The position numbers and the translations under genes are program-made. The notes under the pieces are model-generated. The model ran no database searches and was not told the origin of the DNA. It saw only the letters and a list, made by a program, of their open reading frames with translations. A stretch of 64,000 nucleotides of DNA from Streptomyces sp. AM 2-1-1 (GTDB lineage: Bacteria; Actinomycetota; Actinomycetes; Streptomycetales; Streptomycetaceae), in contig NZ_CP119147.1 in the NCBI RefSeq assembly GCF_029167645.1, positions 62,001 through 126,000 on the forward strand, given 5' to 3'. Below, piece after piece: positions 1-64,000 of this stretch (position 1 is its first letter; every line of letters begins with the position of its first letter).

Positions 1-78
1 TCGATGGACCCAGCGACAGAGCATCTGGGTCGGCTGATGCGCAACAACCGCGACCCGCTCGACGGCGATTTCGCCTGA
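1..78 (+). CDS. C-terminal end of an unidentified gene (cut by window edge)
   Basis: The first 26 codons read open from base 1 to a TGA at 76-78 and end in the residues RDPLDGDFA. The start lies left of the window. Too little remains to name a family. It is listed because the frame is open from the edge and its codon use is GC-rich. It could equally be chance. Confidence 0.3.
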   Translation, partial: SMDPATEHLGRLMRNNRDPLDGDFA

Positions 79-1095
79 TGCCCAGCTACCTGAGTGGCTG
101 ACCCTTGGCGCGCCCGCTTGTAGCTAGTACGTGACCCTACGCGCATCGCCCCCTTGGCGCGAGGGACCCGTCGGGACTCGTCATCGCGCGGCTCGATATT
201 CGCGGCCTGCTCGCCCTGGCCGAGCTTTTTATGGCCGCCGCCGAATACATCTCCGCTTTTTCCTGACCGCCCAAAAGGGGGCTAGGATGGCGAGCGCTCC
301 GCGGAAGAGACCATCGGGGAATTCGACTGTTCCGATGATCTTGCCGTCCTTCCTCCGCTCCCTGGCCTGCCGCCAGTACCCCGCACTGCTGATGAGCGCC
401 GCCGGTGCTGCGGGAGCCGCTGACCCATAGGGCAGCGGGCAAGCCTGCTCGACGATCCTGACCCTGGCGCTCCGAAAAGCAGCAGCGGACAGGAAGTCCG
501 GGGAGATTGACCTGGAACGGGTGAAGTCGGAGCTCACGCCGACCGTCTGGAGGCAGAAGGAAATTCGAGCATAATAGGTGAAGAAAAGCCGCCGCCAGCC
601 GCCGAGCAGTGCTCAGCGGACGGTACCGGGGAGCCCCTGGCCCGGAACCCAGCACCCCGGCCGAGCGCCGCCGCTCGGCTTCGCCCGCGCAGGCTCGGCG
701 CAGCAACCCGCGAGATGGTCGCCAGCCTGGCCGGACTCCAGCGACCGGTGCTGGTGGCGGAGCAGAGGAAACCCGGTCAGGGGCGTGCCGACGCGCGATT
801 TTCTTCACCCCTTTCCCGTACCTGCTCGAAGTACGACGCGATCTACGAACAGCCGTTCCGTCATCCACAGTCCTGCAGGCTTCTGTCCGATCACCGAGCC
901 TGATCCCGAGCCTGCCACCGCGCCGCCGCGTTCGGCTGGTTCGCCGCCTGCGCGAGGGAAAAGGGAACGGGGCTGGGTCGCCGCCGGCCGCGGCGAGCTA
1001 AAGGGGACTACGGGCTGGTCTCGACCTGAAACTCGAACGCAGGACCATCGACGAGGAGGTCCGGATCCAGCCGGGCCTGGCAACTACCTGTTGGC
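79..1095. other. decayed non-coding stretch, no intact gene
   Basis: No reading frame here has a convincing start, ribosome site and codon bias together. One fragment looks formerly coding: bases 431-572 on the plus strand read as about 46 codons containing ILTLALRKAAADRK and ending WRQKEIRA before a TAA. It lacks a start and is closed upstream by a TAG, so it is probably a gene tail left by deletion. Its family is not recognised. The rest shows nothing I can support. Confidence 0.4.
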
Positions 1096-1488
1096 TCCGA
1101 TGCACCTCCTCCAACACGTCTTCGTCACCCGCCCAAAACGCCATGGACCGCCGACGCCGCCCGCCTCGCGCACCTGGCCAGACCTGACTTCATCGGCCAC
1201 CTGATCCGGGAGAGGGGGTACGCGCCCTCGCAGCGGCCTGATCCCACCCTGCCCGGACCACCGGTGGACGACGCCGACGAGGGGGTGCGCCGGGCCGCCG
1301 CCGCCAACCCGAGCCTGACACCGGAAACCCTGGAGATCCTCCTCACCGCCCCCCGCACCGCGGAAGGCGCCGCGGCCAACCCGTCCCTCCCCGTACCCCG
1401 TATGCACGCACTTCTGGACCGCTGCCTCGGCGGAGCCGCCGCCCCACCGACCGCGGTGGGACGCCGGGAGGCTTCGCCCGCTTGGTGA
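1096..1488 (+). pseudogene. remnant of a leucine-rich-repeat-variant (LRV) protein
   Basis: Two plus-strand frames together spell a protein with the AAANPSL signature, seen as VRRAAAANPSLTPETLEIL and again as AAANPSLP. This is typical of the LRV/HEAT-like repeat proteins that Streptomyces carries in many copies. The upstream part (LARPDFIGHLIRERGY) lies in a different frame, so at least one frameshift separates the pieces. The last frame, from a GTG at 1264, stays open to 1488. Known members are repeat scaffolds of unclear role. With no intact start and a split frame I call it a remnant. Confidence 0.45.
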
Positions 1489-1749
1489 TCGCAGGCGGGG
1501 CAGCCCCGTCGCTGCCCGGCTACCCCGGCGCGCCGGAGTGCGGCGCCGCCGGGGCGGGAGACTCCGCGGCGATCCGTCCGCGGCCTTCTCCCGAGGCGCC
1601 GGCCCGTGACTGCCGTCGGGCGGGCGCGGTGGTTCCGGTGAGGGGGTCCGCCGCCCCGTTGACGCTGTCGATCACCGGGCTGTCACGTGGGCCCGGGTCT
1701 CCTCTCCGTGGGGCCGGTGTCGTGCGTGGTGTGTCCGCGGTGACGGGCG

Positions 1750-1786
1750 GGGTGTCCCGGGTCCTGTTCCGGGACCCGGGACACCC
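1750..1786 (-). terminator. perfect 15-bp stem-loop after the acyl-CoA dehydrogenase pair
   Basis: Bases 1750-1764 and 1772-1786 are exact reverse complements around a 7-base loop. The hairpin lies 87 bases past the stop of the leftward acyl-CoA dehydrogenase gene, so it is a good rho-independent-type terminator, without the U tract, as is common in Streptomyces. The loop and right arm are repeated imperfectly at about 1800-1826. The rest of 1489-1872 has no gene. Confidence 0.75.
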
Positions 1787-1872
1787 CTGTGCCTGGTCTG
1801 GTCCTGTTCCGGGACCTGGGACACCCCGGTGTCTGTGCGCGCCGGGGTGCGTTCGCGGCTCGGGGGGGGGTG

Positions 1873-3096
1873 TCAGACGGTTGCCGCCGGCGGCCGGGAG
1901 AAGCCGTCGAGTCCGGCGGGGTGCTGTCGCAGGCCGGCCGGGGTCAGCCAGTCGAAGGTGTCGTGGACCGCGGGTCCCAGGCCCAGCCCTTCGGTGATCT
2001 GTTCGCGCAGGCGGTTGGAGGCGAAGGCGCCGATGACGTTCATCTGGGCGTCTCTGTAGTGGCGTTCGACCTCGTGGCCGGAGGTCACTCCGAAGGCGCC
2101 GTGGATCTGTACGGCGCGTCCGGTGACCTGGACGGCCATTTCCGTGGCGTACACCTTCAGCATGCCGATCAGGTGCTGGGCGGATCTGCCCGCCGCGCGC
2201 TCGTCGGCGGCGCGGCGGGCGAGTACCCAGCCGGCGTCGATCTGTGCGCGGGACTCGGCCAGTTGGGCCTGGACGCCTTCCATGTGTGCCAGGGGGCGGC
2301 CGAACGAGACGCGTTCGTGGGCGTGCCGGACCGAGGCGGTCAGTGCGGATTCGGCGGTGGCGAGGGCGGCGACCGAGACGAGGAGCCATCCCCAGGTCAT
2401 TCCCTTGGCGAGTTCGCCGAACGGGACGGGTACGACGTCTTCCCGGGCGACGGGTACGTCGGAGAGGACGAGGCCGCCCCAGGGCATGCCCCGCAGTCCC
2501 ATGTGTGCTGTTTCGTAGCGGTGGACGCCGGGCTGGTGCAGATCGACGAAGGCCAGGCACCATTCCGGGCCGGTGTCGCCGTTCTGTCGCTCCCTGCGGG
2601 CGAGTGCCACGGCCACGTCGGCGGTGGGCGCGTTGGTGATGCGGGATTTCTCCCCCCGGATGACGAAGCCGCCCGAGGGCCCGCCGTCGGGGCGCACGGT
2701 GGTGCGGTACGTGCCGGCGTCGCTGCCGGCCGTCGGCTCCGCGATGGCGAAGCAGGCCGTCTTCTCGCCCGACAGCAGGGAGCGGAGCAGTTTGTCGTGG
2801 TGGCGCAGGTCGCCGTAGGTGGAGACGAGTTTGCCGCAGAGCAGCGCGGAGACGGTCGCCGACCAGTAGGTGCCGGAGCAGGCGCGGGCGAGTGCGTGCA
2901 TCGCGTCGATCTGGGTGGCTGCGCCGGCGCCGGTGCCGCCGTGCTCCGGGGGGTGGAAGAGCCGCAGGTATCCGCTGTCGACGATCTCTCTCCAGTTTTC
3001 GGGGGGTATGTGGCCGGTGGTATCGGTTTGGGGGGCGCGGGCGGTGATGCCGGGGAAGTTCAGCGCGGTGCGGTAGGGGTTGCGTTCGGTGTTCAT
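1873..3096 (-). CDS. acyl-CoA dehydrogenase family protein (partner subunit without the usual catalytic Glu)
   Basis: This 407-residue flavoprotein has the ACAD layout: N-terminal helices, a beta domain with the FAD/substrate motif CFAIAEPTAGSDAG at about 115-128, and a C-terminal helical domain with SFGRPLAHMEGVQ. Family members oxidise acyl-CoA or carrier-bound acyl groups at the alpha-beta bond with FAD. Where most carry YEGT near the C terminus, this one reads NVIGAFASN, so the standard Glu base is missing. It follows a second ACAD gene by 28 bases on the same strand, and that protein does retain a Glu there. By analogy with mycobacterial FadE pairs, the two may form one mixed enzyme; this is inference. 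The operon probably serves the neighbouring carrier-protein cluster, divergent from it. A strong hairpin follows. Confidence 0.85.
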   Translation of the reverse strand: MNTERNPYRTALNFPGITARAPQTDTTGHIPPENWREIVDSGYLRLFHPPEHGGTGAGAATQIDAMHALARACSGTYWSATVSALLCGKLVSTYGDLRHHDKLLRSLLSGEKTACFAIAEPTAGSDAGTYRTTVRPDGGPSGGFVIRGEKSRITNAPTADVAVALARRERQNGDTGPEWCLAFVDLHQPGVHRYETAHMGLRGMPWGGLVLSDVPVAREDVVPVPFGELAKGMTWGWLLVSVAALATAESALTASVRHAHERVSFGRPLAHMEGVQAQLAESRAQIDAGWVLARRAADERAAGRSAQHLIGMLKVYATEMAVQVTGRAVQIHGAFGVTSGHEVERHYRDAQMNVIGAFASNRLREQITEGLGLGPAVHDTFDWLTPAGLRQHPAGLDGFSRPPAATV

Positions 3097-3124
3097 CGCG
3101 GTGACGACTCCTCGTTCCTGGTTT

Positions 3125-4309
3125 CTAGCCGATTCCGAGCAGGTGGGCGGCGATGACGGGTTGGAGTACGGCGGGGCCGCCGCCCGTCTCCGAGAAGAAG
3201 AGGGCGTCGCGGAAGGCGCGTTCGGCCAGGCGGTCGCCGGTGGGGGTGAGGGGGCCGGTGATGCGGGCGGCCGCCTCGGTGACGGCGCGGGCGCAGGAGG
3301 CGACGAACAGCCGTGCGGCTGCGGCTTGCGGGAGGGTGGGGCGGCCGCCGGCGTCGAACAGGCCGGCGGTGCGGCGCAGCAGGCCTTGGGCCAGTTCGGT
3401 GCGGGTGGCGAGGTCGGCCAAGGCGAATCTGGTGCTCTGGGAGTGGGCGAGGGGGCGGCCGAAGAGGGTCCGGTCGCGGGAGGCTCCGATGGTGTCGCGC
3501 GCCAGTGCGCGCATGATGCCCAGCCAGGGGGCGGCGGCGAAGACCCAGTCGAGGGCCGCCAGGAGGGGTTCGACTTCGGCGGAGGCCTCGCCGGGGGTGC
3601 CCAGGACGGCGTCGGCGGGGGCGGGGCAGTCGTCCAGGACCAGGCGGCCCCAGGGGCAGGTGCGCATGGCGGTGGGGGCGCTGTCGCGGAGCAGCAGGCC
3701 CGGTGTGGTGCGGTCGAGGACGAATGCGGTTCTGGTGCCGTCCTGGTGGGCGGCGACGACGAGGAAGTGGTGGGCGTGGGGTGCGCCCGCGACGAGGTCG
3801 AGTTCGCCGGTGAGGACCCAGCCGTCGTGGTCGGAGGTGCTGGGCCGTGCGGTGACGGCGGGGGTCAGGGAGGCGCCCTGTGTCTGGTGGAGGGAGAGTG
3901 CGCCGAACCACTGTCCCGAGGCCATCGGGGGGAGGTAGTGCTCGCGTTGGGCGGGGGTGCCGAAGGCGCGCAGGGGCACTGTCACCAGGACGGCGTGGAC
4001 GGTGAGGGCGAGGGCGAGTCCGGGGTCGCGGGAGCCTTCGGCGAGTCCTTCGAGGAGTTCGCAGGTGTCGGCGGCGGAGAGTCCGCGGCCGCCGAGGGCC
4101 CGTGGGACCAGGGGTCCGGTGAGGCCGCGGCCGTGCTGTGTGTCGGCGAGGCGGGTGAAGAGGCCGGTGTCCCACCGGCGTTCGTCGTCGCGGGCCGCGG
4201 TGGTGGGCCATGCGAGCCGGCCGGCGAGTTCCCGGCTCTCGGCGAGCAGTGAGGTCCCGGCGGTGCCGTCGTCTGTGCGGGGGCCGGCCGGGGATTGCAA
4301 GAGCGCCAT
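3125..4309 (-). CDS. acyl-CoA dehydrogenase family protein (subunit with candidate catalytic Glu)
   Basis: This is a 394-residue divergent acyl-CoA dehydrogenase. The C-terminal helical domain is clear (RTLFGRPLAHSQSTRFALAD), while the FAD loop is weak: LSLHQTQGASLTPAV replaces the usual AxTEPxAGSD. The segment FFSETGGGPAVLQPVIA aligns with the family's YEGTxEIQ, so a Glu is present in the catalytic position. It is the first gene of a two-gene leftward operon, with its partner starting 28 bases downstream. The weakened FAD loop here and the missing Glu in the partner are complementary losses, as expected for a heteromeric enzyme with one working site. The substrate is unknown; context suggests a carrier- or CoA-bound intermediate of the adjacent cluster. 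Confidence 0.8.
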   Translation of the reverse strand: MALLQSPAGPRTDDGTAGTSLLAESRELAGRLAWPTTAARDDERRWDTGLFTRLADTQHGRGLTGPLVPRALGGRGLSAADTCELLEGLAEGSRDPGLALALTVHAVLVTVPLRAFGTPAQREHYLPPMASGQWFGALSLHQTQGASLTPAVTARPSTSDHDGWVLTGELDLVAGAPHAHHFLVVAAHQDGTRTAFVLDRTTPGLLLRDSAPTAMRTCPWGRLVLDDCPAPADAVLGTPGEASAEVEPLLAALDWVFAAAPWLGIMRALARDTIGASRDRTLFGRPLAHSQSTRFALADLATRTELAQGLLRRTAGLFDAGGRPTLPQAAAARLFVASCARAVTEAAARITGPLTPTGDRLAERAFRDALFFSETGGGPAVLQPVIAAHLLGIG

Positions 4310-4714
4310 CAGATCTCCCCTGTTCTTCGCTCGGCCGCGTGGTCCGGGCTTTTTCGAGGTCTTGTTTCCTCGTCCGTCGCCGCGTTGCCGAGAAATAGCG
4401 GGAACAACATGTCAAGTGCATTCGCTTCGCACACTCTAGCGAGGAATTCTTTTCGGGCGGCGGGTGTCCTTTCACAACGCGGGCGAGGATTGTCCTACGT
4501 CAGCGGGTGTGACGCGGCATGACGGTTCCTGACATCGTTCTGACATTCAGGTCGTTGCCTGTCGCCGCAGGGGGGAGCAGGATGTGGTTCAGCGCTCCGC
4601 ACCGGTCCCGTTGCTCCGAAGTGTGTGCCGGGGACCTTGCGGGCCTTCTCCTTCCCGGATCTTTGCCGAGCCGGTCGGGAATTCAATTCGAATACGCCGA
4701 GGGAAAGGAATGCC
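4310..4714. promoter_or_regulatory. divergent promoter region of the carrier-protein cluster
   Basis: About 400 bases separate the leftward dehydrogenase pair from the rightward biosynthetic series, and no gene fits here. It must carry promoters for both transcripts. It is locally less GC-rich around 4380-4470 and just before 4715. I see no clear operator, though the ArpA-like regulators encoded further right are obvious candidates for control. Confidence 0.45.
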
Positions 4715-5869
4715 ATGCCTTTCGATGCCGGAGAGGACAGCCTGCCGGGGCTTCCCCGCATATCCGACGCGACCCTGCGGGACTCAGCGCACATGGCGGG
4801 GGTCGAATTCGGTCCCAAGGATGCCGCAGCCATCGCGGAACGGCTGGTGAGGACCGGTGTCGAGCTGGTCGAGGTGGGCATGGTGTCCGGTCCGGACTCC
4901 AAGGACGCCGATCTCGTCCTGGCCACCCATGAGGCCGTCGGCCCGGAGCGCAGCATGACGCTCGTCGTGGTGCGGGACCGGCGGCAGGTGGCCCGGGCCC
5001 TGGACGAGGCGGAGCGGCTCGGGGTGCGGCACATCATGTACTCCATTCCCACCTCCGAACAGCACGCGCAGCTGAAGCTGGACTCGCCCAGTCTCAAGTT
5101 CCTCCAGGCGCTGGCCCGTTCGGCGATCGTTCAGGCCAAGGAGCGTGGCTTCCATGTGACGTTCAGCGGCGAGGACGGTGCCCGCACGCCCCGGGAGCGG
5201 CTGGTTCCGTACGTGACGTCGGGGTTCGAGGCCGGTGCCGACCGGTTCCGGCTGGCGGAGACCGTGGCGTGTCTGTCGCCGTGGCGGATGCAGTCCGTGA
5301 TCGGTGACCTGACGGCCATCGACGGGTCCGAGATCGAGATCCACTCGCACAACATGCTGGGTATGGCGGTGGCCAACTCCCTGGCCGCGGTGCGGGCCGG
5401 TGCCCAGTGGGTCTCGGCGACCGTCGGCGGGATCGGTGAGCGCGGTGGCAACGCCCCGCTGGCGGAGCTCCTGACGTCGTTGCGGGTGATGCACGGTGAC
5501 ACCCGTTTCGATCTGACGCACCTGACGGAGCTCTCGCGGCTGGCGCTGAAGGGGGCGGGTCTGGGCGACGCCTTCCAGTCGGGTCCCACCGCCCCGCACG
5601 CTTTCGCGTACGAGCTTCCCGGCCAGCTGAGTTTCCCCGAGGCGTACGAGACGTTGCCCGCGGAGGTCGTCGGGAACCGGCGGGAGCTGCGGGTCCGCAC
5701 CCGGCTGACGACGGCGCTGGTCGCGTGGGCGCTCGAAGGGTCCGGTGTCGGGACCGACGTGGGCGCTTTCACCGACTGGCTGAGCGAGCGCCAGAGGGAC
5801 GCCGGCGGCCCGTTGCTGGACCGGGACGCGGTCCGCAAGGCGGCCGTGGACTTCCAGGCCGTCGTCTGA
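4715..5869 (+). CDS. HMGL-like (DRE-TIM metallolyase) aldolase/synthase
   Basis: This is a 384-residue TIM-barrel enzyme of the family that includes isopropylmalate and homocitrate synthases, HMG-CoA lyase and 4-hydroxy-2-oxovalerate aldolase. The metal/catalytic signature DATLRD is at 18-23 and the metal-binding HSHN at 210-213, followed by a glycine-rich GGIGERGGNAPL. Such enzymes make or break a C-C bond next to a keto group using a divalent metal. DATLRDS in place of DTTLRDGEQ makes a true isopropylmalate or homocitrate synthase assignment unsafe. The ATG at 4715 has an AAAGGA ribosome site. It heads the rightward operon, 79 bases before a LysW-like carrier, so it may supply or extend the amino acid that is loaded on the carrier. 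Confidence 0.75.
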   Translation: MPFDAGEDSLPGLPRISDATLRDSAHMAGVEFGPKDAAAIAERLVRTGVELVEVGMVSGPDSKDADLVLATHEAVGPERSMTLVVVRDRRQVARALDEAERLGVRHIMYSIPTSEQHAQLKLDSPSLKFLQALARSAIVQAKERGFHVTFSGEDGARTPRERLVPYVTSGFEAGADRFRLAETVACLSPWRMQSVIGDLTAIDGSEIEIHSHNMLGMAVANSLAAVRAGAQWVSATVGGIGERGGNAPLAELLTSLRVMHGDTRFDLTHLTELSRLALKGAGLGDAFQSGPTAPHAFAYELPGQLSFPEAYETLPAEVVGNRRELRVRTRLTTALVAWALEGSGVGTDVGAFTDWLSERQRDAGGPLLDRDAVRKAAVDFQAVV

Positions 5870-5948
5870 CCTTCTCTTCCGCGGGCCTTCCGGCCCCGGC
5901 CCCTCCCCCCCTTTTTTTCCGTTCCCTCTTTCGAAACCGGAGTCGTCC

Positions 5949-6134
5949 ATGAGCACCGCAACCCTGACCGGCACCTGCCCCGAGTGCGAGACCGGTCTGA
6001 CCGTTCCACCGCTCGTGCGGGGCGAGACGCTGTCGTGCCCCGAGTGCATGCTGACCCTGCGGGTCGAGGACATCGAGGACGGCGTCCTGACCCTGCAGAT
6101 GGTGGAGGTCAAGCTCCGCGACTGGGGCCAGTGA
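5949..6134 (+). CDS. LysW-like amino-group carrier protein (AmCP) ending in Gln
   Basis: This 61-residue acidic protein has the LysW zinc ribbon: Cys10 and Cys13 in CPEC, Cys30 and Cys33 in CPEC. It ends in the family tail DWG. LysW proteins bind the alpha-amino group of glutamate or aminoadipate through the side-chain carboxylate of their C-terminal Glu (DWGE), protecting it during conversion to ornithine, lysine or, in Streptomyces, secondary metabolites such as vazabitide and azinomycin. Here the last codon is CAG, giving DWGQ, so the attachment carboxylate appears to be an amide. One base change would restore Glu, so sequence error must be excluded. Its neighbours are LysX-, LysY- and LysZ-like genes in the expected order, with LysX starting one base after the stop. 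Confidence 0.88.
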   Translation: MSTATLTGTCPECETGLTVPPLVRGETLSCPECMLTLRVEDIEDGVLTLQMVEVKLRDWGQ

Positions 6135-6135
6135 C

Positions 6136-6987
6136 ATGGCCGGCAGCATCGCCGTCGTCGCGGACCGGATCGGCTGGGAGGAACGCCGGCTGATCGAGGC
6201 GGCCCCGCGGTTCGGTCTGCGGATCGACTGGGTCAACGACGAGTCCCTGTGCCTGGGGGCGGCGCACGCCGTCTCCTCCCTGGAGGGGTACGACGCGCTT
6301 TTGGTCCGCAGCCGCAGTTACACCCGCGGCGGGCTGATCGCGACGATGGCCGAGGCGAACGGGGTGCGGGTCCTCAACTCGGCCGCCTCGATCCACGCCT
6401 GTGAGAACAAGCTCGTGCTGCGCGCCGTGCTGCGCGCGGCCGGGATACCCGTGCCCGATTTCCGGCTGGCCCTGTCGCGCAAGGACTTCGAGCGGGCGCT
6501 GGGGGAACTGGGCACGCCCGTGGTGCTCAAGCCGGTGTACGGGGGGATGGGCAAGCGCGTCACCCTGGTGCGCGACGGTGACCTGGCGCACTCCGTGTAC
6601 GACTACGTCGAGGATCTCGGGCACGCCTTCGAGCAGGCCTGCCTGGTCGAGCCGTATCTGGGGGGCGGGTCGGTGCGCTGCCTGGTCGTCGGCCGGGAGA
6701 TCGTGGCGGCCGCCGAGTTCGAGAGCGCGGGTGCCGACTGGCGCAGCAACGCGGCGCTGGGCAACCGGAGCCGGTCCCTGAGCGAGGATCCCGAGGTCCG
6801 CAAGAGCGTCGACGGTGTCGTGGACCGGCTGGGCGCCGGGATCTACGGGGTGGATCTCTTCAGGACCGCGACGGGCCCCGTCGTCAACGAGGTCAACCAC
6901 GCCCCCGCATGGCGGGGTGTGGCGTCCACGACGAGCACGGACATCTCGTCGGCCGTGCTCGGACATCTGCGGGAGACACTGGGATGA
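6136..6987 (+). CDS. LysX-like ATP-grasp ligase (carrier loading)
   Basis: This 283-residue protein matches LysX/RimK-family ATP-grasp ligases in length and motifs: N-terminal domain to about 95, the ATP-binding strand VVLKPVYGGMGKRV at 129-142, and the metal/active-site segment NEVNHAPAW near 255-263. LysX joins the alpha-amino group of aminoadipate or glutamate to the C-terminal Glu side chain of LysW using ATP. In typical LysX the last motif reads EVNHTxEF; HAPAW here suggests a changed acceptor or amino-acid pocket. It starts one base after the carrier stop and its own stop overlaps the next start as ATGA, so the series is translationally coupled. The reading frame is intact. Confidence 0.87.
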   Translation: MAGSIAVVADRIGWEERRLIEAAPRFGLRIDWVNDESLCLGAAHAVSSLEGYDALLVRSRSYTRGGLIATMAEANGVRVLNSAASIHACENKLVLRAVLRAAGIPVPDFRLALSRKDFERALGELGTPVVLKPVYGGMGKRVTLVRDGDLAHSVYDYVEDLGHAFEQACLVEPYLGGGSVRCLVVGREIVAAAEFESAGADWRSNAALGNRSRSLSEDPEVRKSVDGVVDRLGAGIYGVDLFRTATGPVVNEVNHAPAWRGVASTTSTDISSAVLGHLRETLG

Positions 6988-8068
6988 TACGTGTGGGAAT
7001 CGTCGGGGCTTCGGGGCTGGCCGGAGGCGAACTTCTCCGGCTGGTCATCCAGCACCCCGATGCAGACCAGCCTTTCCTGGGCTGGAGTTCTTGTGCAGGC
7101 CGGCGCCCTGCGCAGGCTCCATCCCGGAAAAGCTGCGCCTCGATCTCGGGCTGGTGATCGAGCCGGTGGACGCGGACGGGGTGGCCGAGCAGTACGGCGT
7201 GATATTTTTTTTTGCGCGCGGCGCGGTATCCGCCCGGCTCGCCGCTGAGCTCGCCGATCGTGTGGCGACTGCGTGATCGACCTCTGGGGTGCTTTCCGGA
7301 TCAGCGGCCAGGAGCTGCACGAGCAGTGGTATCCGAAGGCCGGGCAGTCGGAGGAACTTGCCGGCGCGCACTTCGTGTACGGGGTGCGGGTGATCGTCGG
7401 CGACGCGCTCGAGAGTGCCGCGCTGATCGCCGTCGCCGGTTGGTACGCGAGCGGCCATTGCGCTCGGGCTGGTCCCCCTGGCCACGGGGGCTGGAGTCTG
7501 CGCCCTGGAGGACCGTGGTCGTGGATGGCAAGAGCAGTTACGGCGGCCGAGGTCTGCAGTTGCGCGGACGCGAAGGCCTGCACCCCTTGCCCCGTGGTGC
7601 CGTCGCCTTCCACGCGCCGACCGTCCACCATCATAACGCGGAGGTCGCCACGGTTCTCCAGCGGCAGAGGACGGGCGGGATCGAGCTAGCTGGCGCCACG
7701 TCGGCGTGCGAGGTCTTCCACGTGTCGCAGGCTTCTCGTCAACTGCTACGTGTTCACCGACGAGGAGGTGGACCTGCGGGAGCTGCATTCTGCGTACGCC
7801 GCGGTTCTGCAGGGGCCGTTCCTTCGCACGAGGTGCGCCGCAGCGACGAGACGCTGATCCCCGTACCCGACCCCCAGGCGGCGCTGGAGTCCAACTACTG
7901 CGACGTGACGGTCCTGCACGATGCGGACGGTGGTCGCATCGTCGTCCTGGCGGCGCTGGACAACCTGGTCGAGGGTGCGGCGATGTCGAAGCGGTGCAGG
8001 CGCTCAACCTGCGCTACGGGCAGCCGGAGGGGCAGGAGCTGACGGTGTTGCCCCTCTTGCCGGCATGA
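6984..8068 (+). pseudogene. LysY/ArgC-like semialdehyde dehydrogenase, broken by frameshifts
   Basis: The start (ATG 6984, overlapping the upstream stop) gives the Rossmann opening IRVGIVGASGLAGGELLRL of N-acetylglutamyl/LysW-aminoadipyl phosphate reductases. Family blocks then appear in successive frames: HPEKLRLDLGLV, VIDLWGAFRISGQELHEQWY, VVVDGKSSYGGRG, FTDEEVDLRELHSAYAAVL, and the C-terminal block VTVLHDADGGRIVVLAALDNLVEGAA. At least four frameshifts are needed. In the active-site motif, normally NPGCYAT, the sequence at about 7430-7450 reads VAGWYAS, so the catalytic Cys codon is TGG (7441-7443). A run of nine T at 7205-7213 is striking in such GC-rich DNA. As written the enzyme cannot be made. 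It is either a pseudogene or poor sequence; the intact form would reduce the carrier-bound acyl phosphate to the aldehyde. Confidence 0.8.
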
Positions 8069-8890
8069 GCGCCGAGTCGGTGTCGCCCCTCAGGGTCGAG
8101 CTCGGCAAGAGTAGCCTGGAGGGCCTGGACGGCACATCGATGGGGCGATCTCGCCCGGCACGCCGGGCGACGCCCCGCTGGTCCTGGTGCACGGCCTGGT
8201 CCAAGCCCCTCAATTAGCTCCAGCCGCGTTGCTCGCGATCCTCGGCGGTCGGCAATGACCAGTACGGCAACCAGAGACGGTGGACCACGCCGGGGGTCAT
8301 CGAGGACATCGAGGCCGTCAGCGCGCAGCTCGACGAGGACGTGCTGGGGCGAGCTGGAGCGCAGCGATGCCGCGGCAGGCCAGTTGGTGGGCGGCGAAGG
8401 CCTGGTGAGCGCCGAGGAAGGAGTGAGCGGTGGTGGTGGCTTGAGGAGCGGCTCGTCGACTTGAACAGCTTCGTCGGGCCGATCACCGGGGTGGATGCGG
8501 CGTACCTGAAGAACGTGGTGACCGGTCATGCCTGCCTCATCGCGCCGCTGGCGCGCAACGCGGGCGGCCACGAGGTCAGCACCGATGCCGACCGGGCCGC
8601 CGCGGCAGGTAGCCGGGGCGATGGGTGCGGCCGATCTCGTGCTGGTCTACCGCGCGTTGCCGCCGGTGTCGCGCACGCCGCTGGTCGAGGACCGTGCAGT
8701 TGGCACGGATCACCGACGCGGCGGCGGCCGACACACTGGACTGAGGTGCTGCGGGCTTTATGCGCGAGCAGCTTAGGAGCGGGGACGGAGGCGCAGGAGC
8801 ACGGGGCAGAACAGGTCGTCGTCGTTTGCGGGCCTTCCTGCCGGTCTCTAGGCGGCCGGCGCGACTTGCCCCGTCGTCGCGGGAAGCACG
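8065..8890 (+). pseudogene. LysZ/ArgB-like carrier-bound amino acid kinase, broken by frameshifts
   Basis: It starts with ATG 8065, overlapping the previous stop as ATGA. Pieces of the amino-acid kinase fold are recognisable in different frames: VELGKSSLEG (usually VKxGGSLL), PLVLVHGLVQAP (usually VLVHGGGP), TGVDAAYLKNVVTGHACLIAPLA, VSTDADRAAAAVAGAMGAADLVLV (the conserved NVNADxAAAxxA region) and AQEHGAEQVVVV near the end. LysZ phosphorylates the side-chain carboxylate of the carrier-bound amino acid before LysY reduction. Several frameshifts, and LGKSSL in place of the glycine-rich ATP loop, mean the gene is non-functional as written. The 3' end is approximate. Confidence 0.72.
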
Positions 8891-8894
8891 AGGA

Positions 8895-9464
8895 TTGCCG
8901 GCGGCGAAATTCCGACTGCCCGTAGTCGTCGGCGGTGCCTGATCGCTGAAACGGCTGCGCGAGCAGTTCGAGGATCTGGGTTCGGACACGGACGCCGTGG
9001 ACGCGGCGTCGGTGCCCGCCCGTCTCGGCGGCCGGTACCAGGCGATCGCGCTGAGCGGCACCAAGGTGCGGGCCTACGACAGCGGTTACTACCGGCCGCT
9101 GATCGACTTGGTCATGAGCAGTGACGTCCCGGTCCTGGGGATCTGCGGAGGGATGCAGATCCTGGCGGTCGCGGCCGGCGGCAGCCTCGTCGAGGGCCCG
9201 CAGCGGGTCGGGGGGTACGAGGCGCACGTCGACGAGGAGGAGCCGCTCTTCTCCTACGTCAAGCCCACGGTGACGGTCTTCCACCGCCACACCCTGTACT
9301 TGCGCGAGGCGCCGGCGGGTTTCCGGTCCATCGGCCGCTCGGAGCTGGCGCCCGTGGAGTTCCTGCGCTCCGAGGACGGCCGGATCCTCGGCTCGCAGGC
9401 GCACCTGGAGTTCCGGCCCGACGGCCTGGAGATCATGCGCGGCTTCGCCCAGCTCTACCGGTGA
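8895..9464 (+). pseudogene. class I glutamine amidotransferase with an in-frame TGA
   Basis: From 8943 to 9464 the frame is open and encodes a class I GATase domain: the nucleophile elbow LGICGGMQILAVAAGG carries the catalytic Cys, and AHLEFRPDG near the C terminus supplies the His-x-Glu pair (usually HPE). The upstream N-terminal strand KFRLPVVVGGA lies in the same frame but is cut off by TGA at 8940-8942, directly before SLKRLREQFEDLG. The N-terminal start (TTG 8895) is a guess. GATases hydrolyse glutamine to ammonia for a synthase partner, or cleave gamma-glutamyl bonds. No obvious synthase partner is next to it. In a cluster whose carrier ends in Gln, an amidase acting on that residue is an attractive but untested idea. 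Internal re-initiation could give a shortened protein. Confidence 0.7.
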
Positions 9465-9523
9465 GCGCTTTCGCGCGCGAGCCGGTCTCCTTTTTCCGCC
9501 CACCCACCAGAAGGACGTGTCCC

Positions 9524-10645
9524 ATGAGTGTTCCGGAAGAACCGCAGGCCCCCGCGTTCGTCACCCGTCTGCACGGCAGTGGCGGCAGTCTCCGGGGGTG
9601 GGTCGTGGTCGATTCGCTGGTCGACGGGCTGGCGATGGGCGGTACCCGGATGACCGCCGGTGTGAGCGAGGAGGAGGTGGCCGGGCTGGCCCGTGACATG
9701 ACCGACAAGTTCACCCTGGCGGGCCTGCGCATCGGTGGTGCCAAGGCCGGCATCGTGGCCGACGGCGCGGCGGACCGTGAGGAGACGTTCCGCACGTTCG
9801 GGCGGACGGTCAAGCCGTTGCTGCACGGGGGCATCCACCTCGGTATCGACATGGGGGTCACCCCCGCCGACCGGGCCGTCTTCTTCGCCGAGGCGGGTTA
9901 CGACCCGCGCTTCAGGGCGGGCGCGCCGGACATGCCCATCGACTGGCGTACCTATTACGAGCCGTTGATCGATGCCACCGGGCACGGTGTCGGGGTGGCG
10001 GCGGTGACCGCTCTGGAGGCGCGTGGCCACCAGGGTCCGGCGCGGGTCGTGATCCAGGGCTTCGGCGCGGTGGGCCGGGCCGTCGCCCGGTTCCTGGAGG
10101 CGCGCGGGCACGTCGTGGTGGGTGTCGCCGATGTGGAGGGGACCATCAGCGCGGACCGTCTCCCGGTGGCGGCGCTGGTCGCCGCGACGGACGAGTTCGG
10201 GCGTATCGAGCGTTCGGGTCTGCCGCAGGGGGTGACGCTGTCGGCGGGGGCGGACGCCTGGCTCGACGTCGACGCCGACCTCCTGGTCCTCGCCGCGCAG
10301 AAGCACGCGCTCACCGCGGAGAACACCCACCGGCTGCGTTGCGGGGTGGTCGTCGAGGGTGCGAACCTCGCGTCGAGCGGCGCCGCCAAGGAGAAGGCGG
10401 CCGGTGCCGGGGTCACCCTGGTGCCCGGTGTCATCGCCAACATCGGGGGGGCGGCCTCCGCGGCGCTGGCGGTCACCCGGGTCGTTCCCTTCGGGCTGGC
10501 GGCGGACGCGCGCAAGGCGTGGGTCTTCGACTGGGTCGGGGACCGGGTGCGGCAGAACACGGTGGACCTGCTGGAGATCGCGGCGGGCCGGGCGGGCGAC
10601 CCGCTCCCGGAGCTGCTCGCGGCCCGACGGGCGGACCGGCGGTGA
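9524..10645 (+). CDS. Glu/Leu/Phe/Val dehydrogenase family oxidoreductase
   Basis: This is an intact 373-residue amino acid dehydrogenase. The catalytic lysine motif GGAKAG is at 71-76 and the NAD-binding Rossmann loop GFGAVG at 179-184, with GVIANIGGAAS towards the C terminus. The family interconverts alpha-amino acids and 2-oxo acids with NAD(P)H and ammonia. The ATG at 9524 has an AAGGA site nine to ten bases upstream, in preference to earlier in-frame starts. Its length is close to leucine dehydrogenase rather than the longer glutamate enzymes. It sits between a GATase, which could supply ammonia, and an adenylate-forming ligase whose GTG start overlaps its stop, so it probably makes or consumes an amino acid of the pathway. 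It is one of the undamaged genes within a damaged stretch. Confidence 0.85.
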   Translation: MSVPEEPQAPAFVTRLHGSGGSLRGWVVVDSLVDGLAMGGTRMTAGVSEEEVAGLARDMTDKFTLAGLRIGGAKAGIVADGAADREETFRTFGRTVKPLLHGGIHLGIDMGVTPADRAVFFAEAGYDPRFRAGAPDMPIDWRTYYEPLIDATGHGVGVAAVTALEARGHQGPARVVIQGFGAVGRAVARFLEARGHVVVGVADVEGTISADRLPVAALVAATDEFGRIERSGLPQGVTLSAGADAWLDVDADLLVLAAQKHALTAENTHRLRCGVVVEGANLASSGAAKEKAAGAGVTLVPGVIANIGGAASAALAVTRVVPFGLAADARKAWVFDWVGDRVRQNTVDLLEIAAGRAGDPLPELLAARRADRR

Positions 10646-12389
10646 GCGCGGAGCAGGGGGCGGTGTACCCCGGTCCGGCGGTCGCGACGTCCGACGAGAA
10701 CGCCGCGGAGTACCGCAGGCGCGGGTGGTGGCGCGAGGAGACGTTCCTGGACGATCTGCGGCGTCAGGCGCGGGAGCGGCCGCACAAGCTGGCTGTCGCG
10801 GGCCGGCGGCTACCACGAGGCGCGTACGGACTTCCTCGACTACTCCGAGCTCGCCGTTTTTGACGGAGCGTCTCGCCAGGTGCGCTGCTCGAACTCGGTG
10901 TGGAGCGGGGTGACTTCGTCGCGGTCCAGCTCCCAACCGGTGGGAGATCGTACCGTTGATGTTCGCCTGCATCCGGGTGAAAGCGGTGATCCGCCCCACC
11001 GCGCCGATCTGCCGGGAGAACGACCTGCGCTACCGCCTCTCGCTGACCGAGGGCGAAGGTCTGCGTCACGGTCGACGAGTGGGAGGGCTACCCCTGGCGA
11101 AGACGCTGATCGCGCTCCAGGGCGGGAACTGCCCCTCGAGCACGTCGTGGTGGTCAGGGGGCACACCCCCGAGCAGGCCGTGGACTTCCACGACCACTTT
11201 CGTCGCCGAGCCCTGGGAGCGGAGGTGGGCCGGCCGGGATCCGGCCGGCCGTGAGCTGGGTCCCGACGATCCCTTCATCCGTGCTCTTCACCTCAGGTAT
11301 CCATGGGCGACTCCAAGGGGGTGCTGCACAGCCAGAACACCATCCACTCGGCGGTGCGCGGCTACGTGGACACTTTCCTGCTGCGGGGCGAGGATCTCGT
11401 CGCCGCGCTGACGACACCCCGATCCACTACTCGGGCTTCTGCCAGGGTGTCCTGGCCGGGGTCATGCCGAAGGCGGCACCGTCGTTCTGCCGGGACCTGG
11501 ACCGGACAACAGTCTCCTGCCCGCCCTGATCGAGGCAAGTACAGGGCGACGCTCCCTGTGCGGGCCGCCGCCCACCCTCACCGTGTCGCCGAGTCTCAGC
11601 GCGCGGAGCCGCGGGACGTGTCCTCGCTGCGGCATGTCGTCACCGGTGCCGCGCCTGTCCTGCAGCAGCTGGGGGGCGATTGTTGCTGGAGATGTTCGGG
11701 GTGCAGACCTACTCAGGGTGCGGGATGTCGGAGTTCTGTCCAGTGACCATCACCCGGCTGGACTACAACCAGGACCGGGCGGCGTACAGTCACGGGCGTC
11801 TGATCTACTGTTTGGCGATCCGGATCGATGCTTGCCACGATCCCGGGCAGCGTGCCTCGGAGGGCCGGCTGCGGGTGCGCGGGGCGCGCCTGGCGCTCGG
11901 CTACTACAAGCGGGCCGACGCGTTCGACGCGGAGATGAACGCGGAGGGCTGGTTCGCCACCGGTGATGTGGCCCGTGAGGACGTACGCGGCGGGATCCGG
12001 CTGCTGGGCCGGGCGAAGGACGCGATCCTGCGGGACGGCATCGTCGTGCTGATGGCCGAGCTGGAGGCCATCATCGCCCGGCATCCAAGGTGACCGAGGT
12101 GGCCGTGGTCGGCACTCAGCAAGGCGGCTGGACGACCTGATCCTGGCGGCGGTCGTGCCGCGGGGCGACGACCCGCCCTCCCTGGAGGAGGTCCGCGCCC
12201 AACTGGCGGCCGCCGGCCAGGAGGCGCGGTTCCTCCCCGACCGGCTGGAGGTGCGCGCGGCGCTGCCGCGAGACGCTGACCGGCAAGGTCCGCAAGATCG
12301 AACTGCGGGAGCGGTACGCCGCCAGGAGCCGGTGGAGGCCGGCGACGCAGGTAGGGCGGCCGGTCCGCAGTCCCCTCCCCGACCCGTAG
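10642..12389 (+). pseudogene. EntE-like adenylate-forming (aryl/acyl-AMP) ligase, broken by frameshifts
   Basis: The GTG at 10642 overlaps the dehydrogenase stop (GTGA). The N terminus (EYRRRGWWREETFLDDLRRQ) resembles 2,3-dihydroxybenzoate-AMP ligases. Further blocks occur in shifting frames: GDSKGVLHSQNTIHSAVRGY (phosphate-binding loop), TPIHYSGFCQGVLAGVM, VQTYSGCGMSEFCPVTITRL, GWFATGDVAR and LLGRAKDAILRDG (hinge), and LTGKVRKIELRERY carrying the A10 lysine just before the TAG at 12387. Such enzymes activate a carboxylate with ATP and pass it to a thiol, CoA or amine. At least six frameshifts make it non-functional as written. No carrier-thiolation domain is visible nearby. Confidence 0.78.
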
Positions 12390-12416
12390 GAGAGAGCAAG
12401 GTTCGATCGCGCGCCG

Positions 12417-13691
12417 GTGGCCATGTCGGCCACCTCGCCGCCGACGAGGAAGCCGATGCGGCGCCGGGCGGCTGGGGAGCGGGTCGTGTCCCTGGCCGCG
12501 GTGGATCGGCTGCTGGCCCTGCCGGTCCTGGCGCAGCGGTTCGCCGCGGCGGCCGCCGCGGCCTACGGTCCGGTGACCGGGGACCGGGCGCTGCGGGTGG
12601 CGGCGGCCGGGCTGGGGGCCGGCGCGGTCTGCCGACCGATCCGGGCCTGGTGGTCTGCAGGCCGAAGAGCAAGCCGTTGACTGCTCGCGCTGATGCTGGC
12701 GGTCGACTGTGACGTGGTGGTGCCGGTGCCGAGCTGGGTGAGTCACTGGGCGCCGGCCGCGCTGGCGGTGGCGTGCCCTGCCGGCGGCCGTGCGCCCCTG
12801 CGAGGGCGGCGTGCCCGATCCCGACGCCCTGGTCGGGGCGGTGCGGCGGGCACGGGCCGCGGGCGGGATCCGATGTGCGTGGTGGTCACCCTGCCCGGAC
12901 AACCTGAGCGGCACGATCGCCCGGGCGGCCACCGTGAGCCGGCTCGCCGAGGCCGCCCGGGAGCTGGACCTGGTCGTCGTCCCTGAGTGATCACTGCGAC
13001 CTGGTCTTCGATGTCGCCGACCGGGCGCTCTCCCCGGCGGTCTTCGCACCCGAGAGGAGCGGTGGTAACCACCGGCCTCACCAAGAACCCGGCGCTGGGC
13101 GGGTGCGCGGACAAGCGTCGCCCGCCTGCCCGACAGCGACCTGGGGCGCACGCTGCACGTGCGGCTGGCCAGCGTCGCCAGCCAGGACCTGGTCGAGCAC
13201 CGCGGCCCGGTGCACGCTGCCGCGGCCTACGCCTTCGAGGAGCCGCCCGAGGTCGTCGCCCGCGTGGCCGCGAGCCTGCGGCTGCACGAGGTGGTGGTGC
13301 GGGCGGCGCAATGGCAGCTCACCGCCGCCGGCGCCCGCCTGACCCCAGGTGCGGGCCACCTGCTACCTCTACCCCGACTTCGGAACCCTGCGCCCGCACC
13401 TGGCCCGTGTCCTCAACGTGGGGGGCAGCGGGGAACTGGCGGAGCTGCTCGCGCGCCGGTACGCGGTGGGGGTGCTGCTGGCCACGGCGTTCGGTGAAGC
13501 GGAGCGCCTGCTGCGGATCAAGGCTGCCACCGGCCTCGCGGCTGTACGGGGAGAGCGACGCCGAGCGCGGCATTGCGCTGAGCGTGGCCGACCCGTTGCG
13601 CCTGCCGTGGGTGAGCGCCTGCCTCGACCGCGTCGCCGAGGTCCTGGGCGAGTCCCGCCCTCCGTACCGGACGCGGCCGCTTCTCCGCTGA
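12417..13691 (+). pseudogene. PLP-dependent class I/II aminotransferase, broken by frameshifts
   Basis: Fold type I aminotransferase blocks appear in order but in different frames: AYGPVTGDRALRVAAAG, ALMLAVDCDVVVPVPSWVS, VTLPDNLSGTIARAATV, ARELDLVVV, then VVTTGLTKNPALGG with the PLP lysine in LTKN, the long helix VARVAASLRLHEVVVRAA, and a C-terminal LATAFGEAERLLRIKAA. The start is uncertain (GTG 12417 or ATG 12423). An AGGAGAG-like site lies just upstream at about 12388. The stop is at 13689-13691. The intact enzyme would transfer an amino group to a 2-oxo acid or aldehyde, a natural follow-up to a LysY-type reduction. Multiple frameshifts disable it as written. Confidence 0.75.
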
Positions 13692-13767
13692 ACACGCCGC
13701 CCGGCGCGTTTTTCGACACCGTCTGGCGCACCGCCGGATCCCACCGACCTGCAGGCCAGCGACAGCC

Positions 13768-14714
13768 ATGTCCGTCTTCCTCGAGTGCGAGTACAAAGGC
13801 CGGCGGTACGCGGGGCTGGACCTGCCCGCGGACGGCGCGTTCCACGAGCTGTACGCGGTGCGGGAGGGGCAGTTGCGGGATGCCCTGGTCGCCGGTTCGG
13901 GCCCGGCGGATGTCGCCAAGGCCCTCAGGGCGGGCGGGGAGGTGCTGTCGGTCGCGGTGGGGGACCGTGAACTGCGTTTCCTACGCCCCCGTTGCCCACG
14001 TCGACGAACAACTGACTGATCAACGGCTCTACGGGGACCCACCGGGCCCAAGTTCGACGTTGCAGCCTGGACCTGGACGAGGCGTTCGCCGCGCCGAACT
14101 ACTACATCAAGGGCTTCTGGTCCTGGCTGCGCACGCCGGACGAGCCGCTCGTCACCCCGGTCGATCCGCTCTGGCTGCTGGAGGAGCCGGAAGTCGTGCT
14201 GGTCTACGTCAACGACGACGAGGGGATCCCGCACTACGCGGGCTACACGTTCGGCAACGACCTCAACGACATCGGGCTCCACCTGGAGAAGCCGTGGGCG
14301 TGGACCCCCTACGCCAAGCTGTGCGAGACCTCCATCGCCCCCTGGCTCTTCCTGGAGGACCCCCCGGCGGCGGTGAGCGGCCGGGTCGTCATCGAGCGCG
14401 GGGGGGCCACGGCGTGGGAAGGCGCGTTCTCCTGCGGCGCGGACTCCATCTTCCAGCGGTTCGGCGACATGACGCAGTACCTGTTCTCCTACCCGGCGCT
14501 CCGCCGTCCGGGCCTGGTGAACTACCTGTTCATGGGGGCGGACAAGGCCACCTACCACGACGGTTTCCGGATCGAGGACGGTGACCGCATGGTCATCGAC
14601 GTGACCAGCCACGGGGTGTCGCTGCCCAACGTCGTCCGCTTCGGCCCCAAGGCCCCGCCGGCCGTCCGCTTCGGCCCTCAGGCCGCCTCGGTCACCGCGT
14701 CCGCCCTGCCGTAG
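13768..14714 (+). pseudogene. fumarylacetoacetate hydrolase (FAH)-fold enzyme with a frameshifted middle
   Basis: The first 84 codons from ATG 13768 (MSVFLECEYKGRRYAGLDLP) and the last about 205 codons (to TAG 14712-14714) are both in good frames. They are offset from one another between about 13980 and 14110, so one or two frameshifts divide the gene. The C-terminal part carries FAH-family hallmarks: GYTFGNDLNDIGLHL, PYAKLCETSIAPWLFL, FRIEDGDRMVIDVTSHGVSL. Members are metal-dependent hydrolases, decarboxylases or dehydratases acting on beta-dicarbonyl or 2-keto acids. It is the last gene of the biosynthetic series and its end overlaps the convergent MerR gene by 37 bases. Confidence 0.72.
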
Positions 14715-15103
14715 CGGATCGCGGGGACCTGGGTGCGGGGCTGCTGGTCGCGGCGGACCGCCTCCAGGTAGCCGACGATCGCCTCGTGGCTGCGGAGCAG
14801 GCACTGGAGGCGGTGCGCCATGCTGTCGCGTTCGCGCTCCAGGGTGGCGATCGTCTCGGGCGTGGCGCCGGAGATGTGGATGGCCGCGGGGTCGTCGATG
14901 CAGGGCAGGACCTGCTTGATGACCCGTGTGGGCAGGCCGGATTCGAGCAGTCCCCTGATCTGCAGGACCCGGTCCACGCACCCCGGGGCGTAGTCCCGGT
15001 ATCCGTTCGACGCCCGTGAGGGCACCAGAAGTCCCTGTTCCTCGTAGTACCGCAGCATTCGGCGCGGCGTTGCCGTGCGCTCCGAGAGCTCACCGATCCG
15101 CAT
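14678..15103 (-). CDS. MerR family transcriptional regulator
   Basis: This 141-residue protein has the winged-helix MerR DNA-binding domain at the N terminus (RIGELSERTATPRRMLRYYEEQGLL, then SNGYRDY) and a short coiled-coil effector region to the end. No metal-binding cysteine pattern is obvious, which points to a small-molecule sensor. The ATG at 15103 directly precedes MRIGELS, the usual family start. It is divergent from the MFS transporter, with a dyad between them, the classical layout for a MerR regulator controlling the exporter and itself. Its 3' end overlaps the FAH-fold gene. Confidence 0.9.
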   Translation of the reverse strand: MRIGELSERTATPRRMLRYYEEQGLLVPSRASNGYRDYAPGCVDRVLQIRGLLESGLPTRVIKQVLPCIDDPAAIHISGATPETIATLERERDSMAHRLQCLLRSHEAIVGYLEAVRRDQQPRTQVPAIRYGRADAVTEAA

Positions 15104-15130
15104 CTGGATCCACCCCGTTCTCCCGCCCAC

Positions 15131-15152
15131 TTGACATTCACACCAATGTGAA
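15131..15152 (+). promoter_or_regulatory. MerR-type operator between regulator and MFS gene
   Basis: A perfect dyad TTCACA-CCAA-TGTGAA (15137-15152) follows TTGACA (15131-15136). Read on the minus strand it gives ACCTTCACATTGGTGTGAA, very like known MerR-family operators. GAGGA at 15158-15162 then serves as ribosome site for the MFS start at 15170. Confidence 0.7.
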
Positions 15153-15169
15153 GGTTTGAGGATACCGTC

Positions 15170-16384
15170 ATGTCAGCTTCTCAAACAGAGCTCCCCGGCA
15201 CGTCCTTGCCGGCAGAGAGCCGCAAGCTCCCCATGTCCCCGCTCCTGGCCCTGTCGACGGCGGCCTTCATGGGGATCCTGACGGAGGCCCTTCCCGCCGG
15301 GGTGCTCCCCGAGATGGCCCGGGACCTCTCGGTCAGCGAGTCCGCGATGGGCCAGTCCCTCACGATCTACGCGATCGCCACCGGCCTCTCGGCCATCCCG
15401 CTGTCCGTCACCACGGCGGCCTGGGCCCGCAAGAAGCTGCTGCTCCTGGCGGTCCTGGCCTTCGCCGTCGCCAACACGGTCACGGCACTGTCGTCCAGCT
15501 ACCCCCTGACGATGGTGTTCCGGTTGATCGCGGGCGTCGCCGCGGCGGCCGTGTGGGCCGAACTCGTCGGCTACGCGCGGCGGCTGGCCCCGCCCCATCT
15601 GCAGGGCCGGGCCATCGCCATCACCATGGCCGGTGTCCCGCTCGCCCTGTCGCTCGGCATCCCGCTGGGCACCTTCCTGGGCGGCCTGTTCGGCTGGCGC
15701 CTGACCTTCGGCCTGGTGACCCTGGTCTCCGTGGCCCTGCTGGGGTGGATCTTCGTCTCCGTCCCCGACGCCCCCGGCAAGCGGCCCGAAGCCCGTGAGC
15801 CGATCCTGAAGGCGCTGGCGCTGCCCGGTGTCTCGGCGGTGCTGTTCGTGGTCGCGGCCTACGTCCTCGCCCACAACATCCTGTACACGTACATCGCCAC
15901 CTTCCTCGACGAGAACGACATGGGCGACTCCCGTGACGTGGTGCTGCTGGTCTTCGGTATCGCCTCGGTGGTGAGCATCCTGATCACCGGTGCGCTGGTC
16001 GACCGCAGGCTGCGCCAGCTGACGATCGTCAGCAGCGCCCTGTTCCTGGCCGCGGCGGTCCTCCTGGCCCTGCTGGCCGGCAACATCGTCGTGGTCTACG
16101 GCGCGATGGTGCTCTGGGGCCTGGGCTGGGGCGGTGTCACGACCCTGCTCCAGACCGACGTCACCGACGCGGGAGGCGACCGGGGGCAGGCGCTGCTGGT
16201 CACCACGTGGAACTCCTTCATGGCCGGCGGCGGCGCGGTGGGCGGCATCCTCCTGGGCGGTATCGGCCCCGACTCCTTCGCCTGGAGTGTCCTGGCACTC
16301 ATGGCGCCGGTGCTGGTCGTGGTGGTCCTGGCCCGCAAGCACGCGTTCCCCGCGAAGCGGCCGGACATGGTCGAAGCGGCCTGA
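15170..16384 (+). CDS. MFS transporter (drug/metabolite efflux, 12 TM type)
   Basis: This 404-residue integral membrane protein has about 12 predicted hydrophobic segments and belongs to the sugar/drug efflux branch of the major facilitator superfamily (AraJ/YdhP-like). The segment FMGILTEALPAGVLPEMARDL in the first helix and loop is typical of that group. A middle cytoplasmic loop lies at about 197-212 (VPDAPGKRPEAREP). It probably exports the product of the adjacent cluster or a related compound by proton antiport. The start has GAGGA eight bases upstream. Control is likely by the divergent MerR protein. Confidence 0.88.
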   Translation: MSASQTELPGTSLPAESRKLPMSPLLALSTAAFMGILTEALPAGVLPEMARDLSVSESAMGQSLTIYAIATGLSAIPLSVTTAAWARKKLLLLAVLAFAVANTVTALSSSYPLTMVFRLIAGVAAAAVWAELVGYARRLAPPHLQGRAIAITMAGVPLALSLGIPLGTFLGGLFGWRLTFGLVTLVSVALLGWIFVSVPDAPGKRPEAREPILKALALPGVSAVLFVVAAYVLAHNILYTYIATFLDENDMGDSRDVVLLVFGIASVVSILITGALVDRRLRQLTIVSSALFLAAAVLLALLAGNIVVVYGAMVLWGLGWGGVTTLLQTDVTDAGGDRGQALLVTTWNSFMAGGGAVGGILLGGIGPDSFAWSVLALMAPVLVVVVLARKHAFPAKRPDMVEAA

Positions 16385-16404
16385 GGACCGGCCCGCGGCC
16401 CGCG

Positions 16405-16520
16405 CCGCGCCGTGCGCGGCGCGGCGCGGCGCGGCGCACCGGTCTGGAGCGGCGCGGCGCACGGCGCGGCGCGGCGCACAGCGCGGCGCGGCGCGGCGCA
16501 CAGCGCGGCGCGGCGGTCTG
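16405..16520. repeat. GGCGC/GCGGCGCGGC simple repeat
   Basis: Directly after the MFS stop the sequence becomes an alternation of GGCGC and GCGGCGCGGCGCACAGC-type units for over 100 bases. No gene fits anywhere in 16385-17429, a convergent gap between the MFS gene and the TetR gene. Confidence 0.75.
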
Positions 16521-16743
16521 AAGCGGTGCGGCGCGCGGTGCGGCGCACGGTGGAAAGGCGTCCGTATGCGGGTGTGTGCGGATGCTCCGGCAACGCGGCG
16601 TGGCGCCGTGGCCGTCGTCGTGCACCCGCCAGGAACCGCCGGGGCCGGGCCACCCCAGGTTCGTGCCGGGCCCCCCTCCCGGCCGGAGGGGGCCCGGCCG
16701 CGATGCGTGGCGTCCGGTGCGCGGCACCGGCCGCGGCGTGCGC

Positions 16744-16803
16744 CACGGCCAAGGGGCGTGGCGCACGGCCAAAGGGCGTGGCGCACGGCCAAAGGGCGCG
16801 GCG
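16744..16803. repeat. three tandem copies of a 20-bp unit
   Basis: The unit CACGGCCAAAGGGCGTGGCG repeats three times head to tail (16744-16763, 16764-16783, 16784-16803) with one or two mismatches per copy. Confidence 0.85.
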
Positions 16804-16950
16804 CGTACGGGATGTGTGGGGACGTTGCGGCAACGCGGCGAGGTGCCGCAGCAGCTGCGCATCCGCCGGGAACCGCCGGGTCACGGAGCTGCCCCTGGTC
16901 CGGTGCCGGGATCTCACGTCCGGGCGGGAGCCCGCCCGGATGGGAGCCCG

Positions 16951-16995
16951 CCCGGGTGGAGGGCGCCCGGGTGGAGGGCGCCGGGGTGGAGGGCG
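16951..16995. repeat. three tandem copies of a 15-bp unit
   Basis: CCCGGGTGGAGGGCG occurs at 16951-16965 and 16966-16980, and with one mismatch at 16981-16995. It is part of the same non-coding convergent gap. Confidence 0.85.
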
Positions 16996-17120
16996 CCCCT
17001 TCGAAGTCACCGCACGGACCCACTGCCGGGCCCCGGCGTGCCACCGCCCCCGGGCTGGCCCGCCCGGGGGCGGTGTCCGTACCCCACCAAGCGGCTCCCC
17101 CGGGCCGGCCGTGGGGCGAG

Positions 17121-17169
17121 GCGGGACTCCGTGCCCCGCGCAGCCCCTGCGCGGGGCACGGAGTCCCGC
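17121..17169. terminator. perfect 23-bp hairpin in a convergent gap
   Basis: Bases 17121-17143 and 17147-17169 are exact reverse complements with a 3-base loop (CCC). It lies between the rightward MFS gene and the leftward TetR gene, so it can act as a bidirectional terminator. It is unusually long and perfect for that role. Confidence 0.7.
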
Positions 17170-17429
17170 ACGTGAACACGGCGGGCCCGGACACCGCGGT
17201 CCGGGCCGCCCGGGCCGGGCGCGGCCCGGACCGCAGAGGCGGCACCGCGCGCAGGTGCGGCACGGACCGCAGGAACGACACCGCGCACAGGCGCGGCCCG
17301 GAGTGCGGAGGTGACCCGGCCGCCGCGCGGCCGGCGTCCGGCGCGCGGGGAAAAGATTCCTCCCGGTACGCCGCGGGACGCGGCCGGCGGGTGCCGGAGC
17401 CTCCCGCGGCCGGGGGACCTGTCGCCGCG

Positions 17430-18185
17430 TCATCGCTCCCCGGGCGCCGGGCTCTTCCCGGCCGCGGCCGGTGCGTCCCCCGATGCGTCCGCCGGTGTGT
17501 CCGCCGGTGCGCCGGCCGGGGTGGGCGCTGCCGCGGCGGCGGCCCGGGCCTCGGCCTCGGCGATGAGGTGGGCGCCGCGCTCGGCGCACAGGTCGAGCTT
17601 GCCCAGGACCGGGGGGACGGCGATGCTGGGCAGCACGGTGCGCAGCAGTACGGAGATCCGCCGTGGCAGGTCCGCGTATCCGGACAGGACCTGCGACATG
17701 TGCTGGAGGCCGGCGAAGGAGCCGACGAACAGTTCGGCGGTGGCGGCGAGGTCGACGTGCGCGAGCAGTTCCCCGCGCCGCCCGGCCTCCTGGAGGATGG
17801 CGAGGTTGACTTCCGTCCAGGTACGGAAGGGGCTGCTGCGGTCGAGTTCGCCCGCTTGCTGGTCCAGGCTGAGCCGGACGCTGGCGCGCACGAGGCCGTC
17901 CGTGTGGAGCCGTTCGGCGAGCACCAGGCCCGAGTCCACTATCTCCTGCAGTTTCACGGCCTGCGGCAGGAGTGCCTCCTCGGCGCCGCGCTGCTGTTCG
18001 TCGAGGATGACCTGGGCGAGTTCCTCTTTACCGCTGAAGTGGAAGTACACCGCTCCCTTCGTCATGCCGGCCGCCGCGGCGATCTCGTTGACGGTCGTCG
18101 CCCGGTAGCCCTCCCGGTCGAAGACCTCCGCCGCCGCCTCCAGCACCCGGCGCCGTGTACGTACCGATCGATCCTGTTTAGCCAC
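17430..18185 (-). CDS. gamma-butyrolactone receptor-like TetR regulator (ArpA/ScbR family)
   Basis: This 251-residue TetR-family protein has the N-terminal HTH (RVLEAAAEVFDREGYRATTVNEIAAAAG, then KGAVYFHFSGKEELA) nearly identical in pattern to ArpA/ScbR receptors, and the family's ligand-pocket Trp in PFRTWTEVNLAILQEA near 120. Known members repress promoters containing ARE palindromes and release DNA on binding a butyrolactone or butenolide. An Ala/Pro-rich C-terminal tail (about 220-251) exceeds the usual length. It is divergent from an AfsA-like synthase, the classic receptor/synthase arrangement, and probably controls itself, the synthase and the biosynthetic cluster. Confidence 0.92.
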   Translation of the reverse strand: MAKQDRSVRTRRRVLEAAAEVFDREGYRATTVNEIAAAAGMTKGAVYFHFSGKEELAQVILDEQQRGAEEALLPQAVKLQEIVDSGLVLAERLHTDGLVRASVRLSLDQQAGELDRSSPFRTWTEVNLAILQEAGRRGELLAHVDLAATAELFVGSFAGLQHMSQVLSGYADLPRRISVLLRTVLPSIAVPPVLGKLDLCAERGAHLIAEAEARAAAAAAPTPAGAPADTPADASGDAPAAAGKSPAPGER

Positions 18186-18213
18186 CGTGCTCCCTGCGGG
18201 TACTGCCGATGCG

Positions 18214-18240
18214 TTTTAAAGACTGAACCGTATGAATTTA
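18214..18240 (-). promoter_or_regulatory. possible ARE operator before the receptor gene
   Basis: An AT-rich patch in GC-rich DNA, starting 29 bases upstream of the receptor start, reads TTTTAAAGACTGAACCG followed by TATGAATTTA. Its size, AT content and position fit an autoregulatory ARE plus promoter. The palindrome is imperfect, so this is a candidate only. Confidence 0.4.
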
Positions 18241-18402
18241 ACAGCCCGTACGTCGTCAGAGGCCGTCGCGGGCCCCGCACCGTCCGGCCGAGGGGGCCCG
18301 TAACGGGGAAACTCGACCGAAAAGGCCCGTGCCACATGCCTTCCACCTGCACGTGTATCGAAGGATCCGGAGGAAGGCTGGCTACTTTCCAGGGGCCATT
18401 GC

Positions 18403-18430
18403 AAAACATACTCCGGCGTACGTATCTTGT
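18403..18430 (+). promoter_or_regulatory. possible ARE operator before the afsA-like gene
   Basis: The 28-base segment contains ATACTCCGGCGTACGTAT, a dyad with ATAC and GTAT arms flanked by AAAAC and CTTGT, resembling ScbR/ArpA-type AREs. It lies 50-77 bases upstream of the synthase GTG, where receptor repression would be expected. Confidence 0.5.
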
Positions 18431-18479
18431 CGGCGCGGGCTGCGTGGGGCAGTCGGCCACAGACGGAGGAGCGTGCAGC

Positions 18480-19388
18480 GTGTCGGACACGTATGCCCTG
18501 GTAGAGGGCACGACGAGAGCCGCCGTACCGGGAGAACTCGTCCACCGGGCGAGACCGCGGGACGTCGTACCCACGGGATGGGAACGCAGAGCGGAGAACC
18601 GGTTCCTCGTGAGCGGGATATGGCCCGCGGACCACGGCTTCTTCGCTCCGGCGGACGGCCTGCACGACGCCCTGCTGCTGGTGGAGTCCATGCGGCAGAG
18701 CACGATACTGATCGGTCACGGCGCCTACGGCGTGCCGCTGGACCATCACTTCCTGATGGGGTCGCTGGACTTCACCTGCGACCCCGCGCACCTGCGGGCC
18801 GCGGGGAGCCACGAGGTGGAGCTGGAGGTGTCCCTCTCCGCGACGACGTGGCGGGCGGGCCGCCTCTGCGCGATGGACAGCCGCGTCACGGTCCGCAGGG
18901 AGGGCGGCACGGCCGGCGTCGGCGTCAGCAGCATCAGGATCCTGAGCCCGCGGACCTACGCGAGGCTGCGCGGCGGGCGGACGGGGGCCCTGCGCACGCT
19001 CCCCCCCGGCGCCGGGGTCCCCCCGCACACCGTGGGACGGACCCGCCCCCAGGACGTGCTCCTGGCCCCCGCCTCCCGGAGCGACCTGTGGCAGCTGCGC
19101 GTGGACACCGGCCACACCACCCTCTACCAGGGCCCCAAGGACCACATCCCGGGAATGGTGCTCATCGAGGCGGCCAGACAGGCGGCGTACACCTTAATGG
19201 GCCCCGCGGCGTTCCACCCCGCGGCGGCGACCAACTCCTTCGCCCGCTACGCCGAGTTCGGCGAGCCGATATGGATCGAGGCACGGCCCGGACAGCGCCG
19301 GAACACGGTCGTGGTCACCGGACGCCAGGAAGGGGAGGAAGTCTTCCGGTCCTCGGTGACCGCCCCCGAAGGCGGAGCGGTCCGTTGA
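18480..19388 (+). CDS. AfsA/ScbA-like autoregulator synthase
   Basis: This 302-residue protein, the usual AfsA length, carries two A-factor hotdog domains: one around WPADHGFFAPADGL to DHHFLMGSLDF (about 40-105), one around YQGPKDHIPGMVLIEAARQAAY (about 220-242). AfsA enzymes condense a beta-ketoacyl group from acyl carrier protein with dihydroxyacetone phosphate, the first step to gamma-butyrolactones and butenolides. The GTG at 18480 has GGAGGA about eight bases before it and gives the family N terminus; upstream in-frame codons are non-coding extension. Its stop overlaps a TTG start of a reductase gene. A candidate ARE lies upstream. Confidence 0.92.
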   Translation: MSDTYALVEGTTRAAVPGELVHRARPRDVVPTGWERRAENRFLVSGIWPADHGFFAPADGLHDALLLVESMRQSTILIGHGAYGVPLDHHFLMGSLDFTCDPAHLRAAGSHEVELEVSLSATTWRAGRLCAMDSRVTVRREGGTAGVGVSSIRILSPRTYARLRGGRTGALRTLPPGAGVPPHTVGRTRPQDVLLAPASRSDLWQLRVDTGHTTLYQGPKDHIPGMVLIEAARQAAYTLMGPAAFHPAAATNSFARYAEFGEPIWIEARPGQRRNTVVVTGRQEGEEVFRSSVTAPEGGAVR

Positions 19389-20311
19389 TCCTCGTCACCG
19401 GCGCCACCGGCGTCACCGGCGCGCTCGTCGCCCGCCGGCTGGCCGCGCACCGCGTGCCCGTACGCCTGATGGCCCGGGACCCCCGCCGGGTCGGCGCGGA
19501 CGTTCCGCGGACCGAGACCGTCACGGCCGACTACGCCGACCCCCCCGCCCTGCGGCGCGCACTGCGCGGGGTGCACGCCGCGTTCCTCGTGACGAACCAC
19601 CCCACCGCCCCCCACGACGCGCACTTCCTGGGGGCCGCGGCCGCCGAAGGCGTCGGGCACGTCGTGAAACTCTCCGCCGCGGCCGTCGCCGACGCCACCG
19701 ACGACCTCCTCACCCGCCGCCAGCGGGAGATCGAGGAGGAAGTCCGCGCCGCACCGCTCTCCTGGACACTGCTCAGGCCCCGCGCCTTCATGTCCAACAC
19801 ACTGGCCTGGGCGGCCGGCATCCGCGCCAAGGAAACGGTCGGCGCCCTGTACGGGGACGCCCCCAACACACCCGTCGACCCCCGCGACGTCGCCTCCGTG
19901 GCGGTACGCGCACTGACCCGCCCCGAACACCGGGGCAAGACCTACACCCTGGTCGGACCGCAGACCCTGACAGCCCGGCAGCAAACCGCGATCCTGGGCG
20001 AACTGCTCGGCACACCCGTGGAGTTCCGGGAACGGACCCGGCAGGAAGAGACCGCGGCCCTCGCCCGGCGCCACCCGCCCCACGTGGTCACAGCACTCCT
20101 CCAACGGGCCGATCTCCAAGCTGCCGGAAACAAACGGCGCACCGGCGACGACCTGGAACGGCTGACAGGACACCGCCCCCACTCCTACCGCGACTGGGCA
20201 TCGGACCACCTCCACCACTTCAGCAACCGCCCCGACAACCAAGACGGCCACAGCCAGGACGGCCAGGAGGCCGGAACAGCCGGGACGGCGAAGACGACCG
20301 GCAGAGCATGA
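19385..20311 (+). CDS. NmrA-like NAD(P)-dependent reductase of the autoregulator cassette
   Basis: This 308-residue protein opens with a Rossmann fold (ILVTGATGVTGALVARRLAA) and continues as an atypical short-chain/NmrA-like family member (VKLSAAAVAD, SWTLLRPRAFMSNTL). I place the start at the TTG at 19385, which overlaps the AfsA stop as TTGA and falls exactly before the first beta strand; no ATG or GTG in frame suits. Related reductases beside afsA genes (the scbB position) are thought to reduce the 6-keto group or the butenolide ring during autoregulator synthesis. The C terminus (about 280-308) is Gln/Asp/Gly-rich and runs into a tandem repeat. Confidence 0.8.
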   Translation: MILVTGATGVTGALVARRLAAHRVPVRLMARDPRRVGADVPRTETVTADYADPPALRRALRGVHAAFLVTNHPTAPHDAHFLGAAAAEGVGHVVKLSAAAVADATDDLLTRRQREIEEEVRAAPLSWTLLRPRAFMSNTLAWAAGIRAKETVGALYGDAPNTPVDPRDVASVAVRALTRPEHRGKTYTLVGPQTLTARQQTAILGELLGTPVEFRERTRQEETAALARRHPPHVVTALLQRADLQAAGNKRRTGDDLERLTGHRPHSYRDWASDHLHHFSNRPDNQDGHSQDGQEAGTAGTAKTTGRA

Positions 20312-20332
20312 CGGCATGACGGCCAGGAGAGC

Positions 20333-20421
20333 ATGACGGCCGGGGACGGCATGACGGTCGGGGACGGCATGACGGTCGGGGACGGCATGACGGTCGGGGA
20401 CGGCATGACGGCCGGGACGGC
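20333..20421. repeat. five tandem copies of an 18-bp unit
   Basis: ATGACGGTCGGGGACGGC repeats head to tail at 20351, 20369 and 20387, with variant copies at 20333 and 20405. It starts 22 bases after the reductase stop. The period is a multiple of three but no gene uses it convincingly. Confidence 0.9.
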
Positions 20422-21765
20422 ATGACGGAGACGGACGGGGCGAACACCCCGCCCTCCCCCACGCACCGCCCCGCCCCCGCCCCCGCCCCCGCGACGGGCC
20501 ACAACAGGTCGCGGATCCTTTTTCTCACGCGAGCCGTGCGGGACACGGAACCCACGAACGACCCGCACGGCCCTCCTTTGTCATGCCCTGCACACATCAG
20601 GGGGTGTTCCCCGGGCCCTCCACATCCCCCGGGGCCCACCACGACGCCACCCACCTCCCCGCACGCCTCCACCCGCGCGCAGGACACATCCCCGTCCCGC
20701 AGGGGGCGACGCTCCGCATCCACGGGGCGATCTCCTCGCCCCCGGGGCGACGCTCGCCGTCCGCAGGGCGAGGCTCGCCGTCCGCAGGGGGGCCATGCTC
20801 TGCGTGCGTGTGGGCAACGTCGGCGCGTCGGCGTGGGCCCGGGCCCGCTGCTCGGGTCGGGCACCCTGTCGGCGAGGGTGCCGTCGAAGTCGACCGCCAC
20901 GCCGGCACGGCCCCGACCGCCCAGGATCACGGCACGGCCGGCACGGCCCGCCCCTGTGGTCACCCGCCATCAGCGTGAGCGACGCTCGTCGTCCGCGTGG
21001 ACCACGCCCGCCAGCCGTGGGGGCCATGCACCTCGTCCGCGACGGCGACGCTCCTCGTCCGCGAAGACAACCCTCCTCGTCCGGGGGGGCCGTGCTCCTC
21101 GTCCGCGAGGGCCGTGCGCTCTCGCCCGCGAGAACAACCCTCCTCGTCCGTGGGTGCCGTCGAAATCGACCGCCACGACGGCACGCCCCGACCGCCCAGG
21201 ATCACGGCACGGCCAGCCCCGGTGGTCACCCGCCATCAGCGTGGGCGACGCTCGTCGTCCGCGTGGGCCACGCCCGCCAGCCGTGGGGGCGGACGCTCTT
21301 CGTCCGTGGACCACCGTCCGTGGGGGGCAACGCCCGCCGTCCGTGAGGGGGGCCATACTCCTCGTCCGTGGACCACGCTCACCGTCCGTGGGGGCGACGC
21401 CCGCCTTCCGCCGGGGGCCGTACTCCCCGTCCGCGTGGGCGGACGCTCCTCGTCCGTGGACCACCCTCACCGTCCATGGGGGCAACGCCCGCCTTCCGCG
21501 GGGGCCATGCTCCTCGTCCGTGGGGCGACGCTCACCCCCGTGGGGGCAACGCCCGCCGTCCGCAAGGGCGGACGCTCCTCCCCCGTGGGCCACGCTCACC
21601 GTCCGCGTGGCGGCGACGTCCGCCGTCGGTGGGGGCGACGCTCCGCGTTCCGTGGTGTGAAGGGGTGCTTCCCAGGCAGGTCCGGGGCGGGCACGGGGAG
21701 GGGTGCGGGGCCGTGGACCCCGCATCCCTCAGCCTGGCGGGGCGGACCTTGTTCGGGCCGGCCCC
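20422..21765. other. 1.3-kb gene-free repeat region with duplicated HAD-like fragment
   Basis: No complete gene is supported. The stretch 20690-21660 is dominated by short direct repeats related to CTCGTCCGTGGGGGC and CGACGCTC. Within it a segment of about 140 bases is present twice (20881-21023 and 21157-21290) with high similarity. On the minus strand both copies encode a HAD phosphatase motif, VAVDFDGT, the first continuing as LADRVPDP. I read this as the ruin of a phosphatase-type gene expanded by local duplication, or chance within repeats. Confidence 0.5.
20881..21290. repeat. direct duplication of a ~140-bp segment
   Basis: Copy 1 spans 20881-21023 and copy 2 spans 21157-21290. They share the order CGTCGAAGTCGACCGCCACG, GACCGCCCAGGATCACGGCA, GGTCACCCGCCATCAGCGTG and CGCCCGCCAGCCGTGGGGGC with only scattered mismatches and small indels. 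The 133 bases between them are other short repeats. Confidence 0.85.
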
Positions 21766-21841
21766 GGCCGGCCCGGACGGTGGTGGCCGGCCCGGACGGT
21801 GGTGGCCGGCCCGGACGGTGGTGGCCGGCCCGGACGGTGGT
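21766..21841. repeat. four tandem copies of a 19-bp unit
   Basis: GGCCGGCCCGGACGGTGGT repeats exactly four times and ends five bases before the P450 stop codon. It could act in transcript termination or mRNA 3'-end folding for that leftward gene. Confidence 0.92.
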
Positions 21842-21846
21842 GGGGC

Positions 21847-23103
21847 TCAGGCGTGGAGCAGTACGGGGAGGCGGAGGTGGCCGTTCGAGAGGAACGACGG
21901 CAGCGGCGCCAAGGGCTGCTCCGGCTCCGCGAGCCGCAGGCCGGGGAACCGGCGAAAGAGGGCTTCGAGGGCGACGACCGCCTCCATCCTGGCCAGTGGG
22001 GCCCCCAGGCAGTGGTGCACCCCGTGGCCGAAGGTGAGGTGGGTCCGGCGCGTGCCGCGGGTCACGTCGAACACGTCCGCGTTCCGGCCGTGGACCTCGG
22101 GGTCGCGTCCGGCCCCCGCCGGCGAGACGAGTATCGCGTCCCCGGCCGCGACGACCACACCCCCCACCTCGATGTCCTGGACCGCGTACCGCAGAGGGAC
22201 GTGGAAACCGGGAGGCTCGCACCTGAGGGTCTCCTCCACGACGTCGTCCCAGCTCGCGACGCCCTCACGGACCAGCGCGAGCTGTCCGGGATGGCGCAGC
22301 AGACTGTGCACGGCGTGGTCCAGCAGGTTCACCGTCGTCTCGTAGCCCGCGGAGATGATGAGCAGGACGGTGTCCACCAGCTCCTCCTGGGTCAGGCCCC
22401 CCTCCACCTCCTCGTCCCGCGCGGCGATCAGGCAGGTGATCAGATCGTCGCCCGGCGTGGCGCGCCGGGAATCGACCAGGGCGTTCAGTGCCGCGTAGAG
22501 CTCACCGACGTTCCGCTCCACCGTCTCGGGCGGCACGTCCGTGAGAAAGGTGAGGCCGATCGTGTCCTGGAGCCGGCGGCGCGCCTCCTGCGGAATACCG
22601 AGCAAATCGCAGATGACCTGCACGGGCAGAACAGCGGCGAAGCCTTCTCGTATATCCACCACCTCGCCTTCCGGGGCGGCGGCGAGTTCCTCCAGCAGCA
22701 GACCGGTGAACTCCTCGACCCTCGGTCTGAGTCCACCGATCCTGCGCGCGGTGAACGCCTTCGCGGTGAGCTTTCTCAATCGCTTGTGATCCTCGCCGTA
22801 CGCGGTGATCATGCTGCGCACCGAAACCCAGAGAGAAAGGGGCCAGCCGGCCGGGACATCACCGTTGATCCAGACCGGCCAGTGCTGTTCCGCGTCCTTC
22901 GAGACCCGCGGGTCCGCCAGCAACTGCTTGATCTCCCGATGGCCCGTGACCGACCACACCACGACACCGCCGGGCAGCACGACCCGCGCCACGGGACCGT
23001 ACCCGCGTATACGCGCGATCTCCCCGTGCGGATCCGCACCCAGAGCGTCGATCCGGACGAGATCGGAAGAGAGGACTGAAGACTGGACGGACTGGACGTT
23101 CAC
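21847..23103 (-). CDS. cytochrome P450 (CYP)
   Basis: This is a 418-residue bacterial class I P450. It shows the I-helix oxygen motif [17 protein letters not shown], the K-helix ExxR in EETLR, and the heme loop [18 protein letters not shown] with the iron ligand at Cys365. These soluble monooxygenases take electrons from ferredoxin partners, none of which is encoded nearby. I chose the GTG at 23103 (VNVQSVQSS) because upstream in-frame residues look non-coding. Beside an afsA-type cassette, a P450 parallels the S. rochei SRB and avenolide pathways, where such an enzyme oxidises the side chain of a butenolide signal. A role in tailoring the carrier-cluster product is equally possible. Confidence 0.9.
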
Positions 23104-23580
23104 CGGTGTTCCCGCTCTCGATAGGAGGATGACAAAGCACGCACAGCATCCGGCCCCGCCAATTCCCAGAGAACGGCGCGGCCGATGTACGGGCCGACGC
23201 CCAGCAGACTCCATTTCCCGGCCCTCGTCAACAGGGCCGGGATTCCACCCGATATTACCCGGGGCACGAAATAGGGAAAACCCTTTTCGAGCAGAAAGAC
23301 AAGCGTCCGGAAAACACCTCCTGCGTCACAGCAGAACACTCACGCACCACCCCACCCGGGCGGAAAACAACCCGACGGCCACCCCCCACTCCCCCGCCAT
23401 CCCCATTCCTCACGAACAGCCCGCCCGGAGGACCCGGGACAACGGGCCGGCCCCGCGATGAACGCGCGAACACACCAGCCACCCACCCCTCGCCAAGCAC
23501 ACACGCCCCACCCGGCAGGACCCCGGGAAATCCCCTCCCGCCCCGGTCACCACAAGGATTTCCCCACCCGGCCGGCCACC

Positions 23581-23935
23581 GGGAAGGTCCCTCCCCCCAC
23601 AGCCACCAGCAGGGTCCCTCCTGCCCACACCCACCAGCAGGGTTTCACCGCCCCGCGGACACCAGGAGAATCACTCCTCCCCCGCAACCGCCGAGAGGGT
23701 CACTCCCCTCTCCCGCGGCCACCGGGAGGGTTGCTCCTCCCCACGACCACCAGCAAGGTTTCACCGCCCCGCAACCACCGGGAGGGTCCCCTCCTCCCCA
23801 CGGCCACGGGCTGCTCCTCCCCCGCGGCCACCGGGCGGGTCGCTCCTCCCCTCCCCCGGCCAGCGGGGGGTTGCTCCTCCCCGCGGGCCGGGGAGGGTTG
23901 CTCCTCCCCCGTGGCCACCGGGGCGGGCAGTGGGT
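23581..23935. repeat. array of ~30-bp degenerate repeats with hairpin cores
   Basis: About ten units follow the pattern CACCGGGAGGGT, 3-6 variable bases, CTCCTCCCC, CACGGC. Several units are internal inverted repeats (GGGAGGGTTGCTCCTCCC), so each could fold as a small hairpin. Copies vary by substitutions and 1-8 base indels. It is not CRISPR: no conserved repeat with unique spacers of constant size. Confidence 0.7.
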
Positions 23936-24459
23936 GGAAGGGCTCCCGCCGCGTGCGGCCGTCGACATCCGCACCCCCTCGCCACCGTCTCCACGCGCCG
24001 CTCACCCGGTTCGGGTTCGCCTCCTTCGGCGGCAGCCACCCGGCCCGGCACTGCGCCGGCACGTCACGGCGACCACCGTCCCGCCCCCGGCCCCCGGCAT
24101 CCCGGCATCCCGGGCTGCCCGAGGAGCTGTGGCAGCTGCTCGTCCAGTGCCTGACCAGAGCCCCCCGCCTCCCGGCTGCGCGCCTCCCAGCCCGGCGGCC
24201 CCGCAGCAAGTAGTCCGGCCGGCGATGATCCGGGCGGCCCGGGTGCGCAACAGGGTGCCGATGACCTTGTCGACCCGAAGTCGGTGACCGCAGGGCGGTG
24301 CACGAGCCGCCGGGGCCGAGCGGACCCCGTGGCGAAGGGAGACCCCCTGCGGATCACCGACGACCGGCCATGACAGCCGCGCCCAGACACCGATCACCGA
24401 CCGGACCCGACAACCGCGCCCGGACGGCGGCGGGCATCCCGGCGCGAGACGGCAGAGCG

Positions 24460-24890
24460 GGGCGGGGTGTCGCGGCGGTACCCCCCGGGCCGGCCGACGG
24501 GATGTCGCGGCGGAGGGGGTGGGGGGTCGTGGCGGGTGCCCCCGGGCGGGCCGGCGGGATGTTGCGGCGGAGGGGGGTGGGGTGTCGCGGCGGTACCGCC
24601 CGGGGCGGGCCGGCGGGATGTCGCGGCGGAGGGGGGTGGGGGGTCGCTGCGGTACCGCCCGGGCGGGCGGCGGGGTGTCGCGGCGGAGGGGGGTGGGGGG
24701 TCGCGGAGGGGGTGGGGGGTCGTGGCGGGTACCCCCGGGCCGGTCGGCGGGGTGTCGCGGCGGAGGGGGTGAGGTGTCGCGGAGGGGGTGGGGGTCGCGG
24801 CGGGTACCCCTGGGCCGGCCGGCGGGGGTCGTGGCCAAGGGGGGTGGGGTGTCGCGGCGGAGGGGGGTGGGGGGTCGCGGAGGGGGACGG
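24460..24890. repeat. array of G-rich repeats (about 50-70 bp)
   Basis: Roughly seven irregular copies of a unit containing TGTCGCGGCGGAGGGGGGTG, then GGGGGTCG and CGGGCCGGCGGG. Runs of four to six G recur on the plus strand, giving G-quadruplex potential. The array ends just past the 3' end of the leftward response regulator gene. Confidence 0.75.
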
Positions 24891-24935
24891 CGGGGCCGGC
24901 CGGCTGCGCCGTCGTGCCGTGGGGTTGTCGTGTTG

Positions 24936-25592
24936 TCAGCGTGGTCCGATCTGGAATCCGACCCCGCGGACGGTGAGGATCCAGTCGCCCGAGCCCAGCT
25001 TGTTCCGCAGGCTGCACACGTGGGTGTCCAGGGTGCGCCGGGACCAGGAACCGGCCCAGACCTCCTGCATCAGCAGCTTGCGGGGCACCACGCCGCCGCG
25101 GTGCGCGGCCAGCAGGTGCAGGAGGTCGAACTCCTTGGGCGTCAGATCCAGCGGCCGGCCGGCCAGGGTCGCCCTGCGTCTCTCGGTGTCGATCCGCAGC
25201 CCGCCGCACGCCGTGACCCCACCGCCCGGCCCGCCCGGGACGGGAGCGTGCGGCCGGAAGCGCCGCATGACCGCCTCCATGCGCGCCATCAGCTCCTGCA
25301 GCCCGTAGGGCTTGGCCAGATAGTCGTCCGCTCCCGCGCGAAGGCCCAGCACCCGGTCGAGTTCACTGTCCCGGGAAGTCACCGCGATCACGGGGATGTC
25401 ATCCACCCGGCGGATGCTCCGGCACACCTCCAGACCGTCCAGATCGGGAAGATCCAGATCGAGGAGGACCAGATCCGCCTGCCCGTAAGCGCGAAGAGCC
25501 GCCGTCCCCGTCACCGCACCCGCCGCCCGGTGACCATGACGGCGCAGAGCCCGCATCAGGGGATCCGCCTCGGCCGGATCACTCTCCACCAC
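24936..25592 (-). CDS. OmpR/PhoB-type response regulator (orphan)
   Basis: This 218-residue two-domain regulator has a receiver domain (about 1-105: acidic pair in ESD, phospho-acceptor Asp in LLDLDLPDLDG, switch Thr/Ser in VTSRD, Lys in YLAKPYG) and a C-terminal winged helix (about 125-218: LTPKEFDLLHLLAAHRGGVV, then RRTLDTHVCSLRNKL). All key receiver residues are present. No histidine kinase gene is adjacent. The frame is open upstream and encodes WRVLVV before the GTG at 25592, so the true start may be an unusual codon that restores the first beta strand. Similar orphan regulators occur beside butyrolactone-controlled clusters. It is divergent from the second ArpA-like gene. Confidence 0.85.
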   Translation of the reverse strand: MVESDPAEADPLMRALRRHGHRAAGAVTGTAALRAYGQADLVLLDLDLPDLDGLEVCRSIRRVDDIPVIAVTSRDSELDRVLGLRAGADDYLAKPYGLQELMARMEAVMRRFRPHAPVPGGPGGGVTACGGLRIDTERRRATLAGRPLDLTPKEFDLLHLLAAHRGGVVPRKLLMQEVWAGSWSRRTLDTHVCSLRNKLGSGDWILTVRGVGFQIGPR

Positions 25593-25933
25593 CAGAACGC
25601 GCCAGCCCCCGCCCCCTCGGCGCCCACCGGCACCACGTCCGCCCGGCCCGGAACACCACCCGGCACCCCGCCCGGCCCGCCGCGCGCCTCACCCTGACCC
25701 CCACGCACGCCGGGAACACGGTACGCAAGCAGGCCTGTGTCGCCAGCCATGGCTTCATTTCCCCTCGAGTGGATCACCACGCAACCCGTCAACCGATTAT
25801 AAGACGCCGAAGAATGTTTTTGTCAAAGGTCCTGACGCGGACGAAAAGTACACTCTGCGGGTTTATCAACCCATCAGCAACGGGCATTCTTCCTTTTCGC
25901 CTCAAAACGACTTCCGGCCAGCCTGGCGCGAAA

Positions 25934-25959
25934 GTCCCTATAAAATACTCATAAGGGAC
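25934..25959 (+). promoter_or_regulatory. inverted repeat operator/promoter before the second TetR gene
   Basis: GTCCCTAT, nine AT-rich bases, then ATAAGGGAC form a near-perfect dyad in a notably AT-rich stretch of an otherwise very GC-rich region. It lies between the divergent response regulator and TetR genes, as expected for an autorepressor site. The surrounding bases 25800-25980 probably hold both promoters. Confidence 0.6.
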
Positions 25960-26029
25960 ATAGGCCTCGGCGGGCTGGCATCAAATGATTCTTCTTAGTA
26001 CTGATGTCTTCATGTTGCCGTCACAGCCG

Positions 26030-26695
26030 ATGGACGATCCCGGACAGCCCCCCGCCCACCGCACCGGAAAAGGACGACAGGAACGCTCCCTGCGCACCCG
26101 CGGAGCCCTCCTGCACGCCGCCGCCGAACAGTTCGAGACCAACGGATACGAACGGACCCGCCTCAGCGAGGTCACCGCCGCGGCCGGCGTCACCAGCGGA
26201 GCCCTCCACTTCCACTTCCCCAACAAACAAGAACTCGCCGACGCCGTCGAGGAAACAGCCCTCCACCACCTCCACCAAGCAGCCCGGCAAACCCCCCACA
26301 CCCCCCACAACGCCCTCCAGACACTCATCGACACCACCCACGCCCTCGCCCGCACCCTCCACCACGACGTCATCACCCGCGCCGGCCTCCGCCTCAACAG
26401 CGACGCCCGCGAACGCACCTGCCTCAACCTGCGCCACACCTGGCAGAGCTACGTCCAAACCACCCTCACCCACGCCGCGACCCAAGGAACCCTCACCCCC
26501 CACACCACACCCTGGCAACTCGCCCAAACCATCACCGGAGCAACCATCGGCTACGAAACCCTCGCCCGACACAACAAAAACTGGCTCACCCCACCCACCA
26601 TCACCAACCTCTTCCACCACCTCCTCCACCACACCGTCACCCCCACCACCCTCACCCACCTCCACCTCAACGGCACCCCACCCACCCACCCCTAA
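26030..26695 (+). CDS. second ArpA-like TetR regulator (butyrolactone receptor or pseudo-receptor)
   Basis: This 221-residue TetR-family protein has the family HTH (RGALLHAAAEQFETNGYERT, then SGALHFHFPNKQELA) and a shared Trp in LRHTWQSYVQTTL. The sensor half is unusually rich in His and Thr. ArpA-family pseudo-receptors such as ScbR2 and JadR2 lack true autoregulator binding and often respond to antibiotics, repressing the synthase gene; which type this is cannot be told from sequence alone. The ATG at 26030 (MDDPGQPP) is preferred; ATG 26012 and 25985 are possible. A palindrome lies upstream. C-rich codon bias becomes extreme towards the 3' end. Confidence 0.85.
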   Translation: MDDPGQPPAHRTGKGRQERSLRTRGALLHAAAEQFETNGYERTRLSEVTAAAGVTSGALHFHFPNKQELADAVEETALHHLHQAARQTPHTPHNALQTLIDTTHALARTLHHDVITRAGLRLNSDARERTCLNLRHTWQSYVQTTLTHAATQGTLTPHTTPWQLAQTITGATIGYETLARHNKNWLTPPTITNLFHHLLHHTVTPTTLTHLHLNGTPPTHP

Positions 26696-27653
26696 CCACC
26701 CACCACCCCGCACCCCCGCCCCGCCCCCGCACCACCACCCACCCACACCCCCCACCCACACCCCCCAACACTCCAGGACCCGCACCCACCCCCAACCCAC
26801 CACGAACACCCACCCACACCGCCCCCCAACCCGCCGAGACACAACCCGCCGGACCACACCCAAGGGACACCACCACCGGCCACGTCCTACCGGAGTCGCG
26901 CCCATCCCACCGCCCGAGATCGCGTCCTGCCGTGCCGCGCCAAGGGAGCACCGTCCCAGGGCGCGTCCCGCCGGGACGAGGACTGCCCGCCCGGTTCGCG
27001 TCCCACCGCCCGGGATCGCGTCCTGCCACGGAGCACCGAGGAGGCGCCGCGCGGTGCCGGGACACGTCCCCAACGCGCTACAGACCGCGTCCATGCCACA
27101 GGCCGGGGCGCGCCCGGCCAGGCGAGTCGTTTCCCGCAGGCGGACCACCTCGCGTCACGAGCCAGGCAGCGGCCTACCGCGCCCCGCCGAGGGAATACCG
27201 TCCCAGGGGACGCCGCGCCGTGTCACAGGCCGCGTCCCGCCATGCGGCGCCGAGGAGATGCCGTCCCGGGGCACGTCCCGCCGGGACGAGACCTGCCCGG
27301 TAGGTTCGCGTCCTGCCGTACCGCGCCGAGGGAATGCCGTCCCGGGGCACTTCCCGCCGCAGGCGGACCGCGTCCGTGCAACGAGCCGTAACGTGTCCTA
27401 CCGCGCCGCACCCCGCCGGGCCGAGGCCTACCGCGCCCCGCCGAGGGAATACCGTCCCGAGGCGCGTCCTGCCGTAGCGCGGACCGCGTCCGTGCCACGG
27501 GCCGTAGCGCGTCCCGCGGTTGACGCGATCCTCCGCGAGGGCACGAGGCGGATGCCGGCCGCCGACAACTGGACCCACCGGGGACCCCGACCCCCATCGA
27601 GTCGACCTTCGCCACCGCCACGCCACGGTGCGAAGCGCTCTCCTCGAGCACCG
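26696..27653. repeat. gene-free region: C/A-rich tract then dispersed repeats
   Basis: 26696-26860 is a low-complexity CCACCCACACCCC-type tract continuing the composition of the TetR 3' end. From about 26920 to 27530 a family of imperfect repeats recurs at least five times, with cores GCCGAGGGAATACCGTCCC, GGGGCACGTCCCGCCGGGAC and CGGACCGCGTCCGTGCCA in shuffled order. Several cores are short inverted repeats. No gene is supported. Confidence 0.65.
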
Positions 27654-28457
27654 TCACCTAGTCGAATGCCCCGAAACGTTCGCGGCCTGACCGATCACGA
27701 AGGTGGCACCGGGGGCGGCATAGTCGGTGGGTCCGTCGAACCGGGTCGAGGCGCGTGTCACCGCTTGCTGCGGCGTGAGGAAGCGGCCGACGTGCGTGAC
27801 GATCAACCGTCCCGCGCGGGCCGCGCTGGCCGTGTCACCGGCGTCCTCGGGTGTGTGGTGCACCTGTTCGCCCGGATCCGGCGCCTGCGCGCTCTCGGCC
27901 TCACACAGCAGCGCATCACATCTCTCAGCCAGATCCGTGAGGCCGGTGCACGGCGCTGTATCTCCGGAGTAGACCAGCGACCTCCCCGCGCCCTCGATGC
28001 GGACAGCGAAGGCCGGAAGCCCATGCGCCACCGCACGGCTGGTCAGGGTGAGTCCACCGACTCGGACCTGATGCCCATCATGCAGTTCGTGGAAGGCGAA
28101 GGCCGATTCGACCGGGCTGCGGGTCGAGGTATTGGTGAGGTAGTGAGCCAACCGGTCAGCGATGCCTGGTGGGCCGTACAGGGGGATCGGTTCGGTAAGT
28201 TCCACCTCCGCGAAGAGGACGGCGTAGTAGGCCGTGAGAAGGTCTGCGCTGTGATCGGCGTGCATGTGCGAGATCCAGATCGCGTCCAGGTCCTCCAGCC
28301 GAACATGCCGTTGCAGCTGGGCCAGCGTCCCGCTGCCTGCATCCACCCACACCCGAGTGCCACCGTCGGACACCAGATAGCCGGAGCAAGGGTTGTCCAC
28401 ACACGGATAGGGCGTCGCGCTCCCCAGGACAGTCAGGCGGAGGAGATCACTGGTCAT
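27654..28457 (-). CDS. MBL-fold metallo-hydrolase (RNase Z-like group)
   Basis: This 267-residue metallo-beta-lactamase fold protein opens with LRLTVLGSATPYP and DNPCSGYLV, and has the metal motif HMHADH (in IWISHMHADHSADLL). Later ligands are in SRAVAHGLPAFAVRI, LVYSGDTAPC and IVTHVGRF. The HxHxDH box plus SGDT and late His are those of the ribonuclease Z/arylsulfatase-like branch, hydrolases with two metal ions. The substrate is unknown. It is the first ordinary chromosomal gene after the repeat-rich regulatory region and has no operon partner. Confidence 0.88.
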   Translation of the reverse strand: MTSDLLRLTVLGSATPYPCVDNPCSGYLVSDGGTRVWVDAGSGTLAQLQRHVRLEDLDAIWISHMHADHSADLLTAYYAVLFAEVELTEPIPLYGPPGIADRLAHYLTNTSTRSPVESAFAFHELHDGHQVRVGGLTLTSRAVAHGLPAFAVRIEGAGRSLVYSGDTAPCTGLTDLAERCDALLCEAESAQAPDPGEQVHHTPEDAGDTASAARAGRLIVTHVGRFLTPQQAVTRASTRFDGPTDYAAPGATFVIGQAANVSGHSTR

Positions 28458-29871
28458 CCTCGGAGCCTAGAACACTTGATCCACAGGCAAGGACGACTTC
28501 TCCGCCACGACACCGCCCTGCCGCAACCCGACGACCATCATCAGGACCACGAGCGGCACCCCACCGACGGCGACCACCACCCTCCGCTGCCCACCGAGCA
28601 GCGACTCGCTGCACCCAGGGCGAGCAGCCCGACCAGGAGCAGCGACAACGGTCCTCCGACAGGCGACCCCGGACCGTCGCCAAGCGATCATGACCGGTGC
28701 GGGGGTCTTCGGTGGTCGCCGTGTTGGTGTGCGGATGAGGGCCTGCGACGCTGCGGGGGGACCACGTTTGCCCCCGGCAGGTGCGGAGGGCTCCGCCCGC
28801 AGGGCTGGGGAGGGTAAGCCGGGTGCAGGCCGTGCCACCAACACCGTCACCGCCGGCATCACACCGGCTCGCACCAACAGCCGGGGGACTCGCTGTTCCC
28901 GACGGGGACGAGACCCTGACGAGCGGGCTTCGTTCCCCGGTCACGACCACAGGGGCAGAGCCCTGGCCGCCGGTCAGGACTGCGCGGCCGCAACGGCCGG
29001 GGCGGTGTCTCGCGTGCGAGACAGGCAGGGGCCGACTGTGACCGCGCCGTGGATTGCCGCCGCCAAGGCGCGGACGACACCGAGCAGTTGGTACGCCTGC
29101 GCGGCTGAGGGCGAACTCCGCCTCGCAGTACGCCTCCCCGAAGCGCGGTCCAAGGGGAGCCAGACCTTGGCAGCATGGGCGTCCCGGACCCGGGGCGGCG
29201 CACACCGCCACGGAGTGCCGCACATCGTCAGGTCGGCGGAGGTGCAGGTGTCCTTCGTGCCGGGCCGGCGGTCGGTCAGCGTGCAGGTGCCGGCGCTGTT
29301 CTTCACCAGGTCCCGGCAGTATCCGGCGCGGGTGGCGAGGGTGCCGTCGCTGTTCTCCGCGAAGGACACGGTGGTCCCGCTGGAGTCGTACTGCACCGAC
29401 ACCTGATTCGCGACGCCGCGCACCGCCCCGTCTCTTCAACTGCCCGCCTCCACTGACGATGACCGGGGCATGCTCCGTCGGCGCACCGGTGTGACCACCA
29501 CCTGGCGTGAGCCGCAGGTGGTGGCAGCGTGAACATCGACGTCGCTGCAGCCCTCCTCCCCCCGCCTCACTGGGCAAGGGCCGAACGCGCACGAACCATC
29601 CTCCGGGGAGTCCGTGGCGGAGCGCGTGTGACCGGGCTCGACCGGCGCGCAACAAGTCACGGTAGTTGCGGGTGGGAAGACCGCCCGGCGGGGTGGCCGA
29701 GCATCATCCGGAGCAAGGGGCCCGACAGTCGGTAGACCGTGAAGCGTTCCCCGTGGCGCCGGAGCAGCAGGAGCAGACGCCGGTTCCGGGATGCCGGAAC
29801 GGGCCGCACCGGCGAGCGGAAACCGGCCGGATGCGGAGGGGTCACCCGGTCGGCCAAGGCAACCTGCGACG
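28458..29871. other. 1.4-kb stretch without a confident gene
   Basis: Nothing here has start, ribosome site and codon bias together. Two minus-strand traces look formerly coding: about 29170-29423 encodes SVQYDSSGTTVSFAENSDG with four or more Cys further on, like a secreted protein fragment, and about 28467-28600 encodes a hydrophobic helix (VVVAVGGVPLVVLMMVVGL). Both lack credible starts. I treat the stretch as decayed. Confidence 0.4.
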
Positions 29872-30216
29872 ATGACCCACATGACAGTCCGTGAGCCCTA
29901 TGAATCCGCAGCCCCGATACCGGTGCTCACCTGGTCCGGCGACCTCGACCTCGACTCTCTGCCGCTCCTCGAGGATCAGGTGGCCGCCGCGCTCGCCCGG
30001 CACGACACCCTGATCCTTGAGACGAGCGGCATCACCTTCGCCGACTCTTCGTTCCTGCGCCTGCTCCTCACCCTCCACGACCAGAGCGACCTGAGGATCG
30101 CTGCCCCCTCCCCCACCGTCCGCCGACTTCTCCGGATCGTCGGCGCCGACACCTTCCTCCACCTCTACCCCACCCTCGATGCCGCCCACCAACCCCGCAC
30201 CGGACACCCCGCGTGA
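29872..30216 (+). CDS. STAS-domain anti-sigma factor antagonist-like protein
   Basis: This 114-residue single-domain STAS protein related to SpoIIAA/RsbV has VLTWSGDLDLDSLPLLEDQV near the N terminus and the phosphorylation loop ITFADSSFLRLLLTL, in which the Ser of DSS is the family phospho-site. Such proteins bind anti-sigma kinases when unphosphorylated and release sigma factors. No anti-sigma factor or sigma gene is adjacent, but two SpoIIE-type phosphatases occur elsewhere in the window. ATG 29872 or ATG 29881 can start it. Confidence 0.85.
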   Translation: MTHMTVREPYESAAPIPVLTWSGDLDLDSLPLLEDQVAAALARHDTLILETSGITFADSSFLRLLLTLHDQSDLRIAAPSPTVRRLLRIVGADTFLHLYPTLDAAHQPRTGHPA

Positions 30217-30964
30217 GATGCCCGCCAGCGGACCGACGCAGGCGGCCAGGATGGGGGGCGGGGGTGAAAGGCCGACGCGGAGATCGGGTGGACGCCGACC
30301 CGCCACTCCGCAGGCGTATCCGCTGAGCGCCGGTCCCAGCATGCTGCGCAGGTCGGACGATCGCTTCGCTTCCGCAACCGAGTGGGACGCGGTGTGCGCC
30401 GCTGGCTTCGAAGCCGTCACGAAGCCGGTCGAGGAGTCGACCGTGCACGGCTGGGGGAAACACCGCTGGACTCCGGCCCGGGCGCAGGAGCAGCGGCCCG
30501 GGAAGGTCAGGGTGGGTCGAGGTCGCCGACGTCGACGAGGTGAGGCGTGAAGAGGGCGGCGGTACGCGGGAGAGGGGTGTCGGGAAGGTCGTTCTTCACG
30601 AGGCAGGGGCCCTGACGGGACGCGGCCGAGCCGCGCGGGGACGCTCCGACGGGGGCTCGCTGCCGCGATCGGCCGAGTAGCTGCTCAGGGGGTCGGATTC
30701 AGGGCTGCGAGGGCTCCCGGGCGGATGCCTTACGGCGCGCTCGGTGCAGGGCGAGGAGAGCCATCAGGAAGGGCGTGCGGACTCCGCTCCCCGTGCACGC
30801 CCCGTCTGACCGGGGCCCGCACCCGGATATGCGTGGGGTGAACCCCCTGCGCGGTCGTACTGAAAAGTCCTGACCGGTCCACGCGCCCGGAACCCGGACC
30901 CGGTGCTCCGGGGCGGGCGCCGGTGCCCGGCACCTCCCGCACCGCGCCGCCGTAACCTGGGGGC
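30217..30964. other. 750-base gap without recognised gene
   Basis: A plus-strand frame around 30336-30550 (MLRRSDDRFASATEWDAVCA) is open but its C-terminal part is low-complexity arginine, and no family is recognised. The sirtuin promoter should lie near 30900-30960. Nothing else is supported. Confidence 0.35.
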
Positions 30965-31870
30965 ATGCGCATGCGCCCCACCCTGACCTGGACCCCTCCC
31001 GAAGACCTGCCGCCGGGCACCACCGACCCGTCCCCGGTCGCCGATGCGCTGAGCGTCGGCGGAGTGCTGGTACTCAGCGGGGCCGGCATCTCCACGGAGT
31101 CGGGCATCCCCGACTACCGGGGCGACGGCGGGAGCCTGAGCCGGCACACCCCGATGACGTACCAGGAGTTCACCGCCGACGCCCTGGCCAGGCGTCGTTA
31201 CTGGGCGCGCAGCCACCTCGGATGGCGTACCTTCGGCCGCGCCCGCCCCAACGCCGGGCACCGGGCCGTGGCGGCGTTCGAACGGCAGGGTCTGCTCTCG
31301 GGTGTGATCACCCAGAACGTCGACGGTCTGCACCAGGCGGCCGGCAGCCGAGACGCGGTGGAACTCCACGGGAGCCTGGACCGGGTCGTCTGCCTCACCT
31401 GCGGCACCTTCAGCGCGCGCCGCGAACTCGCCGCCCGCCTGGAGGCGGCCAACGCGGGTTTCGCGCCGGTGGCCGCGGCCCTCAACCCGGACGGTGACGC
31501 CGATCTCACCGACGAACAGGTCGGCGACTTCCGGGTGGTGCCTTGCACGGTCTGTGGCGGTGTCCTCAAGCCGGACGTGGTCTTCTTCGGTGAGACCGTG
31601 CCCCCGGAGCGGGTCGAGCACTGCCGCGCCCTGGTCAGTGACGCGCGGACGCTGTTGGTACTCGGGTCCTCCCTGACGGTGATGTCGGGCCTCCGGTTCG
31701 TCCGCCAGGCGGCTCAGGAACACAAGCCCGTACTGATCGTCAACCGGGATCCCACGCGGGGCGACCGGCACGCCGTCACCCGCGTAGCGCTCCCGCTGGG
31801 ACCGACCCTCACGGATGTCGCAGGCCGGCTGGGCGTCACCCTCGACGACGGTGACGCCGGGCCTCGTTGA
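30965..31870 (+). CDS. Sir2-family NAD-dependent protein deacetylase
   Basis: This 301-residue sirtuin has the NAD-binding motif SGAGISTESGIPDYRG near 40-55, the catalytic TQNVDGLHQAAGS and HGSL (catalytic His), two zinc Cys in CLTCG and two in CTVCG, and KPDVVFFGETVP after the zinc module. It removes acyl groups from lysines using NAD. A 20-residue segment between the zinc pairs is slightly extended. The N terminus has two nearby ATG codons (30965, 30971). It stands alone, with no acetyltransferase neighbour. Confidence 0.93.
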   Translation: MRMRPTLTWTPPEDLPPGTTDPSPVADALSVGGVLVLSGAGISTESGIPDYRGDGGSLSRHTPMTYQEFTADALARRRYWARSHLGWRTFGRARPNAGHRAVAAFERQGLLSGVITQNVDGLHQAAGSRDAVELHGSLDRVVCLTCGTFSARRELAARLEAANAGFAPVAAALNPDGDADLTDEQVGDFRVVPCTVCGGVLKPDVVFFGETVPPERVEHCRALVSDARTLLVLGSSLTVMSGLRFVRQAAQEHKPVLIVNRDPTRGDRHAVTRVALPLGPTLTDVAGRLGVTLDDGDAGPR

Positions 31871-32282
31871 CTCCCGGCGCACACCACCGGGGGGCTCGTA
31901 CGAGCTCTGGAGTTGGCGTGAGCCGAACCGTCGGGCCGGGCCCCGGCGTGGCCGAGCGCTCCTCGGTGGGGCTCGTCGCCCCGCACCGGTCCCGCGCCGA
32001 TGCCGTGGGACGCCTTCACGTGGAGGAAGTCCTCGCACCTGGCCCGCGCCGCGCCGCAGTGTGCCGCAGGCGCCGAGCACGGCGTCGTGTTCGCTCCGCA
32101 CCCCGGTCGGCACTGCGGTGAACGGCAGTCGGCGGTGAACGGCCGTCGGCCACAGCGCGTGCGTGCCGCGCGAGCGTCACACCGCGTCTCTCGACGGAGG
32201 CTGGGCTCCCACTGCCGAGGGCTCGTCGGTCGCGGTACGCGGAGAGGTGGCTCACGCCCCTCCCCCGCCTCCGCGTAGCCGC
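31871..32282. other. 410-base gap with a possible DUF397 trace
   Basis: A plus-strand frame at about 32000-32150 contains DAFTWRKSSHLARAAPQCA. WRKSS is the hallmark of the small DUF397 proteins common in Streptomyces, but the rest of the domain is not recognisable and no start site is clear. No other gene is seen. Confidence 0.3.
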
Positions 32283-32672
32283 TCAGTCGGCCCAGACGTA
32301 GGTTTCGGGAAGCAGCTCGGCGACGGCGCGGACGCGGTCGCCCGCGCCGACGATGACCTCGATGCCCGGGAAGTAGTCGAGAAGCACCTGCCGGCAACGG
32401 CCGCACGGCGGAAGGATCCCCCGGCCGCGATCGCCCACGGCGACGACTGTGTCCAGCTCGTACGCGCCCTGGGCGGCTGCCGCACCGATCACGACCAGTT
32501 CCGCGCAGGGTCCGCCGGTGAAGTGGTAGGCGTTCACCGCGGTGATGATCCGGCCGTCCCGGACGCGCGCGGCGGCGGCCACGGTGTGGTTGTCGCCGTG
32601 GCAGCGGGTGCGCGCGACGTGCTCGGCCGCCCTGACGAGTTCGCTGTCGACAGGGCGGGGCCGCTCGGTCAT
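32283..32672 (-). CDS. cytidine deaminase-like protein
   Basis: This 129-residue zinc deaminase has [15 protein letters not shown] carrying one zinc Cys and the proton-shuttle Glu, and [16 protein letters not shown] carrying the other two zinc Cys. It is the length of tetrameric bacterial cytidine/blasticidin-S-type deaminases. It converts cytidine or deoxycytidine to uridine forms in salvage. The start MTERPRPVD follows the GH43 gene by 17 bases on the same strand, so they may be co-transcribed. Confidence 0.88.
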
Positions 32673-32689
32673 CTTCTGCGTTCGTCCGT

Positions 32690-34351
32690 TCAGTTCTCGG
32701 CGTGGAAGGTCGCCTGATCGTAGTCGGCGTGGTGTCCGTGCCCGGAGAGGTCCCAGACCCACAGCCCGACGAACGCCCCGGTGAAGCCCATGGCTCTGAT
32801 CTGCCCTCCGTGGAGCTCCTGGGCGTGCTCGTCGGAGAGCACGGTGGCGTCGTACACCTCGCCGATGGGGCGCCGGCCGGAGCCGGTGTCGTAGTGGAAG
32901 CGCAGGTCGCCTCCGCGCACCTCGCAACCGAGCCGCAGTCTCGTGACGCCGTCATGGGCGATGCCGTCGAGGGGGACGCTGCCGGCCTCGTCGACCGTCA
33001 GGTCGCCCCGGTCGCTGCGCGCCGTGCGCAGTACGGGCCGGCCGTCGTCGTCGGCGGTGGCGTAGAGGTAGTACCAGTTCTGGGTGTTGTAGTACGCGGT
33101 GATCCCGGCGAGGTGCTGGAACCCCGCGGGGCGGTACTCCATCGTGGCTTCGAAGGAGCAGCGGGGCGCGGTCACACGTTGGGCCACGAGGCTCGGTCCG
33201 ACGAGGCTGCGCGGGGAGCGGCCTCCCCGGATCCTCAGGTGGGAGGGGCGGTCGGTGAGGGACAGCCAGTCGGGGGCCGCGGGCCGGCGGAGGGTGGACC
33301 ACCGCGTCCCCAGGACGGCGTCGTCGAAGTAGTCGTGGACGGCGGCGCCCGGTGCCGGGGTACTCGGCGGGCAGGATTCCTCTCCGGTGGTCCGGTCGGT
33401 CGCCCGGGACGCGGGGGCCGGGATCTCGGCGGCCGGTTCGCCCGTGGGGACCCGGGGCCAGTCGTCGGAGGTCCAGGTCACGGGGGCGAGCGCGGTCTCG
33501 CGACCCAGTACGCACGGTCCGTGGCGGCCGATCGGGCGGGCGACGAGGTAGGCCAGGTAGGACTCTCCGGCGGGCGTGGTCACGAGGCTGCCGTGGCCGG
33601 CCTTCTGGAGGGGGAGGTCCGGGCGGTGGCGGGCGGTGATGAGCGCCCCGTTCGGATCCCGTTCGTAGGGGCCGGTCAGGGTGCGGGAACGGGAGGCGGT
33701 CACCTGGTGGTCGTAACCGGTTCCGCCGTCGGCCGTCAGCAGGTAGTACCAGGGGCCGGCGCGGTAGAGGTTCGGGCCCTCGATCCACTCCGCGCCGGAA
33801 GGCAGCTGGAGGCGGACGGGGTCGCCGCTCAGGGCGCGGGCAGCGCGGTCGAAGCGGGTCGCCTCCAGGCCGGCGGACCCGCCGTGGCCGGGGCGCCAGT
33901 CGTGGACGAGGTTGACCAGCCAGCTGTCCTGACCGTCGTGGAAGAGGGACGCGTCGAAGCCGCGTGCGTGCAGCGGGACCGGATCGGACCAGGGACCGTG
34001 GATCGAGGACGCGGTGACGAGGTGGTTGGGACTGTCGGTGAACCCGCCGGTGTAGGTCGACACGTTGCTGTAGACGAGGTGGAACACTCCGTCGACGTGG
34101 CTCAGATGGGGAGCCCACACGCCGGCGGAGTCCGGGCAGCCCGTCAGGTCGAGGCCCGTCGGGCCGTCGAGTGCCCCGCCCAGCGCCTCCCAGTGGATCA
34201 GGTCCCGGGAATGGTGCAGCCGGACTCCCGGGCACCACTCGAAGGTCGAGGTCGCCAGGTAGTAGTCGTCGCCGACCCGCACGATCGACGGGTCCGGATG
34301 CGAACCGGGCAGCACGGGGTTCCGGATGACTCGCGCGGTTCCGTCTCGCAC
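32690..34351 (-). CDS. glycoside hydrolase family 43 (beta-xylosidase/arabinosidase type)
   Basis: This protein of about 553 residues has an N-terminal five-bladed propeller (to about 320) and a C-terminal beta-sandwich (about 350-550) like GH43 xylosidases. The catalytic triad residues are visible: Asp in [13 protein letters not shown], Asp in GFDASLFHD and Glu in [11 protein letters not shown]. It should release xylose or arabinose from short hemicellulose oligomers. No signal peptide is present, so it is probably cytoplasmic. I start at the GTG at 34351, close before the first blade; a TTG at 34435 would add 28 unlikely residues. No sugar transporter is adjacent. Confidence 0.88.
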
Positions 34352-34630
34352 GTGTGCCGCCGCTCCCGCCCTGCGCCAGGACCCTCGCCGCCTGACGATC
34401 AAGGGGACCGTAGCGTCGAACACCCGGATCGACAAGCGTCATCCGGAGGGCGGTGGAGTGGCTCGCGGGAGGCCGGACGGTGTGCCCGCTCGGGCGTCGT
34501 GGGTGGCCCGGCCCGTCGCCGGGCCGGACGTTTCCCGGCGGAGGGCGCGCGGTAAGCACAGTGATCGGCACCGGTCTCCGGGACGCGTTCCCCGGAACCC
34601 CGGGCGCCCCCGCTTTCGGGCGCTCGGTTC

Positions 34631-34700
34631 GCCGTGAGAGTGCCCTCCGCTCGCCGCGAGAGTGATGTCCGTGCGCCGCGAGAGTGATGTCCGCGAGAGT
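34631..34700. repeat. three to four tandem copies of a ~22-bp unit before a gene
   Basis: GCCGCGAGAGTGATGTCCGTGC occurs at about 34652 and 34674, with a diverged copy at 34631 and a shortened one at 34693. The unit stops just before the AGGAAAGGA ribosome site of the amidohydrolase gene, so it forms the 5' leader or promoter. The rest of 34352-34714 holds no gene. Confidence 0.8.
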
Positions 34701-34714
34701 GAGGAAAGGAACCC

Positions 34715-35977
34715 ATGAACTCCGAGACGGTCCTGATCCGTGACGTCCGCGTCTTCGACGGGCTGGACGGTGAGCTCTCGGCACCCCGGTCGGTGCGCCT
34801 CGAAGGCCGCAGGATCGCGGAGATCGGGGAGGACCTCCCCCCGCGTGGGCTGGTCATCGAGGGCGGCGGACGGGTGCTGATGCCCGGCCTGACCGATGCG
34901 CACGTCCACCTCTTCGCCGTCGGGAACACGGAGGCGGGGCTCGCCATGGGAAGCACCGGCTCGGGGTATTACCAGGCGCTCGCCGAGGCCGGGCGGATGC
35001 TGATGCGGGGCTTCACCACCGTGCGGGACATGGGAGGGGACGTCACCGCGCTGCGGCAGGTCCTGGACGCGGGCACCTTTCCCGGCCCGAGGATCTATCC
35101 CAGTCAGGCCGCGCTCTCGCAGACGTCGGGTCACGGCGACTTCTCCTGCGTGCACGACGCCGCCACCACCTTCCGGGGTGCCCCCTCGCGGGCGGAGGCG
35201 ATCGGTTTCATGAGGGTCGCGGACGGCCGTGACCAGGTCCTCGCGGCCGCCCGCGAGCAGTTGAAGAAGGGGGCCACCCAGATCAAGGTCATGGCCGGCG
35301 GCGGAGTGACCTCCGCGCACGACCCGCTGGACGTGGTGCAGTACACGGTGGAGGAGCTGCGGGCGGCCGTCGAAGCCGCAGCCGACTGGGGCACGTACGT
35401 CAGCGCCCACGTCTTCACCGACGAGGGGATCCGCCGCGCGGTCGCGGCCGGGATCACATCCATCGAGCACGGCCACCTCGCCTCGAAGGAGACCATCCAG
35501 CTGCTGAAGGACGAGGGGGTGTGGCTGAGCACCCAGCCGTTCCTGGAGAGCGACCACTCCTTCGCCTCCCCCGAGTCCACGGCGAAGCACAAGGAGGTGT
35601 GCGACGGAGTGGCCCGTACCTACGAGTGGGCCCGGGCCGTCGGAGCGCGGATCGCCTTCGGTACGGACCTGTTGCTGGAACCGTCCAGGGCCGACCACCA
35701 GAGCGAGATGCTCACCCGGCTCTCCACCACCTTCGGTTTCACGCCCGTCGAGGCGCTGACGATGGTCACCTCGCAGAACGCCGCCCTGTTCCGGCTCGCC
35801 GGCGAGCGCGACCCCTACAAGGCCGCCCGTCTCGGCGAGATCACCGTCGGCGCGTGGGCGGACCTCCTGATCGTGGAGGGAGACCCGCTGCGCGACCCGC
35901 GGGTGCTCGGCGCACCCGAGGAGAACCTGGCCGTCATCGTCAAGGACGGCCACGTCCACCGGAACCGGCTGGTCTGA
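34715..35977 (+). CDS. metal-dependent amidohydrolase (imidazolonepropionase/prolidase-like)
   Basis: This 420-residue amidohydrolase superfamily enzyme has the metal motif DAHVHLF after the small beta domain (about 68-74), the metal/carboxylated-lysine strand ATQIKVMAGGGVTS, His ligands in VSAHVFTDEG and SIEHGHLAS, and Asp in IAFGTDLLLE. It is closest in pattern to the broad imidazolonepropionase-like/Xaa-Pro dipeptidase group, cytoplasmic hydrolases of cyclic or peptide amides. The start is fixed by a strong AGGAAAGGA site. It is monocistronic, with tandem repeats in its leader. Confidence 0.88.
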   Translation: MNSETVLIRDVRVFDGLDGELSAPRSVRLEGRRIAEIGEDLPPRGLVIEGGGRVLMPGLTDAHVHLFAVGNTEAGLAMGSTGSGYYQALAEAGRMLMRGFTTVRDMGGDVTALRQVLDAGTFPGPRIYPSQAALSQTSGHGDFSCVHDAATTFRGAPSRAEAIGFMRVADGRDQVLAAAREQLKKGATQIKVMAGGGVTSAHDPLDVVQYTVEELRAAVEAAADWGTYVSAHVFTDEGIRRAVAAGITSIEHGHLASKETIQLLKDEGVWLSTQPFLESDHSFASPESTAKHKEVCDGVARTYEWARAVGARIAFGTDLLLEPSRADHQSEMLTRLSTTFGFTPVEALTMVTSQNAALFRLAGERDPYKAARLGEITVGAWADLLIVEGDPLRDPRVLGAPEENLAVIVKDGHVHRNRLV

Positions 35978-36180
35978 GAGCAGAGGGCTCCGCAGGCCGA
36001 GGGATCCCACCCCCTGACCGGAGAAGCCGGTCCTCCGGGTCCGGCGGCCGGTACTACCGTCTCCGGAGGGCTTCGGCGCCGGCCCCGCCGCCGACGTCCG
36101 GTCGCTCGCCGCTCCTGCCGGGTCGCCGGAGCTCCGTGCGCGAAATACTCTGCAGTGACCGATTCGTACTGGAGCAGCCG

Positions 36181-37017
36181 ATGACTCGCCGGAGGAATCC
36201 CGCCCCAGCGAGCGCCGCCGACCTGCTCAGCACCCTGCACCAGCTCACCGCTCGCGCCCGGCAGGAAGTGGAGCTCCACCAGGCCCGTGTGGAACTGGCG
36301 GAAGCGCTCCAGCGCACGATGCTCCCGGGTGCGCTGCCCTCCCTTCCCGGCCTGCGGACCGCCGCCCGCTATCAGCCGACCCTCCACGGGCTCGACATCG
36401 GCGGCGACTGGTACGACGGATTCGCGCTGCCGGACGGCGCGCTCGGTTTCGCCATCGGCGACGTCCAGGGGCACGACGTCGAGGCGGCGGCCGTCATGGG
36501 GCAGATACGGATCGCGATACGGGCCATCGCGGGCAGCACGTCGGATCCGGGCGAGGTCATGCGCCGTACGAACGATCTCCTGGTGTCCGTCACGGCGCCC
36601 CTCTTCGCCACGTGCACCTTCCTGCGGGTCGATCCGGTCGCCCATGAGCTCCACTCCGCCCGGGCCGGCCACGTCGCGAGCGTGTGGGCCACCGTGGACG
36701 GACGGTCCGGGATCGCGGAGAGCCCGGGCGGCCTGCCGCTGGGCATCCAGAGCGGGGAGACCTACCCCGTCACGCGGCGGCGGCTCGACGTACCCGGCGC
36801 GATCGTCCTGCTGACCGACGGGTTGGTGGAAGGGCCCTCCCTCGATCTGGACGACGGACTCGAAGCGGTACGCCGACTGGTGAGCGCACAGGTGCACGCC
36901 TCCGCCGAGGAGCTCGCCCAGACGGTGCTCAAAGCCGCGGACATGACAGGCCATGAGGACGACGTCGCCTTCCTCGTCATCCGCCACGGTGGCGATCCGG
37001 CCGGGAGCACCGCCTGA
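36181..37017 (+). CDS. PP2C/SpoIIE-type serine phosphatase
   Basis: This 278-residue protein has a short N-terminal helix (about 15-45, LTARARQEVELHQARVELAEAL) followed by a SpoIIE-like phosphatase domain: IGGDWYDGFALPDG and IGDVQGHDVEAAAVMGQIR bind metals, with LLTDGLVEG and GHEDDVAFLVIR towards the end. It should dephosphorylate STAS anti-anti-sigma factors. The ATG at 36181 gives the family length. A membrane MASE1 gene starts 49 bases downstream on the same strand, so the two may form one signalling unit. Confidence 0.87.
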   Translation: MTRRRNPAPASAADLLSTLHQLTARARQEVELHQARVELAEALQRTMLPGALPSLPGLRTAARYQPTLHGLDIGGDWYDGFALPDGALGFAIGDVQGHDVEAAAVMGQIRIAIRAIAGSTSDPGEVMRRTNDLLVSVTAPLFATCTFLRVDPVAHELHSARAGHVASVWATVDGRSGIAESPGGLPLGIQSGETYPVTRRRLDVPGAIVLLTDGLVEGPSLDLDDGLEAVRRLVSAQVHASAEELAQTVLKAADMTGHEDDVAFLVIRHGGDPAGSTA

Positions 37018-37066
37018 CGGCCCACCGTGCGTGTCACGGCGGGGGCGGTGCGGAGGTCGGTGTCTG

Positions 37067-38086
37067 ATGGCATCTGTGATCCGCAGCGAGAAGGCCCGAC
37101 GTCGCACCGTGGCCGCCGCACAGCTCCTGGGCGTCGCCGCCGTGTACTACCTCTCCGGGCGCCTGGGGCTGCTCCGCAGGGTGGAGGCCTACCAGTCGGT
37201 GGTGACGCCCCTGTGGCCGCCCACCGGGGTGGCTCTGGCAGCGCTGCTGCAGTTCGGCGGACGGATCTGGCCCGGCATCGCGCTCGGTGCGCTGTTCACC
37301 ACTCTCTCGATCAGCGGCTCGTTCTCACCTCTCGGGATCGGCATCCTGGCCGGCAACACCCTCAGTCCGCTCTGCGCCTACCTGGCGCTGCGGGCGGTGG
37401 GCTTCCGGGAGGAGCTGGACCGGCTGCGGGACGGACTCGCGCTGGTCTTCCTGGGCGCCTTCGCCGGGATGCTGATCAGTTCCACCCTGGGCAGCATCAC
37501 GCTCGTCGTGACGGAGAAGCTCCCTCCCGAGAGGTTCTGGCCCATCTGGGCGTGCTGGTGGGCCGGGGACGTGATGGGCGTGCTCGTCGTGACGCCCATG
37601 CTCCTCGTCCTGCGCCGGGCCCGGATGCCGCGGGTCACGGACCGGTGGCTGGAGGCGGCCGGGCTCTTCGTCGTCGTGACGGGCGCGACGATCCTGGCGA
37701 CGACGAGCACGCTCGCCATGCTCTACGTCGTCTTTCCCGTGCTGATCTGGGCGGCGCTCCGCTTCCAGCTGCCCGGCAGCGCACCGTGCGCCCTGCTCGT
37801 CTCCGTCGTCGCGGTGGTCGCGGCGACGCACCGGATCGGGCCGTTCCAGGGGCACGCGGTGCTGGAGGTGATGCTCAACCTGGCCGTCCTGAACGGCTCG
37901 GTGACGCTCACCTCACTCCTGCTGTCGGCGGTCATCACGGAGCAGCAGGACATCCGCCGCGAGATGGAGCACGCCTGTACGGAGCTGGCGGAGCTGGTCG
38001 AGGAGCTGACGCCGCGCTCCAGCGCCCGCGCCCGCAGGCCGGCGGCCGGCGGGCGCGTGGCGGCGGTACGGCCCGACGCCGGGTGA
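37067..38086 (+). CDS. MASE1-domain integral membrane sensor protein
   Basis: This 339-residue membrane protein has about eight hydrophobic helices matching the MASE1 sensory domain: YYLSGRLGLL, PLWPPTGVALAALLQFG, IWPGIALGA and WACWWAGDVMGVLVVTPM are characteristic. MASE1 usually precedes a kinase, GGDEF or phosphatase domain. Here only a short cytoplasmic helix and basic tail follow, so the output is probably the PP2C phosphatase encoded just upstream. It converges with the AldO-like gene, leaving a 16-base gap. Confidence 0.87.
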   Translation: MASVIRSEKARRRTVAAAQLLGVAAVYYLSGRLGLLRRVEAYQSVVTPLWPPTGVALAALLQFGGRIWPGIALGALFTTLSISGSFSPLGIGILAGNTLSPLCAYLALRAVGFREELDRLRDGLALVFLGAFAGMLISSTLGSITLVVTEKLPPERFWPIWACWWAGDVMGVLVVTPMLLVLRRARMPRVTDRWLEAAGLFVVVTGATILATTSTLAMLYVVFPVLIWAALRFQLPGSAPCALLVSVVAVVAATHRIGPFQGHAVLEVMLNLAVLNGSVTLTSLLLSAVITEQQDIRREMEHACTELAELVEELTPRSSARARRPAAGGRVAAVRPDAG

Positions 38087-38102
38087 GGCGGGGACCGGTG
38101 TC

Positions 38103-39371
38103 TCACTCCCCCGGCCGGGGGAAGAAGCGCCGCAGGAAGTCGTTGCGGAATATCCCCTCGGGGTCGTACCGGGCGGTGAGCTCCTCGAAGCGGGCGAAGT
38201 CGGGGTAGAGACCACGCAGGTCGCTGGGGCCCATGGGGAAGACCTTGCCCCAGTGGGGCCGCGCGCCGAAGGGGGCGAGCGCCTCCTCGACGGCGTGCAG
38301 CACCGGCGCGACGGCGGCCGTGTCGGGCTTCCAGGTGAAGTGGAAGGCGACGCAGTCGCGGCCCTGGGCGGGGCTCAGCCAGAGGTCGTCGGCCGCGACC
38401 GTCCGGATCTCCGCGATCAGCAGCAGGGGCGCCACACGGTCCCGCAGGCGTTCCAGGGCCTCGAAGGCCGCCGGAGCGTCGTGCCTGGCCACGAAGTACT
38501 CCGACTGCAGTTCGTCGCCGCTGCTCGGGGTGAATTCGAGGCGGAAGTGGGGCAGCCGCTCGTGCCAGGGGCCGCGTACCCCCTGCTGCACGGTGCAGTG
38601 GGCGGGCGGCATACCGGGAACGGGGTGGCGGGGGCCGTCCGCGAGCACCGCTCCGCGCCACTGGGCGGGAGCTTCGTGCGCGTCGCCGTCCTCGGCGGCC
38701 CGCTTGACCCACACCTGGTCGACCGGTCCGTCGCTCCAGCTCGTGAAGAGACTGACGCTGTAGCCCTCGGCCATGATCTCCTCGAAGCCGCCGAGCGCGT
38801 GGTCGCGGGGCATGGCTTCGTAGACCCACTGCCGGACGTCGAAGGTGGGCACGAGGTCGAGGGTCAGCCGTGTGACGATGCCGAGCGCGCCGAGCGAGAC
38901 CACCGAGCCGGCGAAGTCGGGGTGGCCCCGCTCCAGCGTGATCAGCGAACCGTCCGCCCCGACGAACTCCGTCGCGCGGACCGCTCCGGCCAGCGAGCGG
39001 TTGGCGACGCCCGAGCCGTGGGTCCCGGTCGCGCAGGCGCCGGCGACCGAGATGTGCGGGAGGGAGCCGAGGTTGTGCAGGGCGTAGCCGCGCTCGTGCA
39101 GTACGCCGGTGATCTCGCCGAACCGGAGCCCGGCGCTCACCGTGGCGGTCCCCGCGGCGGGATCGATGTCGACCGCGCGGGGCAGCCCGGCGACCGACAC
39201 GAGGTCGCCCCGTGTGTCGGCGATGTCGTTGAAGGAGTGGCGGGTGCCCAGGGCGCGGATCCCGGAGGACGATCCCACGACGTGCCGCAGCTCCTCCACG
39301 GACGTCGGTGTCAGCAGTCGCTGGGCGCCGAAGGTGATGTTCTTGGCCCAGTTCCGATGCGGCGCGCTCAC
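38103..39371 (-). CDS. alditol oxidase-like FAD enzyme (AldO / sugar-lactone oxidase family)
   Basis: This 422-residue VAO-family flavoprotein closely resembles S. coelicolor AldO along its length: NWAKNITFGAQRLLTP at the N terminus, GTRHSFND with the FAD-linking His, SLPHISVAGACATGTHGSG, PWHERLPHFRLEFTPSSG, and the C-terminal ARPHWGKVF. AldO oxidises xylitol, sorbitol and similar polyols at C1 to the aldose with O2, giving H2O2. The GTG at 39371 matches the family start; ATG 39512 would add 47 residues without homology. Confidence 0.9.
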   Translation of the reverse strand: MSAPHRNWAKNITFGAQRLLTPTSVEELRHVVGSSSGIRALGTRHSFNDIADTRGDLVSVAGLPRAVDIDPAAGTATVSAGLRFGEITGVLHERGYALHNLGSLPHISVAGACATGTHGSGVANRSLAGAVRATEFVGADGSLITLERGHPDFAGSVVSLGALGIVTRLTLDLVPTFDVRQWVYEAMPRDHALGGFEEIMAEGYSVSLFTSWSDGPVDQVWVKRAAEDGDAHEAPAQWRGAVLADGPRHPVPGMPPAHCTVQQGVRGPWHERLPHFRLEFTPSSGDELQSEYFVARHDAPAAFEALERLRDRVAPLLLIAEIRTVAADDLWLSPAQGRDCVAFHFTWKPDTAAVAPVLHAVEEALAPFGARPHWGKVFPMGPSDLRGLYPDFARFEELTARYDPEGIFRNDFLRRFFPRPGE

Positions 39372-39654
39372 GCGGCGCTCCCCCGCCGTACGGCACGGGA
39401 GACCGTACGACGCGAGAGCCTCGGGTGTACGGGCGTGAACGCGACGGGTGGCGGCGTGGCGGGACGGAGACGCGGACGAGAACGATCGATCATGTGTACG
39501 GAGCTTAGTCATCGGCTCCGGGCGGCGGGAGGCCGCCGGGGGTGGCGTCCGGCACCTTCACGCTCCGGCACCTCCGCGGGGGCGTACCGGGGAAGCGAAG
39601 TGTTGCCTTCCCGCACGCCTGCGCGGCACCCGAGCGGCTCGCGCCGGAGTGTCG

Positions 39655-39750
39655 TCAGTAGGGGAGCGGTCGCCCGGAGGGCGTACGCAGATCGAGCGGG
39701 GGCGGCCCCGAGGGCTGCGGCGGACGGCGGACGATCCTGATGCGGCCCAT
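39655..39750 (-). CDS. 31-residue basic, proline-rich small ORF with perfect ribosome site
   Basis: ATG at 39750 is preceded by AGGAGG with an eight-base spacing, among the best ribosome sites in the window. It opens a 31-codon frame: MGRIRIVRRPPQPSGPP, then DLRTPSGRPLPY and TGA. It is basic at the N terminus and rich in Pro, with no Cys or signal sequence. I do not recognise the family. It may be a small regulatory peptide, a precursor peptide or a leader ORF. It stands alone in the 546-base gap 39372-39917. Confidence 0.5.
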   Translation of the reverse strand: MGRIRIVRRPPQPSGPPPLDLRTPSGRPLPY

Positions 39751-39917
39751 TGCCACCACCTCCTGTTGGTCAACCGGTATGTGCCCATGGGGGCGGTGTT
39801 CACACTTCCGCGCCCGTGCGGGCTTCGCATCCCGGCCCCTCCGCGGGGATGCGGAGCGGGCCGGGTGCGGCGAACCTTGAGGGGACCTCGGGGGGACCAC
39901 GACGGAGAGGACGCGTC

Positions 39918-40118
39918 ATGTCGGCGATGGACAAGATCAAGAAGATGCTCAAGGGACACGAGGAGCAGGCGGGCAAGGGCGTGGACAAGGCCGGCGACAT
40001 GGTCGACAAGAAGACCGGTAACAAGTACGAGGGTCAGGTCGACTCGGCTCAGGACCGGCTGAGGCAGCAGTTCGGCGCGGAGGGCGAGCGGGACGGGGGC
40101 AACCCGCCGCGCTCCTGA
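39918..40118 (+). CDS. Rv0909/CsbD-like antitoxin-family small protein
   Basis: This 66-residue highly charged, helical protein begins MSAMDKIKKMLKGHEEQAG and contains GVDKAGDMVDKKTGNKYEGQ, matching the Rv0909/MT0933 antitoxin family, which resembles CsbD stress proteins. Rv0909 is paired with toxin Rv0910 in M. tuberculosis, but no toxin gene lies here, so a stress-protein role is as likely. GGAGAGG gives a clear ribosome site. Confidence 0.8.
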   Translation: MSAMDKIKKMLKGHEEQAGKGVDKAGDMVDKKTGNKYEGQVDSAQDRLRQQFGAEGERDGGNPPRS

Positions 40119-40348
40119 GGGAATCGCGACCGGGGACGGCGGCGCGCGCCTCTGCCGCGTCCGGCGCGGGCCGGGTCCCGCTCCCGTCCCCCTTCGAGTG
40201 GGCCCCGGAACGGCCCTCGCGTGCCGGCCTTCACGTGCTGGTAACGGCGGGGTAGCACGACCTCCTCGCCGCTCCCCTACCCTGGTCCCCGAAGCCACGG
40301 CCGAGGACGTCCACCGGCGCACCATGTCACCGCTGGACGGGAGCCCCG

Positions 40349-42250
40349 TTGTTCCGACCCCCTTTTCCCGCCCTCCCTCTCCCCGCCCCCGCGCGTCCGC
40401 TGCCCCGCTGGCTGGGCCATGTGCTGAGCATGCAGCGCGGCCCGCTGCCCTGGGGCGCCGTCCTCCGGGGCGGGCTCGCGATGTTGCCGCTGCTGCTGTC
40501 GGTGCTGGCCGACCGTCCCTCGCTCGGGGTTCCCGCCGCGCTGGGGGCCATGCTCGCGGGTTTCAATGACCGGCCCGGCAGCCGTCGCGGCGCCGTTCTG
40601 CGGCTCGGTCTCCCCGCGCTGATCGGTGCCCTCGGGCTGTTTCTCGGTGCCTGCCTGGGAGAGGTGACCGGCGGCGGGCGTTCTCTGGTGGTCCTGCCGC
40701 TCGCCCTGGGCGTTCTGGGGTTCGTCGCGGGCGCGATGAGTTCGACCGGACCCGTCGCCTCCTCCTGCGGGACCCAGCTGCTGGTGGCGGCCGTGATCGG
40801 CGCCGGGATGCCCCTGCCGGAGCCCGGTTGGCACCGCGCGGCTCTCTTCCTCCTCGGCGCCGGGTGGTTGCTCACGCTGCGGCTGGTACTGCCCTCCCCC
40901 GTCCGCAAGCGGGGCGGGACGGGTGCCCCGTATCTGCTCGACGGGGAGCGCGAGGCCGTGGCGGCGGTGTACGTGGCCGTCGCGGAACTGCTGCGCGCCG
41001 CTGGGAGTGATCGGGCACCGGGCCGGCGGGCTGCTCTGAGCGCCGCACTCGACCACGCGCAGGACACCCTGGCCGGGCCCCGGCTCACCCGTCGCGCCGG
41101 TTCGGCCGCCGAGCGCCGACTGCACGCCCAGTACGCCGCCGCGTTTCCGCTGGTCGAGGCCGCGACCGCGCTGGCCTGGGCGGGGAAGCCCCTTCCCCCG
41201 CGCATCGCCGAAGGCCCGGACCGGCTGGCGAGGGCGGTGCTCACGGGCGCTCCCTGCGGTGCGCTTCCCGCGCCGGCGCGGTCCGGGGCGGGGCTGCGCG
41301 CGCTCGACGAGGCGTTGCTGCGCGCGGCCGCCGATTTCGACCGTCGCGAGGGCGGACGGCTGCGGACGACCGGCACGGCCGACCGCGTGCCCCTGGTGCG
41401 GCGTGCCTTCGGCCCGGCGGGACGGGCGTACGGGATCAGGGTCGCCCTGTGCTGCGGCGCGAGCGCCGTGCTGGCGCAGTTGCTCCGCCACGATCACTGG
41501 TACTGGCTGCCCGCGACCGCGGTCTTCCTGGTGAAGCCCGATCTGGGGCCGCTGGCGTCGCGGGTGCTGTGCCGGGCGGCCGGAACGGTGGCGGGGGCAG
41601 CTCTCTACGCCGTGCTGCCGGCTGCGTTCGGCGGTCCCGGGGTCGCGGTGGCCGCGGTCGTCGTGTGCGGCGCTCTGGTGCCCGTGTCCACCCGGCACTT
41701 CGCGGCGCAGACCGCGGTGGTCACGGTGCTCGTGCTCTCGCTGGTACGGCTGTCCGGTGAGCCGGCCGCCGGTGCCGGACGCGTCGTCGAGTCGCTGCTG
41801 GCGTGTGCGCTGGTGCTGGTGATCGGTCACGTACGGATGCCGGGGCAGCGGATGCACGCGGTGCGCTCGGCGCTCGACACGGCGTCCTCGGCCGCCCACC
41901 GGTACCTGCGTCACGTACTGGACCACCCGGGGGACGGGGACCGGCGCGGCGACCTGAGGCGTGATGCCTACCGCTCCCTCGCGGTGGCCCGTCACGCGAT
42001 CGAGCTGTCGGCGGCGGAACTGCCGCCGGTGGCCCGGCGTACGGCCGGTTCCGCCGAGGTCGCGCAGGCCCTGGAGATGCTGATCGACACGACGACCGCC
42101 TGCGCCGTGCACCTCGACGGGCGGCCGACGGGGCTCTCCCGCTCCTACGCCGACCGTCTGACCGCGCGGCTGGCCGCTCTCGACGCGGCGCGGGCGGGGA
42201 CCCTCGGGCCGGAGCGGTCCGGGGCGGGCGCGCCGGTGGCGGTGGGGTGA
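40349..42250 (+). CDS. FUSC-family membrane protein (aromatic acid exporter-like)
   Basis: This 633-residue protein has two hydrophobic blocks of about five to six helices each (about 40-185 and 365-490), separated and followed by soluble helical regions, the layout of fusaric-acid-resistance/YccS-YhfK proteins. The second block includes HWYWLPATAVFLVKPDLGPLASRVLCRAAGTV, the FUSC signature. Related proteins export aromatic acids. The TTG at 40349 is the only in-frame start that keeps the N-terminal stretch. No MFP partner gene is adjacent. Confidence 0.82.
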   Translation: MFRPPFPALPLPAPARPLPRWLGHVLSMQRGPLPWGAVLRGGLAMLPLLLSVLADRPSLGVPAALGAMLAGFNDRPGSRRGAVLRLGLPALIGALGLFLGACLGEVTGGGRSLVVLPLALGVLGFVAGAMSSTGPVASSCGTQLLVAAVIGAGMPLPEPGWHRAALFLLGAGWLLTLRLVLPSPVRKRGGTGAPYLLDGEREAVAAVYVAVAELLRAAGSDRAPGRRAALSAALDHAQDTLAGPRLTRRAGSAAERRLHAQYAAAFPLVEAATALAWAGKPLPPRIAEGPDRLARAVLTGAPCGALPAPARSGAGLRALDEALLRAAADFDRREGGRLRTTGTADRVPLVRRAFGPAGRAYGIRVALCCGASAVLAQLLRHDHWYWLPATAVFLVKPDLGPLASRVLCRAAGTVAGAALYAVLPAAFGGPGVAVAAVVVCGALVPVSTRHFAAQTAVVTVLVLSLVRLSGEPAAGAGRVVESLLACALVLVIGHVRMPGQRMHAVRSALDTASSAAHRYLRHVLDHPGDGDRRGDLRRDAYRSLAVARHAIELSAAELPPVARRTAGSAEVAQALEMLIDTTTACAVHLDGRPTGLSRSYADRLTARLAALDAARAGTLGPERSGAGAPVAVG

Positions 42251-42313
42251 GGTCCGGGGGTCGCTTTCGCGGGCGGGGCGTCCGCGGCGGCTCCCGCGGT
42301 GGTCGGTCGTGGA

Positions 42314-42700
42314 TCAGCGTGTGAGCAGGGTCAGCGCGGTGCAGACCCCCGTGACGGCGCCCGTGACGGCCACCGAGAGGGCGACGCAGCGGTTCCTGAG
42401 CTGTTCGTAGCGCGCGGTGTACTCGGCTCGCAGCTCCACGGCGCGCCCGGCGACGCGGCTGAACGAATCCCGGCAGACCGCCACCCGGTCGGTGACGTAG
42501 ACGCGTTCCACGTCCTCGCGTTGGGCGGTGGTCAGCCAGGGGAGCTGGTCGGTGAAGCGCCCCGCGTGGCGGCGTGCCTCCTGGACCTCGGCGTTCCACA
42601 GGAGGTAGCCCTCCATGCGGGCGATGCCCCGGGCGCAGTCCGGATCGGGTTTCACGCGTTCCTCTTCTCGTGGCGGCATCGGGTCTCGCGGGCCGGTCAC
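42314..42700 (-). CDS. small membrane-anchored protein downstream of ctaD
   Basis: This protein of up to 128 residues has a soluble helical N-terminal part (DCARGIARMEGYLLWNAEVQEARRHA) and one C-terminal membrane helix (CVALSVAVTGAVTGVCTALTLL). It begins six bases after the cytochrome oxidase subunit I stop on the same strand, so it is probably co-transcribed. The start may be GTG 42700 or ATG 42679. I do not recognise the family. An accessory role with the oxidase is inferred from position only. Confidence 0.65.
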   Translation of the reverse strand: MTGPRDPMPPREEERVKPDPDCARGIARMEGYLLWNAEVQEARRHAGRFTDQLPWLTTAQREDVERVYVTDRVAVCRDSFSRVAGRAVELRAEYTARYEQLRNRCVALSVAVTGAVTGVCTALTLLTR

Positions 42701-42706
42701 CGTCTT

Positions 42707-44434
42707 CTACTGCTTGTCCCCGGGGGCGACGGTCACGGACGCGGCCGGGACGTTGGCCGCGTCGTCGAGCGCGCGGAGATCCGGGTGGTGCAGGTCGAAC
42801 GCCGGCGATTCGGAACGGATCTTCGGCAGCGCCACGAAGTTGTGGCGCGGGGGCGGGCAGGACGTCGCCCACTCGAGCGAACGGCCGTAGCCCCACGGGT
42901 CGTCGACCTCGATCTTCTTGCCGTACTTGGCGGTCTTCCACACGTTGTAGAAGAACGGCAGGATCGACAGGCCGAGCAGGAACGAGGAGATCGTCGAGAT
43001 CGTGTTCAGCGCGGTGAAGCCGTCGGCCGCGAGGTAGTCCGCGTAACGACGCGGCATGCCCTCGGCACCGAGCCAGTGCTGCACCAGGAACGTGCCGTGG
43101 AAGCCCACGAACAGCGTCCAGAAGGTGATCTTGCCGAGCCGCTCGTCCAGCATCTTGCCGGTGAACTTCGGCCACCAGAAGTGGAATCCGGCGAACATCG
43201 CGAACACCACGGTGCCGAAGACGACGTAGTGGAAGTGCGCGACGACGAAGTACGAGTCCGAGACGTGGAAGTCCAGCGGCGGCGAGGCCAGCAGGACACC
43301 GGTCAGACCACCGAAGAGGAAGGTGACCAGGAACCCGAACGCCCAGAGCATCGGCGTCTCGAACGAGAGCGAGCCCTTCCACATCGTGCCGATCCAGTTG
43401 AAGAACTTCACCCCGGTCGGTACCGCGATGAGGAACGTCATGAAGGAGAAGAACGGCAGGAGCACGCCGCCCGTCACGTACATGTGGTGCGCCCACACCG
43501 TCACCGAGAGGCCCGCGATGGCGATGGTGGCCGCGATCAGGCCGACGTAGCCGAAGATCGGCTTGCGGCTGAAGACGGGGATGACCTCGCTGATGATGCC
43601 GAAGAACGGCAGCGCGATGATGTACACCTCCGGGTGCCCGAAGAACCAGAAGAGGTGCTGCCAGAGGAGCGAGCCGCCGTTGGCGGCGTCGAACACGTGA
43701 GCCCCGAATTTTCGGTCCGCCTCCAGTGCGAAGAGGGACGCGGCCAGGACCGGGAAGGCCAGCAGGACCAGGACGCCCGTCAGCAGGACGGTCCAGACGA
43801 AGATCGGCATCCGGAACATCGTCATGCCGGGCGCGCGCATGCAGATGATCGTGGTGATGAAGTTGACGGCGCCGAGGATCGTGCCGAAACCGGAGAAGGC
43901 CAGACCCATGACCCACAGATCTCCGCCCACGCCCGGCGAGTGTTCCGCGTTCGAAAGCGGTGAGTAGGCGAACCAGCCGAAGTCGGCGGCCCCGTTGGGG
44001 GTGAGGAAGCCACTGACCGCGATGAGCGAACCGAAGAGGTACAGCCAGTAGGCGAACATGTTCAGCCGCGGGAACGCCACGTCGGGCGCGCCGATCTGCA
44101 GCGGCATGATCCAGTTGGTGAAGCCGGCGAACAGCGGCGTCGCGAACATCAGCAGCATGATCGTGCCGTGCATCGTGAACATCTGGTTGTACTGCTCGTT
44201 CGAGACGATCTGGATGCCCGGACGGGCCAGCTCGGCGCGCATGATCAGGGCCAGCACGCCGCCGACGCAGAAGAAGGCGAAGGACGTGATGAGGTAGAGG
44301 GATCCGATCGTCTTGTGGTCGGTGGTGGTCAGCCACTTGATGACGACGTTCCCCGGCTGCTTGCGCCGTACCGGCAGTTCGTCCTCGTACGAGTCGTCCG
44401 ACTCCACCGGTTCTGAGGTACTGCTCGTCGTCAC
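42707..44434 (-). CDS. ctaD: cytochrome c oxidase subunit I (orphan paralog)
   Basis: This 575-residue heme-copper oxidase subunit I has about 12 helices. Heme ligands are visible in [12 protein letters not shown] and [12 protein letters not shown]. The CuB/Tyr site is in [14 protein letters not shown] (His and the cross-linked Tyr) and the HH pair in VWAHHMYV. It is an aa3-type terminal oxidase core that reduces O2 and pumps protons. GTG 44434 with AAAGGAGC upstream begins a charged leader before the first helix. Subunits II (ctaC), III (ctaE) and bc1 genes are absent nearby, so this looks like a second, stand-alone copy rather than the main ctaCDFE operon. Confidence 0.93.
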
Positions 44435-44591
44435 TGCGACGCTCCTTTGATCGACGGCCCGTTCCGGACTCGCCGACCAGAATGGCCCGGGGCGGATCGG
44501 CCACGTGGGACATCCTCCCGGGTGGAGCGTCACCGGACACCAAGGACACTCGAACGGCCCAACGAGGGGGCGCTCCGCCCGCGACGAACGG

Positions 44592-45605
44592 TCAGCGGAG
44601 GTCGAAGACGAGGCGGCCGGAGACGGTGCCGGCGAGCACTTCAGCGATCGAGTCGTTGATGTCGGCGAGGCTCCGGGTCTCCCGGACGACGCGTGTGCGG
44701 CCGAGGCGGTGCAGCCGGAAGACCTCCGCCAGATCCTCGCGCGTACCGACGATCGAGCCGAGGACGGTGATGCCGTTCAGGACGGTGTCGAACACGGGGA
44801 GTGCGAGGGTCCCCTCGGCGGGCAGCGCGACGAGGACCAGGGTCCCGCCCCGGCGGAGCGCTCCGTACGCGGAGGAGAAGGACTCGTTGCTGACGGCGAG
44901 GGAGATGGCCGCGTCGGCGCCGCCCAGCCGGTGGGCCTCCTCGGTGACGTCCTGGGTACGGGCGTCGATGACGTGGTCCGCGCCGAGGTCCCGGGCGAGT
45001 GCCAGCTTCTCGTCGGTGACGTCGACCGCGATGGTCTCCGCACCGAAGATCCGGGCGTACTGGAGGGCCAGGTGGCCGAGGCCGCCGATCCCGGAGACCA
45101 GGACCCGGGAGCCCGGCCGGGCGCCGGAGAGCTTCACCGCCTTGTACGTGGTCACGCCCGCGCACGTCAGTGGGGCGGCGTCGAGCGGGTCGATCCCCTC
45201 CGGCACGGGAACCACGTAGGTTCCGTGGGCCAGGGCGTACTCCGTGTGGCTGCCGTCGACGGAGTAGCCGCTGTTCCGCTGTTCCAGGCAGAGGGTCTCC
45301 CAGCCCGACACGCAGTGGTCGCAATGCCCGCACGCCTCGCCGAGCCAGGGGATCGCCACCCTGTCGCCCACCGCGAGGTGGTCCACCTGGCCACCGACCG
45401 CTTCGACCACGCCGATGCCCTCGTGGCCGGGTACGAAGGGGGGCGCCGGTTTCACGGGCCAGTCCCCGCGGGCGGCGTGGATGTCGGTGTGGCAGAGTCC
45501 GGAGGTCTCCATCCGCACCAGCACCTGAGGGGGTGCGGGGTCCGGGACGGGCCTCTCCTCCACGACCAGGGGTTCGGTGAAACTGCGGACCACGGCGGCT
45601 TTCAT
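44592..45605 (-). CDS. zinc-dependent alcohol dehydrogenase (AdhP-like)
   Basis: This 337-residue MDR-family enzyme has the catalytic zinc ligands in [23 protein letters not shown] and later Cys in [12 protein letters not shown]. Structural zinc is provided by [15 protein letters not shown]. The NAD-binding motif is [13 protein letters not shown]. It oxidises primary alcohols or reduces aldehydes with NAD(H). GGAGGAGG fixes the ATG at 45605. It is upstream of and co-directional with ctaD (157-base gap), perhaps both fermentative/respiratory functions. Confidence 0.92.
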
Positions 45606-45792
45606 GGGCCCTCCTCCGTTCACGCGGTGGGCCGGAGGCGTCAACGGCCCTCGCCGCACCGGATCGGACATATGCCTCAGATCATCCTAAGTCACCCCCG
45701 TGGGATCCGGAGGGCGGTGGCGGGACGGCGCGGTGCGGTGGTGGGGTGCGGCGCTGCCGCGTGCTGCGGACGGGGACGCGCGGCCCGGGGAC

Positions 45793-46344
45793 TCATCCCC
45801 CGGCCCATGCGCGCATCTCGGCGGCCGAGGCGAAGGCGGCCACGTTCTTGTCCACCGGATGGTCGGTGTACTGGTGGATCCGCCACGGGGCCTCGATGCG
45901 CGGCTCGCCCGGCGCGACGTAGTCCGCGATCCAGAGGCCGTCGCCCGCGTAGGAGGTCGTGTCGTGCTCGCGCCAGAAGGAGCGGCCGCAGTAGAGCAGC
46001 GCCCGGTGATCGGGGCGGAGCCGTTTCAACTCGTGGAGGAACCGGTCCTTGTCGGTGTTTCCGGCCCTGCTTCCGTCCCCGGTCGTCTCCCAGTCGACGG
46101 CGAGCAGGTCTCCCGGTTCCTCCGGGGTTTCGGCGAGGAAGAAGCGGACTTGTTCCGCCGCTTCGCCGGGCCAGAGGAAGTGGTAGAAGCCGACCACACA
46201 ACCGGCGTCCCGCGCGCGCTCCACCTGCCCGGCGAGGTGCGGATTGACGTACGAACTCCCTTCCGTCGACTTGATGAAGACGAAGTCCACTCCGGCCGTG
46301 TCGAACGTCTCCTGATAGGAACTGATATCGATGCCGTGCAGCAT
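45793..46344 (-). CDS. GH25 lysozyme-like protein (no signal peptide)
   Basis: This 183-residue protein has the GH25 muramidase fold: HGIDISSYQ with the first Asp, VDFVFIKSTEGSSYVNP, VVGFYHFLWPG, and the catalytic pair in LLAVDWETTG, ending with IADYVAPGEPRIEAPWRIHQYTD. GH25 enzymes cleave the MurNAc-GlcNAc bond of peptidoglycan. It lacks a secretion signal or cell-wall-binding domain, so it could be phage-derived or released on lysis. AAAGGTGG lies before the ATG at 46344. It is divergent from an F420-reductase-like gene. Confidence 0.86.
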   Translation of the reverse strand: MLHGIDISSYQETFDTAGVDFVFIKSTEGSSYVNPHLAGQVERARDAGCVVGFYHFLWPGEAAEQVRFFLAETPEEPGDLLAVDWETTGDGSRAGNTDKDRFLHELKRLRPDHRALLYCGRSFWREHDTTSYAGDGLWIADYVAPGEPRIEAPWRIHQYTDHPVDKNVAAFASAAEMRAWAGG

Positions 46345-46533
46345 GGGGACCACCTTTCGGTGAGGTCCGGCGCGTCCGTCCTCGTTCCTTTCCCATGCCC
46401 CTGCCGGCCCCGCCTCATCTCCGCTTCGGCTGCAGTATCGATTCGTCAGCGGGAATAGCGTGCGGAATCCGCGAGTTGGGGCTGTGCACGCGACCGTTCG
46501 CCTTCGTGGCGCGACATGAGAAGGACAGATCAC

Positions 46534-47190
46534 ATGCAGATCGGCATCATCGGTGCGGGCAATATCGGCGGCAATCTGACCCGTCGCCTGACCGCACTCG
46601 GCCACCGGGTGACCGTCGCCAACTCGCGCGGCCCCGAGACCCTCGACGCGCTCGTCGCGGAGACCGGTGCCACCGCGGCAACGGCCTCGGAGGCGGCACG
46701 CGACGCGCGGATCGTCGTGGTCACCGTGCCACTGAAGTCCGTCCCGGACCTGCCGTCCGGCTTTCTGGACCACGCGGCCGACGGCGCCGTGGTCATCGAC
46801 ACCGGCAACTACTACCCGCAGCGGGACGGCCGGATCGCGGAGATCGAGGACGGACTTCCGGAGAGCCGCTGGACGGAGAGCCGGATCGGCCACCCGGTGG
46901 TCAAGGCGTTCAACGGCACCTACGCCCAGGACATCCTGGACCGGGGCCGTCCGCAGGGCACGCCCGGCCGGCAGGCGCTCCCTGTCGCGGGGGACGACGC
47001 GGAGGCGAAGAGGGTCGTACGGGATCTCATCGACGAGCTGGGCTTCGACACGGTGGACGCCGGCGGCCTGGACGAATCGTGGCGCCAGCAGCCCGGCACA
47101 CCGGTGTACGGGAACAGGGGCGATCGCGAGACCATCCTCAAGGCCCTGGCCGCCGCCTCTCCCGAGCGCGCCCCGGAGTTCCGGGGCTGA
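46534..47190 (+). CDS. NADPH-dependent F420 reductase-like oxidoreductase
   Basis: This 218-residue protein opens with a tight Rossmann motif, MQIGIIGAGNIGGNLTRRL, and an NADP-type loop (VANSRGPETL). It continues with VVVTVPLKSVPDLP and VKAFNGTYAQDIL, as in F420:NADP oxidoreductases and related archaeal/actinobacterial NADP reductases. It likely moves hydride between NADPH and F420 or another cofactor. The ATG at 46534 has an AAGGA site. It is monocistronic and converges with the pentapeptide protein gene. Confidence 0.85.
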   Translation: MQIGIIGAGNIGGNLTRRLTALGHRVTVANSRGPETLDALVAETGATAATASEAARDARIVVVTVPLKSVPDLPSGFLDHAADGAVVIDTGNYYPQRDGRIAEIEDGLPESRWTESRIGHPVVKAFNGTYAQDILDRGRPQGTPGRQALPVAGDDAEAKRVVRDLIDELGFDTVDAGGLDESWRQQPGTPVYGNRGDRETILKALAAASPERAPEFRG

Positions 47191-47247
47191 GCCGTGCCCG
47201 CGCGGTCGCGGGTGACGCGAGGCCCCTGGCGCCGTTACGGCCCGGTC

Positions 47248-48096
47248 TCATGGGGCCCAGTGGGCGGGGCGGGTGAGCGACGGGGGGATCCTCGTCGCCC
47301 CGTCCCCCTGAGCCGCGTTGAGCTGGACCTGGGTCAAAAAGAGCGTGGTCGTCAGGTCGGCGCGTGCGAGGCGGGTGTCGCGGAAGTCCGCGCCGATCAC
47401 GTCCGCCAGCCGCAGGTCCGCGCCGGTGAGGTCGGCCGCGACCAGGCAGGCGCCCCGGAGTTCCGCGCCCCGCAGGTCCGCACCCCGGAGCCGGGCTCCG
47501 AAGAGGTCTCGGCGCCGGCGACCGGCCCCGGGACGCGCGGGCACGGTGGCGCGGACGAGAGCGCCGGCACGGCGCAGCAGGGGTGCGACCGTCTCCCGGT
47601 GCGCCTCCACGTCGTAGGCGGCGAGTTCCGCGGCGGGTCGCACGGTGAGGCGGTCGGTGGCCTCCAGGGCCAGGCGCAGTTCCTCGTGCACCGGCCCGGC
47701 GGCGGGGAGGGTCAGGGCCTCCGTCAGATGGGCCAGTATCTCGTGGAGTTGCCGCATCACCCGGAAGACCCGGAACATCTCGTCGGCGGATTCGGGACGG
47801 GAGCGCCAGTCCTGCCCCGCGTACACGCCCTGCGAGACCCTCTGGCCCGCACCGAAGCAGTCGTACACGGTGCATCCGGGGAATCCGGCGGGTCGCAGGC
47901 GCCGGTGGATTCCGCAGCGGAAGTCCTCCCGGAGGTGCGAGCACGGCTCGCCCGCTTCCTTGTCGGCCGCGAAGTCCGCGGACGCGACGAGGGTGAGGGC
48001 GACGCAGCAGAGTCCGAAGCAGGCGGCACAGTCGGCGCGCAAGGCGTGCGGCGCGCGGCCGGGAGCGGAGACGGGCGGTCGGACGGGCTGGGCCAT
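47248..48096 (-). CDS. pentapeptide-repeat protein with Cys-rich N-terminal domain
   Basis: This 282-residue protein is in two parts. Residues about 20-85 hold eight or more Cys, including CAACFGLCC, CSHLREDFRCGIH and PGCTVYDCFGAGQ, a pattern suited to binding metal. Residues about 200-260 form a pentapeptide helix (ARLRGADLRGAELRGACLVA, then DLTGADLRLADVIGADF) with A(D/N)LxG steps. Pentapeptide proteins can mimic DNA or act as scaffolds. I do not recognise an exact function. The start precedes the Cys-rich region with no alternative. It is monocistronic. Confidence 0.78.
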   Translation of the reverse strand: MAQPVRPPVSAPGRAPHALRADCAACFGLCCVALTLVASADFAADKEAGEPCSHLREDFRCGIHRRLRPAGFPGCTVYDCFGAGQRVSQGVYAGQDWRSRPESADEMFRVFRVMRQLHEILAHLTEALTLPAAGPVHEELRLALEATDRLTVRPAAELAAYDVEAHRETVAPLLRRAGALVRATVPARPGAGRRRRDLFGARLRGADLRGAELRGACLVAADLTGADLRLADVIGADFRDTRLARADLTTTLFLTQVQLNAAQGDGATRIPPSLTRPAHWAP

Positions 48097-48300
48097 GGTC
48101 GGTTTCCTAGGTGATCCTCATCGTGGGTGATGGCGCACGCAGGCTAGCCGCGCGTCTGTCGGCGTGTCACCGGGATTTGAGGCCGGCCGCTGCGCATCGG
48201 TTCCCGCCCCGTCGGCCGCCCGATCCCCGCGCCGGCACACTGTCAGCGCCGCACGGCACACTGGTCGTACGGGAACGGGGACGTGCGAACGGGGTGAGGG

Positions 48301-48795
48301 ATGACCGCCGCTGCGGAATCGGGGTTCGAACCGGCGACCGGGGACGGGCCGCCCCTGGCGGAGTCCGCCGCGCACGCCCGGGCCGCGGCGGTGGCCACCG
48401 CTCACGAGGGTCTGCTGCAGATCCGGCGCCTGACCAACACGGAACACCTCGACCCCGGGTCGTCGCCCGCGGCCTGGGAACTGGTGCGGCCGGTGCGGGC
48501 GGTGGCACTGGCGCTGGAGGCGGCCGGTGTGAGGCCGTCCGCGGTGCACCCCTCGGGGAAGCGGGCGTCGGCGGGGTACCGGGTCGGAGCGGGCGCCGGC
48601 CCGGGCACGGTGCGGGTGGAGTGGGTGGGCCCGCCCGGCAGCGGTGCGTCCCACGACGAGGAGGGAGAACTCACCCGGTGTGCGGACGTCCTGCGCGGGC
48701 TGGGGTGGACGGTCCTGCTCTACCGGGGCCCGCGGCGTCGCAGGTTCCTCGAGGTGGAGCCGCCGTCCGGTCTCCGGCGGGTGACCGGACGGTGA
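48301..48795 (+). CDS. hypothetical actinobacterial protein
   Basis: This 164-residue soluble protein has a helical N-terminal half (AESAAHARAAAVATAHEGLLQ) and a C-terminal alpha/beta half (VEWVGPPGSG, LGWTVLLYRGPRRRRFLEV). No motif is recognised. It is followed by a possible tiny coupled frame and by a 75-residue gene on the same strand, so it probably heads a small operon. Confidence 0.6.
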   Translation: MTAAAESGFEPATGDGPPLAESAAHARAAAVATAHEGLLQIRRLTNTEHLDPGSSPAAWELVRPVRAVALALEAAGVRPSAVHPSGKRASAGYRVGAGAGPGTVRVEWVGPPGSGASHDEEGELTRCADVLRGLGWTVLLYRGPRRRRFLEVEPPSGLRRVTGR

Positions 48796-48872
48796 CCGGT
48801 GCGGGTGGCCGTGACGCCGGGTCGCCGCCGTTGTCGGACCCGTGGGAGATGCTGAGGGACCGACACATCTGA
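48792..48872 (+). CDS. possible 26-residue coupled small ORF
   Basis: GTG at 48792 overlaps the previous stop as GTGA and opens 26 codons, VTGAGGRDAGSPPLSDPW, then EMLRDRHI and TGA. The next gene's ribosome site follows at once. The exact fit between two genes suggests translation, but the product is unknown and it may only be a coupling device. Confidence 0.35.
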   Translation: MTGAGGRDAGSPPLSDPWEMLRDRHI

Positions 48873-48887
48873 CCGGGAGAAGCTGAG

Positions 48888-49115
48888 ATGGAGAAGGACG
48901 AGCTCGCCGCGGCCCAGGCCTACGTCAGGCTGCTGGAGGCCACTCGGGCGGCGCTGACGGAGCCGGGGGACGCGCCGTTGCACCTGCCACTGCTCACCGC
49001 GCCCATGGAGGAGGCGGACCGGGCGCTGGGCGACGCGGACCTCCGCGGCAACGAGGAGCGGCTCTTCGCTCTCGTACGGGCACTGCGGCCACGCCTCTCC
49101 GCGAGCAGCCGGTGA
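48888..49115 (+). CDS. hypothetical helical small protein
   Basis: This 75-residue protein (MEKDELAAAQAYVRLLEATR at the start) is probably all-helical and acidic. GGGAGAAGCTGAG precedes its ATG. No family is recognised. It forms an operon with the 164-residue gene upstream and ends six bases before a strong hairpin. Confidence 0.6.
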   Translation: MEKDELAAAQAYVRLLEATRAALTEPGDAPLHLPLLTAPMEEADRALGDADLRGNEERLFALVRALRPRLSASSR

Positions 49116-49120
49116 GCCTC

Positions 49121-49152
49121 GCCGGGCGCCGCCGCGGCCGGCGGCGCCCGGC
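49121..49152. terminator. perfect 13-bp hairpin between convergent genes
   Basis: GCCGGGCGCCGCC and GGCGGCGCCCGGC are exact reverse complements with a 6-base loop. It lies between the rightward small gene and the leftward hydrolase and can terminate both. Confidence 0.8.
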
Positions 49153-49153
49153 G

Positions 49154-50224
49154 TCAGGCGTCGGGTCCGGTGGCGGCCAGCCCGAGCTCCCCTGCGCCGA
49201 GGGGCGCGAAGTACCGGGCCACGTCGGTCCCGCGCACCTCCCCGGGACGCGCCGGTGACCAGCGGGGAGCGTGGTCCTTGTCCACGATCCTGGCGCGCAC
49301 GCCCTCGACGAAGTCGGGGTGCGCGAAGGCGCGGGTGGAGACGCGGTAGTCCTGGTCGAGCGCCTCCTCCAGGCTCCGTGATGCCCGGGCGCGGCGCACG
49401 GCCTCCAGGGTGACCGCCAGCGCGGTCGGTGACAGGGTCAGGAGGTTCTGTGCCGTCTCCTTCGCCGCCGGGGCGCCGTGGTCCTGCAGGCGGTCCACGA
49501 TCTCCTCCACGCTGTCAGCGCTGTAGCAGGCGTCGATCCACTCGCGCGCTCCGTCGAGCTCCCCTGCCCCCGCGTCGGTGGCGTGGCTCCGGACGGTGCG
49601 CGCCACATCGGCGGGGGTCGCGCACCCGGCGAGCGCGGCGGTGAGGGCCGGGAGGTCCTCGGAGTGGACCCGGTGGTCGGCGAGGCCGCACAGCAGCGCG
49701 TCGGCCGCGCCGATCGACCGGCCGGTGAGCGCGAGGTGGGTGCCGAGCTCGCCGGGGGCCCGGGCGAGCAGGTGGGTGCCGCCGACGTCGGGCACGAAGC
49801 CGATGGCGGTCTCGGGCATGGCGACGCGTGAGCGTTCCGTCACGATGCGTACGCTCCCGTGGGCCGAGATGCCGACGCCGCCTCCCATCACGATGCCGTC
49901 CATGTAGGCGACGTACGGCTTCGGGAACCGGTGGATCCTGGCGTTGAGCCGGTATTCGTCGCGCCAGAAGTCCAGGGACGCGGTGCCGCCGGCCCGGGCG
50001 TCGTCGTGCAGGGCGCGGATGTCGCCGCCCGCGCAGAGACCGCGCGGTCCGGCGCCCGAGACGATCACCGCGGTGACCGCGTCGTCGCGCTCCGCGGCCA
50101 CGAGCGCCGCGCCGAGAGCCCGCACCGACGCGTGGTCCAGGGCGTTCAGCACCCGGGGCCTGTTGAGGGTGAGGTGGCGGACGTGGCCCTCGGTGTGCAC
50201 GAGGACGGGGGTGTCGTCGTTCAT
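49154..50224 (-). CDS. enoyl-CoA hydratase/isomerase family, 3-hydroxyisobutyryl-CoA hydrolase-like
   Basis: This 356-residue crotonase-fold protein is longer than ordinary enoyl-CoA hydratases and matches the HIBYL-CoA hydrolase group: LTLNRPRVLNALDHASVRAL, CAGGDIRAL, MDGIVMGGGVGISAHG, ETAIGFVPDVGGTHLLAR and DQDYRVSTRAFAHPDFVEGV. It would release 3-hydroxyisobutyrate from its CoA ester in valine degradation. ATG 50224 fits the family N terminus. Confidence 0.88.
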   Translation of the reverse strand: MNDDTPVLVHTEGHVRHLTLNRPRVLNALDHASVRALGAALVAAERDDAVTAVIVSGAGPRGLCAGGDIRALHDDARAGGTASLDFWRDEYRLNARIHRFPKPYVAYMDGIVMGGGVGISAHGSVRIVTERSRVAMPETAIGFVPDVGGTHLLARAPGELGTHLALTGRSIGAADALLCGLADHRVHSEDLPALTAALAGCATPADVARTVRSHATDAGAGELDGAREWIDACYSADSVEEIVDRLQDHGAPAAKETAQNLLTLSPTALAVTLEAVRRARASRSLEEALDQDYRVSTRAFAHPDFVEGVRARIVDKDHAPRWSPARPGEVRGTDVARYFAPLGAGELGLAATGPDA

Positions 50225-50449
50225 GGGTGCGCTCCGGTACGTGTTCCGCGGTGGTGCCGCGGGTGCGGACGATCGGTGCCCGTCATTCTGCGACCCCGTG
50301 TGCCTCCGCCCGCGCGCGGGGGCGGCCCCGCTCCCGGGGGCGTCGGCCGCCTTCTGTGGCACACCCACCGGACCGGCTCGACAATTGGACGACCAGGGTC
50401 TTGCCACGCAGCCCGTCGGGCCCGCCGCCGGACGACCTACGGAGCAGCG

Positions 50450-52561
50450 ATGAGTGAGTACGCAGAGTCAGCGGACGGAGCGTCCAAGCCGTCGCGTCCG
50501 TCCCGCCCGGGGCGCCACGGCGGGATCGGCACGATCCAGCGGCTGGCGATGAACCGGACCGGCAGCTTCGACTGGGACCTGGAGACCCGGACCATGAACG
50601 TGGACGCCGCCGGACTCGCGGTGTTCGGCGTGGACCCGGGGACGTTCGACGCGAGCTGTCCGGGGTCCCTCGTCGAGCTGCTCGACCCCGAGGAGCGGGA
50701 GCGGCTGAACCTGGCCGTCGACGAGGCCGTCTCCAGCGGCGCCCATTCGTACAGCGTGCACTTCCAGGTGCCGATGCCCGACGGTGAGAGGCAGTGGACG
50801 CATGCCCAGGCCCGGATCCTGCGGCATCCGGACGGTACGGTGCACCGGATCGTCGGCGTGGTGCGGGACGCGACGGCCGAGGTCGCGCACTCGGCGTTCG
50901 TACTGGATCTGGAGAAGAGCCGGGAGCGTCAGACGAGCATCGTCGAGCGGACGACCAGCGCCATGTCGCGGGCGGTGTCCGTGGACGACGTGACGGCGGC
51001 GCTGGCCGGGCCCGGCGGCACGGCGCGGCTGGGGTGCGAGGGGGTGACGCTCGGGCTGATGGAGAACGCGTCGCTGAACGTCGTCGCGGTGAGCGGACGG
51101 ACGCTGGAGGCGTTCGACGGGCTGGGGTCCGGTGGCCTCGACCGCAAGCTGCCGCTGGTCGACACCATCCTCAGCGGGCGGCCCCGGTTCATCACCTCCC
51201 CCGCCGACCTGGTCCGGCGTTATCCGGCGCTGAAGGCCCACGAGGAGCAGCTGGGGTTCTCCTCCGCCGCCTACCTGCCGCTCGTCGCCCAGGCGCGGTC
51301 GCTGGGCGGGCTGGCGATGTTCTACACGCGGCGGATGGCGTTCGACGCGGACGAGCGGATCCTCTGTCTGGGTCTCGCGGCCATCGTCGCGCAGAGTCTG
51401 CAGCGAGCGACCCTCTTCGACGAGGAGCGCGAGTTCGCGACCGGATTGCAGTCGGCGATGCTGCCGCGGCGGATCCAGGAAGTCGAGGGCGGCGAGATCG
51501 CGGTGCGCTACCACGCGGCGCGCGACGGGCGGCAGGTCGGCGGCGACTGGTACGACATGATCGCCCTGCCCAACGGGCGGTACGGCCTGGTGGTGGGAGA
51601 CGTGCAGGGTCACGACACCCACGCCGCGGCGATCATGGGGCAGCTCAGGATCGCGTTGCGGGCCTACGCCGCCGAGGGGCACCCGCCGGGGACGGTGCTG
51701 GCCCGTGCCTCGCGCTTCCTGGCCGAACTGGACACGGACCGTTTCGCCACCTGCACCTACGCGCAGGTCGATCTGGGGTCGGGTGCCCTGCGCGTGGCGC
51801 GCGCGGGTCACTTCGGGCCGCTCATCCGGCACACCGACGGGCGGGTCGGTGCTCCGCAGGTCCGCGGCGGGCTCCCGCTGGGGATCTCGACGTACTTCGG
51901 GAACGAGGAGTTCCCGGAGACGCGTCTCGACCTGGTGCCGGGCGAGACGTTCGTGCTGTTCACCGACGGACTGGTGGAGGAGCCGGGCGCCGACATCGAC
52001 AAGGGGGTGGAGGTACTGACGCAGGAGGTACGGGCGGGGCCGCCGGAGGCCGAGGCGCTCGCCGACCATCTCTCCCATCGGCTGTGGGAGCGCTGGGGTT
52101 CGGACGACGACGTCGCGCTGCTGGTGCTGCGGCGCAGTCCTGACGTGGGTTCTCCCCGCGCGCCCCGGCTGCACCAGTACATCCACCAGGCCGATCCCCA
52201 GGGCCTCTCGGACGCCCGTTCGATCGTGCGGCAGGCGCTGGCCGACTGGGACATGGCGGACTTCGCCGACGACGCCGAACTCGTCACCGGCGAACTCCTG
52301 GTCAATGTGCTCCTGCACACGGAGGGAGGGGCGGTGCTCACGGTCGAGGTGCTACCCGAACCCGTGCTCCGGATACGCCTGTCGGTGCAGGACCGCTCCA
52401 GCGCGTGGCCGCGCAGGCGCACTCCGGGAGAGACCTCCACCTCGGGCCGCGGACTGCTGTTGATGGACGCCGTCTCCCTGCGGTGGGGGATCGAGCCCCG
52501 GGGCGAGGGGAAGGCCGTGTGGTGCGAGCTGGGACCCGCCGCCCGGCCGGCCGCGGTCTGA
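50450..52561 (+). CDS. PAS-GAF-PP2C-HATPase signalling protein (SpoIIE phosphatase fused to RsbW-like kinase)
   Basis: This is a 703-residue multidomain protein. A PAS fold lies at about 35-140 (FDWDLETRTMNVDAAGLAVF), a GAF-like domain at about 160-320, and a SpoIIE-type PP2C phosphatase at about 345-560 (VGGDWYDMIALPNG, VGDVQGHDTHAAAIMGQLR, LFTDGLVEEPG, SDDDVALLVLR). A C-terminal anti-sigma-type ATPase lies at about 580-695 (DDAELVTGELLVNVLLHTEGG, STSGRGLLLMDAV). Such proteins integrate signals and act on STAS antagonists by opposing kinase and phosphatase activities. No membrane segment is present. ATG 50450 follows a GGAGC site. A lone STAS protein at 29872 and the phosphatase at 36181 are possible partners of the same type. 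Confidence 0.9.
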   Translation: MSEYAESADGASKPSRPSRPGRHGGIGTIQRLAMNRTGSFDWDLETRTMNVDAAGLAVFGVDPGTFDASCPGSLVELLDPEERERLNLAVDEAVSSGAHSYSVHFQVPMPDGERQWTHAQARILRHPDGTVHRIVGVVRDATAEVAHSAFVLDLEKSRERQTSIVERTTSAMSRAVSVDDVTAALAGPGGTARLGCEGVTLGLMENASLNVVAVSGRTLEAFDGLGSGGLDRKLPLVDTILSGRPRFITSPADLVRRYPALKAHEEQLGFSSAAYLPLVAQARSLGGLAMFYTRRMAFDADERILCLGLAAIVAQSLQRATLFDEEREFATGLQSAMLPRRIQEVEGGEIAVRYHAARDGRQVGGDWYDMIALPNGRYGLVVGDVQGHDTHAAAIMGQLRIALRAYAAEGHPPGTVLARASRFLAELDTDRFATCTYAQVDLGSGALRVARAGHFGPLIRHTDGRVGAPQVRGGLPLGISTYFGNEEFPETRLDLVPGETFVLFTDGLVEEPGADIDKGVEVLTQEVRAGPPEAEALADHLSHRLWERWGSDDDVALLVLRRSPDVGSPRAPRLHQYIHQADPQGLSDARSIVRQALADWDMADFADDAELVTGELLVNVLLHTEGGAVLTVEVLPEPVLRIRLSVQDRSSAWPRRRTPGETSTSGRGLLLMDAVSLRWGIEPRGEGKAVWCELGPAARPAAV

Positions 52562-52801
52562 GGCCTCTCTGCGTGTCACGGACGGGGCGACATGTCGGGG
52601 CATCGACCCCTTCGGGGCGGCCGGAAATTGGCTCGAAGCGCTCGGTGGTCGGCCCGTGGGCCGCTCTCCGTGCGCAGAGCACCGACGGAGGGTGATCGCC
52701 TCCGCCCCCGGGCTGCTTCCGGTCCCGCAGCAGGCGTCGCACGAGGCGTCCGGCCTGTCGCCCGCGCTCGGTCCCCGCGCCGGTCGGGCGCGCCGGCGGC
52801 T

Positions 52802-53206
52802 TCAGAAGGGGTACGTCTCCTCCTGCCGGACCGACACGCCGAGATGCTCGCCGACCCGGTTGACCAGGAGCGTCATCTCGTACGCCACGTGCCCGACATC
52901 GGCTTCCGCCGCGGTGAGCACGGAGAGACAGCTCCCGTCCCCGGCGGCGGTCACGAAGAGCAGCGCCTCGTCGAACTCCACCATCGTCTGCCGGGCCCTG
53001 CCCGCTTTGAAATGTCTCCCGGAGCCGCGTGCCAGGCTGTGCAGCCCGGAGGAGACGGCCGCCAGGTGCTCCGCGTCCTCGCGGGCGAGTCCCGTGCTGG
53101 CTCCGGTCACCAGACCGTCGTTCGAGAGCACCAGAGCGTGCAGTATGTGCTCCACCCTGTTGGTGAGATCGTCGAGAAGCCAGTCGAGTCCCCGGTCCAA
53201 CGCCAT
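52802..53206 (-). CDS. roadblock/LC7-domain protein (CvnB-like, second copy)
   Basis: This 134-residue roadblock/LC7 protein (LDWLLDDLTNRVEHILHALVLSNDGL, then VEFDEALLFVTAAGDGSCLSVL) is of the kind encoded as the second gene of Streptomyces conservons, where it modulates a small GTPase. It strongly resembles the CvnB-like protein at 58214-58648. It stands 596 bases from the conservon-type GTPase gene, with a PPOX-type gene on the other strand between them. It may be the GTPase partner after rearrangement. Confidence 0.85.
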   Translation of the reverse strand: MALDRGLDWLLDDLTNRVEHILHALVLSNDGLVTGASTGLAREDAEHLAAVSSGLHSLARGSGRHFKAGRARQTMVEFDEALLFVTAAGDGSCLSVLTAAEADVGHVAYEMTLLVNRVGEHLGVSVRQEETYPF

Positions 53207-53345
53207 GCGTGCCCTCCCCGTCGCCACTTCCCCGTGCCCCTCTTCGCGCGTAAGCCTCGCGCACACCTCCCTCCCGGGCAAGCGGCCCTCGGCTCCCGGG
53301 GCGTCGCTTCGCGCCACTCGCGCTCCGGCGGCGCAGGATGGGCCC

Positions 53346-53774
53346 ATGGCACACCACATGACCGAGGAAGAGTGGCGGGCGTTCCTCTCGGCGGGGACCC
53401 GCACCGGCAAGCTGGCCACCGTCCGGGCCGACGGGAGCCCGCACGTCGCGCCCGTCTGGTTCCTGCTCGACGGACCGGACCTCGTCTTCAACACCGGCAG
53501 GGACACGGTGAAGGGACGCAACCTCGTGCGGGACGGCCGGGTGGCCCTGTGCGTCGACGACGACCGGCCGCCGTTCTCGTTCGCCGTCGTCCAGGGGCGG
53601 GCCGACGTGAGCGAGGACCCCGGGGAACTGCTGACCTGGGCGACGCGGATCGCGGCCCGCTACATGGGGCAGGACGCGGCCGCGGAGTACGGCCGCCGCA
53701 ACGCGGTCCCGGGCGAACTGGTCGTACGCGTACGGATCGAGAAGGTGGTCGGGACGGCAGAGATCGCCGGCTGA
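53346..53774 (+). CDS. PPOX-class F420-dependent oxidoreductase-like protein
   Basis: This 142-residue split-barrel flavin/F420-binding protein (LATVRADGSPHVAPVWFLLDG, DTVKGRNLVRDGRVALCVDD, TWATRIAARYMG) has the length and motifs of actinobacterial TIGR03618-type PPOX proteins. It probably uses F420H2 to reduce a small substrate. It starts at ATG 53346. A palindrome follows and the conservon GTPase gene converges on it. Confidence 0.86.
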   Translation: MAHHMTEEEWRAFLSAGTRTGKLATVRADGSPHVAPVWFLLDGPDLVFNTGRDTVKGRNLVRDGRVALCVDDDRPPFSFAVVQGRADVSEDPGELLTWATRIAARYMGQDAAAEYGRRNAVPGELVVRVRIEKVVGTAEIAG

Positions 53775-53781
53775 GGGGACC

Positions 53782-53799
53782 GGGCCCCGGCCGGGGCCC
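53782..53799. terminator. 18-bp perfect palindrome between convergent genes
   Basis: GGGCCCCGGCCGGGGCCC reads the same on both strands and fills most of the 28-base convergent gap. It can fold in transcripts from either side. Confidence 0.6.
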
Positions 53800-53802
53800 T
53801 CC

Positions 53803-54492
53803 TCACCCCACGGAGTCGAGCAGCCGGGCGGTGTGCATCCGTCCGGCGTACTCGACCATCCGGATCAGGACCTCCTTGCCGGAAGCGCGGTCCCGCGCGT
53901 CGCACAGGACGACCGGCGTCCCGGGGTCGAGGTCGAGTGCGCGCGAGACGTCCTCCTCTCGGTAGGAGCGGGCCCCGGAGAAGCAGTTGACCGCGACGAC
54001 GAACGGGATGCGCCGGTGCTCGAAGTAGTCGACGGCGGGGAAGCAGTCCTCCAGGCGCCGGGTATCGGCGAGGACGACCGCCCCGAGCGCCCCTTGGGAG
54101 AGTTCGTCCCAGAGGAACCAGAACCGGTCCTGCCCCGGCGTTCCGAACAGGTAGAGGGAGAGCCCGGGACGGATGGTGATCCGGCCGAAGTCCATGGCCA
54201 CCGTGGTCGTGGTCTTGCGCTCCACGCCCTCGGTGTCGTCGACGCTCTGGCCGGCCTCGCTGAGCAGTTCCTCCGTGCGCAGGGGCCGGATCTCGCTGAC
54301 CGCTCCGACCATGGTGGTCTTGCCGACCCCGAACCCGCCGGCGACCAGGATCTTCAGCGCGAGGGCTGTGTTCTCGCCGTTCTCGCCGTTCTCGTTGTTC
54401 CCGCCGCTGTCGTCCCCCTCAGCGACCTCCCCGTCCGCCTCCGCCCCGTCACCGTCTCCACGGACCGCACCGCCTGCGTGCTCGGAGGCCAT
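53803..54492 (-). CDS. conservon-type small GTPase (CvnD-like), detached
   Basis: This 229-residue protein has a low-complexity acidic N terminus (about 1-40, Gly/Glu/Asn) and then a GTPase fold: P-loop GGFGVGKTTM, switch region in TTTTVAMDFGRI, and GTPGQDRFWFLWDELSQGA (the DxxG equivalent). The NKxD position reads VVAVNCF. CvnD proteins cycle with the CvnA kinase, CvnB roadblock and CvnC DUF742 proteins at the membrane. Normally the gene overlaps cvnC; here it is over 3 kb from the cvnABC-like genes, separated by a MarR/MmpL divergon. The acidic N-terminal extension is longer than usual. Confidence 0.88.
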   Translation of the reverse strand: MASEHAGGAVRGDGDGAEADGEVAEGDDSGGNNENGENGENTALALKILVAGGFGVGKTTMVGAVSEIRPLRTEELLSEAGQSVDDTEGVERKTTTTVAMDFGRITIRPGLSLYLFGTPGQDRFWFLWDELSQGALGAVVLADTRRLEDCFPAVDYFEHRRIPFVVAVNCFSGARSYREEDVSRALDLDPGTPVVLCDARDRASGKEVLIRMVEYAGRMHTARLLDSVG

Positions 54493-54764
54493 CGATCACT
54501 TCTCCCACCCATGAGCCCCGGGGTGCGCCCCGTGTACGGGCGCACCCCTGCGGGCTCGGTCGAGTTTCCCGGCACCGGGTGCCGGTCAGGTCCAGGCCAG
54601 CATGGCAACTCCGCCGGCCGGCCGAGGGGGCAATCGCAAATTGATCGCTGCGGCCGGAAGGTGGGCGGGGGATGTGCGTATCGCGCCATCAATCGAGCAC
54701 ATGGGGGCGGGGAGGGCGCTCCTTTGCGGCCCCTGTGGTCCGTACCAGCGACCGGGGGAAGGTC

Positions 54765-56885
54765 TCAGTCGTGCGCGTCCCGCCCCTCCGTCTCCCGGTC
54801 GTGCCGGTGCGTCAGGCGGCGGTTCGGCCACCAGGACGCCGGGCCGATGTCCAGCACCAGCGCGGGCACCAGCAGCGACCGCACCACCAGCGTGTCGAGC
54901 AGGACGCCGAAGGCGACGATGAAGGCGATCTGCACCAGGAACGCCAGCGGGATGACGAGGAGCGCCGCGAAGGTGGCGGCCAGCACCACACCCGCCGAGG
55001 TGATCACTCCGCCGGTGGTGATCAGGCCGCGCAGCACTCCCTGGCGGGTGCCGTGCAGCAGGGACTCCTCCCGTACCCGGGACATCAGGAAGATGTTGTA
55101 GTCGACGCCGAGGGCGACGAGGAAGACGAATCCGTAGAGCGGGACGGAGGCGTCCGTGCCGCTGAATCCGAAGGCGTGCTGGAAGACCAGCGCGGAGACG
55201 CCGAGGGTCGCGAGGTAGCTGAGGCCGACGGTGGCGACCAGCAGCACCGGCAGCAGGACGGAGCGGAGCAGCGCCATCAGGATGACCAGGATGATCGCGA
55301 GCACCACCGGCACGATGAGCCCGCGGTCCTCTTCGGCGGTGGTGCGGGTGTCGAGCTGCTGGGCGGAGTAGCCGCCGACGACGGCCTGGGCGCCGGGGAC
55401 CGCGTGGACGGACTCGCGCAGCCGTTCCACGGCCGACTTGGCGGCGTCGCTGTCGGCCTCGGCCCGCAGGGTGGCGTCGATGCGCACCCTCCCGTCGACG
55501 ACGAGCGGCTCTCCGTCGCCGGGGCGGCCGGACTCGGTGACGGGGGTGACGGCGGCGATCCCCTCGGTCTTCCGGGCGGCGGCGACGACCTGGTCGGTGC
55601 GGTCGGCCCGGGCGATGATCACGGCAGGGTTTCCGGCTCCGCCGGGGAAGTGCTCGCTGAGTGTGGCCTGGGCGGACACGGACGGCGCATCGTTGACGAA
55701 GGTCTCGTCGAGCGGTACGCCCTGGGACTTCAGGGTGGGTGCGAAGACCGCGCACGCCACCAGCACGACCAGGGTGCCGGCCCAGACCTTGCGGGGGGCG
55801 CGGTCCACGAAGGCGGCGACCCGCCGCCAGATGCCGTGTCCGCCGGTGGCGGCGTCCGTGGAGCGGGGTTTGGCCGGCCAGTAGGCGGCACGGCCGGTCA
55901 GGACCAGGACCGCCGGCAGGAACGTCAGGGTGGACAGGACGGCGCAGACGATGCCGATGGCGCCGACCGGTCCCAGCGCCCGGTTGTTCGTCAGGTCGCT
56001 CAGCAGCAGGGCGAGGAGGCCGAGCGCCACGGTCGCCGCGCTCGCGGTGATGGCGCCGGCCGAACGCCGGAGGGCGGCGAGGGCGGCCGCCGTACGGTCG
56101 CCGCCCCGGGTCAGCTCCTCCCGGAAACGGGCGGTGAGCAGCAGCGCGTAGTCGGTGGACGCCCCGATGACGAGGATCGAGAGGATGCCCTGCACCTGGC
56201 CGTCGACGCGGACGATGTCGTGGTCGGCGAGGACGTACACGATCGCGCAGGCGAGGCCCAGGGCGAAGACGGCGCTGATGATGATCAGGAAGGGGAGGAG
56301 CAGGCTGCGGTAGACCAGCAGGAGGATGACGAGGACGGCGATGAGGGCGACTCCGAGGAGCAGGCCGTCGATGCCGCCGAAGGCGTCCTTGAGGTCCGCC
56401 TGGGAAGCCGCCGGACCCGCGATGCCCACCGTGGTGCCCGGCACCGACCGGGCGGCGTCGCGTACGCGGTCGAGCGTGTCCGGCAGGGCGTCGCCGAGAC
56501 CGGACTCCAGTTGGACGACCCCTTCCAGTGCCCGGCCGTCCTCGGAGGGGAGCGCGGGGGTGGGGGTCCCCTCGACGCCGGGGGTGCCCCGGAGCGAGGC
56601 GAGCGCACGGGTCGCGGCGGTGCGAGCGCCGTCCGGGAGCGCCCCGTCGTCACCGGTCCAGACGACGATGGCGGGCACGGTGCCGTTCTTCTGGAAAGCC
56701 TTCTGCTCCTCGGAGACCTCGGTCGACTCGGCGCTGCGCGGCAGGAACGCGGCCTGGTCGTTGGTGGAGACCTCGCCGAGTTTCCCGGCGTAGGGGCCGA
56801 ACACTCCCCCGATGCCGAGCCAGACGAGGACGAGTACTGCGGGCACCAGCCATCGGAGGGTGCGGTGCCGTGATGCGGACGTCAT
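54765..56885 (-). CDS. MMPL/RND-family exporter
   Basis: This 706-residue membrane protein has 12 expected helices in two repeats: first helix (LRWLVPAVLVLVWLGIGGVF), an external domain, then a helix group with GASTDYALLLTARFREEL, and the same in the second half with LGVDYNIFLMSRVREESLL. The DY pairs are the proton-relay positions of MmpL proteins. These export lipids, siderophores or drugs by proton antiport. It is divergent from a MarR regulator with a clear operator, so it is probably induced by a ligand. ATG 56885 directly precedes the basic, first-helix region. Confidence 0.9.
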   Translation of the reverse strand: MTSASRHRTLRWLVPAVLVLVWLGIGGVFGPYAGKLGEVSTNDQAAFLPRSAESTEVSEEQKAFQKNGTVPAIVVWTGDDGALPDGARTAATRALASLRGTPGVEGTPTPALPSEDGRALEGVVQLESGLGDALPDTLDRVRDAARSVPGTTVGIAGPAASQADLKDAFGGIDGLLLGVALIAVLVILLLVYRSLLLPFLIIISAVFALGLACAIVYVLADHDIVRVDGQVQGILSILVIGASTDYALLLTARFREELTRGGDRTAAALAALRRSAGAITASAATVALGLLALLLSDLTNNRALGPVGAIGIVCAVLSTLTFLPAVLVLTGRAAYWPAKPRSTDAATGGHGIWRRVAAFVDRAPRKVWAGTLVVLVACAVFAPTLKSQGVPLDETFVNDAPSVSAQATLSEHFPGGAGNPAVIIARADRTDQVVAAARKTEGIAAVTPVTESGRPGDGEPLVVDGRVRIDATLRAEADSDAAKSAVERLRESVHAVPGAQAVVGGYSAQQLDTRTTAEEDRGLIVPVVLAIILVILMALLRSVLLPVLLVATVGLSYLATLGVSALVFQHAFGFSGTDASVPLYGFVFLVALGVDYNIFLMSRVREESLLHGTRQGVLRGLITTGGVITSAGVVLAATFAALLVIPLAFLVQIAFIVAFGVLLDTLVVRSLLVPALVLDIGPASWWPNRRLTHRHDRETEGRDAHD

Positions 56886-57052
56886 GGGTTCCCCAAGGTC
56901 GAGGCGTTCGTAGGACGGACGGAGTGGCGAGGTGGGGTTGGGGTGAGGTGGGGTACTGCTACGGAACGGGTTCGTGAGACGACGGTGCCGCGCGGCAGGA
57001 CAGGTTCCCCGGATCGCGCCGCGCATGGCGGTACGACACGCGGCGCAGCATG

Positions 57053-57089
57053 TCTCTCAACGATCGACTATCTCAATCATCGAGAGATA
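57053..57089 (+). promoter_or_regulatory. MarR-type operator between the MarR and MmpL genes
   Basis: A dyad with arms TATCTC (57069-57074) and GAGATA (57084-57089) lies within a larger symmetry TCTCTC (57053-57058) to GAGAGA (57082-57087). The segment is AT-rich, lies between divergent genes and sits 14 bases before the MarR start. This is the usual place for MarR autorepression. Confidence 0.65.
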
Positions 57090-57102
57090 TTACCCTGGAC
57101 AC

Positions 57103-57606
57103 ATGCGCAGCACAGAGGGTGGCCCGGGTGGAGGTACGGAAGAGGACGTGGCCGGACTCCAGAGCTTCGCCGTGCTGCTGCGGCGGATGAACAGCGAGTT
57201 CAACCGGATTGCGCACGAGTTCGCGCACGCCCAGGAGCTCCATCCGACGGATGTGCAGGCGCTCATCGCGATCCTCGACGCGGACCAGGGCGACTCGGGC
57301 GCCGCCATGACGCCAGGACGGCTGCGGGAGCAGCTGAACCTGACCTCCGGCGCGGTGACGGCCTGTCTGGACCGGCTCGAGCGGGCCGGTCACATCCGGC
57401 GCGTCCGGGACGGCGGCGACCGCAGGGTGGTGCACCTGCACTACGCGGCGGCGGCGATGGCGGTGGCCCGGGATTTCTTCCGCCCTCTGGCGATGAGTAC
57501 GCAGGCGGCACGGCGGCAGTTCGACGAGGCGGAGCTGCGCACGGTCGCCCGCTTCCTCGAAGCGATGAACGACGAGCTCACGCAGCTCCGCCGGGCGCGC
57601 GGCTAG
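57103..57606 (+). CDS. MarR family transcriptional regulator
   Basis: This 167-residue winged-helix regulator reads HPTDVQALIAILDADQG, TPGRLREQLNLTSGAVTACLDRLERAGHI and RVRDGGDRRVVHLHY, which are the recognition helix and wing of MarR proteins. The N-terminal helix dimerises. It is divergent from the MmpL exporter and probably represses it. The ATG at 57103 lies just past the dyad; an earlier in-frame ATG (56974) would cover the operator and is unlikely. Confidence 0.9.
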   Translation: MRSTEGGPGGGTEEDVAGLQSFAVLLRRMNSEFNRIAHEFAHAQELHPTDVQALIAILDADQGDSGAAMTPGRLREQLNLTSGAVTACLDRLERAGHIRRVRDGGDRRVVHLHYAAAAMAVARDFFRPLAMSTQAARRQFDEAELRTVARFLEAMNDELTQLRRARG

Positions 57607-57729
57607 CCGCCCACCGGTCCGGGACCCGCATGCGGCCGGGACCGGGCCCCGCGGCGGTGACCGCCGGCGTGCGGAGGGGGCCGCCACGGGGCCGTGCGCC
57701 GGTGGCCCTCCCGTGGTTCGCCGTAGCCG

Positions 57730-58200
57730 TCAGAGTGCCCGCAGTCCGTCGATGACCTCACACAGGATGCGTTCGTCGGGCAGTCGGGCCGGCGGGACGG
57801 GGCGGCGCACCGAGACGTGGCCGCCCTCCAGCAGGTCGCCGAGGAGCACCCGCACCACCCCGACCGGAAGGTCGGCGTCGGCGGCGAGTTCGGCGACCGA
57901 CTGCGTCTCGTCCCGGCACAGGGCGAGGAGCGCCCGGTGTTCCGGTCCGAGCAGCGTCTCGGCGTCACCCTCCGGCACGCCGTCGGCCACGACCAGGGCG
58001 ATGAGGTCGAACCGCACTCCGTTCGGTCCCGGTTCGGTACGTCCTCCGGTGACGGCGTAGGGGCGCACCAGCGGCCCCGCGTCCGCGTCGTACCACTGGC
58101 TTCCGCGCAGGGCGTCGGCGCCGGTGCCCCTCTCCCGGTCGCGGTAGGGATCGTGGAACCCGGGGTGTGCCCCGTCGGCGGGGTCGTCGGACCTGCTCAC
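57730..58200 (-). CDS. DUF742 protein (CvnC-like)
   Basis: This 156-residue protein has an unstructured acidic N terminus and a winged-helix-like DUF742 domain (VRPYAVTGGRTEP, FDLIALVVADG, LGPEHRALLALCRDETQSVAELA, LPVGVVRVLLGDLLEGGHV, ILCEVIDGL). It is the third element of conservons. The start is GTG 58200, 13 bases after the CvnB-like stop, with a GGAGAGAG site. No cvnD follows it: the next gene downstream is the convergent MarR gene. Confidence 0.9.
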   Translation of the reverse strand: MSRSDDPADGAHPGFHDPYRDRERGTGADALRGSQWYDADAGPLVRPYAVTGGRTEPGPNGVRFDLIALVVADGVPEGDAETLLGPEHRALLALCRDETQSVAELAADADLPVGVVRVLLGDLLEGGHVSVRRPVPPARLPDERILCEVIDGLRAL

Positions 58201-58213
58201 CGTCTCTCTCCCC

Positions 58214-58648
58214 TCAGCCCGCGGCGGGTGGATGGGAGAGCCGCGCCGGCGTGCGCAGATGCTCGCCGACCCGTTTGACGAGGCGTGCCATCTCGTAGGC
58301 GACCAGGCCGATGTCCGCCGCGGCGGTGCTCAGCACCGCCAGGCAGGAGCCGTCGCCGGCCGCGACGACGAAGAGGAAGCCGTCGTCCATCTCCACCATC
58401 GTCTGGCGCACCCCACCCGCGCCGAAGTGCCGGCCCGCGCCCTTGGCCAGGCTGTGGAAGCCGGACGCGACGGCCGCCAGGTGTTCGGCGTCCTCGCGAC
58501 TGAGCACGCTGGAGGCGCCGACCGCCAGGCCGTCGCCGGAGAGGACGACGGCGTGCCGTACCTCCGCGGCCCTCCCCACCAGATCGTCCAGCAGCCAGTC
58601 GAGTTCGCCCGAGGGGTGGTTCAATGTCGTCCTTCCGTCCGTGGTCAT
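58214..58648 (-). CDS. roadblock/LC7-domain protein (CvnB-like)
   Basis: This 144-residue roadblock/LC7 protein reads LDWLLDDLVGRAAEVRHAVVLSGDG and FLFVVAAGDGSCLAVL. It overlaps the kinase gene upstream as ATGA, so it is translationally coupled, the standard cvnA-cvnB junction. It is thought to act on the conservon GTPase. It has a near-duplicate at 52802-53206. Confidence 0.9.
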   Translation of the reverse strand: MTTDGRTTLNHPSGELDWLLDDLVGRAAEVRHAVVLSGDGLAVGASSVLSREDAEHLAAVASGFHSLAKGAGRHFGAGGVRQTMVEMDDGFLFVVAAGDGSCLAVLSTAAADIGLVAYEMARLVKRVGEHLRTPARLSHPPAAG

Positions 58649-61227
58649 CCGGGATCTCCTGTGCGGAGGGGGCCGGCTGCCGGGCCGGGCGCGCTGCCGC
58701 GCCGCCATCCGTCGCGGTAGGCGGTCATGCGGTCCCGGACCTGTTCGGGTGTGCGCTCGGCCGGCTCCCCGGCGCGCGGCGCACTGGGCGTCCGGGCCTG
58801 CCCGTCGCGGAGCTGGGGCACGAGGTGCGCCTGCCGGACGCGCCGGGGAAGCCGGTCGTCCCCGGCGATCGGGGACGCCGGCTCGGCCGGGCCGGCCGGC
58901 GTCGCCCGGAGCGTGGTCCGGGAACGACCGCGCTCGGGCGCCTTGTCGCCGCCCGGGGCGCCCGGTCGGCGTCTCAGCGCGGTGACCGGGGCGGGCTCCG
59001 CCCCGGAGGCTGGATCGGGGTCGGGAACCGCGACGGGTGGCGGGAAGACCGTACGGTGCGTGGGGCCGGTGAGCACCGTCCGCTCCGGGGGCGTCCCCTC
59101 GGCGGCGGCCGGCGGCGCCGTGCCGGCCGGCTCCGCGTTCGGTGCCCGGTCCTCGTGGAGGAGCGCGGTCGGCAGCAGGACCACGGCGGTGGTGCCGCCG
59201 TACGGGGAGGTGCGCAGGCCCACCTTGATCCGGTGGCGGGAGGCGAGGCGGCTGACCACGAAGAGCCCGAGCCGGTCGCTGTCGAAGAGGTCGAGCGCCT
59301 CGGACTGCTCGATGCGCTTGTTGGCCCGGGTCAGGAGCTCGCCGCCCATGCCGAGGCCCCGGTCCTCGATCTCGATCGCGTAGCCGTTGCCCACGGGTTC
59401 GCCGCTGATCCGCACCGTGGTGTGCGGCGGGGAGAACTGAGCGGCGTTCTCGACGAGTTCGGCGAGCAGGTGGGTGAGGTCGGCGACGGCGGAGCCCGTC
59501 ACGGAGACGTCGTCGAGCCTGCGTACCTCGACGCGGGCGTACTCCTCGATCTCCGAGACGGCCGCCCGGACGACCTGGGTGAGCGGTACGGGCTTGCGCC
59601 AGGCGCGGCCGGGGGCGGCGCCGGAGAGGATGATCAGGCTTTCGGCGTGCCGGCGCATCCGGGTGGTCAGGTGGTCGAGGCGGAAGAGGTCGGCCAGTTC
59701 GCCGGGGTCCTCGGCACGGCGTTCCATGCCGTCGAGGAGAGTCAGCTGACGGTGGACCAGGACCTGGCTGCGGCGGGCGAGGTTGACGAAGACTCCGGCG
59801 ATGCCACCGGCGAGTTCGGCGCGCTCCGCCGCAGCGCTGAGGGCGGCGCGGTGCACGGTGTCGAGCGCCTCGCCGACCTGTCCGATCTCGTCCTGGGACG
59901 GTCTGCGCGGCGGCGACCCGGCCGAGACGTCGATCTTCTCCCCCGCACGCAGCCGTTCCATCGCACGCGGCAGTTCGCGGCGCGCGATGGCCAGGGCGCT
60001 GTCGCGCAGACTCACCAGTTCCGTGACGAGCCCGCTGCCGATGCGCACGGAGATGACGAGCGCGGCGACCACGGCCGCGAAGCCGAAGAGGACCGCGGCG
60101 CCCTCGGCGCTCGTCAGCCCGGCGGTCAGCGGGTCCGAGCGGCCCGCCACCTCCGCCGCCGCGGCGGCTTCCAGGGCGTGCAACCGGGCGAGCACCCGGC
60201 CGCCCGCCCGGTCCCAGGCGCCGACCGGCACCGCACGGGCGGCCGGAGGGCCGGGGTGCGCGGCGAGCACCGCGTCCTCGGCGTCTTCCACGGCGCGGTA
60301 GGAGCTGTGGGCGGCGAGGTCCTGCCAGGCGTCCCGTTCGCCGGCGGGCAGGTCGGCGACGGCGGTCTCCGTGAAGGAACGCCGTGCCTCGACGGCTCCG
60401 GTGAACCGGACCAGTGCCCGCCCGTCGAGGGTGCCGGTCCGGGCGGCCACGGCGAGGAGGACGTCCTCGCGGGCCAGCATCTCGTCCGCCCGGCCGAGTT
60501 CCAGCAGCACGCGGGCCTCGGGGCCGGCGTCGGTGTTCTGGATCGCGGTGAGCGCCCCGAGCACCCCGAAGGCCGCGCCGACGGCGTCGGTGTACGCGAG
60601 GTAGGCGCCGTCCCGCTCGGTGTCGCTGTCCGCCCGGCCGTCCCGGGAAGCGAGGAGACGGTTCCGCAGCGGGCCGAGACCGTCGGTGCGGGAGACGAGG
60701 ACGTCCATGCGCGCGGCGAGACCGGCGGGGAGACCGCCGGTGTCCGCCACCGTGTGGTCGTCACCCATCCGCAGCCGGCCGAGCGCCGCGTCGGTGCGCG
60801 CGGCGCGGTCCTCCAGGACCGCGGCCGCGTGCTCCCCCGGTGCCGCCGACTGGACGAGGGCTGCCTTCCGCTCGGCCTGGAGCGCGTCGAGGGCCTGCCG
60901 CACCGGGGTCCGTACCGTCGCGTCCACGTGCTCGGCCTGGCGCAGCCGCGCCACTTCCTGGGCCGTGGTGACGGTCGCGAGACCCCACAGGGCGAGCAGG
61001 GAGACGACGGGCACCATCAGCAGGGCGAGCACCTTGGCGCGTACGGTCCGGGGCCGCGGGGACCAGGTGCGCCGGTCTCCCGGCGGGTCCTGCGGTTGCC
61101 GCGCACGGACGCCGGGCGCGACCCGCTCGTCGGCCGGAGGGCCCGCGTGCGCGCGCCGGCCGCGCACCGGGGGTATGGGCCGGTCGGCCTGGGCGCCGGG
61201 CGCCTGGGTGGTGCGGAGTGGGCGCAT
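58645..61227 (-). CDS. conservon sensor kinase-like protein (CvnA-like)
   Basis: This 860-residue membrane protein has a cytoplasmic N terminus (about 1-60), a first helix (VLALLMVPVVSLLALWGLATV), a large extracellular nitrate-sensor-like helical domain (about 90-360), a second helix (about 380-405, AAVLFGFAAVVAALVISV), HAMP-like and dimerisation segments, then a HATPase domain (LAELVENAAQFSPPHT, EIEDRGLGMG, LGLFVVSRLASRH) and a Pro/Ala-rich tail. CvnA proteins anchor the conservon at the membrane and resemble eukaryotic-like G-protein coupled modules. ATG 61227 begins the native N terminus; more upstream codons belong to the neighbouring gene's antisense frame. Confidence 0.9.
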   Translation of the reverse strand: MRPLRTTQAPGAQADRPIPPVRGRRAHAGPPADERVAPGVRARQPQDPPGDRRTWSPRPRTVRAKVLALLMVPVVSLLALWGLATVTTAQEVARLRQAEHVDATVRTPVRQALDALQAERKAALVQSAAPGEHAAAVLEDRAARTDAALGRLRMGDDHTVADTGGLPAGLAARMDVLVSRTDGLGPLRNRLLASRDGRADSDTERDGAYLAYTDAVGAAFGVLGALTAIQNTDAGPEARVLLELGRADEMLAREDVLLAVAARTGTLDGRALVRFTGAVEARRSFTETAVADLPAGERDAWQDLAAHSSYRAVEDAEDAVLAAHPGPPAARAVPVGAWDRAGGRVLARLHALEAAAAAEVAGRSDPLTAGLTSAEGAAVLFGFAAVVAALVISVRIGSGLVTELVSLRDSALAIARRELPRAMERLRAGEKIDVSAGSPPRRPSQDEIGQVGEALDTVHRAALSAAAERAELAGGIAGVFVNLARRSQVLVHRQLTLLDGMERRAEDPGELADLFRLDHLTTRMRRHAESLIILSGAAPGRAWRKPVPLTQVVRAAVSEIEEYARVEVRRLDDVSVTGSAVADLTHLLAELVENAAQFSPPHTTVRISGEPVGNGYAIEIEDRGLGMGGELLTRANKRIEQSEALDLFDSDRLGLFVVSRLASRHRIKVGLRTSPYGGTTAVVLLPTALLHEDRAPNAEPAGTAPPAAAEGTPPERTVLTGPTHRTVFPPPVAVPDPDPASGAEPAPVTALRRRPGAPGGDKAPERGRSRTTLRATPAGPAEPASPIAGDDRLPRRVRQAHLVPQLRDGQARTPSAPRAGEPAERTPEQVRDRMTAYRDGWRRGSAPGPAAGPLRTGDPG

Positions 61228-61301
61228 GGCCTCTTCGTTCCGGGTCGGGAAGGGCTGGACAGGGGGTGTGCGGGGGGAACGGCGCGGGGACGACGGGCCG
61301 G

Positions 61302-62126
61302 TCAGGGGGCGGCGGCCGACGGCGACGGGTCGCCGGACGTGGTGAGGCGGTCGGTGTGCCGGGCCCGCTGGGCCGCGACCGACGCGTACGTGCCGGAGCC
61401 GGCGTCCCGTGCCGTGGGCGAGAGCGCGACGAACGCCGAGGTGAGGAAGAGGTAGGAGCCGAGCCCGACGGTCAGGGGGAAGATGAACTGCATGGCCGTG
61501 GCACCGGGCAGGGGAGCGGCGGACGGGGCGACGTCGACGCCGACCGCCAGCATCCCGGTGTAGTGCATGGAGCTGACCGCGGCGCCCATCACGAGGGAGG
61601 CGAGCGCCACGGCTCCGGGGGTGTGGATGTGGAGGGCCGCCCAGAGGGCCGCCGTCGCCGCGACGACGGCGATCACCACGGAGACCGTGACCATGACCGG
61701 GTCGTAGTGCACCTCGCCGTGCAGTCGGAGGGCCGCCATGCCGAGGTAGTGCATGCTCGCGACGCCGAGGCCGGTGGTGAGCCCACCGGTCAGCAGGGCC
61801 CGGGCACCGTTGCGGCCGTGCCCCACGGCGAAGACGCCGATCCCGACGACCACCATGGCGACGACGAGGCTGAGCAGGGTCGGCCCGACGTCGTAGCGGA
61901 TGTCCGTCCCGGTGACCCCGAAGCCGAGCATGGCGACGAAGTGCATGGTCCAGATGCCGGTACCGAGGGCGGATGCCGCGGTGAGCAGCCAGTTGCGCCG
62001 CGAGCGGCCGCTGGTGCGGAGTGCGCGCACGGTGCATCGGAGTCCGAGCGCCGCGCCGGTGGATGCCATCGCGTACGACAGCACGGGTGTCAGCCAGCCG
62101 AAGGCGGCGTGGTCCAGGTGTCCCAT
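61302..62126 (-). CDS. MHYT-domain integral membrane sensor
   Basis: This 274-residue protein has seven predicted helices and three MHYT-type motifs: MHFVAML, MHYLGM and MHYTGML. MHYT domains are proposed to bind copper and sense O2, CO or NO. Usually they precede an output domain; here only a short tail (about 245-274) follows, so it may signal through the CvnA-like kinase encoded 74 bases downstream on the same strand. ATG 62126 fits the first helix. Confidence 0.9.
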   Translation of the reverse strand: MGHLDHAAFGWLTPVLSYAMASTGAALGLRCTVRALRTSGRSRRNWLLTAASALGTGIWTMHFVAMLGFGVTGTDIRYDVGPTLLSLVVAMVVVGIGVFAVGHGRNGARALLTGGLTTGLGVASMHYLGMAALRLHGEVHYDPVMVTVSVVIAVVAATAALWAALHIHTPGAVALASLVMGAAVSSMHYTGMLAVGVDVAPSAAPLPGATAMQFIFPLTVGLGSYLFLTSAFVALSPTARDAGSGTYASVAAQRARHTDRLTTSGDPSPSAAAP

Positions 62127-62407
62127 AGACCGGGGACGGTAGCCCGGCGGGCCGTACCCGCCGGGGGCATACTTCGAAAGATCATGGAATATGACGGATC
62201 GGCGTGCTCAACCGATCGGAGAGTGGCTGATTCTGTCGCCTGAAGGAGCGTGACAGAGCCGGACATTGTCGCCATGAAACCGCCACGAGCGGGGGTGTCC
62301 CGCGGAACACGTACCTGCTTCCGCACTTCGGCAGAGCATTCCCGGCCGGGCGTGGACTCACCCCTCCTACCGTCCCGATCCGGCCGGTGACCCACGATCA
62401 TGTCTGC

Positions 62408-63034
62408 ATGAGCGATGAGCGGACACGCGTACGGGACTTCTTCACCGAGCGGGCGGCCGGCTGGGACGCGCGCTTCGCCGGCGACGGACCCGCATACGCC
62501 TCGGCGGTGGGCCTTCTCGGGCTCCGGCCGGGGGACGCGGTACTCGACGCGGGCTGCGGTACGGGGCGTGCGCTGCCGGCCCTGCGCGAGGCGGTCGGAC
62601 CGGCCGGCCGGGTTCTGGGCGCCGATCTGACGCCCGCGATGCTCCGCGAGGCGGTGCGGGCCGGACGGGACCGGAGGGCCGCACTGATGCTCGCCGATGT
62701 CGAGCGGGTCCCCCTCGGCGACGCGGTCCTGGACGCCGTCTTCGGCGCCGGGCTCGTCTCCCACCTCGCCCGGCCGCAGGCCGGCCTGCGCGAACTCGCC
62801 CGTGTGGTGCGCCCGGGCGGGCGGCTGGCCCTGTTCCATCCGGTCGGCCGGGCAGCCCTCGCCGCCCGGCACGGCCGGGCACTCAGTGAGGACGATCTGC
62901 GTGCCGAGACCCGCCTGGGCCCCCTGCTGGCCCGTGCAGGGTGGCGCCTGGACGCGTACACCGACGAGGACGACCGGTTCCTCGCCCTGGCCCGTCGTAC
63001 GCCGGCGACCGGGGGCGGACCGGCTACGCCGTGA
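62408..63034 (+). CDS. class I SAM-dependent methyltransferase
   Basis: This 208-residue methyltransferase has motif I VLDAGCGTGRALPAL, then VLGADLTPAMLREAV, ALMLADVERVPLGD and LARVVRPGGRLALFHP. It uses S-adenosylmethionine on an unknown small molecule. ATG 62408 gives the common length; GTG 62387 would add seven residues. Its 3' end overlaps by 11 bases a hydrolase remnant on the other strand. Confidence 0.85.
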   Translation: MSDERTRVRDFFTERAAGWDARFAGDGPAYASAVGLLGLRPGDAVLDAGCGTGRALPALREAVGPAGRVLGADLTPAMLREAVRAGRDRRAALMLADVERVPLGDAVLDAVFGAGLVSHLARPQAGLRELARVVRPGGRLALFHPVGRAALAARHGRALSEDDLRAETRLGPLLARAGWRLDAYTDEDDRFLALARRTPATGGGPATP

Positions 63035-63240
63035 GGGCTCGCCCCGACACGGCGGCGAACGCGTCGGGACGGGTCACCATGCTGGGGTGCCCCGCCCCGG
63101 GGACGGTTTCCACCCGCACGCCCCCGGCGATCGGCTCGGCGCGGCCCGGAAGTTCCTCGCCCCCCGGCCCTGGAGGTGGACGCGCTCCGCGGTGCCGGTC
63201 ACCGGCATCCGCCGCACGGGCGGCTCGGTCCGGGCGACCG
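63024..63240 (-). pseudogene. C-terminal remnant of an alpha/beta hydrolase
   Basis: A minus-strand frame ends GVRVETVPGAGHPSMVTRPD, then AFAAVSGRALTA and TAG (63024-63026). GAGHPSM is the catalytic-His region of alpha/beta hydrolases. Upstream the protein (VTGTAERVHL) lies in another frame, and there is no nucleophile elbow or start. It looks like a gene truncated to its last 60-70 codons and frameshifted. Confidence 0.5.
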
Positions 63241-63278
63241 GCGAGGCGGAGCTGCGCCGGCCGCGCGACGTCCTGGAA

Positions 63279-64000
63279 TCACCCGGTGGCGCCACCCTCC
63301 GACGTGCGCCGGTGCGGCACCGGGCAGCCGCGTACGCCCGGGGTGGGGAAGGTGCCGAGCGCGGCCACCTCGTACCCGTCCGGGTAACCCTTGATCTCGG
63401 GGTTCTGGCGGGCGTAGTGCGGTGCGGACCGGGGCGGCAGCAGCCGGACCGCCCGGGCCCGGAGCCGCAGCGCTCCCCTGGTCAGGCCGCGCGCGAGGAC
63501 GCCCGGACGCCGGTAGCGGAAGGCTTCCAGCAGCGCCTCGTCGAGAAGGGCGAGACTCGCCCCGCGCACCAGCGGCGCGAGCGGCGCCGGATACCAGGAG
63601 GCCATCAGGTCCAGAGTGGCGTCGGAGACCTGCCTGGCGCCCTCGTCCCACCCGAAGTGATCCCTCTCGTACGCGTCGAGGGTCTCCTCGAACTCCTCGT
63701 AGGTGCGGGGCGGGTCCGGGATGCCCAGGTGCGCGCCGAGCGTGCGGTAGTAGACGGCGTACGCCTGGCGTTCGTGGGCGGAGAGCCGCCGCCAGCCGTA
63801 CGCGTCCAGCCAGCGCTTCGGGACGACGACGAAGGTGCAGAGCACATAGCGCATGTCGTCGTCGCCGATGTCGTAGGCGCGGTGCATCGCGTTGATCCGG
63901 CGGATCGCCGTCCGGCCGCTGTCGGAGTCGAAGCCGTGCTCCACGACGGTGTCGAGGAGGAGCGCCGTGTCGTCGTAGCGCTTCTGGGAACGGTCCGTCA
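63279..64000 (-). CDS. DUF2236/oxygenase MpaB-like protein (5' end beyond window)
   Basis: This leftward gene runs off the right edge; at least 240 codons are visible. It contains INAMHRAYDIGDDDMRYVLC, WRRLSAHERQAYAVYYRTLG, PDPPRTYEEFEETLDAYERDHF and YPAPLAPLVRGASLALLDE, typical of DUF2236 proteins. These include the MpaB oxygenase and latex-clearing protein relatives and bind heme b. It may be a membrane-associated heme protein; the substrate is unknown. Confidence 0.85.
   Translation of the reverse strand, partial: TDRSQKRYDDTALLLDTVVEHGFDSDSGRTAIRRINAMHRAYDIGDDDMRYVLCTFVVVPKRWLDAYGWRRLSAHERQAYAVYYRTLGAHLGIPDPPRTYEEFEETLDAYERDHFGWDEGARQVSDATLDLMASWYPAPLAPLVRGASLALLDEALLEAFRYRRPGVLARGLTRGALRLRARAVRLLPPRSAPHYARQNPEIKGYPDGYEVAALGTFPTPGVRGCPVPHRRTSEGGATG

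Follow-up and report, generated by a model that had tools for sequence, protein, structure and literature searches.

Characterised amino-group carrier protein (AmCP) systems hold their cargo covalently on the last carrier residue, a glutamate, as set out in the text of PMC10433800 and PMC9303977, and the former describes the GSWGR motif of LysX as the element recognising the carrier tail. The closest described cluster is BGC23a of Streptomyces sp. QL37, the iso-maleimycin cluster, for which the text of PMC12022981 describes an isopropylmalate synthase, LysW, RimK and an AMP ligase beside gamma-butyrolactone genes. Deletion of lysW-rimK abolishes the product, and this deletion together with expression of the cluster makes up the pathway evidence in that text. 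Streptomyces shenzhenensis is named there as holder of a similar cluster, and a putative maleimycin cluster is described for S. showdoensis ATCC 15227 (PMC12022981).

The window, a 64,000-nucleotide stretch of Streptomyces sp. AM 2-1-1 (GCF_029167645.1, NZ_CP119147.1, positions 62,001-126,000 of the forward strand) to which all coordinates refer, contains a LysW-like Zn-ribbon carrier with LysX, LysZ and LysY homologs in a ten-gene core (Table 1). Compared by description, BGC23a and the S. showdoensis cluster have in common with it an isopropylmalate synthase-like gene, LysW, RimK/LysX, an AMP ligase and gamma-butyrolactone genes (PMC12022981). All ten core genes were found in the same order at S. 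shenzhenensis locus L030, presumably the cluster meant in that paper. Furthermore, LysX of S. showdoensis (P0238) and of S. filamentosus (P0158) was 74% and 72% identical to the window LysX, respectively, and fell in the same tree clade. Judged by this homology, by the gene order common with L030 and by the joint presence of isopropylmalate synthase, LysW, RimK and AMP ligase, the cluster belongs with the iso-maleimycin/maleimycin family, the product of this strain being a prediction.

Table 1. Predicted features of the cluster and its surroundings in the window; L008 is the second, inverted copy of the region.
Feature	Position	Strand	Basis or remark
Acyl-CoA dehydrogenase-fold protein 1, accessory	1873..3096	-	Pfam PF00441/PF02770/PF02771
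Acyl-CoA dehydrogenase-fold protein 2, accessory	3125..4309	-	Pfam
HMGL-like synthase, nearest homocitrate/isopropylmalate synthases, GERGGN	4715..5869	+	Profile scans; start codon uncertain
LysW-like carrier, C-terminus RDWGQ	5949..6134	+	Position, cysteines, DWG tail; Gln end conserved in relatives
LysX/RimK-like ATP-grasp ligase, GGMGK replacing GSWGR	6136..6987	+	Profile scans, motif
LysY/ArgC-like reductase	6984..8068 (frameshifted; intact L008:11638-12696 -)	+	Profile
LysZ/ArgB-like kinase	8065..8890 (frameshifted; intact L008:10844-11641 -)	+	Profile
Class-I glutamine amidotransferase-like protein (GAT), Cys-His-Glu triad	8901..9464 (open from 8997 in window)	+	Profile
Glu/Leu/Phe/Val dehydrogenase-like protein (GDH)	9605..10645	+	Profile; relatives ~25 residues longer at start
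AMP ligase (AMPL), EntE/DhbE-like	10642..12354 (intact L008:7429-9120 -)	+	Profile
PLP fold-I aminotransferase-like protein (AT)	12423..13691 (intact L008:6071-7348 -)	+	Profile
FAH-fold enzyme, NCBIfam AraD1/GguC-like	13768..14714 (one ORF L008:5091-5990 -)	+	Profile
MerR-type regulator	14678..15058	-	Profile
MFS transporter, presumed export	15206..16384	+	Profile
TetR-like regulator adjoining AfsA	17430..18146	-	Judged by eye from sequence
AfsA-type gamma-butyrolactone synthase	18609..19388	+	Parallels BGC23b
NmrA-like NAD(P)-binding protein, possibly gamma-butyrolactone pathway	19385..20311	+	Profile

A first-pass annotation of positions 4715..14714 had proposed a secondary-metabolite AmCP cluster, distinct from the primary arginine or lysine pathway, and this reading is upheld: the genome encodes a second ArgC homolog (C1:6061954) and dapB (C1:1773640). 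Profile scans recovered every gene it had named (HMGL-like, LysW, LysX, LysY, LysZ, GATase, dehydrogenase, ligase, aminotransferase and FAH-fold), LysW itself scoring below cut-offs, and the C-C bond formation it suggested fits an HMGL enzyme of the acetyl-CoA type. The divergent acyl-CoA dehydrogenase pair was confirmed, although at a place outside the annotated stretch, to the left of 4715; LysW, LysX, LysY and LysZ do adjoin, but in the gene order W-X-Y-Z, and the pathway order claimed for them would be W-X-Z-Y by reaction. The combination of genes, there considered unfamiliar, has a described counterpart in BGC23a of QL37 (isopropylmalate synthase, LysW, RimK and AMP ligase), and its ten-gene core recurs at L030, so that a search for an already described cluster is largely answered, with the text of PMC12022981 not listing every gene. 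That annotation was silent on the C-terminal glutamine of the carrier, the missing M20 peptidase and the presence of the region in two copies.

The HMGL-like synthase scored 194 bits against the homocitrate synthase profile and 70 bits against that of hydroxy-oxovalerate aldolase; by these scores and the GERGGN stretch, identity as a pyruvate aldolase is the weaker assignment. The nearest solved structures of the AMP ligase were salicylate/DHB-AMP ligases, and the FAH-fold enzyme had no sequence match in the PDB. Acyl-CoA dehydrogenase-fold protein 1 was matched in 11 of 52 loci.

The cluster is present at both chromosome ends, the inverted copy (L008) lying in the other terminal inverted repeat (TIR). 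Reading of the ORFs placed frameshifts in the window in lysY, lysZ, the start of the GAT gene, AMPL, AT and FAH. In the L008 copy lysY, lysZ, AMPL and AT are intact ORFs, and FAH is a single ORF whose last residues are apparently shifted. The GAT gene is clean by halves, the first in L008 and the second in the window, while GDH has an open frame in the window but a disrupted start in L008; LysW did not differ between the copies. Since the genes frameshifted in the window are mostly open in the second copy, assembly errors are the likely cause. The cluster genes are real; a pseudogene origin was considered unlikely, as the copies differ in blocks, each being open at places where the other is broken.

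The carrier scored below the Pfam cut-off (22.6 versus 27 bits) and below that of NCBIfam, and was accepted as LysW on account of its location, its cysteines and its DWG tail. Pfam PF21344 had no match in the source strain's own genome and is thus no tool for finding carriers of this type. The tail reads RDWGQ, as opposed to EDWGE in the characterised type. Across 58 family loci the last residue was Gln in 54, Glu in three (RDWGE, one Rhodococcus-type lineage) and off the contig in one. The Gln end was present in 52/52 LysW copies, from 51 of 52 loci, and in 120/120 among the matches listed of 164 LysW matches, the source strain's own included. In a 297-genome family sample, 29 of the 30 LysW loci read (own included) were Gln-ended and the thirtieth was of the EDWGE type. 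The literature searched yielded no description of Gln-ended carrier chemistry.

To place the carrier in context, the 58 family loci, most of them found via LysX, were compared with 55 EDWGE-type regions (43 plus 12 added; the neighbouring pairs L118/L155, L119/L146 and L121/L154 each counted once). L190 and L191 were taken as the same loci as L013 and L032 and left out of the count. The LysX motif GGMG[KR] occurred in 58/58 family loci versus 0/55 EDWGE-type regions, a class-I GAT in 57/58 versus 0/55, and HMGL in 56/58 versus 0/55. Conversely, an M20 (LysK-like) peptidase was detected by tblastn with two M20 queries in 0/58 versus 54/55, and a transketolase with the L120 query in 0/58 versus 53/55, these counts applying at the loci; the cluster is thereby also distinct from the transketolase type. 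GSWGR was present in LysX of 46 of the 55 EDWGE-type regions, the motif thus not being strict there either, and the 120 LysX relatives among the matches listed carried GGMGK (112), GGMGR (7) or GGLGK (1). The ten-gene core recurs in relatives, and loci retrieved with LysX as the sole query contain the block as well. As each set is for the most part a clade, the GAT/M20 pattern may go back to a small number of independent events.

In the LysX tree (64 rows, midpoint-drawn, with a long-branch warning; L037, part of the co-occurrence comparison, not included) the Rhodococcus type was split from the rest; the tree supports this split alone and was not used as proof that Glu preceded Gln. In the sequences compared, the LysX motif follows clade, not the last carrier residue. 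The att locus of Rhodococcus fascians was considered after a plasmid match, and no link is claimed. With cargo held by a C-terminal Glu in characterised carriers, a Gln clade accompanied by a changed ligase motif and by GAT in place of the peptidase would point to a new activation and release step or to new attachment chemistry. The combination DWGQ, GGMG and GAT provides a sequence rule for finding such clusters.

The best explanation, in which every enzymatic step is predicted and which we place somewhat short of an even chance, is a maleimycin-family AmCP pathway duplicated in the TIRs, with a Gln pro-form carrier and GAT in the role of LysK. LysX would load glutamate on LysW, and LysZ and LysY would convert the side chain to the gamma-semialdehyde, which could not close to pyrroline-5-carboxylate because the carrier would mask the amine. 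The HMGL enzyme may then add acetyl-CoA, either to the carrier-bound aldehyde or to an alpha-keto acid formed through deamination by GDH/AT; the glutamate-derived C5 unit plus C2 would give C7, the carbon count of maleimycin. Ring closure would join the acetyl CH2 to C-alpha, followed by dehydration, for which the FAH enzyme is a candidate, and by amidation driven by the AMP ligase, yielding a cyclopentane-fused maleimide or an analogue. LysW would be translated with a C-terminal Gln, that is, as a gamma-glutamyl amide. GAT, a glutaminase-type protein with a Cys-His-Glu triad located where other AmCP clusters have LysK, would first deamidate this Gln to Glu and later free the product by cleaving the gamma-glutamyl isopeptide.

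The carrier part of this proposal, a locked Gln pro-form unlocked and then emptied by a dedicated class-I GAT (protein-glutaminase/gamma-glutamyl hydrolase) replacing LysK, is put forward tentatively, at less than even chance. The catalytic Cys, His and Glu of GAT were invariant in 12/12 aligned sequences. Against release by GAT, the product could be freed by an M20 peptidase elsewhere in the genome, the M20 counts covering the loci. Iso-maleimycin is achiral, and the simplest version of the proposed pathway does not give an achiral product, which counts against it. If the proposal is correct, these clusters would form a second lineage among amino-group carrier pathways, spread across many actinomycetes, and the iso-maleimycin pathway would gain a concrete, testable C5 + C2 route.

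Gln offers LysX no free gamma-carboxylate to activate, and charging might instead occur at the alpha-carboxylate of the C-terminal residue, be its side chain Gln or Glu, with GAT releasing the product or acting otherwise. LysX is a member of the RimK family, and both RimK and pearlins form an alpha-peptide bond. The Glu-ended sister clade has the same LysX type, and the pearlins provide precedent for a C-terminal scaffold, as the text of PMC9303977 describes them. Conservation of Gln in 54/54 non-Rhodococcus family loci with LysW read would be surprising for a side chain of no importance, and the core has no recognised peptidase; we regard such charging as unlikely, though worth serious consideration.

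GAT might alternatively be an ammonia supplier only, serving the amide or imide nitrogen of the product as partner of the AMP ligase, with release by an unlinked peptidase and Gln deamidated otherwise or never. By sequence, the closest match of GAT is the glutaminase portion of GMP synthase and not a gamma-glutamyl hydrolase, and the known products of this family are imides. HMGL and GAT are distributed alike in both sets; because HMGL tracks GAT as closely as the lack of M20 does, GAT may act in product chemistry rather than in release. Nor is GAT there solely because of Gln, since three near-identical Rhodococcus-type loci have GAT and a LysW ending in DWGE. Against a supply role, L039, L056 and L129 retain HMGL-W-X-Y-Z-GAT with no GDH, AMPL, AT or FAH matches in the ~4 to 8 kb covered 3' of GAT, suggesting that GAT belongs with the carrier genes and not with the AMP ligase, and M20 is absent from all 58 family loci. 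A role restricted to ammonia supply appears distinctly unlikely.

That the cluster is an ordinary new strain's version of the known iso-maleimycin type, its Gln end a neutral lineage trait without mechanistic meaning, is suggested by family membership and by the single clade in the LysX tree but is improbable: characterised AmCPs attach their cargo covalently through the last residue, according to the text of PMC10433800 and PMC9303977, and the Gln change accompanies the LysX motif change and M20 absence. Loading of the carrier by GAT itself through transamidation, whereby its Cys would attack the conserved C-terminal Gln, ammonia would leave and the substrate amine would take the acyl group while LysX acted elsewhere, is in keeping with the glutamyl thioester through which class-I amidotransferase chemistry passes, but is very improbable given LysX in 58/58 family loci (though most were found via LysX) and Glu-ended Rhodococcus carriers that could not be loaded so.

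Within the maleimycin family, the AfsA neighbour of the window cluster parallels BGC23b, and the window differs from L030 in its acyl-CoA dehydrogenase pair, where L030 instead has an arylmalonate-decarboxylase-family gene; since the pair was not found at L030, the window product may differ from iso-maleimycin. DADH-type AmCP clusters (vazabitide A, s56-p1), to which those of azinomycin and ficellomycin are related, likewise use LysW/X/Y/Z homologs to build an unusual amino acid on the carrier, and in this type a transketolase takes the carrier-bound aldehyde as its substrate. The transketolase-type clusters recovered here, taken as the DADH type, have EDWGE carriers (one EDFGE), mostly GSWGR in LysX, M20 and transketolase, whereas RDWGQ, GGMGK, GAT and an HMGL synthase mark the window family. 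Pearlin pathways use a ligase family different from that of LysX. By analogy only, these PEARL pathways, as described in the text of PMC9303977, are alike in modifying an amino acid at the scaffold C-terminus before release. With the LysW/ArgW lysine and arginine pathways of Thermus, Sulfolobus and haloarchaea, the window family has in common a Zn-ribbon carrier with a DWG tail, an ATP-grasp LysX, a kinase and a reductase, but it carries Gln for the canonical C-terminal Glu and is without LysK (M20) in the cluster.

All genes named in the first-pass annotation were recovered by profile and sequence matches, and its observation of a carrier-protein gene cluster is confirmed. A second ArgC homolog (C1:6061954, 39% identity to the ArgC of the cluster) and dapB (C1:1773640) are located elsewhere on the contig, and the cluster is therefore not part of primary metabolism. 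Beside the cluster, window 17430-20311 holds an AfsA gene, an NmrA-like gene, and a gene judged TetR-like by eye, a set resembling the gamma-butyrolactone subcluster BGC23b of Streptomyces sp. QL37.

Gene order and strand of the cluster and its right flank
Feature	Position	Strand
Two acyl-CoA dehydrogenase-fold (ACAD) genes	left end of cluster	minus
Ten-gene core: homocitrate/isopropylmalate-synthase-like gene (HMGL), lysW, lysX, lysY, lysZ, class-I glutamine amidotransferase (GAT), Glu/Leu/Phe/Val dehydrogenase-like gene (GDH), AMP ligase (AMPL), aminotransferase (AT), FAH-fold enzyme (FAH)	in this order	plus
MerR gene	after FAH	minus
MFS gene	after MerR	plus
AfsA gene and NmrA-like gene	18.6-20.3 kb, beyond MFS	

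The window covers positions 62001-126000 of a contig 7.134 Mb long. The LysX gene is present twice (C1:68136, plus; C1:7064695, minus; 100% identical), and since the two are on opposite strands the cluster region lies within an inverted repeat of both chromosome ends. Window bases 3-27371 aligned end to end with an inverted stretch at the opposite end, and both copies are mosaics of long identical runs (e.g. window 1863-7061) alternating with stretches rich in mismatches and gaps. The lysY, lysZ, AMPL, and AT genes are frameshifted in the window and intact in the second copy (L008), where FAH is a single ORF with apparently shifted final residues. The window has a clean second half of GAT and the second copy a clean first half, while GDH is open in the window and broken at its start in the second copy. 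Because the second copy is mostly open at the same places, the window frameshifts are read as assembly errors. Across window 1-27371, error blocks occur in both assembled copies at different places. The repeat also holds a cytochrome P450-like ORF (window 21847-22992, minus) matching the C-terminal part of the P450 family.

A LysX-based scan of named genomes yielded 52 loci, in which tblastn detected HMGL (50/52), GAT (51/52), GDH (49/52), AMPL (49/52), AT (45/52), and FAH (42/52); absences fell mostly at contig ends, with L020, L039, and L056 as exceptions. The examined stretches of L039 (S. aurantiacus), L056 (S. aureoverticillatus), and L129 (genome G812) hold only HMGL, lysW, lysX, lysY, lysZ, and GAT. 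GAT directly follows lysZ in eight loci examined for gene order and four annotated plasmid loci, and one called ORF separates them in L129. A plasmid of Streptomyces sp. NBC_00190 repeats the window's layout from the ACAD pair through MFS, its record naming HMGL 'isopropylmalate synthase' and describing GAT as a 'gamma-glutamyl-gamma-aminobutyrate hydrolase family protein'. Accessory genes varied: ACAD1 was matched in 11 of the 52 loci and luciferase-like flavin monooxygenases in 14 (L045 query; Pfam naming), with no locus combining the ACAD pair and the monooxygenases, and an arylmalonate-decarboxylase-family gene was found in 30 (Pfam naming), some flanks of the loci being incomplete. In S. 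shenzhenensis (L030) this last gene (7480-8256, minus) adjoins HMGL and may serve in product tailoring or self-protection. A DDE_5 transposase-like gene (L030 4415-5599, minus, and relatives) occupies a similar position in many of these loci, which is unusual for an insertion element.

The LysW of the window ends in RDWGQ. In characterised carriers the final residue is the Glu of an EDWGE motif, which is the covalent attachment site, and the GSWGR motif of ArgX/LysX recognises this end (PMC10433800; PMC9303977). All three solved LysW chains among the matches end in DWGE. The DWGQ end was found in 52/52 LysW copies from the 51 loci having LysW (L015 starts inside lysX), in all 120 listed of 164 database matches, and in 29 of 30 LysW loci from a 297-genome family sample, the window's own being included in the latter two; the thirtieth, L094, is of the Glu-ended (EDWGE) type. 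A text search of the literature, with subscription journals mostly outside its coverage, found no paper joining 'DWGQ' with 'LysW'. S. echinatus carries a second Gln-ended LysW gene (L014 20034-20216, minus) approximately 10 kb from the first, and genomes G221 and G234 have two LysW matches each.

An EDWGE-type LysX query against 394 genomes of the same family gave 72 match places. The best 54 were all examined (G141, G064, 40 more, and 12 further regions); the weakest 18 belong to the window's family, 16 in genomes with a Gln-type LysW already met and two (L190, L191) read directly. With plasmid locus L126, and with three regions spanning two neighbouring stretches counted once each, the EDWGE-type set comprised 55 regions, against 58 family loci (the 52 scanned, four plasmid loci, L129, and L130). 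The LysK-like M20 peptidase was present in 54 of the 55 EDWGE-type regions (absent in L169) and transketolase in 53, and neither GAT nor HMGL occurred in any, whereas the family loci had GAT in 57 of 58 (L024 stops before it) and HMGL in 56 (L015 and L019 start beyond it), with no transketolase and, within the examined stretches, no M20. The M20 gene follows lysZ in L120 and is fused to it in L117, the position held by GAT in the window's cluster. LysW was read in 52 of the 55 EDWGE-type regions and was Glu-ended in all of them (51 EDWGE, one EDFGE), while the family loci had 54 Gln, three Glu, and one end off the contig. The LysX motif was GGMG[KR] in 58/58 family loci; EDWGE-type LysX had GSWGR (46), [SA]SWGN (7), GSWGH (1), or GSGGR (1), and never GGMG. 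Regions L168 and L170-L175 carry [SA]SWGN and retain M20. Because both sets are largely two clades, the association of carrier tail with GAT or M20 may reflect few evolutionary events.

The three Glu-ended family loci, of Rhodococcus type and close relatives of one another, are L122 (R. fascians A21d2 plasmid), L123 (R. erythropolis plasmid), and L130, which hold the full core including GAT and a GGMGR motif, yet have a LysW ending in DWGE. GAT is therefore not solely for coping with Gln. The LysX tree sets this Rhodococcus type apart from the Gln-ended rest (support 93/92 and 80/80, with a long-branch warning). These results are consistent with GAT having replaced LysK first, after which Gln became possible or useful, although this order of events is unproven. 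The three clusters (L122 5404-20401, L123, L130) also contain a flavin monooxygenase pair, and two of them are on plasmids.

The class-I triad of GAT (Cys, His, Glu) is invariant in 12 aligned sequences, Rhodococcus type and L129 included. An enzyme hydrolysing gamma-glutamyl amides could deamidate the C-terminal Gln (gamma-glutamyl-NH2) of the carrier and, once the carrier is loaded, could also cut its gamma-glutamyl isopeptide. Retention of GAT in L039, L056, and L129 argues that its partner is the carrier with HMGL and not the AMP ligase, a partnership tempered by its nearest sequence relatives being GMP-synthase glutaminases. HMGL is nearest to homocitrate and isopropylmalate synthases and contains a GERGGN stretch similar to that of these enzymes. 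Glutamate (C5) and acetyl (C2) would give a C7 skeleton; maleimycin has seven carbons. Both Diels-Alder substrates are described as achiral and the alkene as tetrasubstituted (PMC12022981), so the simplest ring closure would leave the hydroxyl of iso-maleimycin at a position that it cannot occupy, and an extra step would be needed. We infer all chemical steps of this pathway. The combined GAT- and HMGL-based carrier mechanism is given slightly less than an even chance, and a Gln pro-carrier unlocked by GAT is a somewhat more tentative proposal.

The gene combination had been judged unfamiliar, and this novelty was not borne out, as the cluster family is already in print (PMC12022981). In Streptomyces sp. 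QL37, a gamma-butyrolactone subcluster lies next to BGC23a, which encodes a 2-isopropylmalate synthase, an AMP ligase, LysW, and RimK; deletion of lysW-rimK abolished both iso-maleimycin and lugdunomycin, and S. coelicolor M1152 with BGC23 and the angucycline cluster produced both compounds (PMC12022981). The same source states a similar cluster for 27 strains and names S. shenzhenensis and S. filamentosus among five having both. L030 of S. shenzhenensis has all ten core genes in the window's order, and in the LysX tree the S. showdoensis and S. filamentosus sequences group within the family. The main text of PMC12022981 gave no match for 'Gln', 'glutamine', or 'amidotransferase'. The cluster type is already described, and what is new is a variation in its carrier end and its putative release enzyme.
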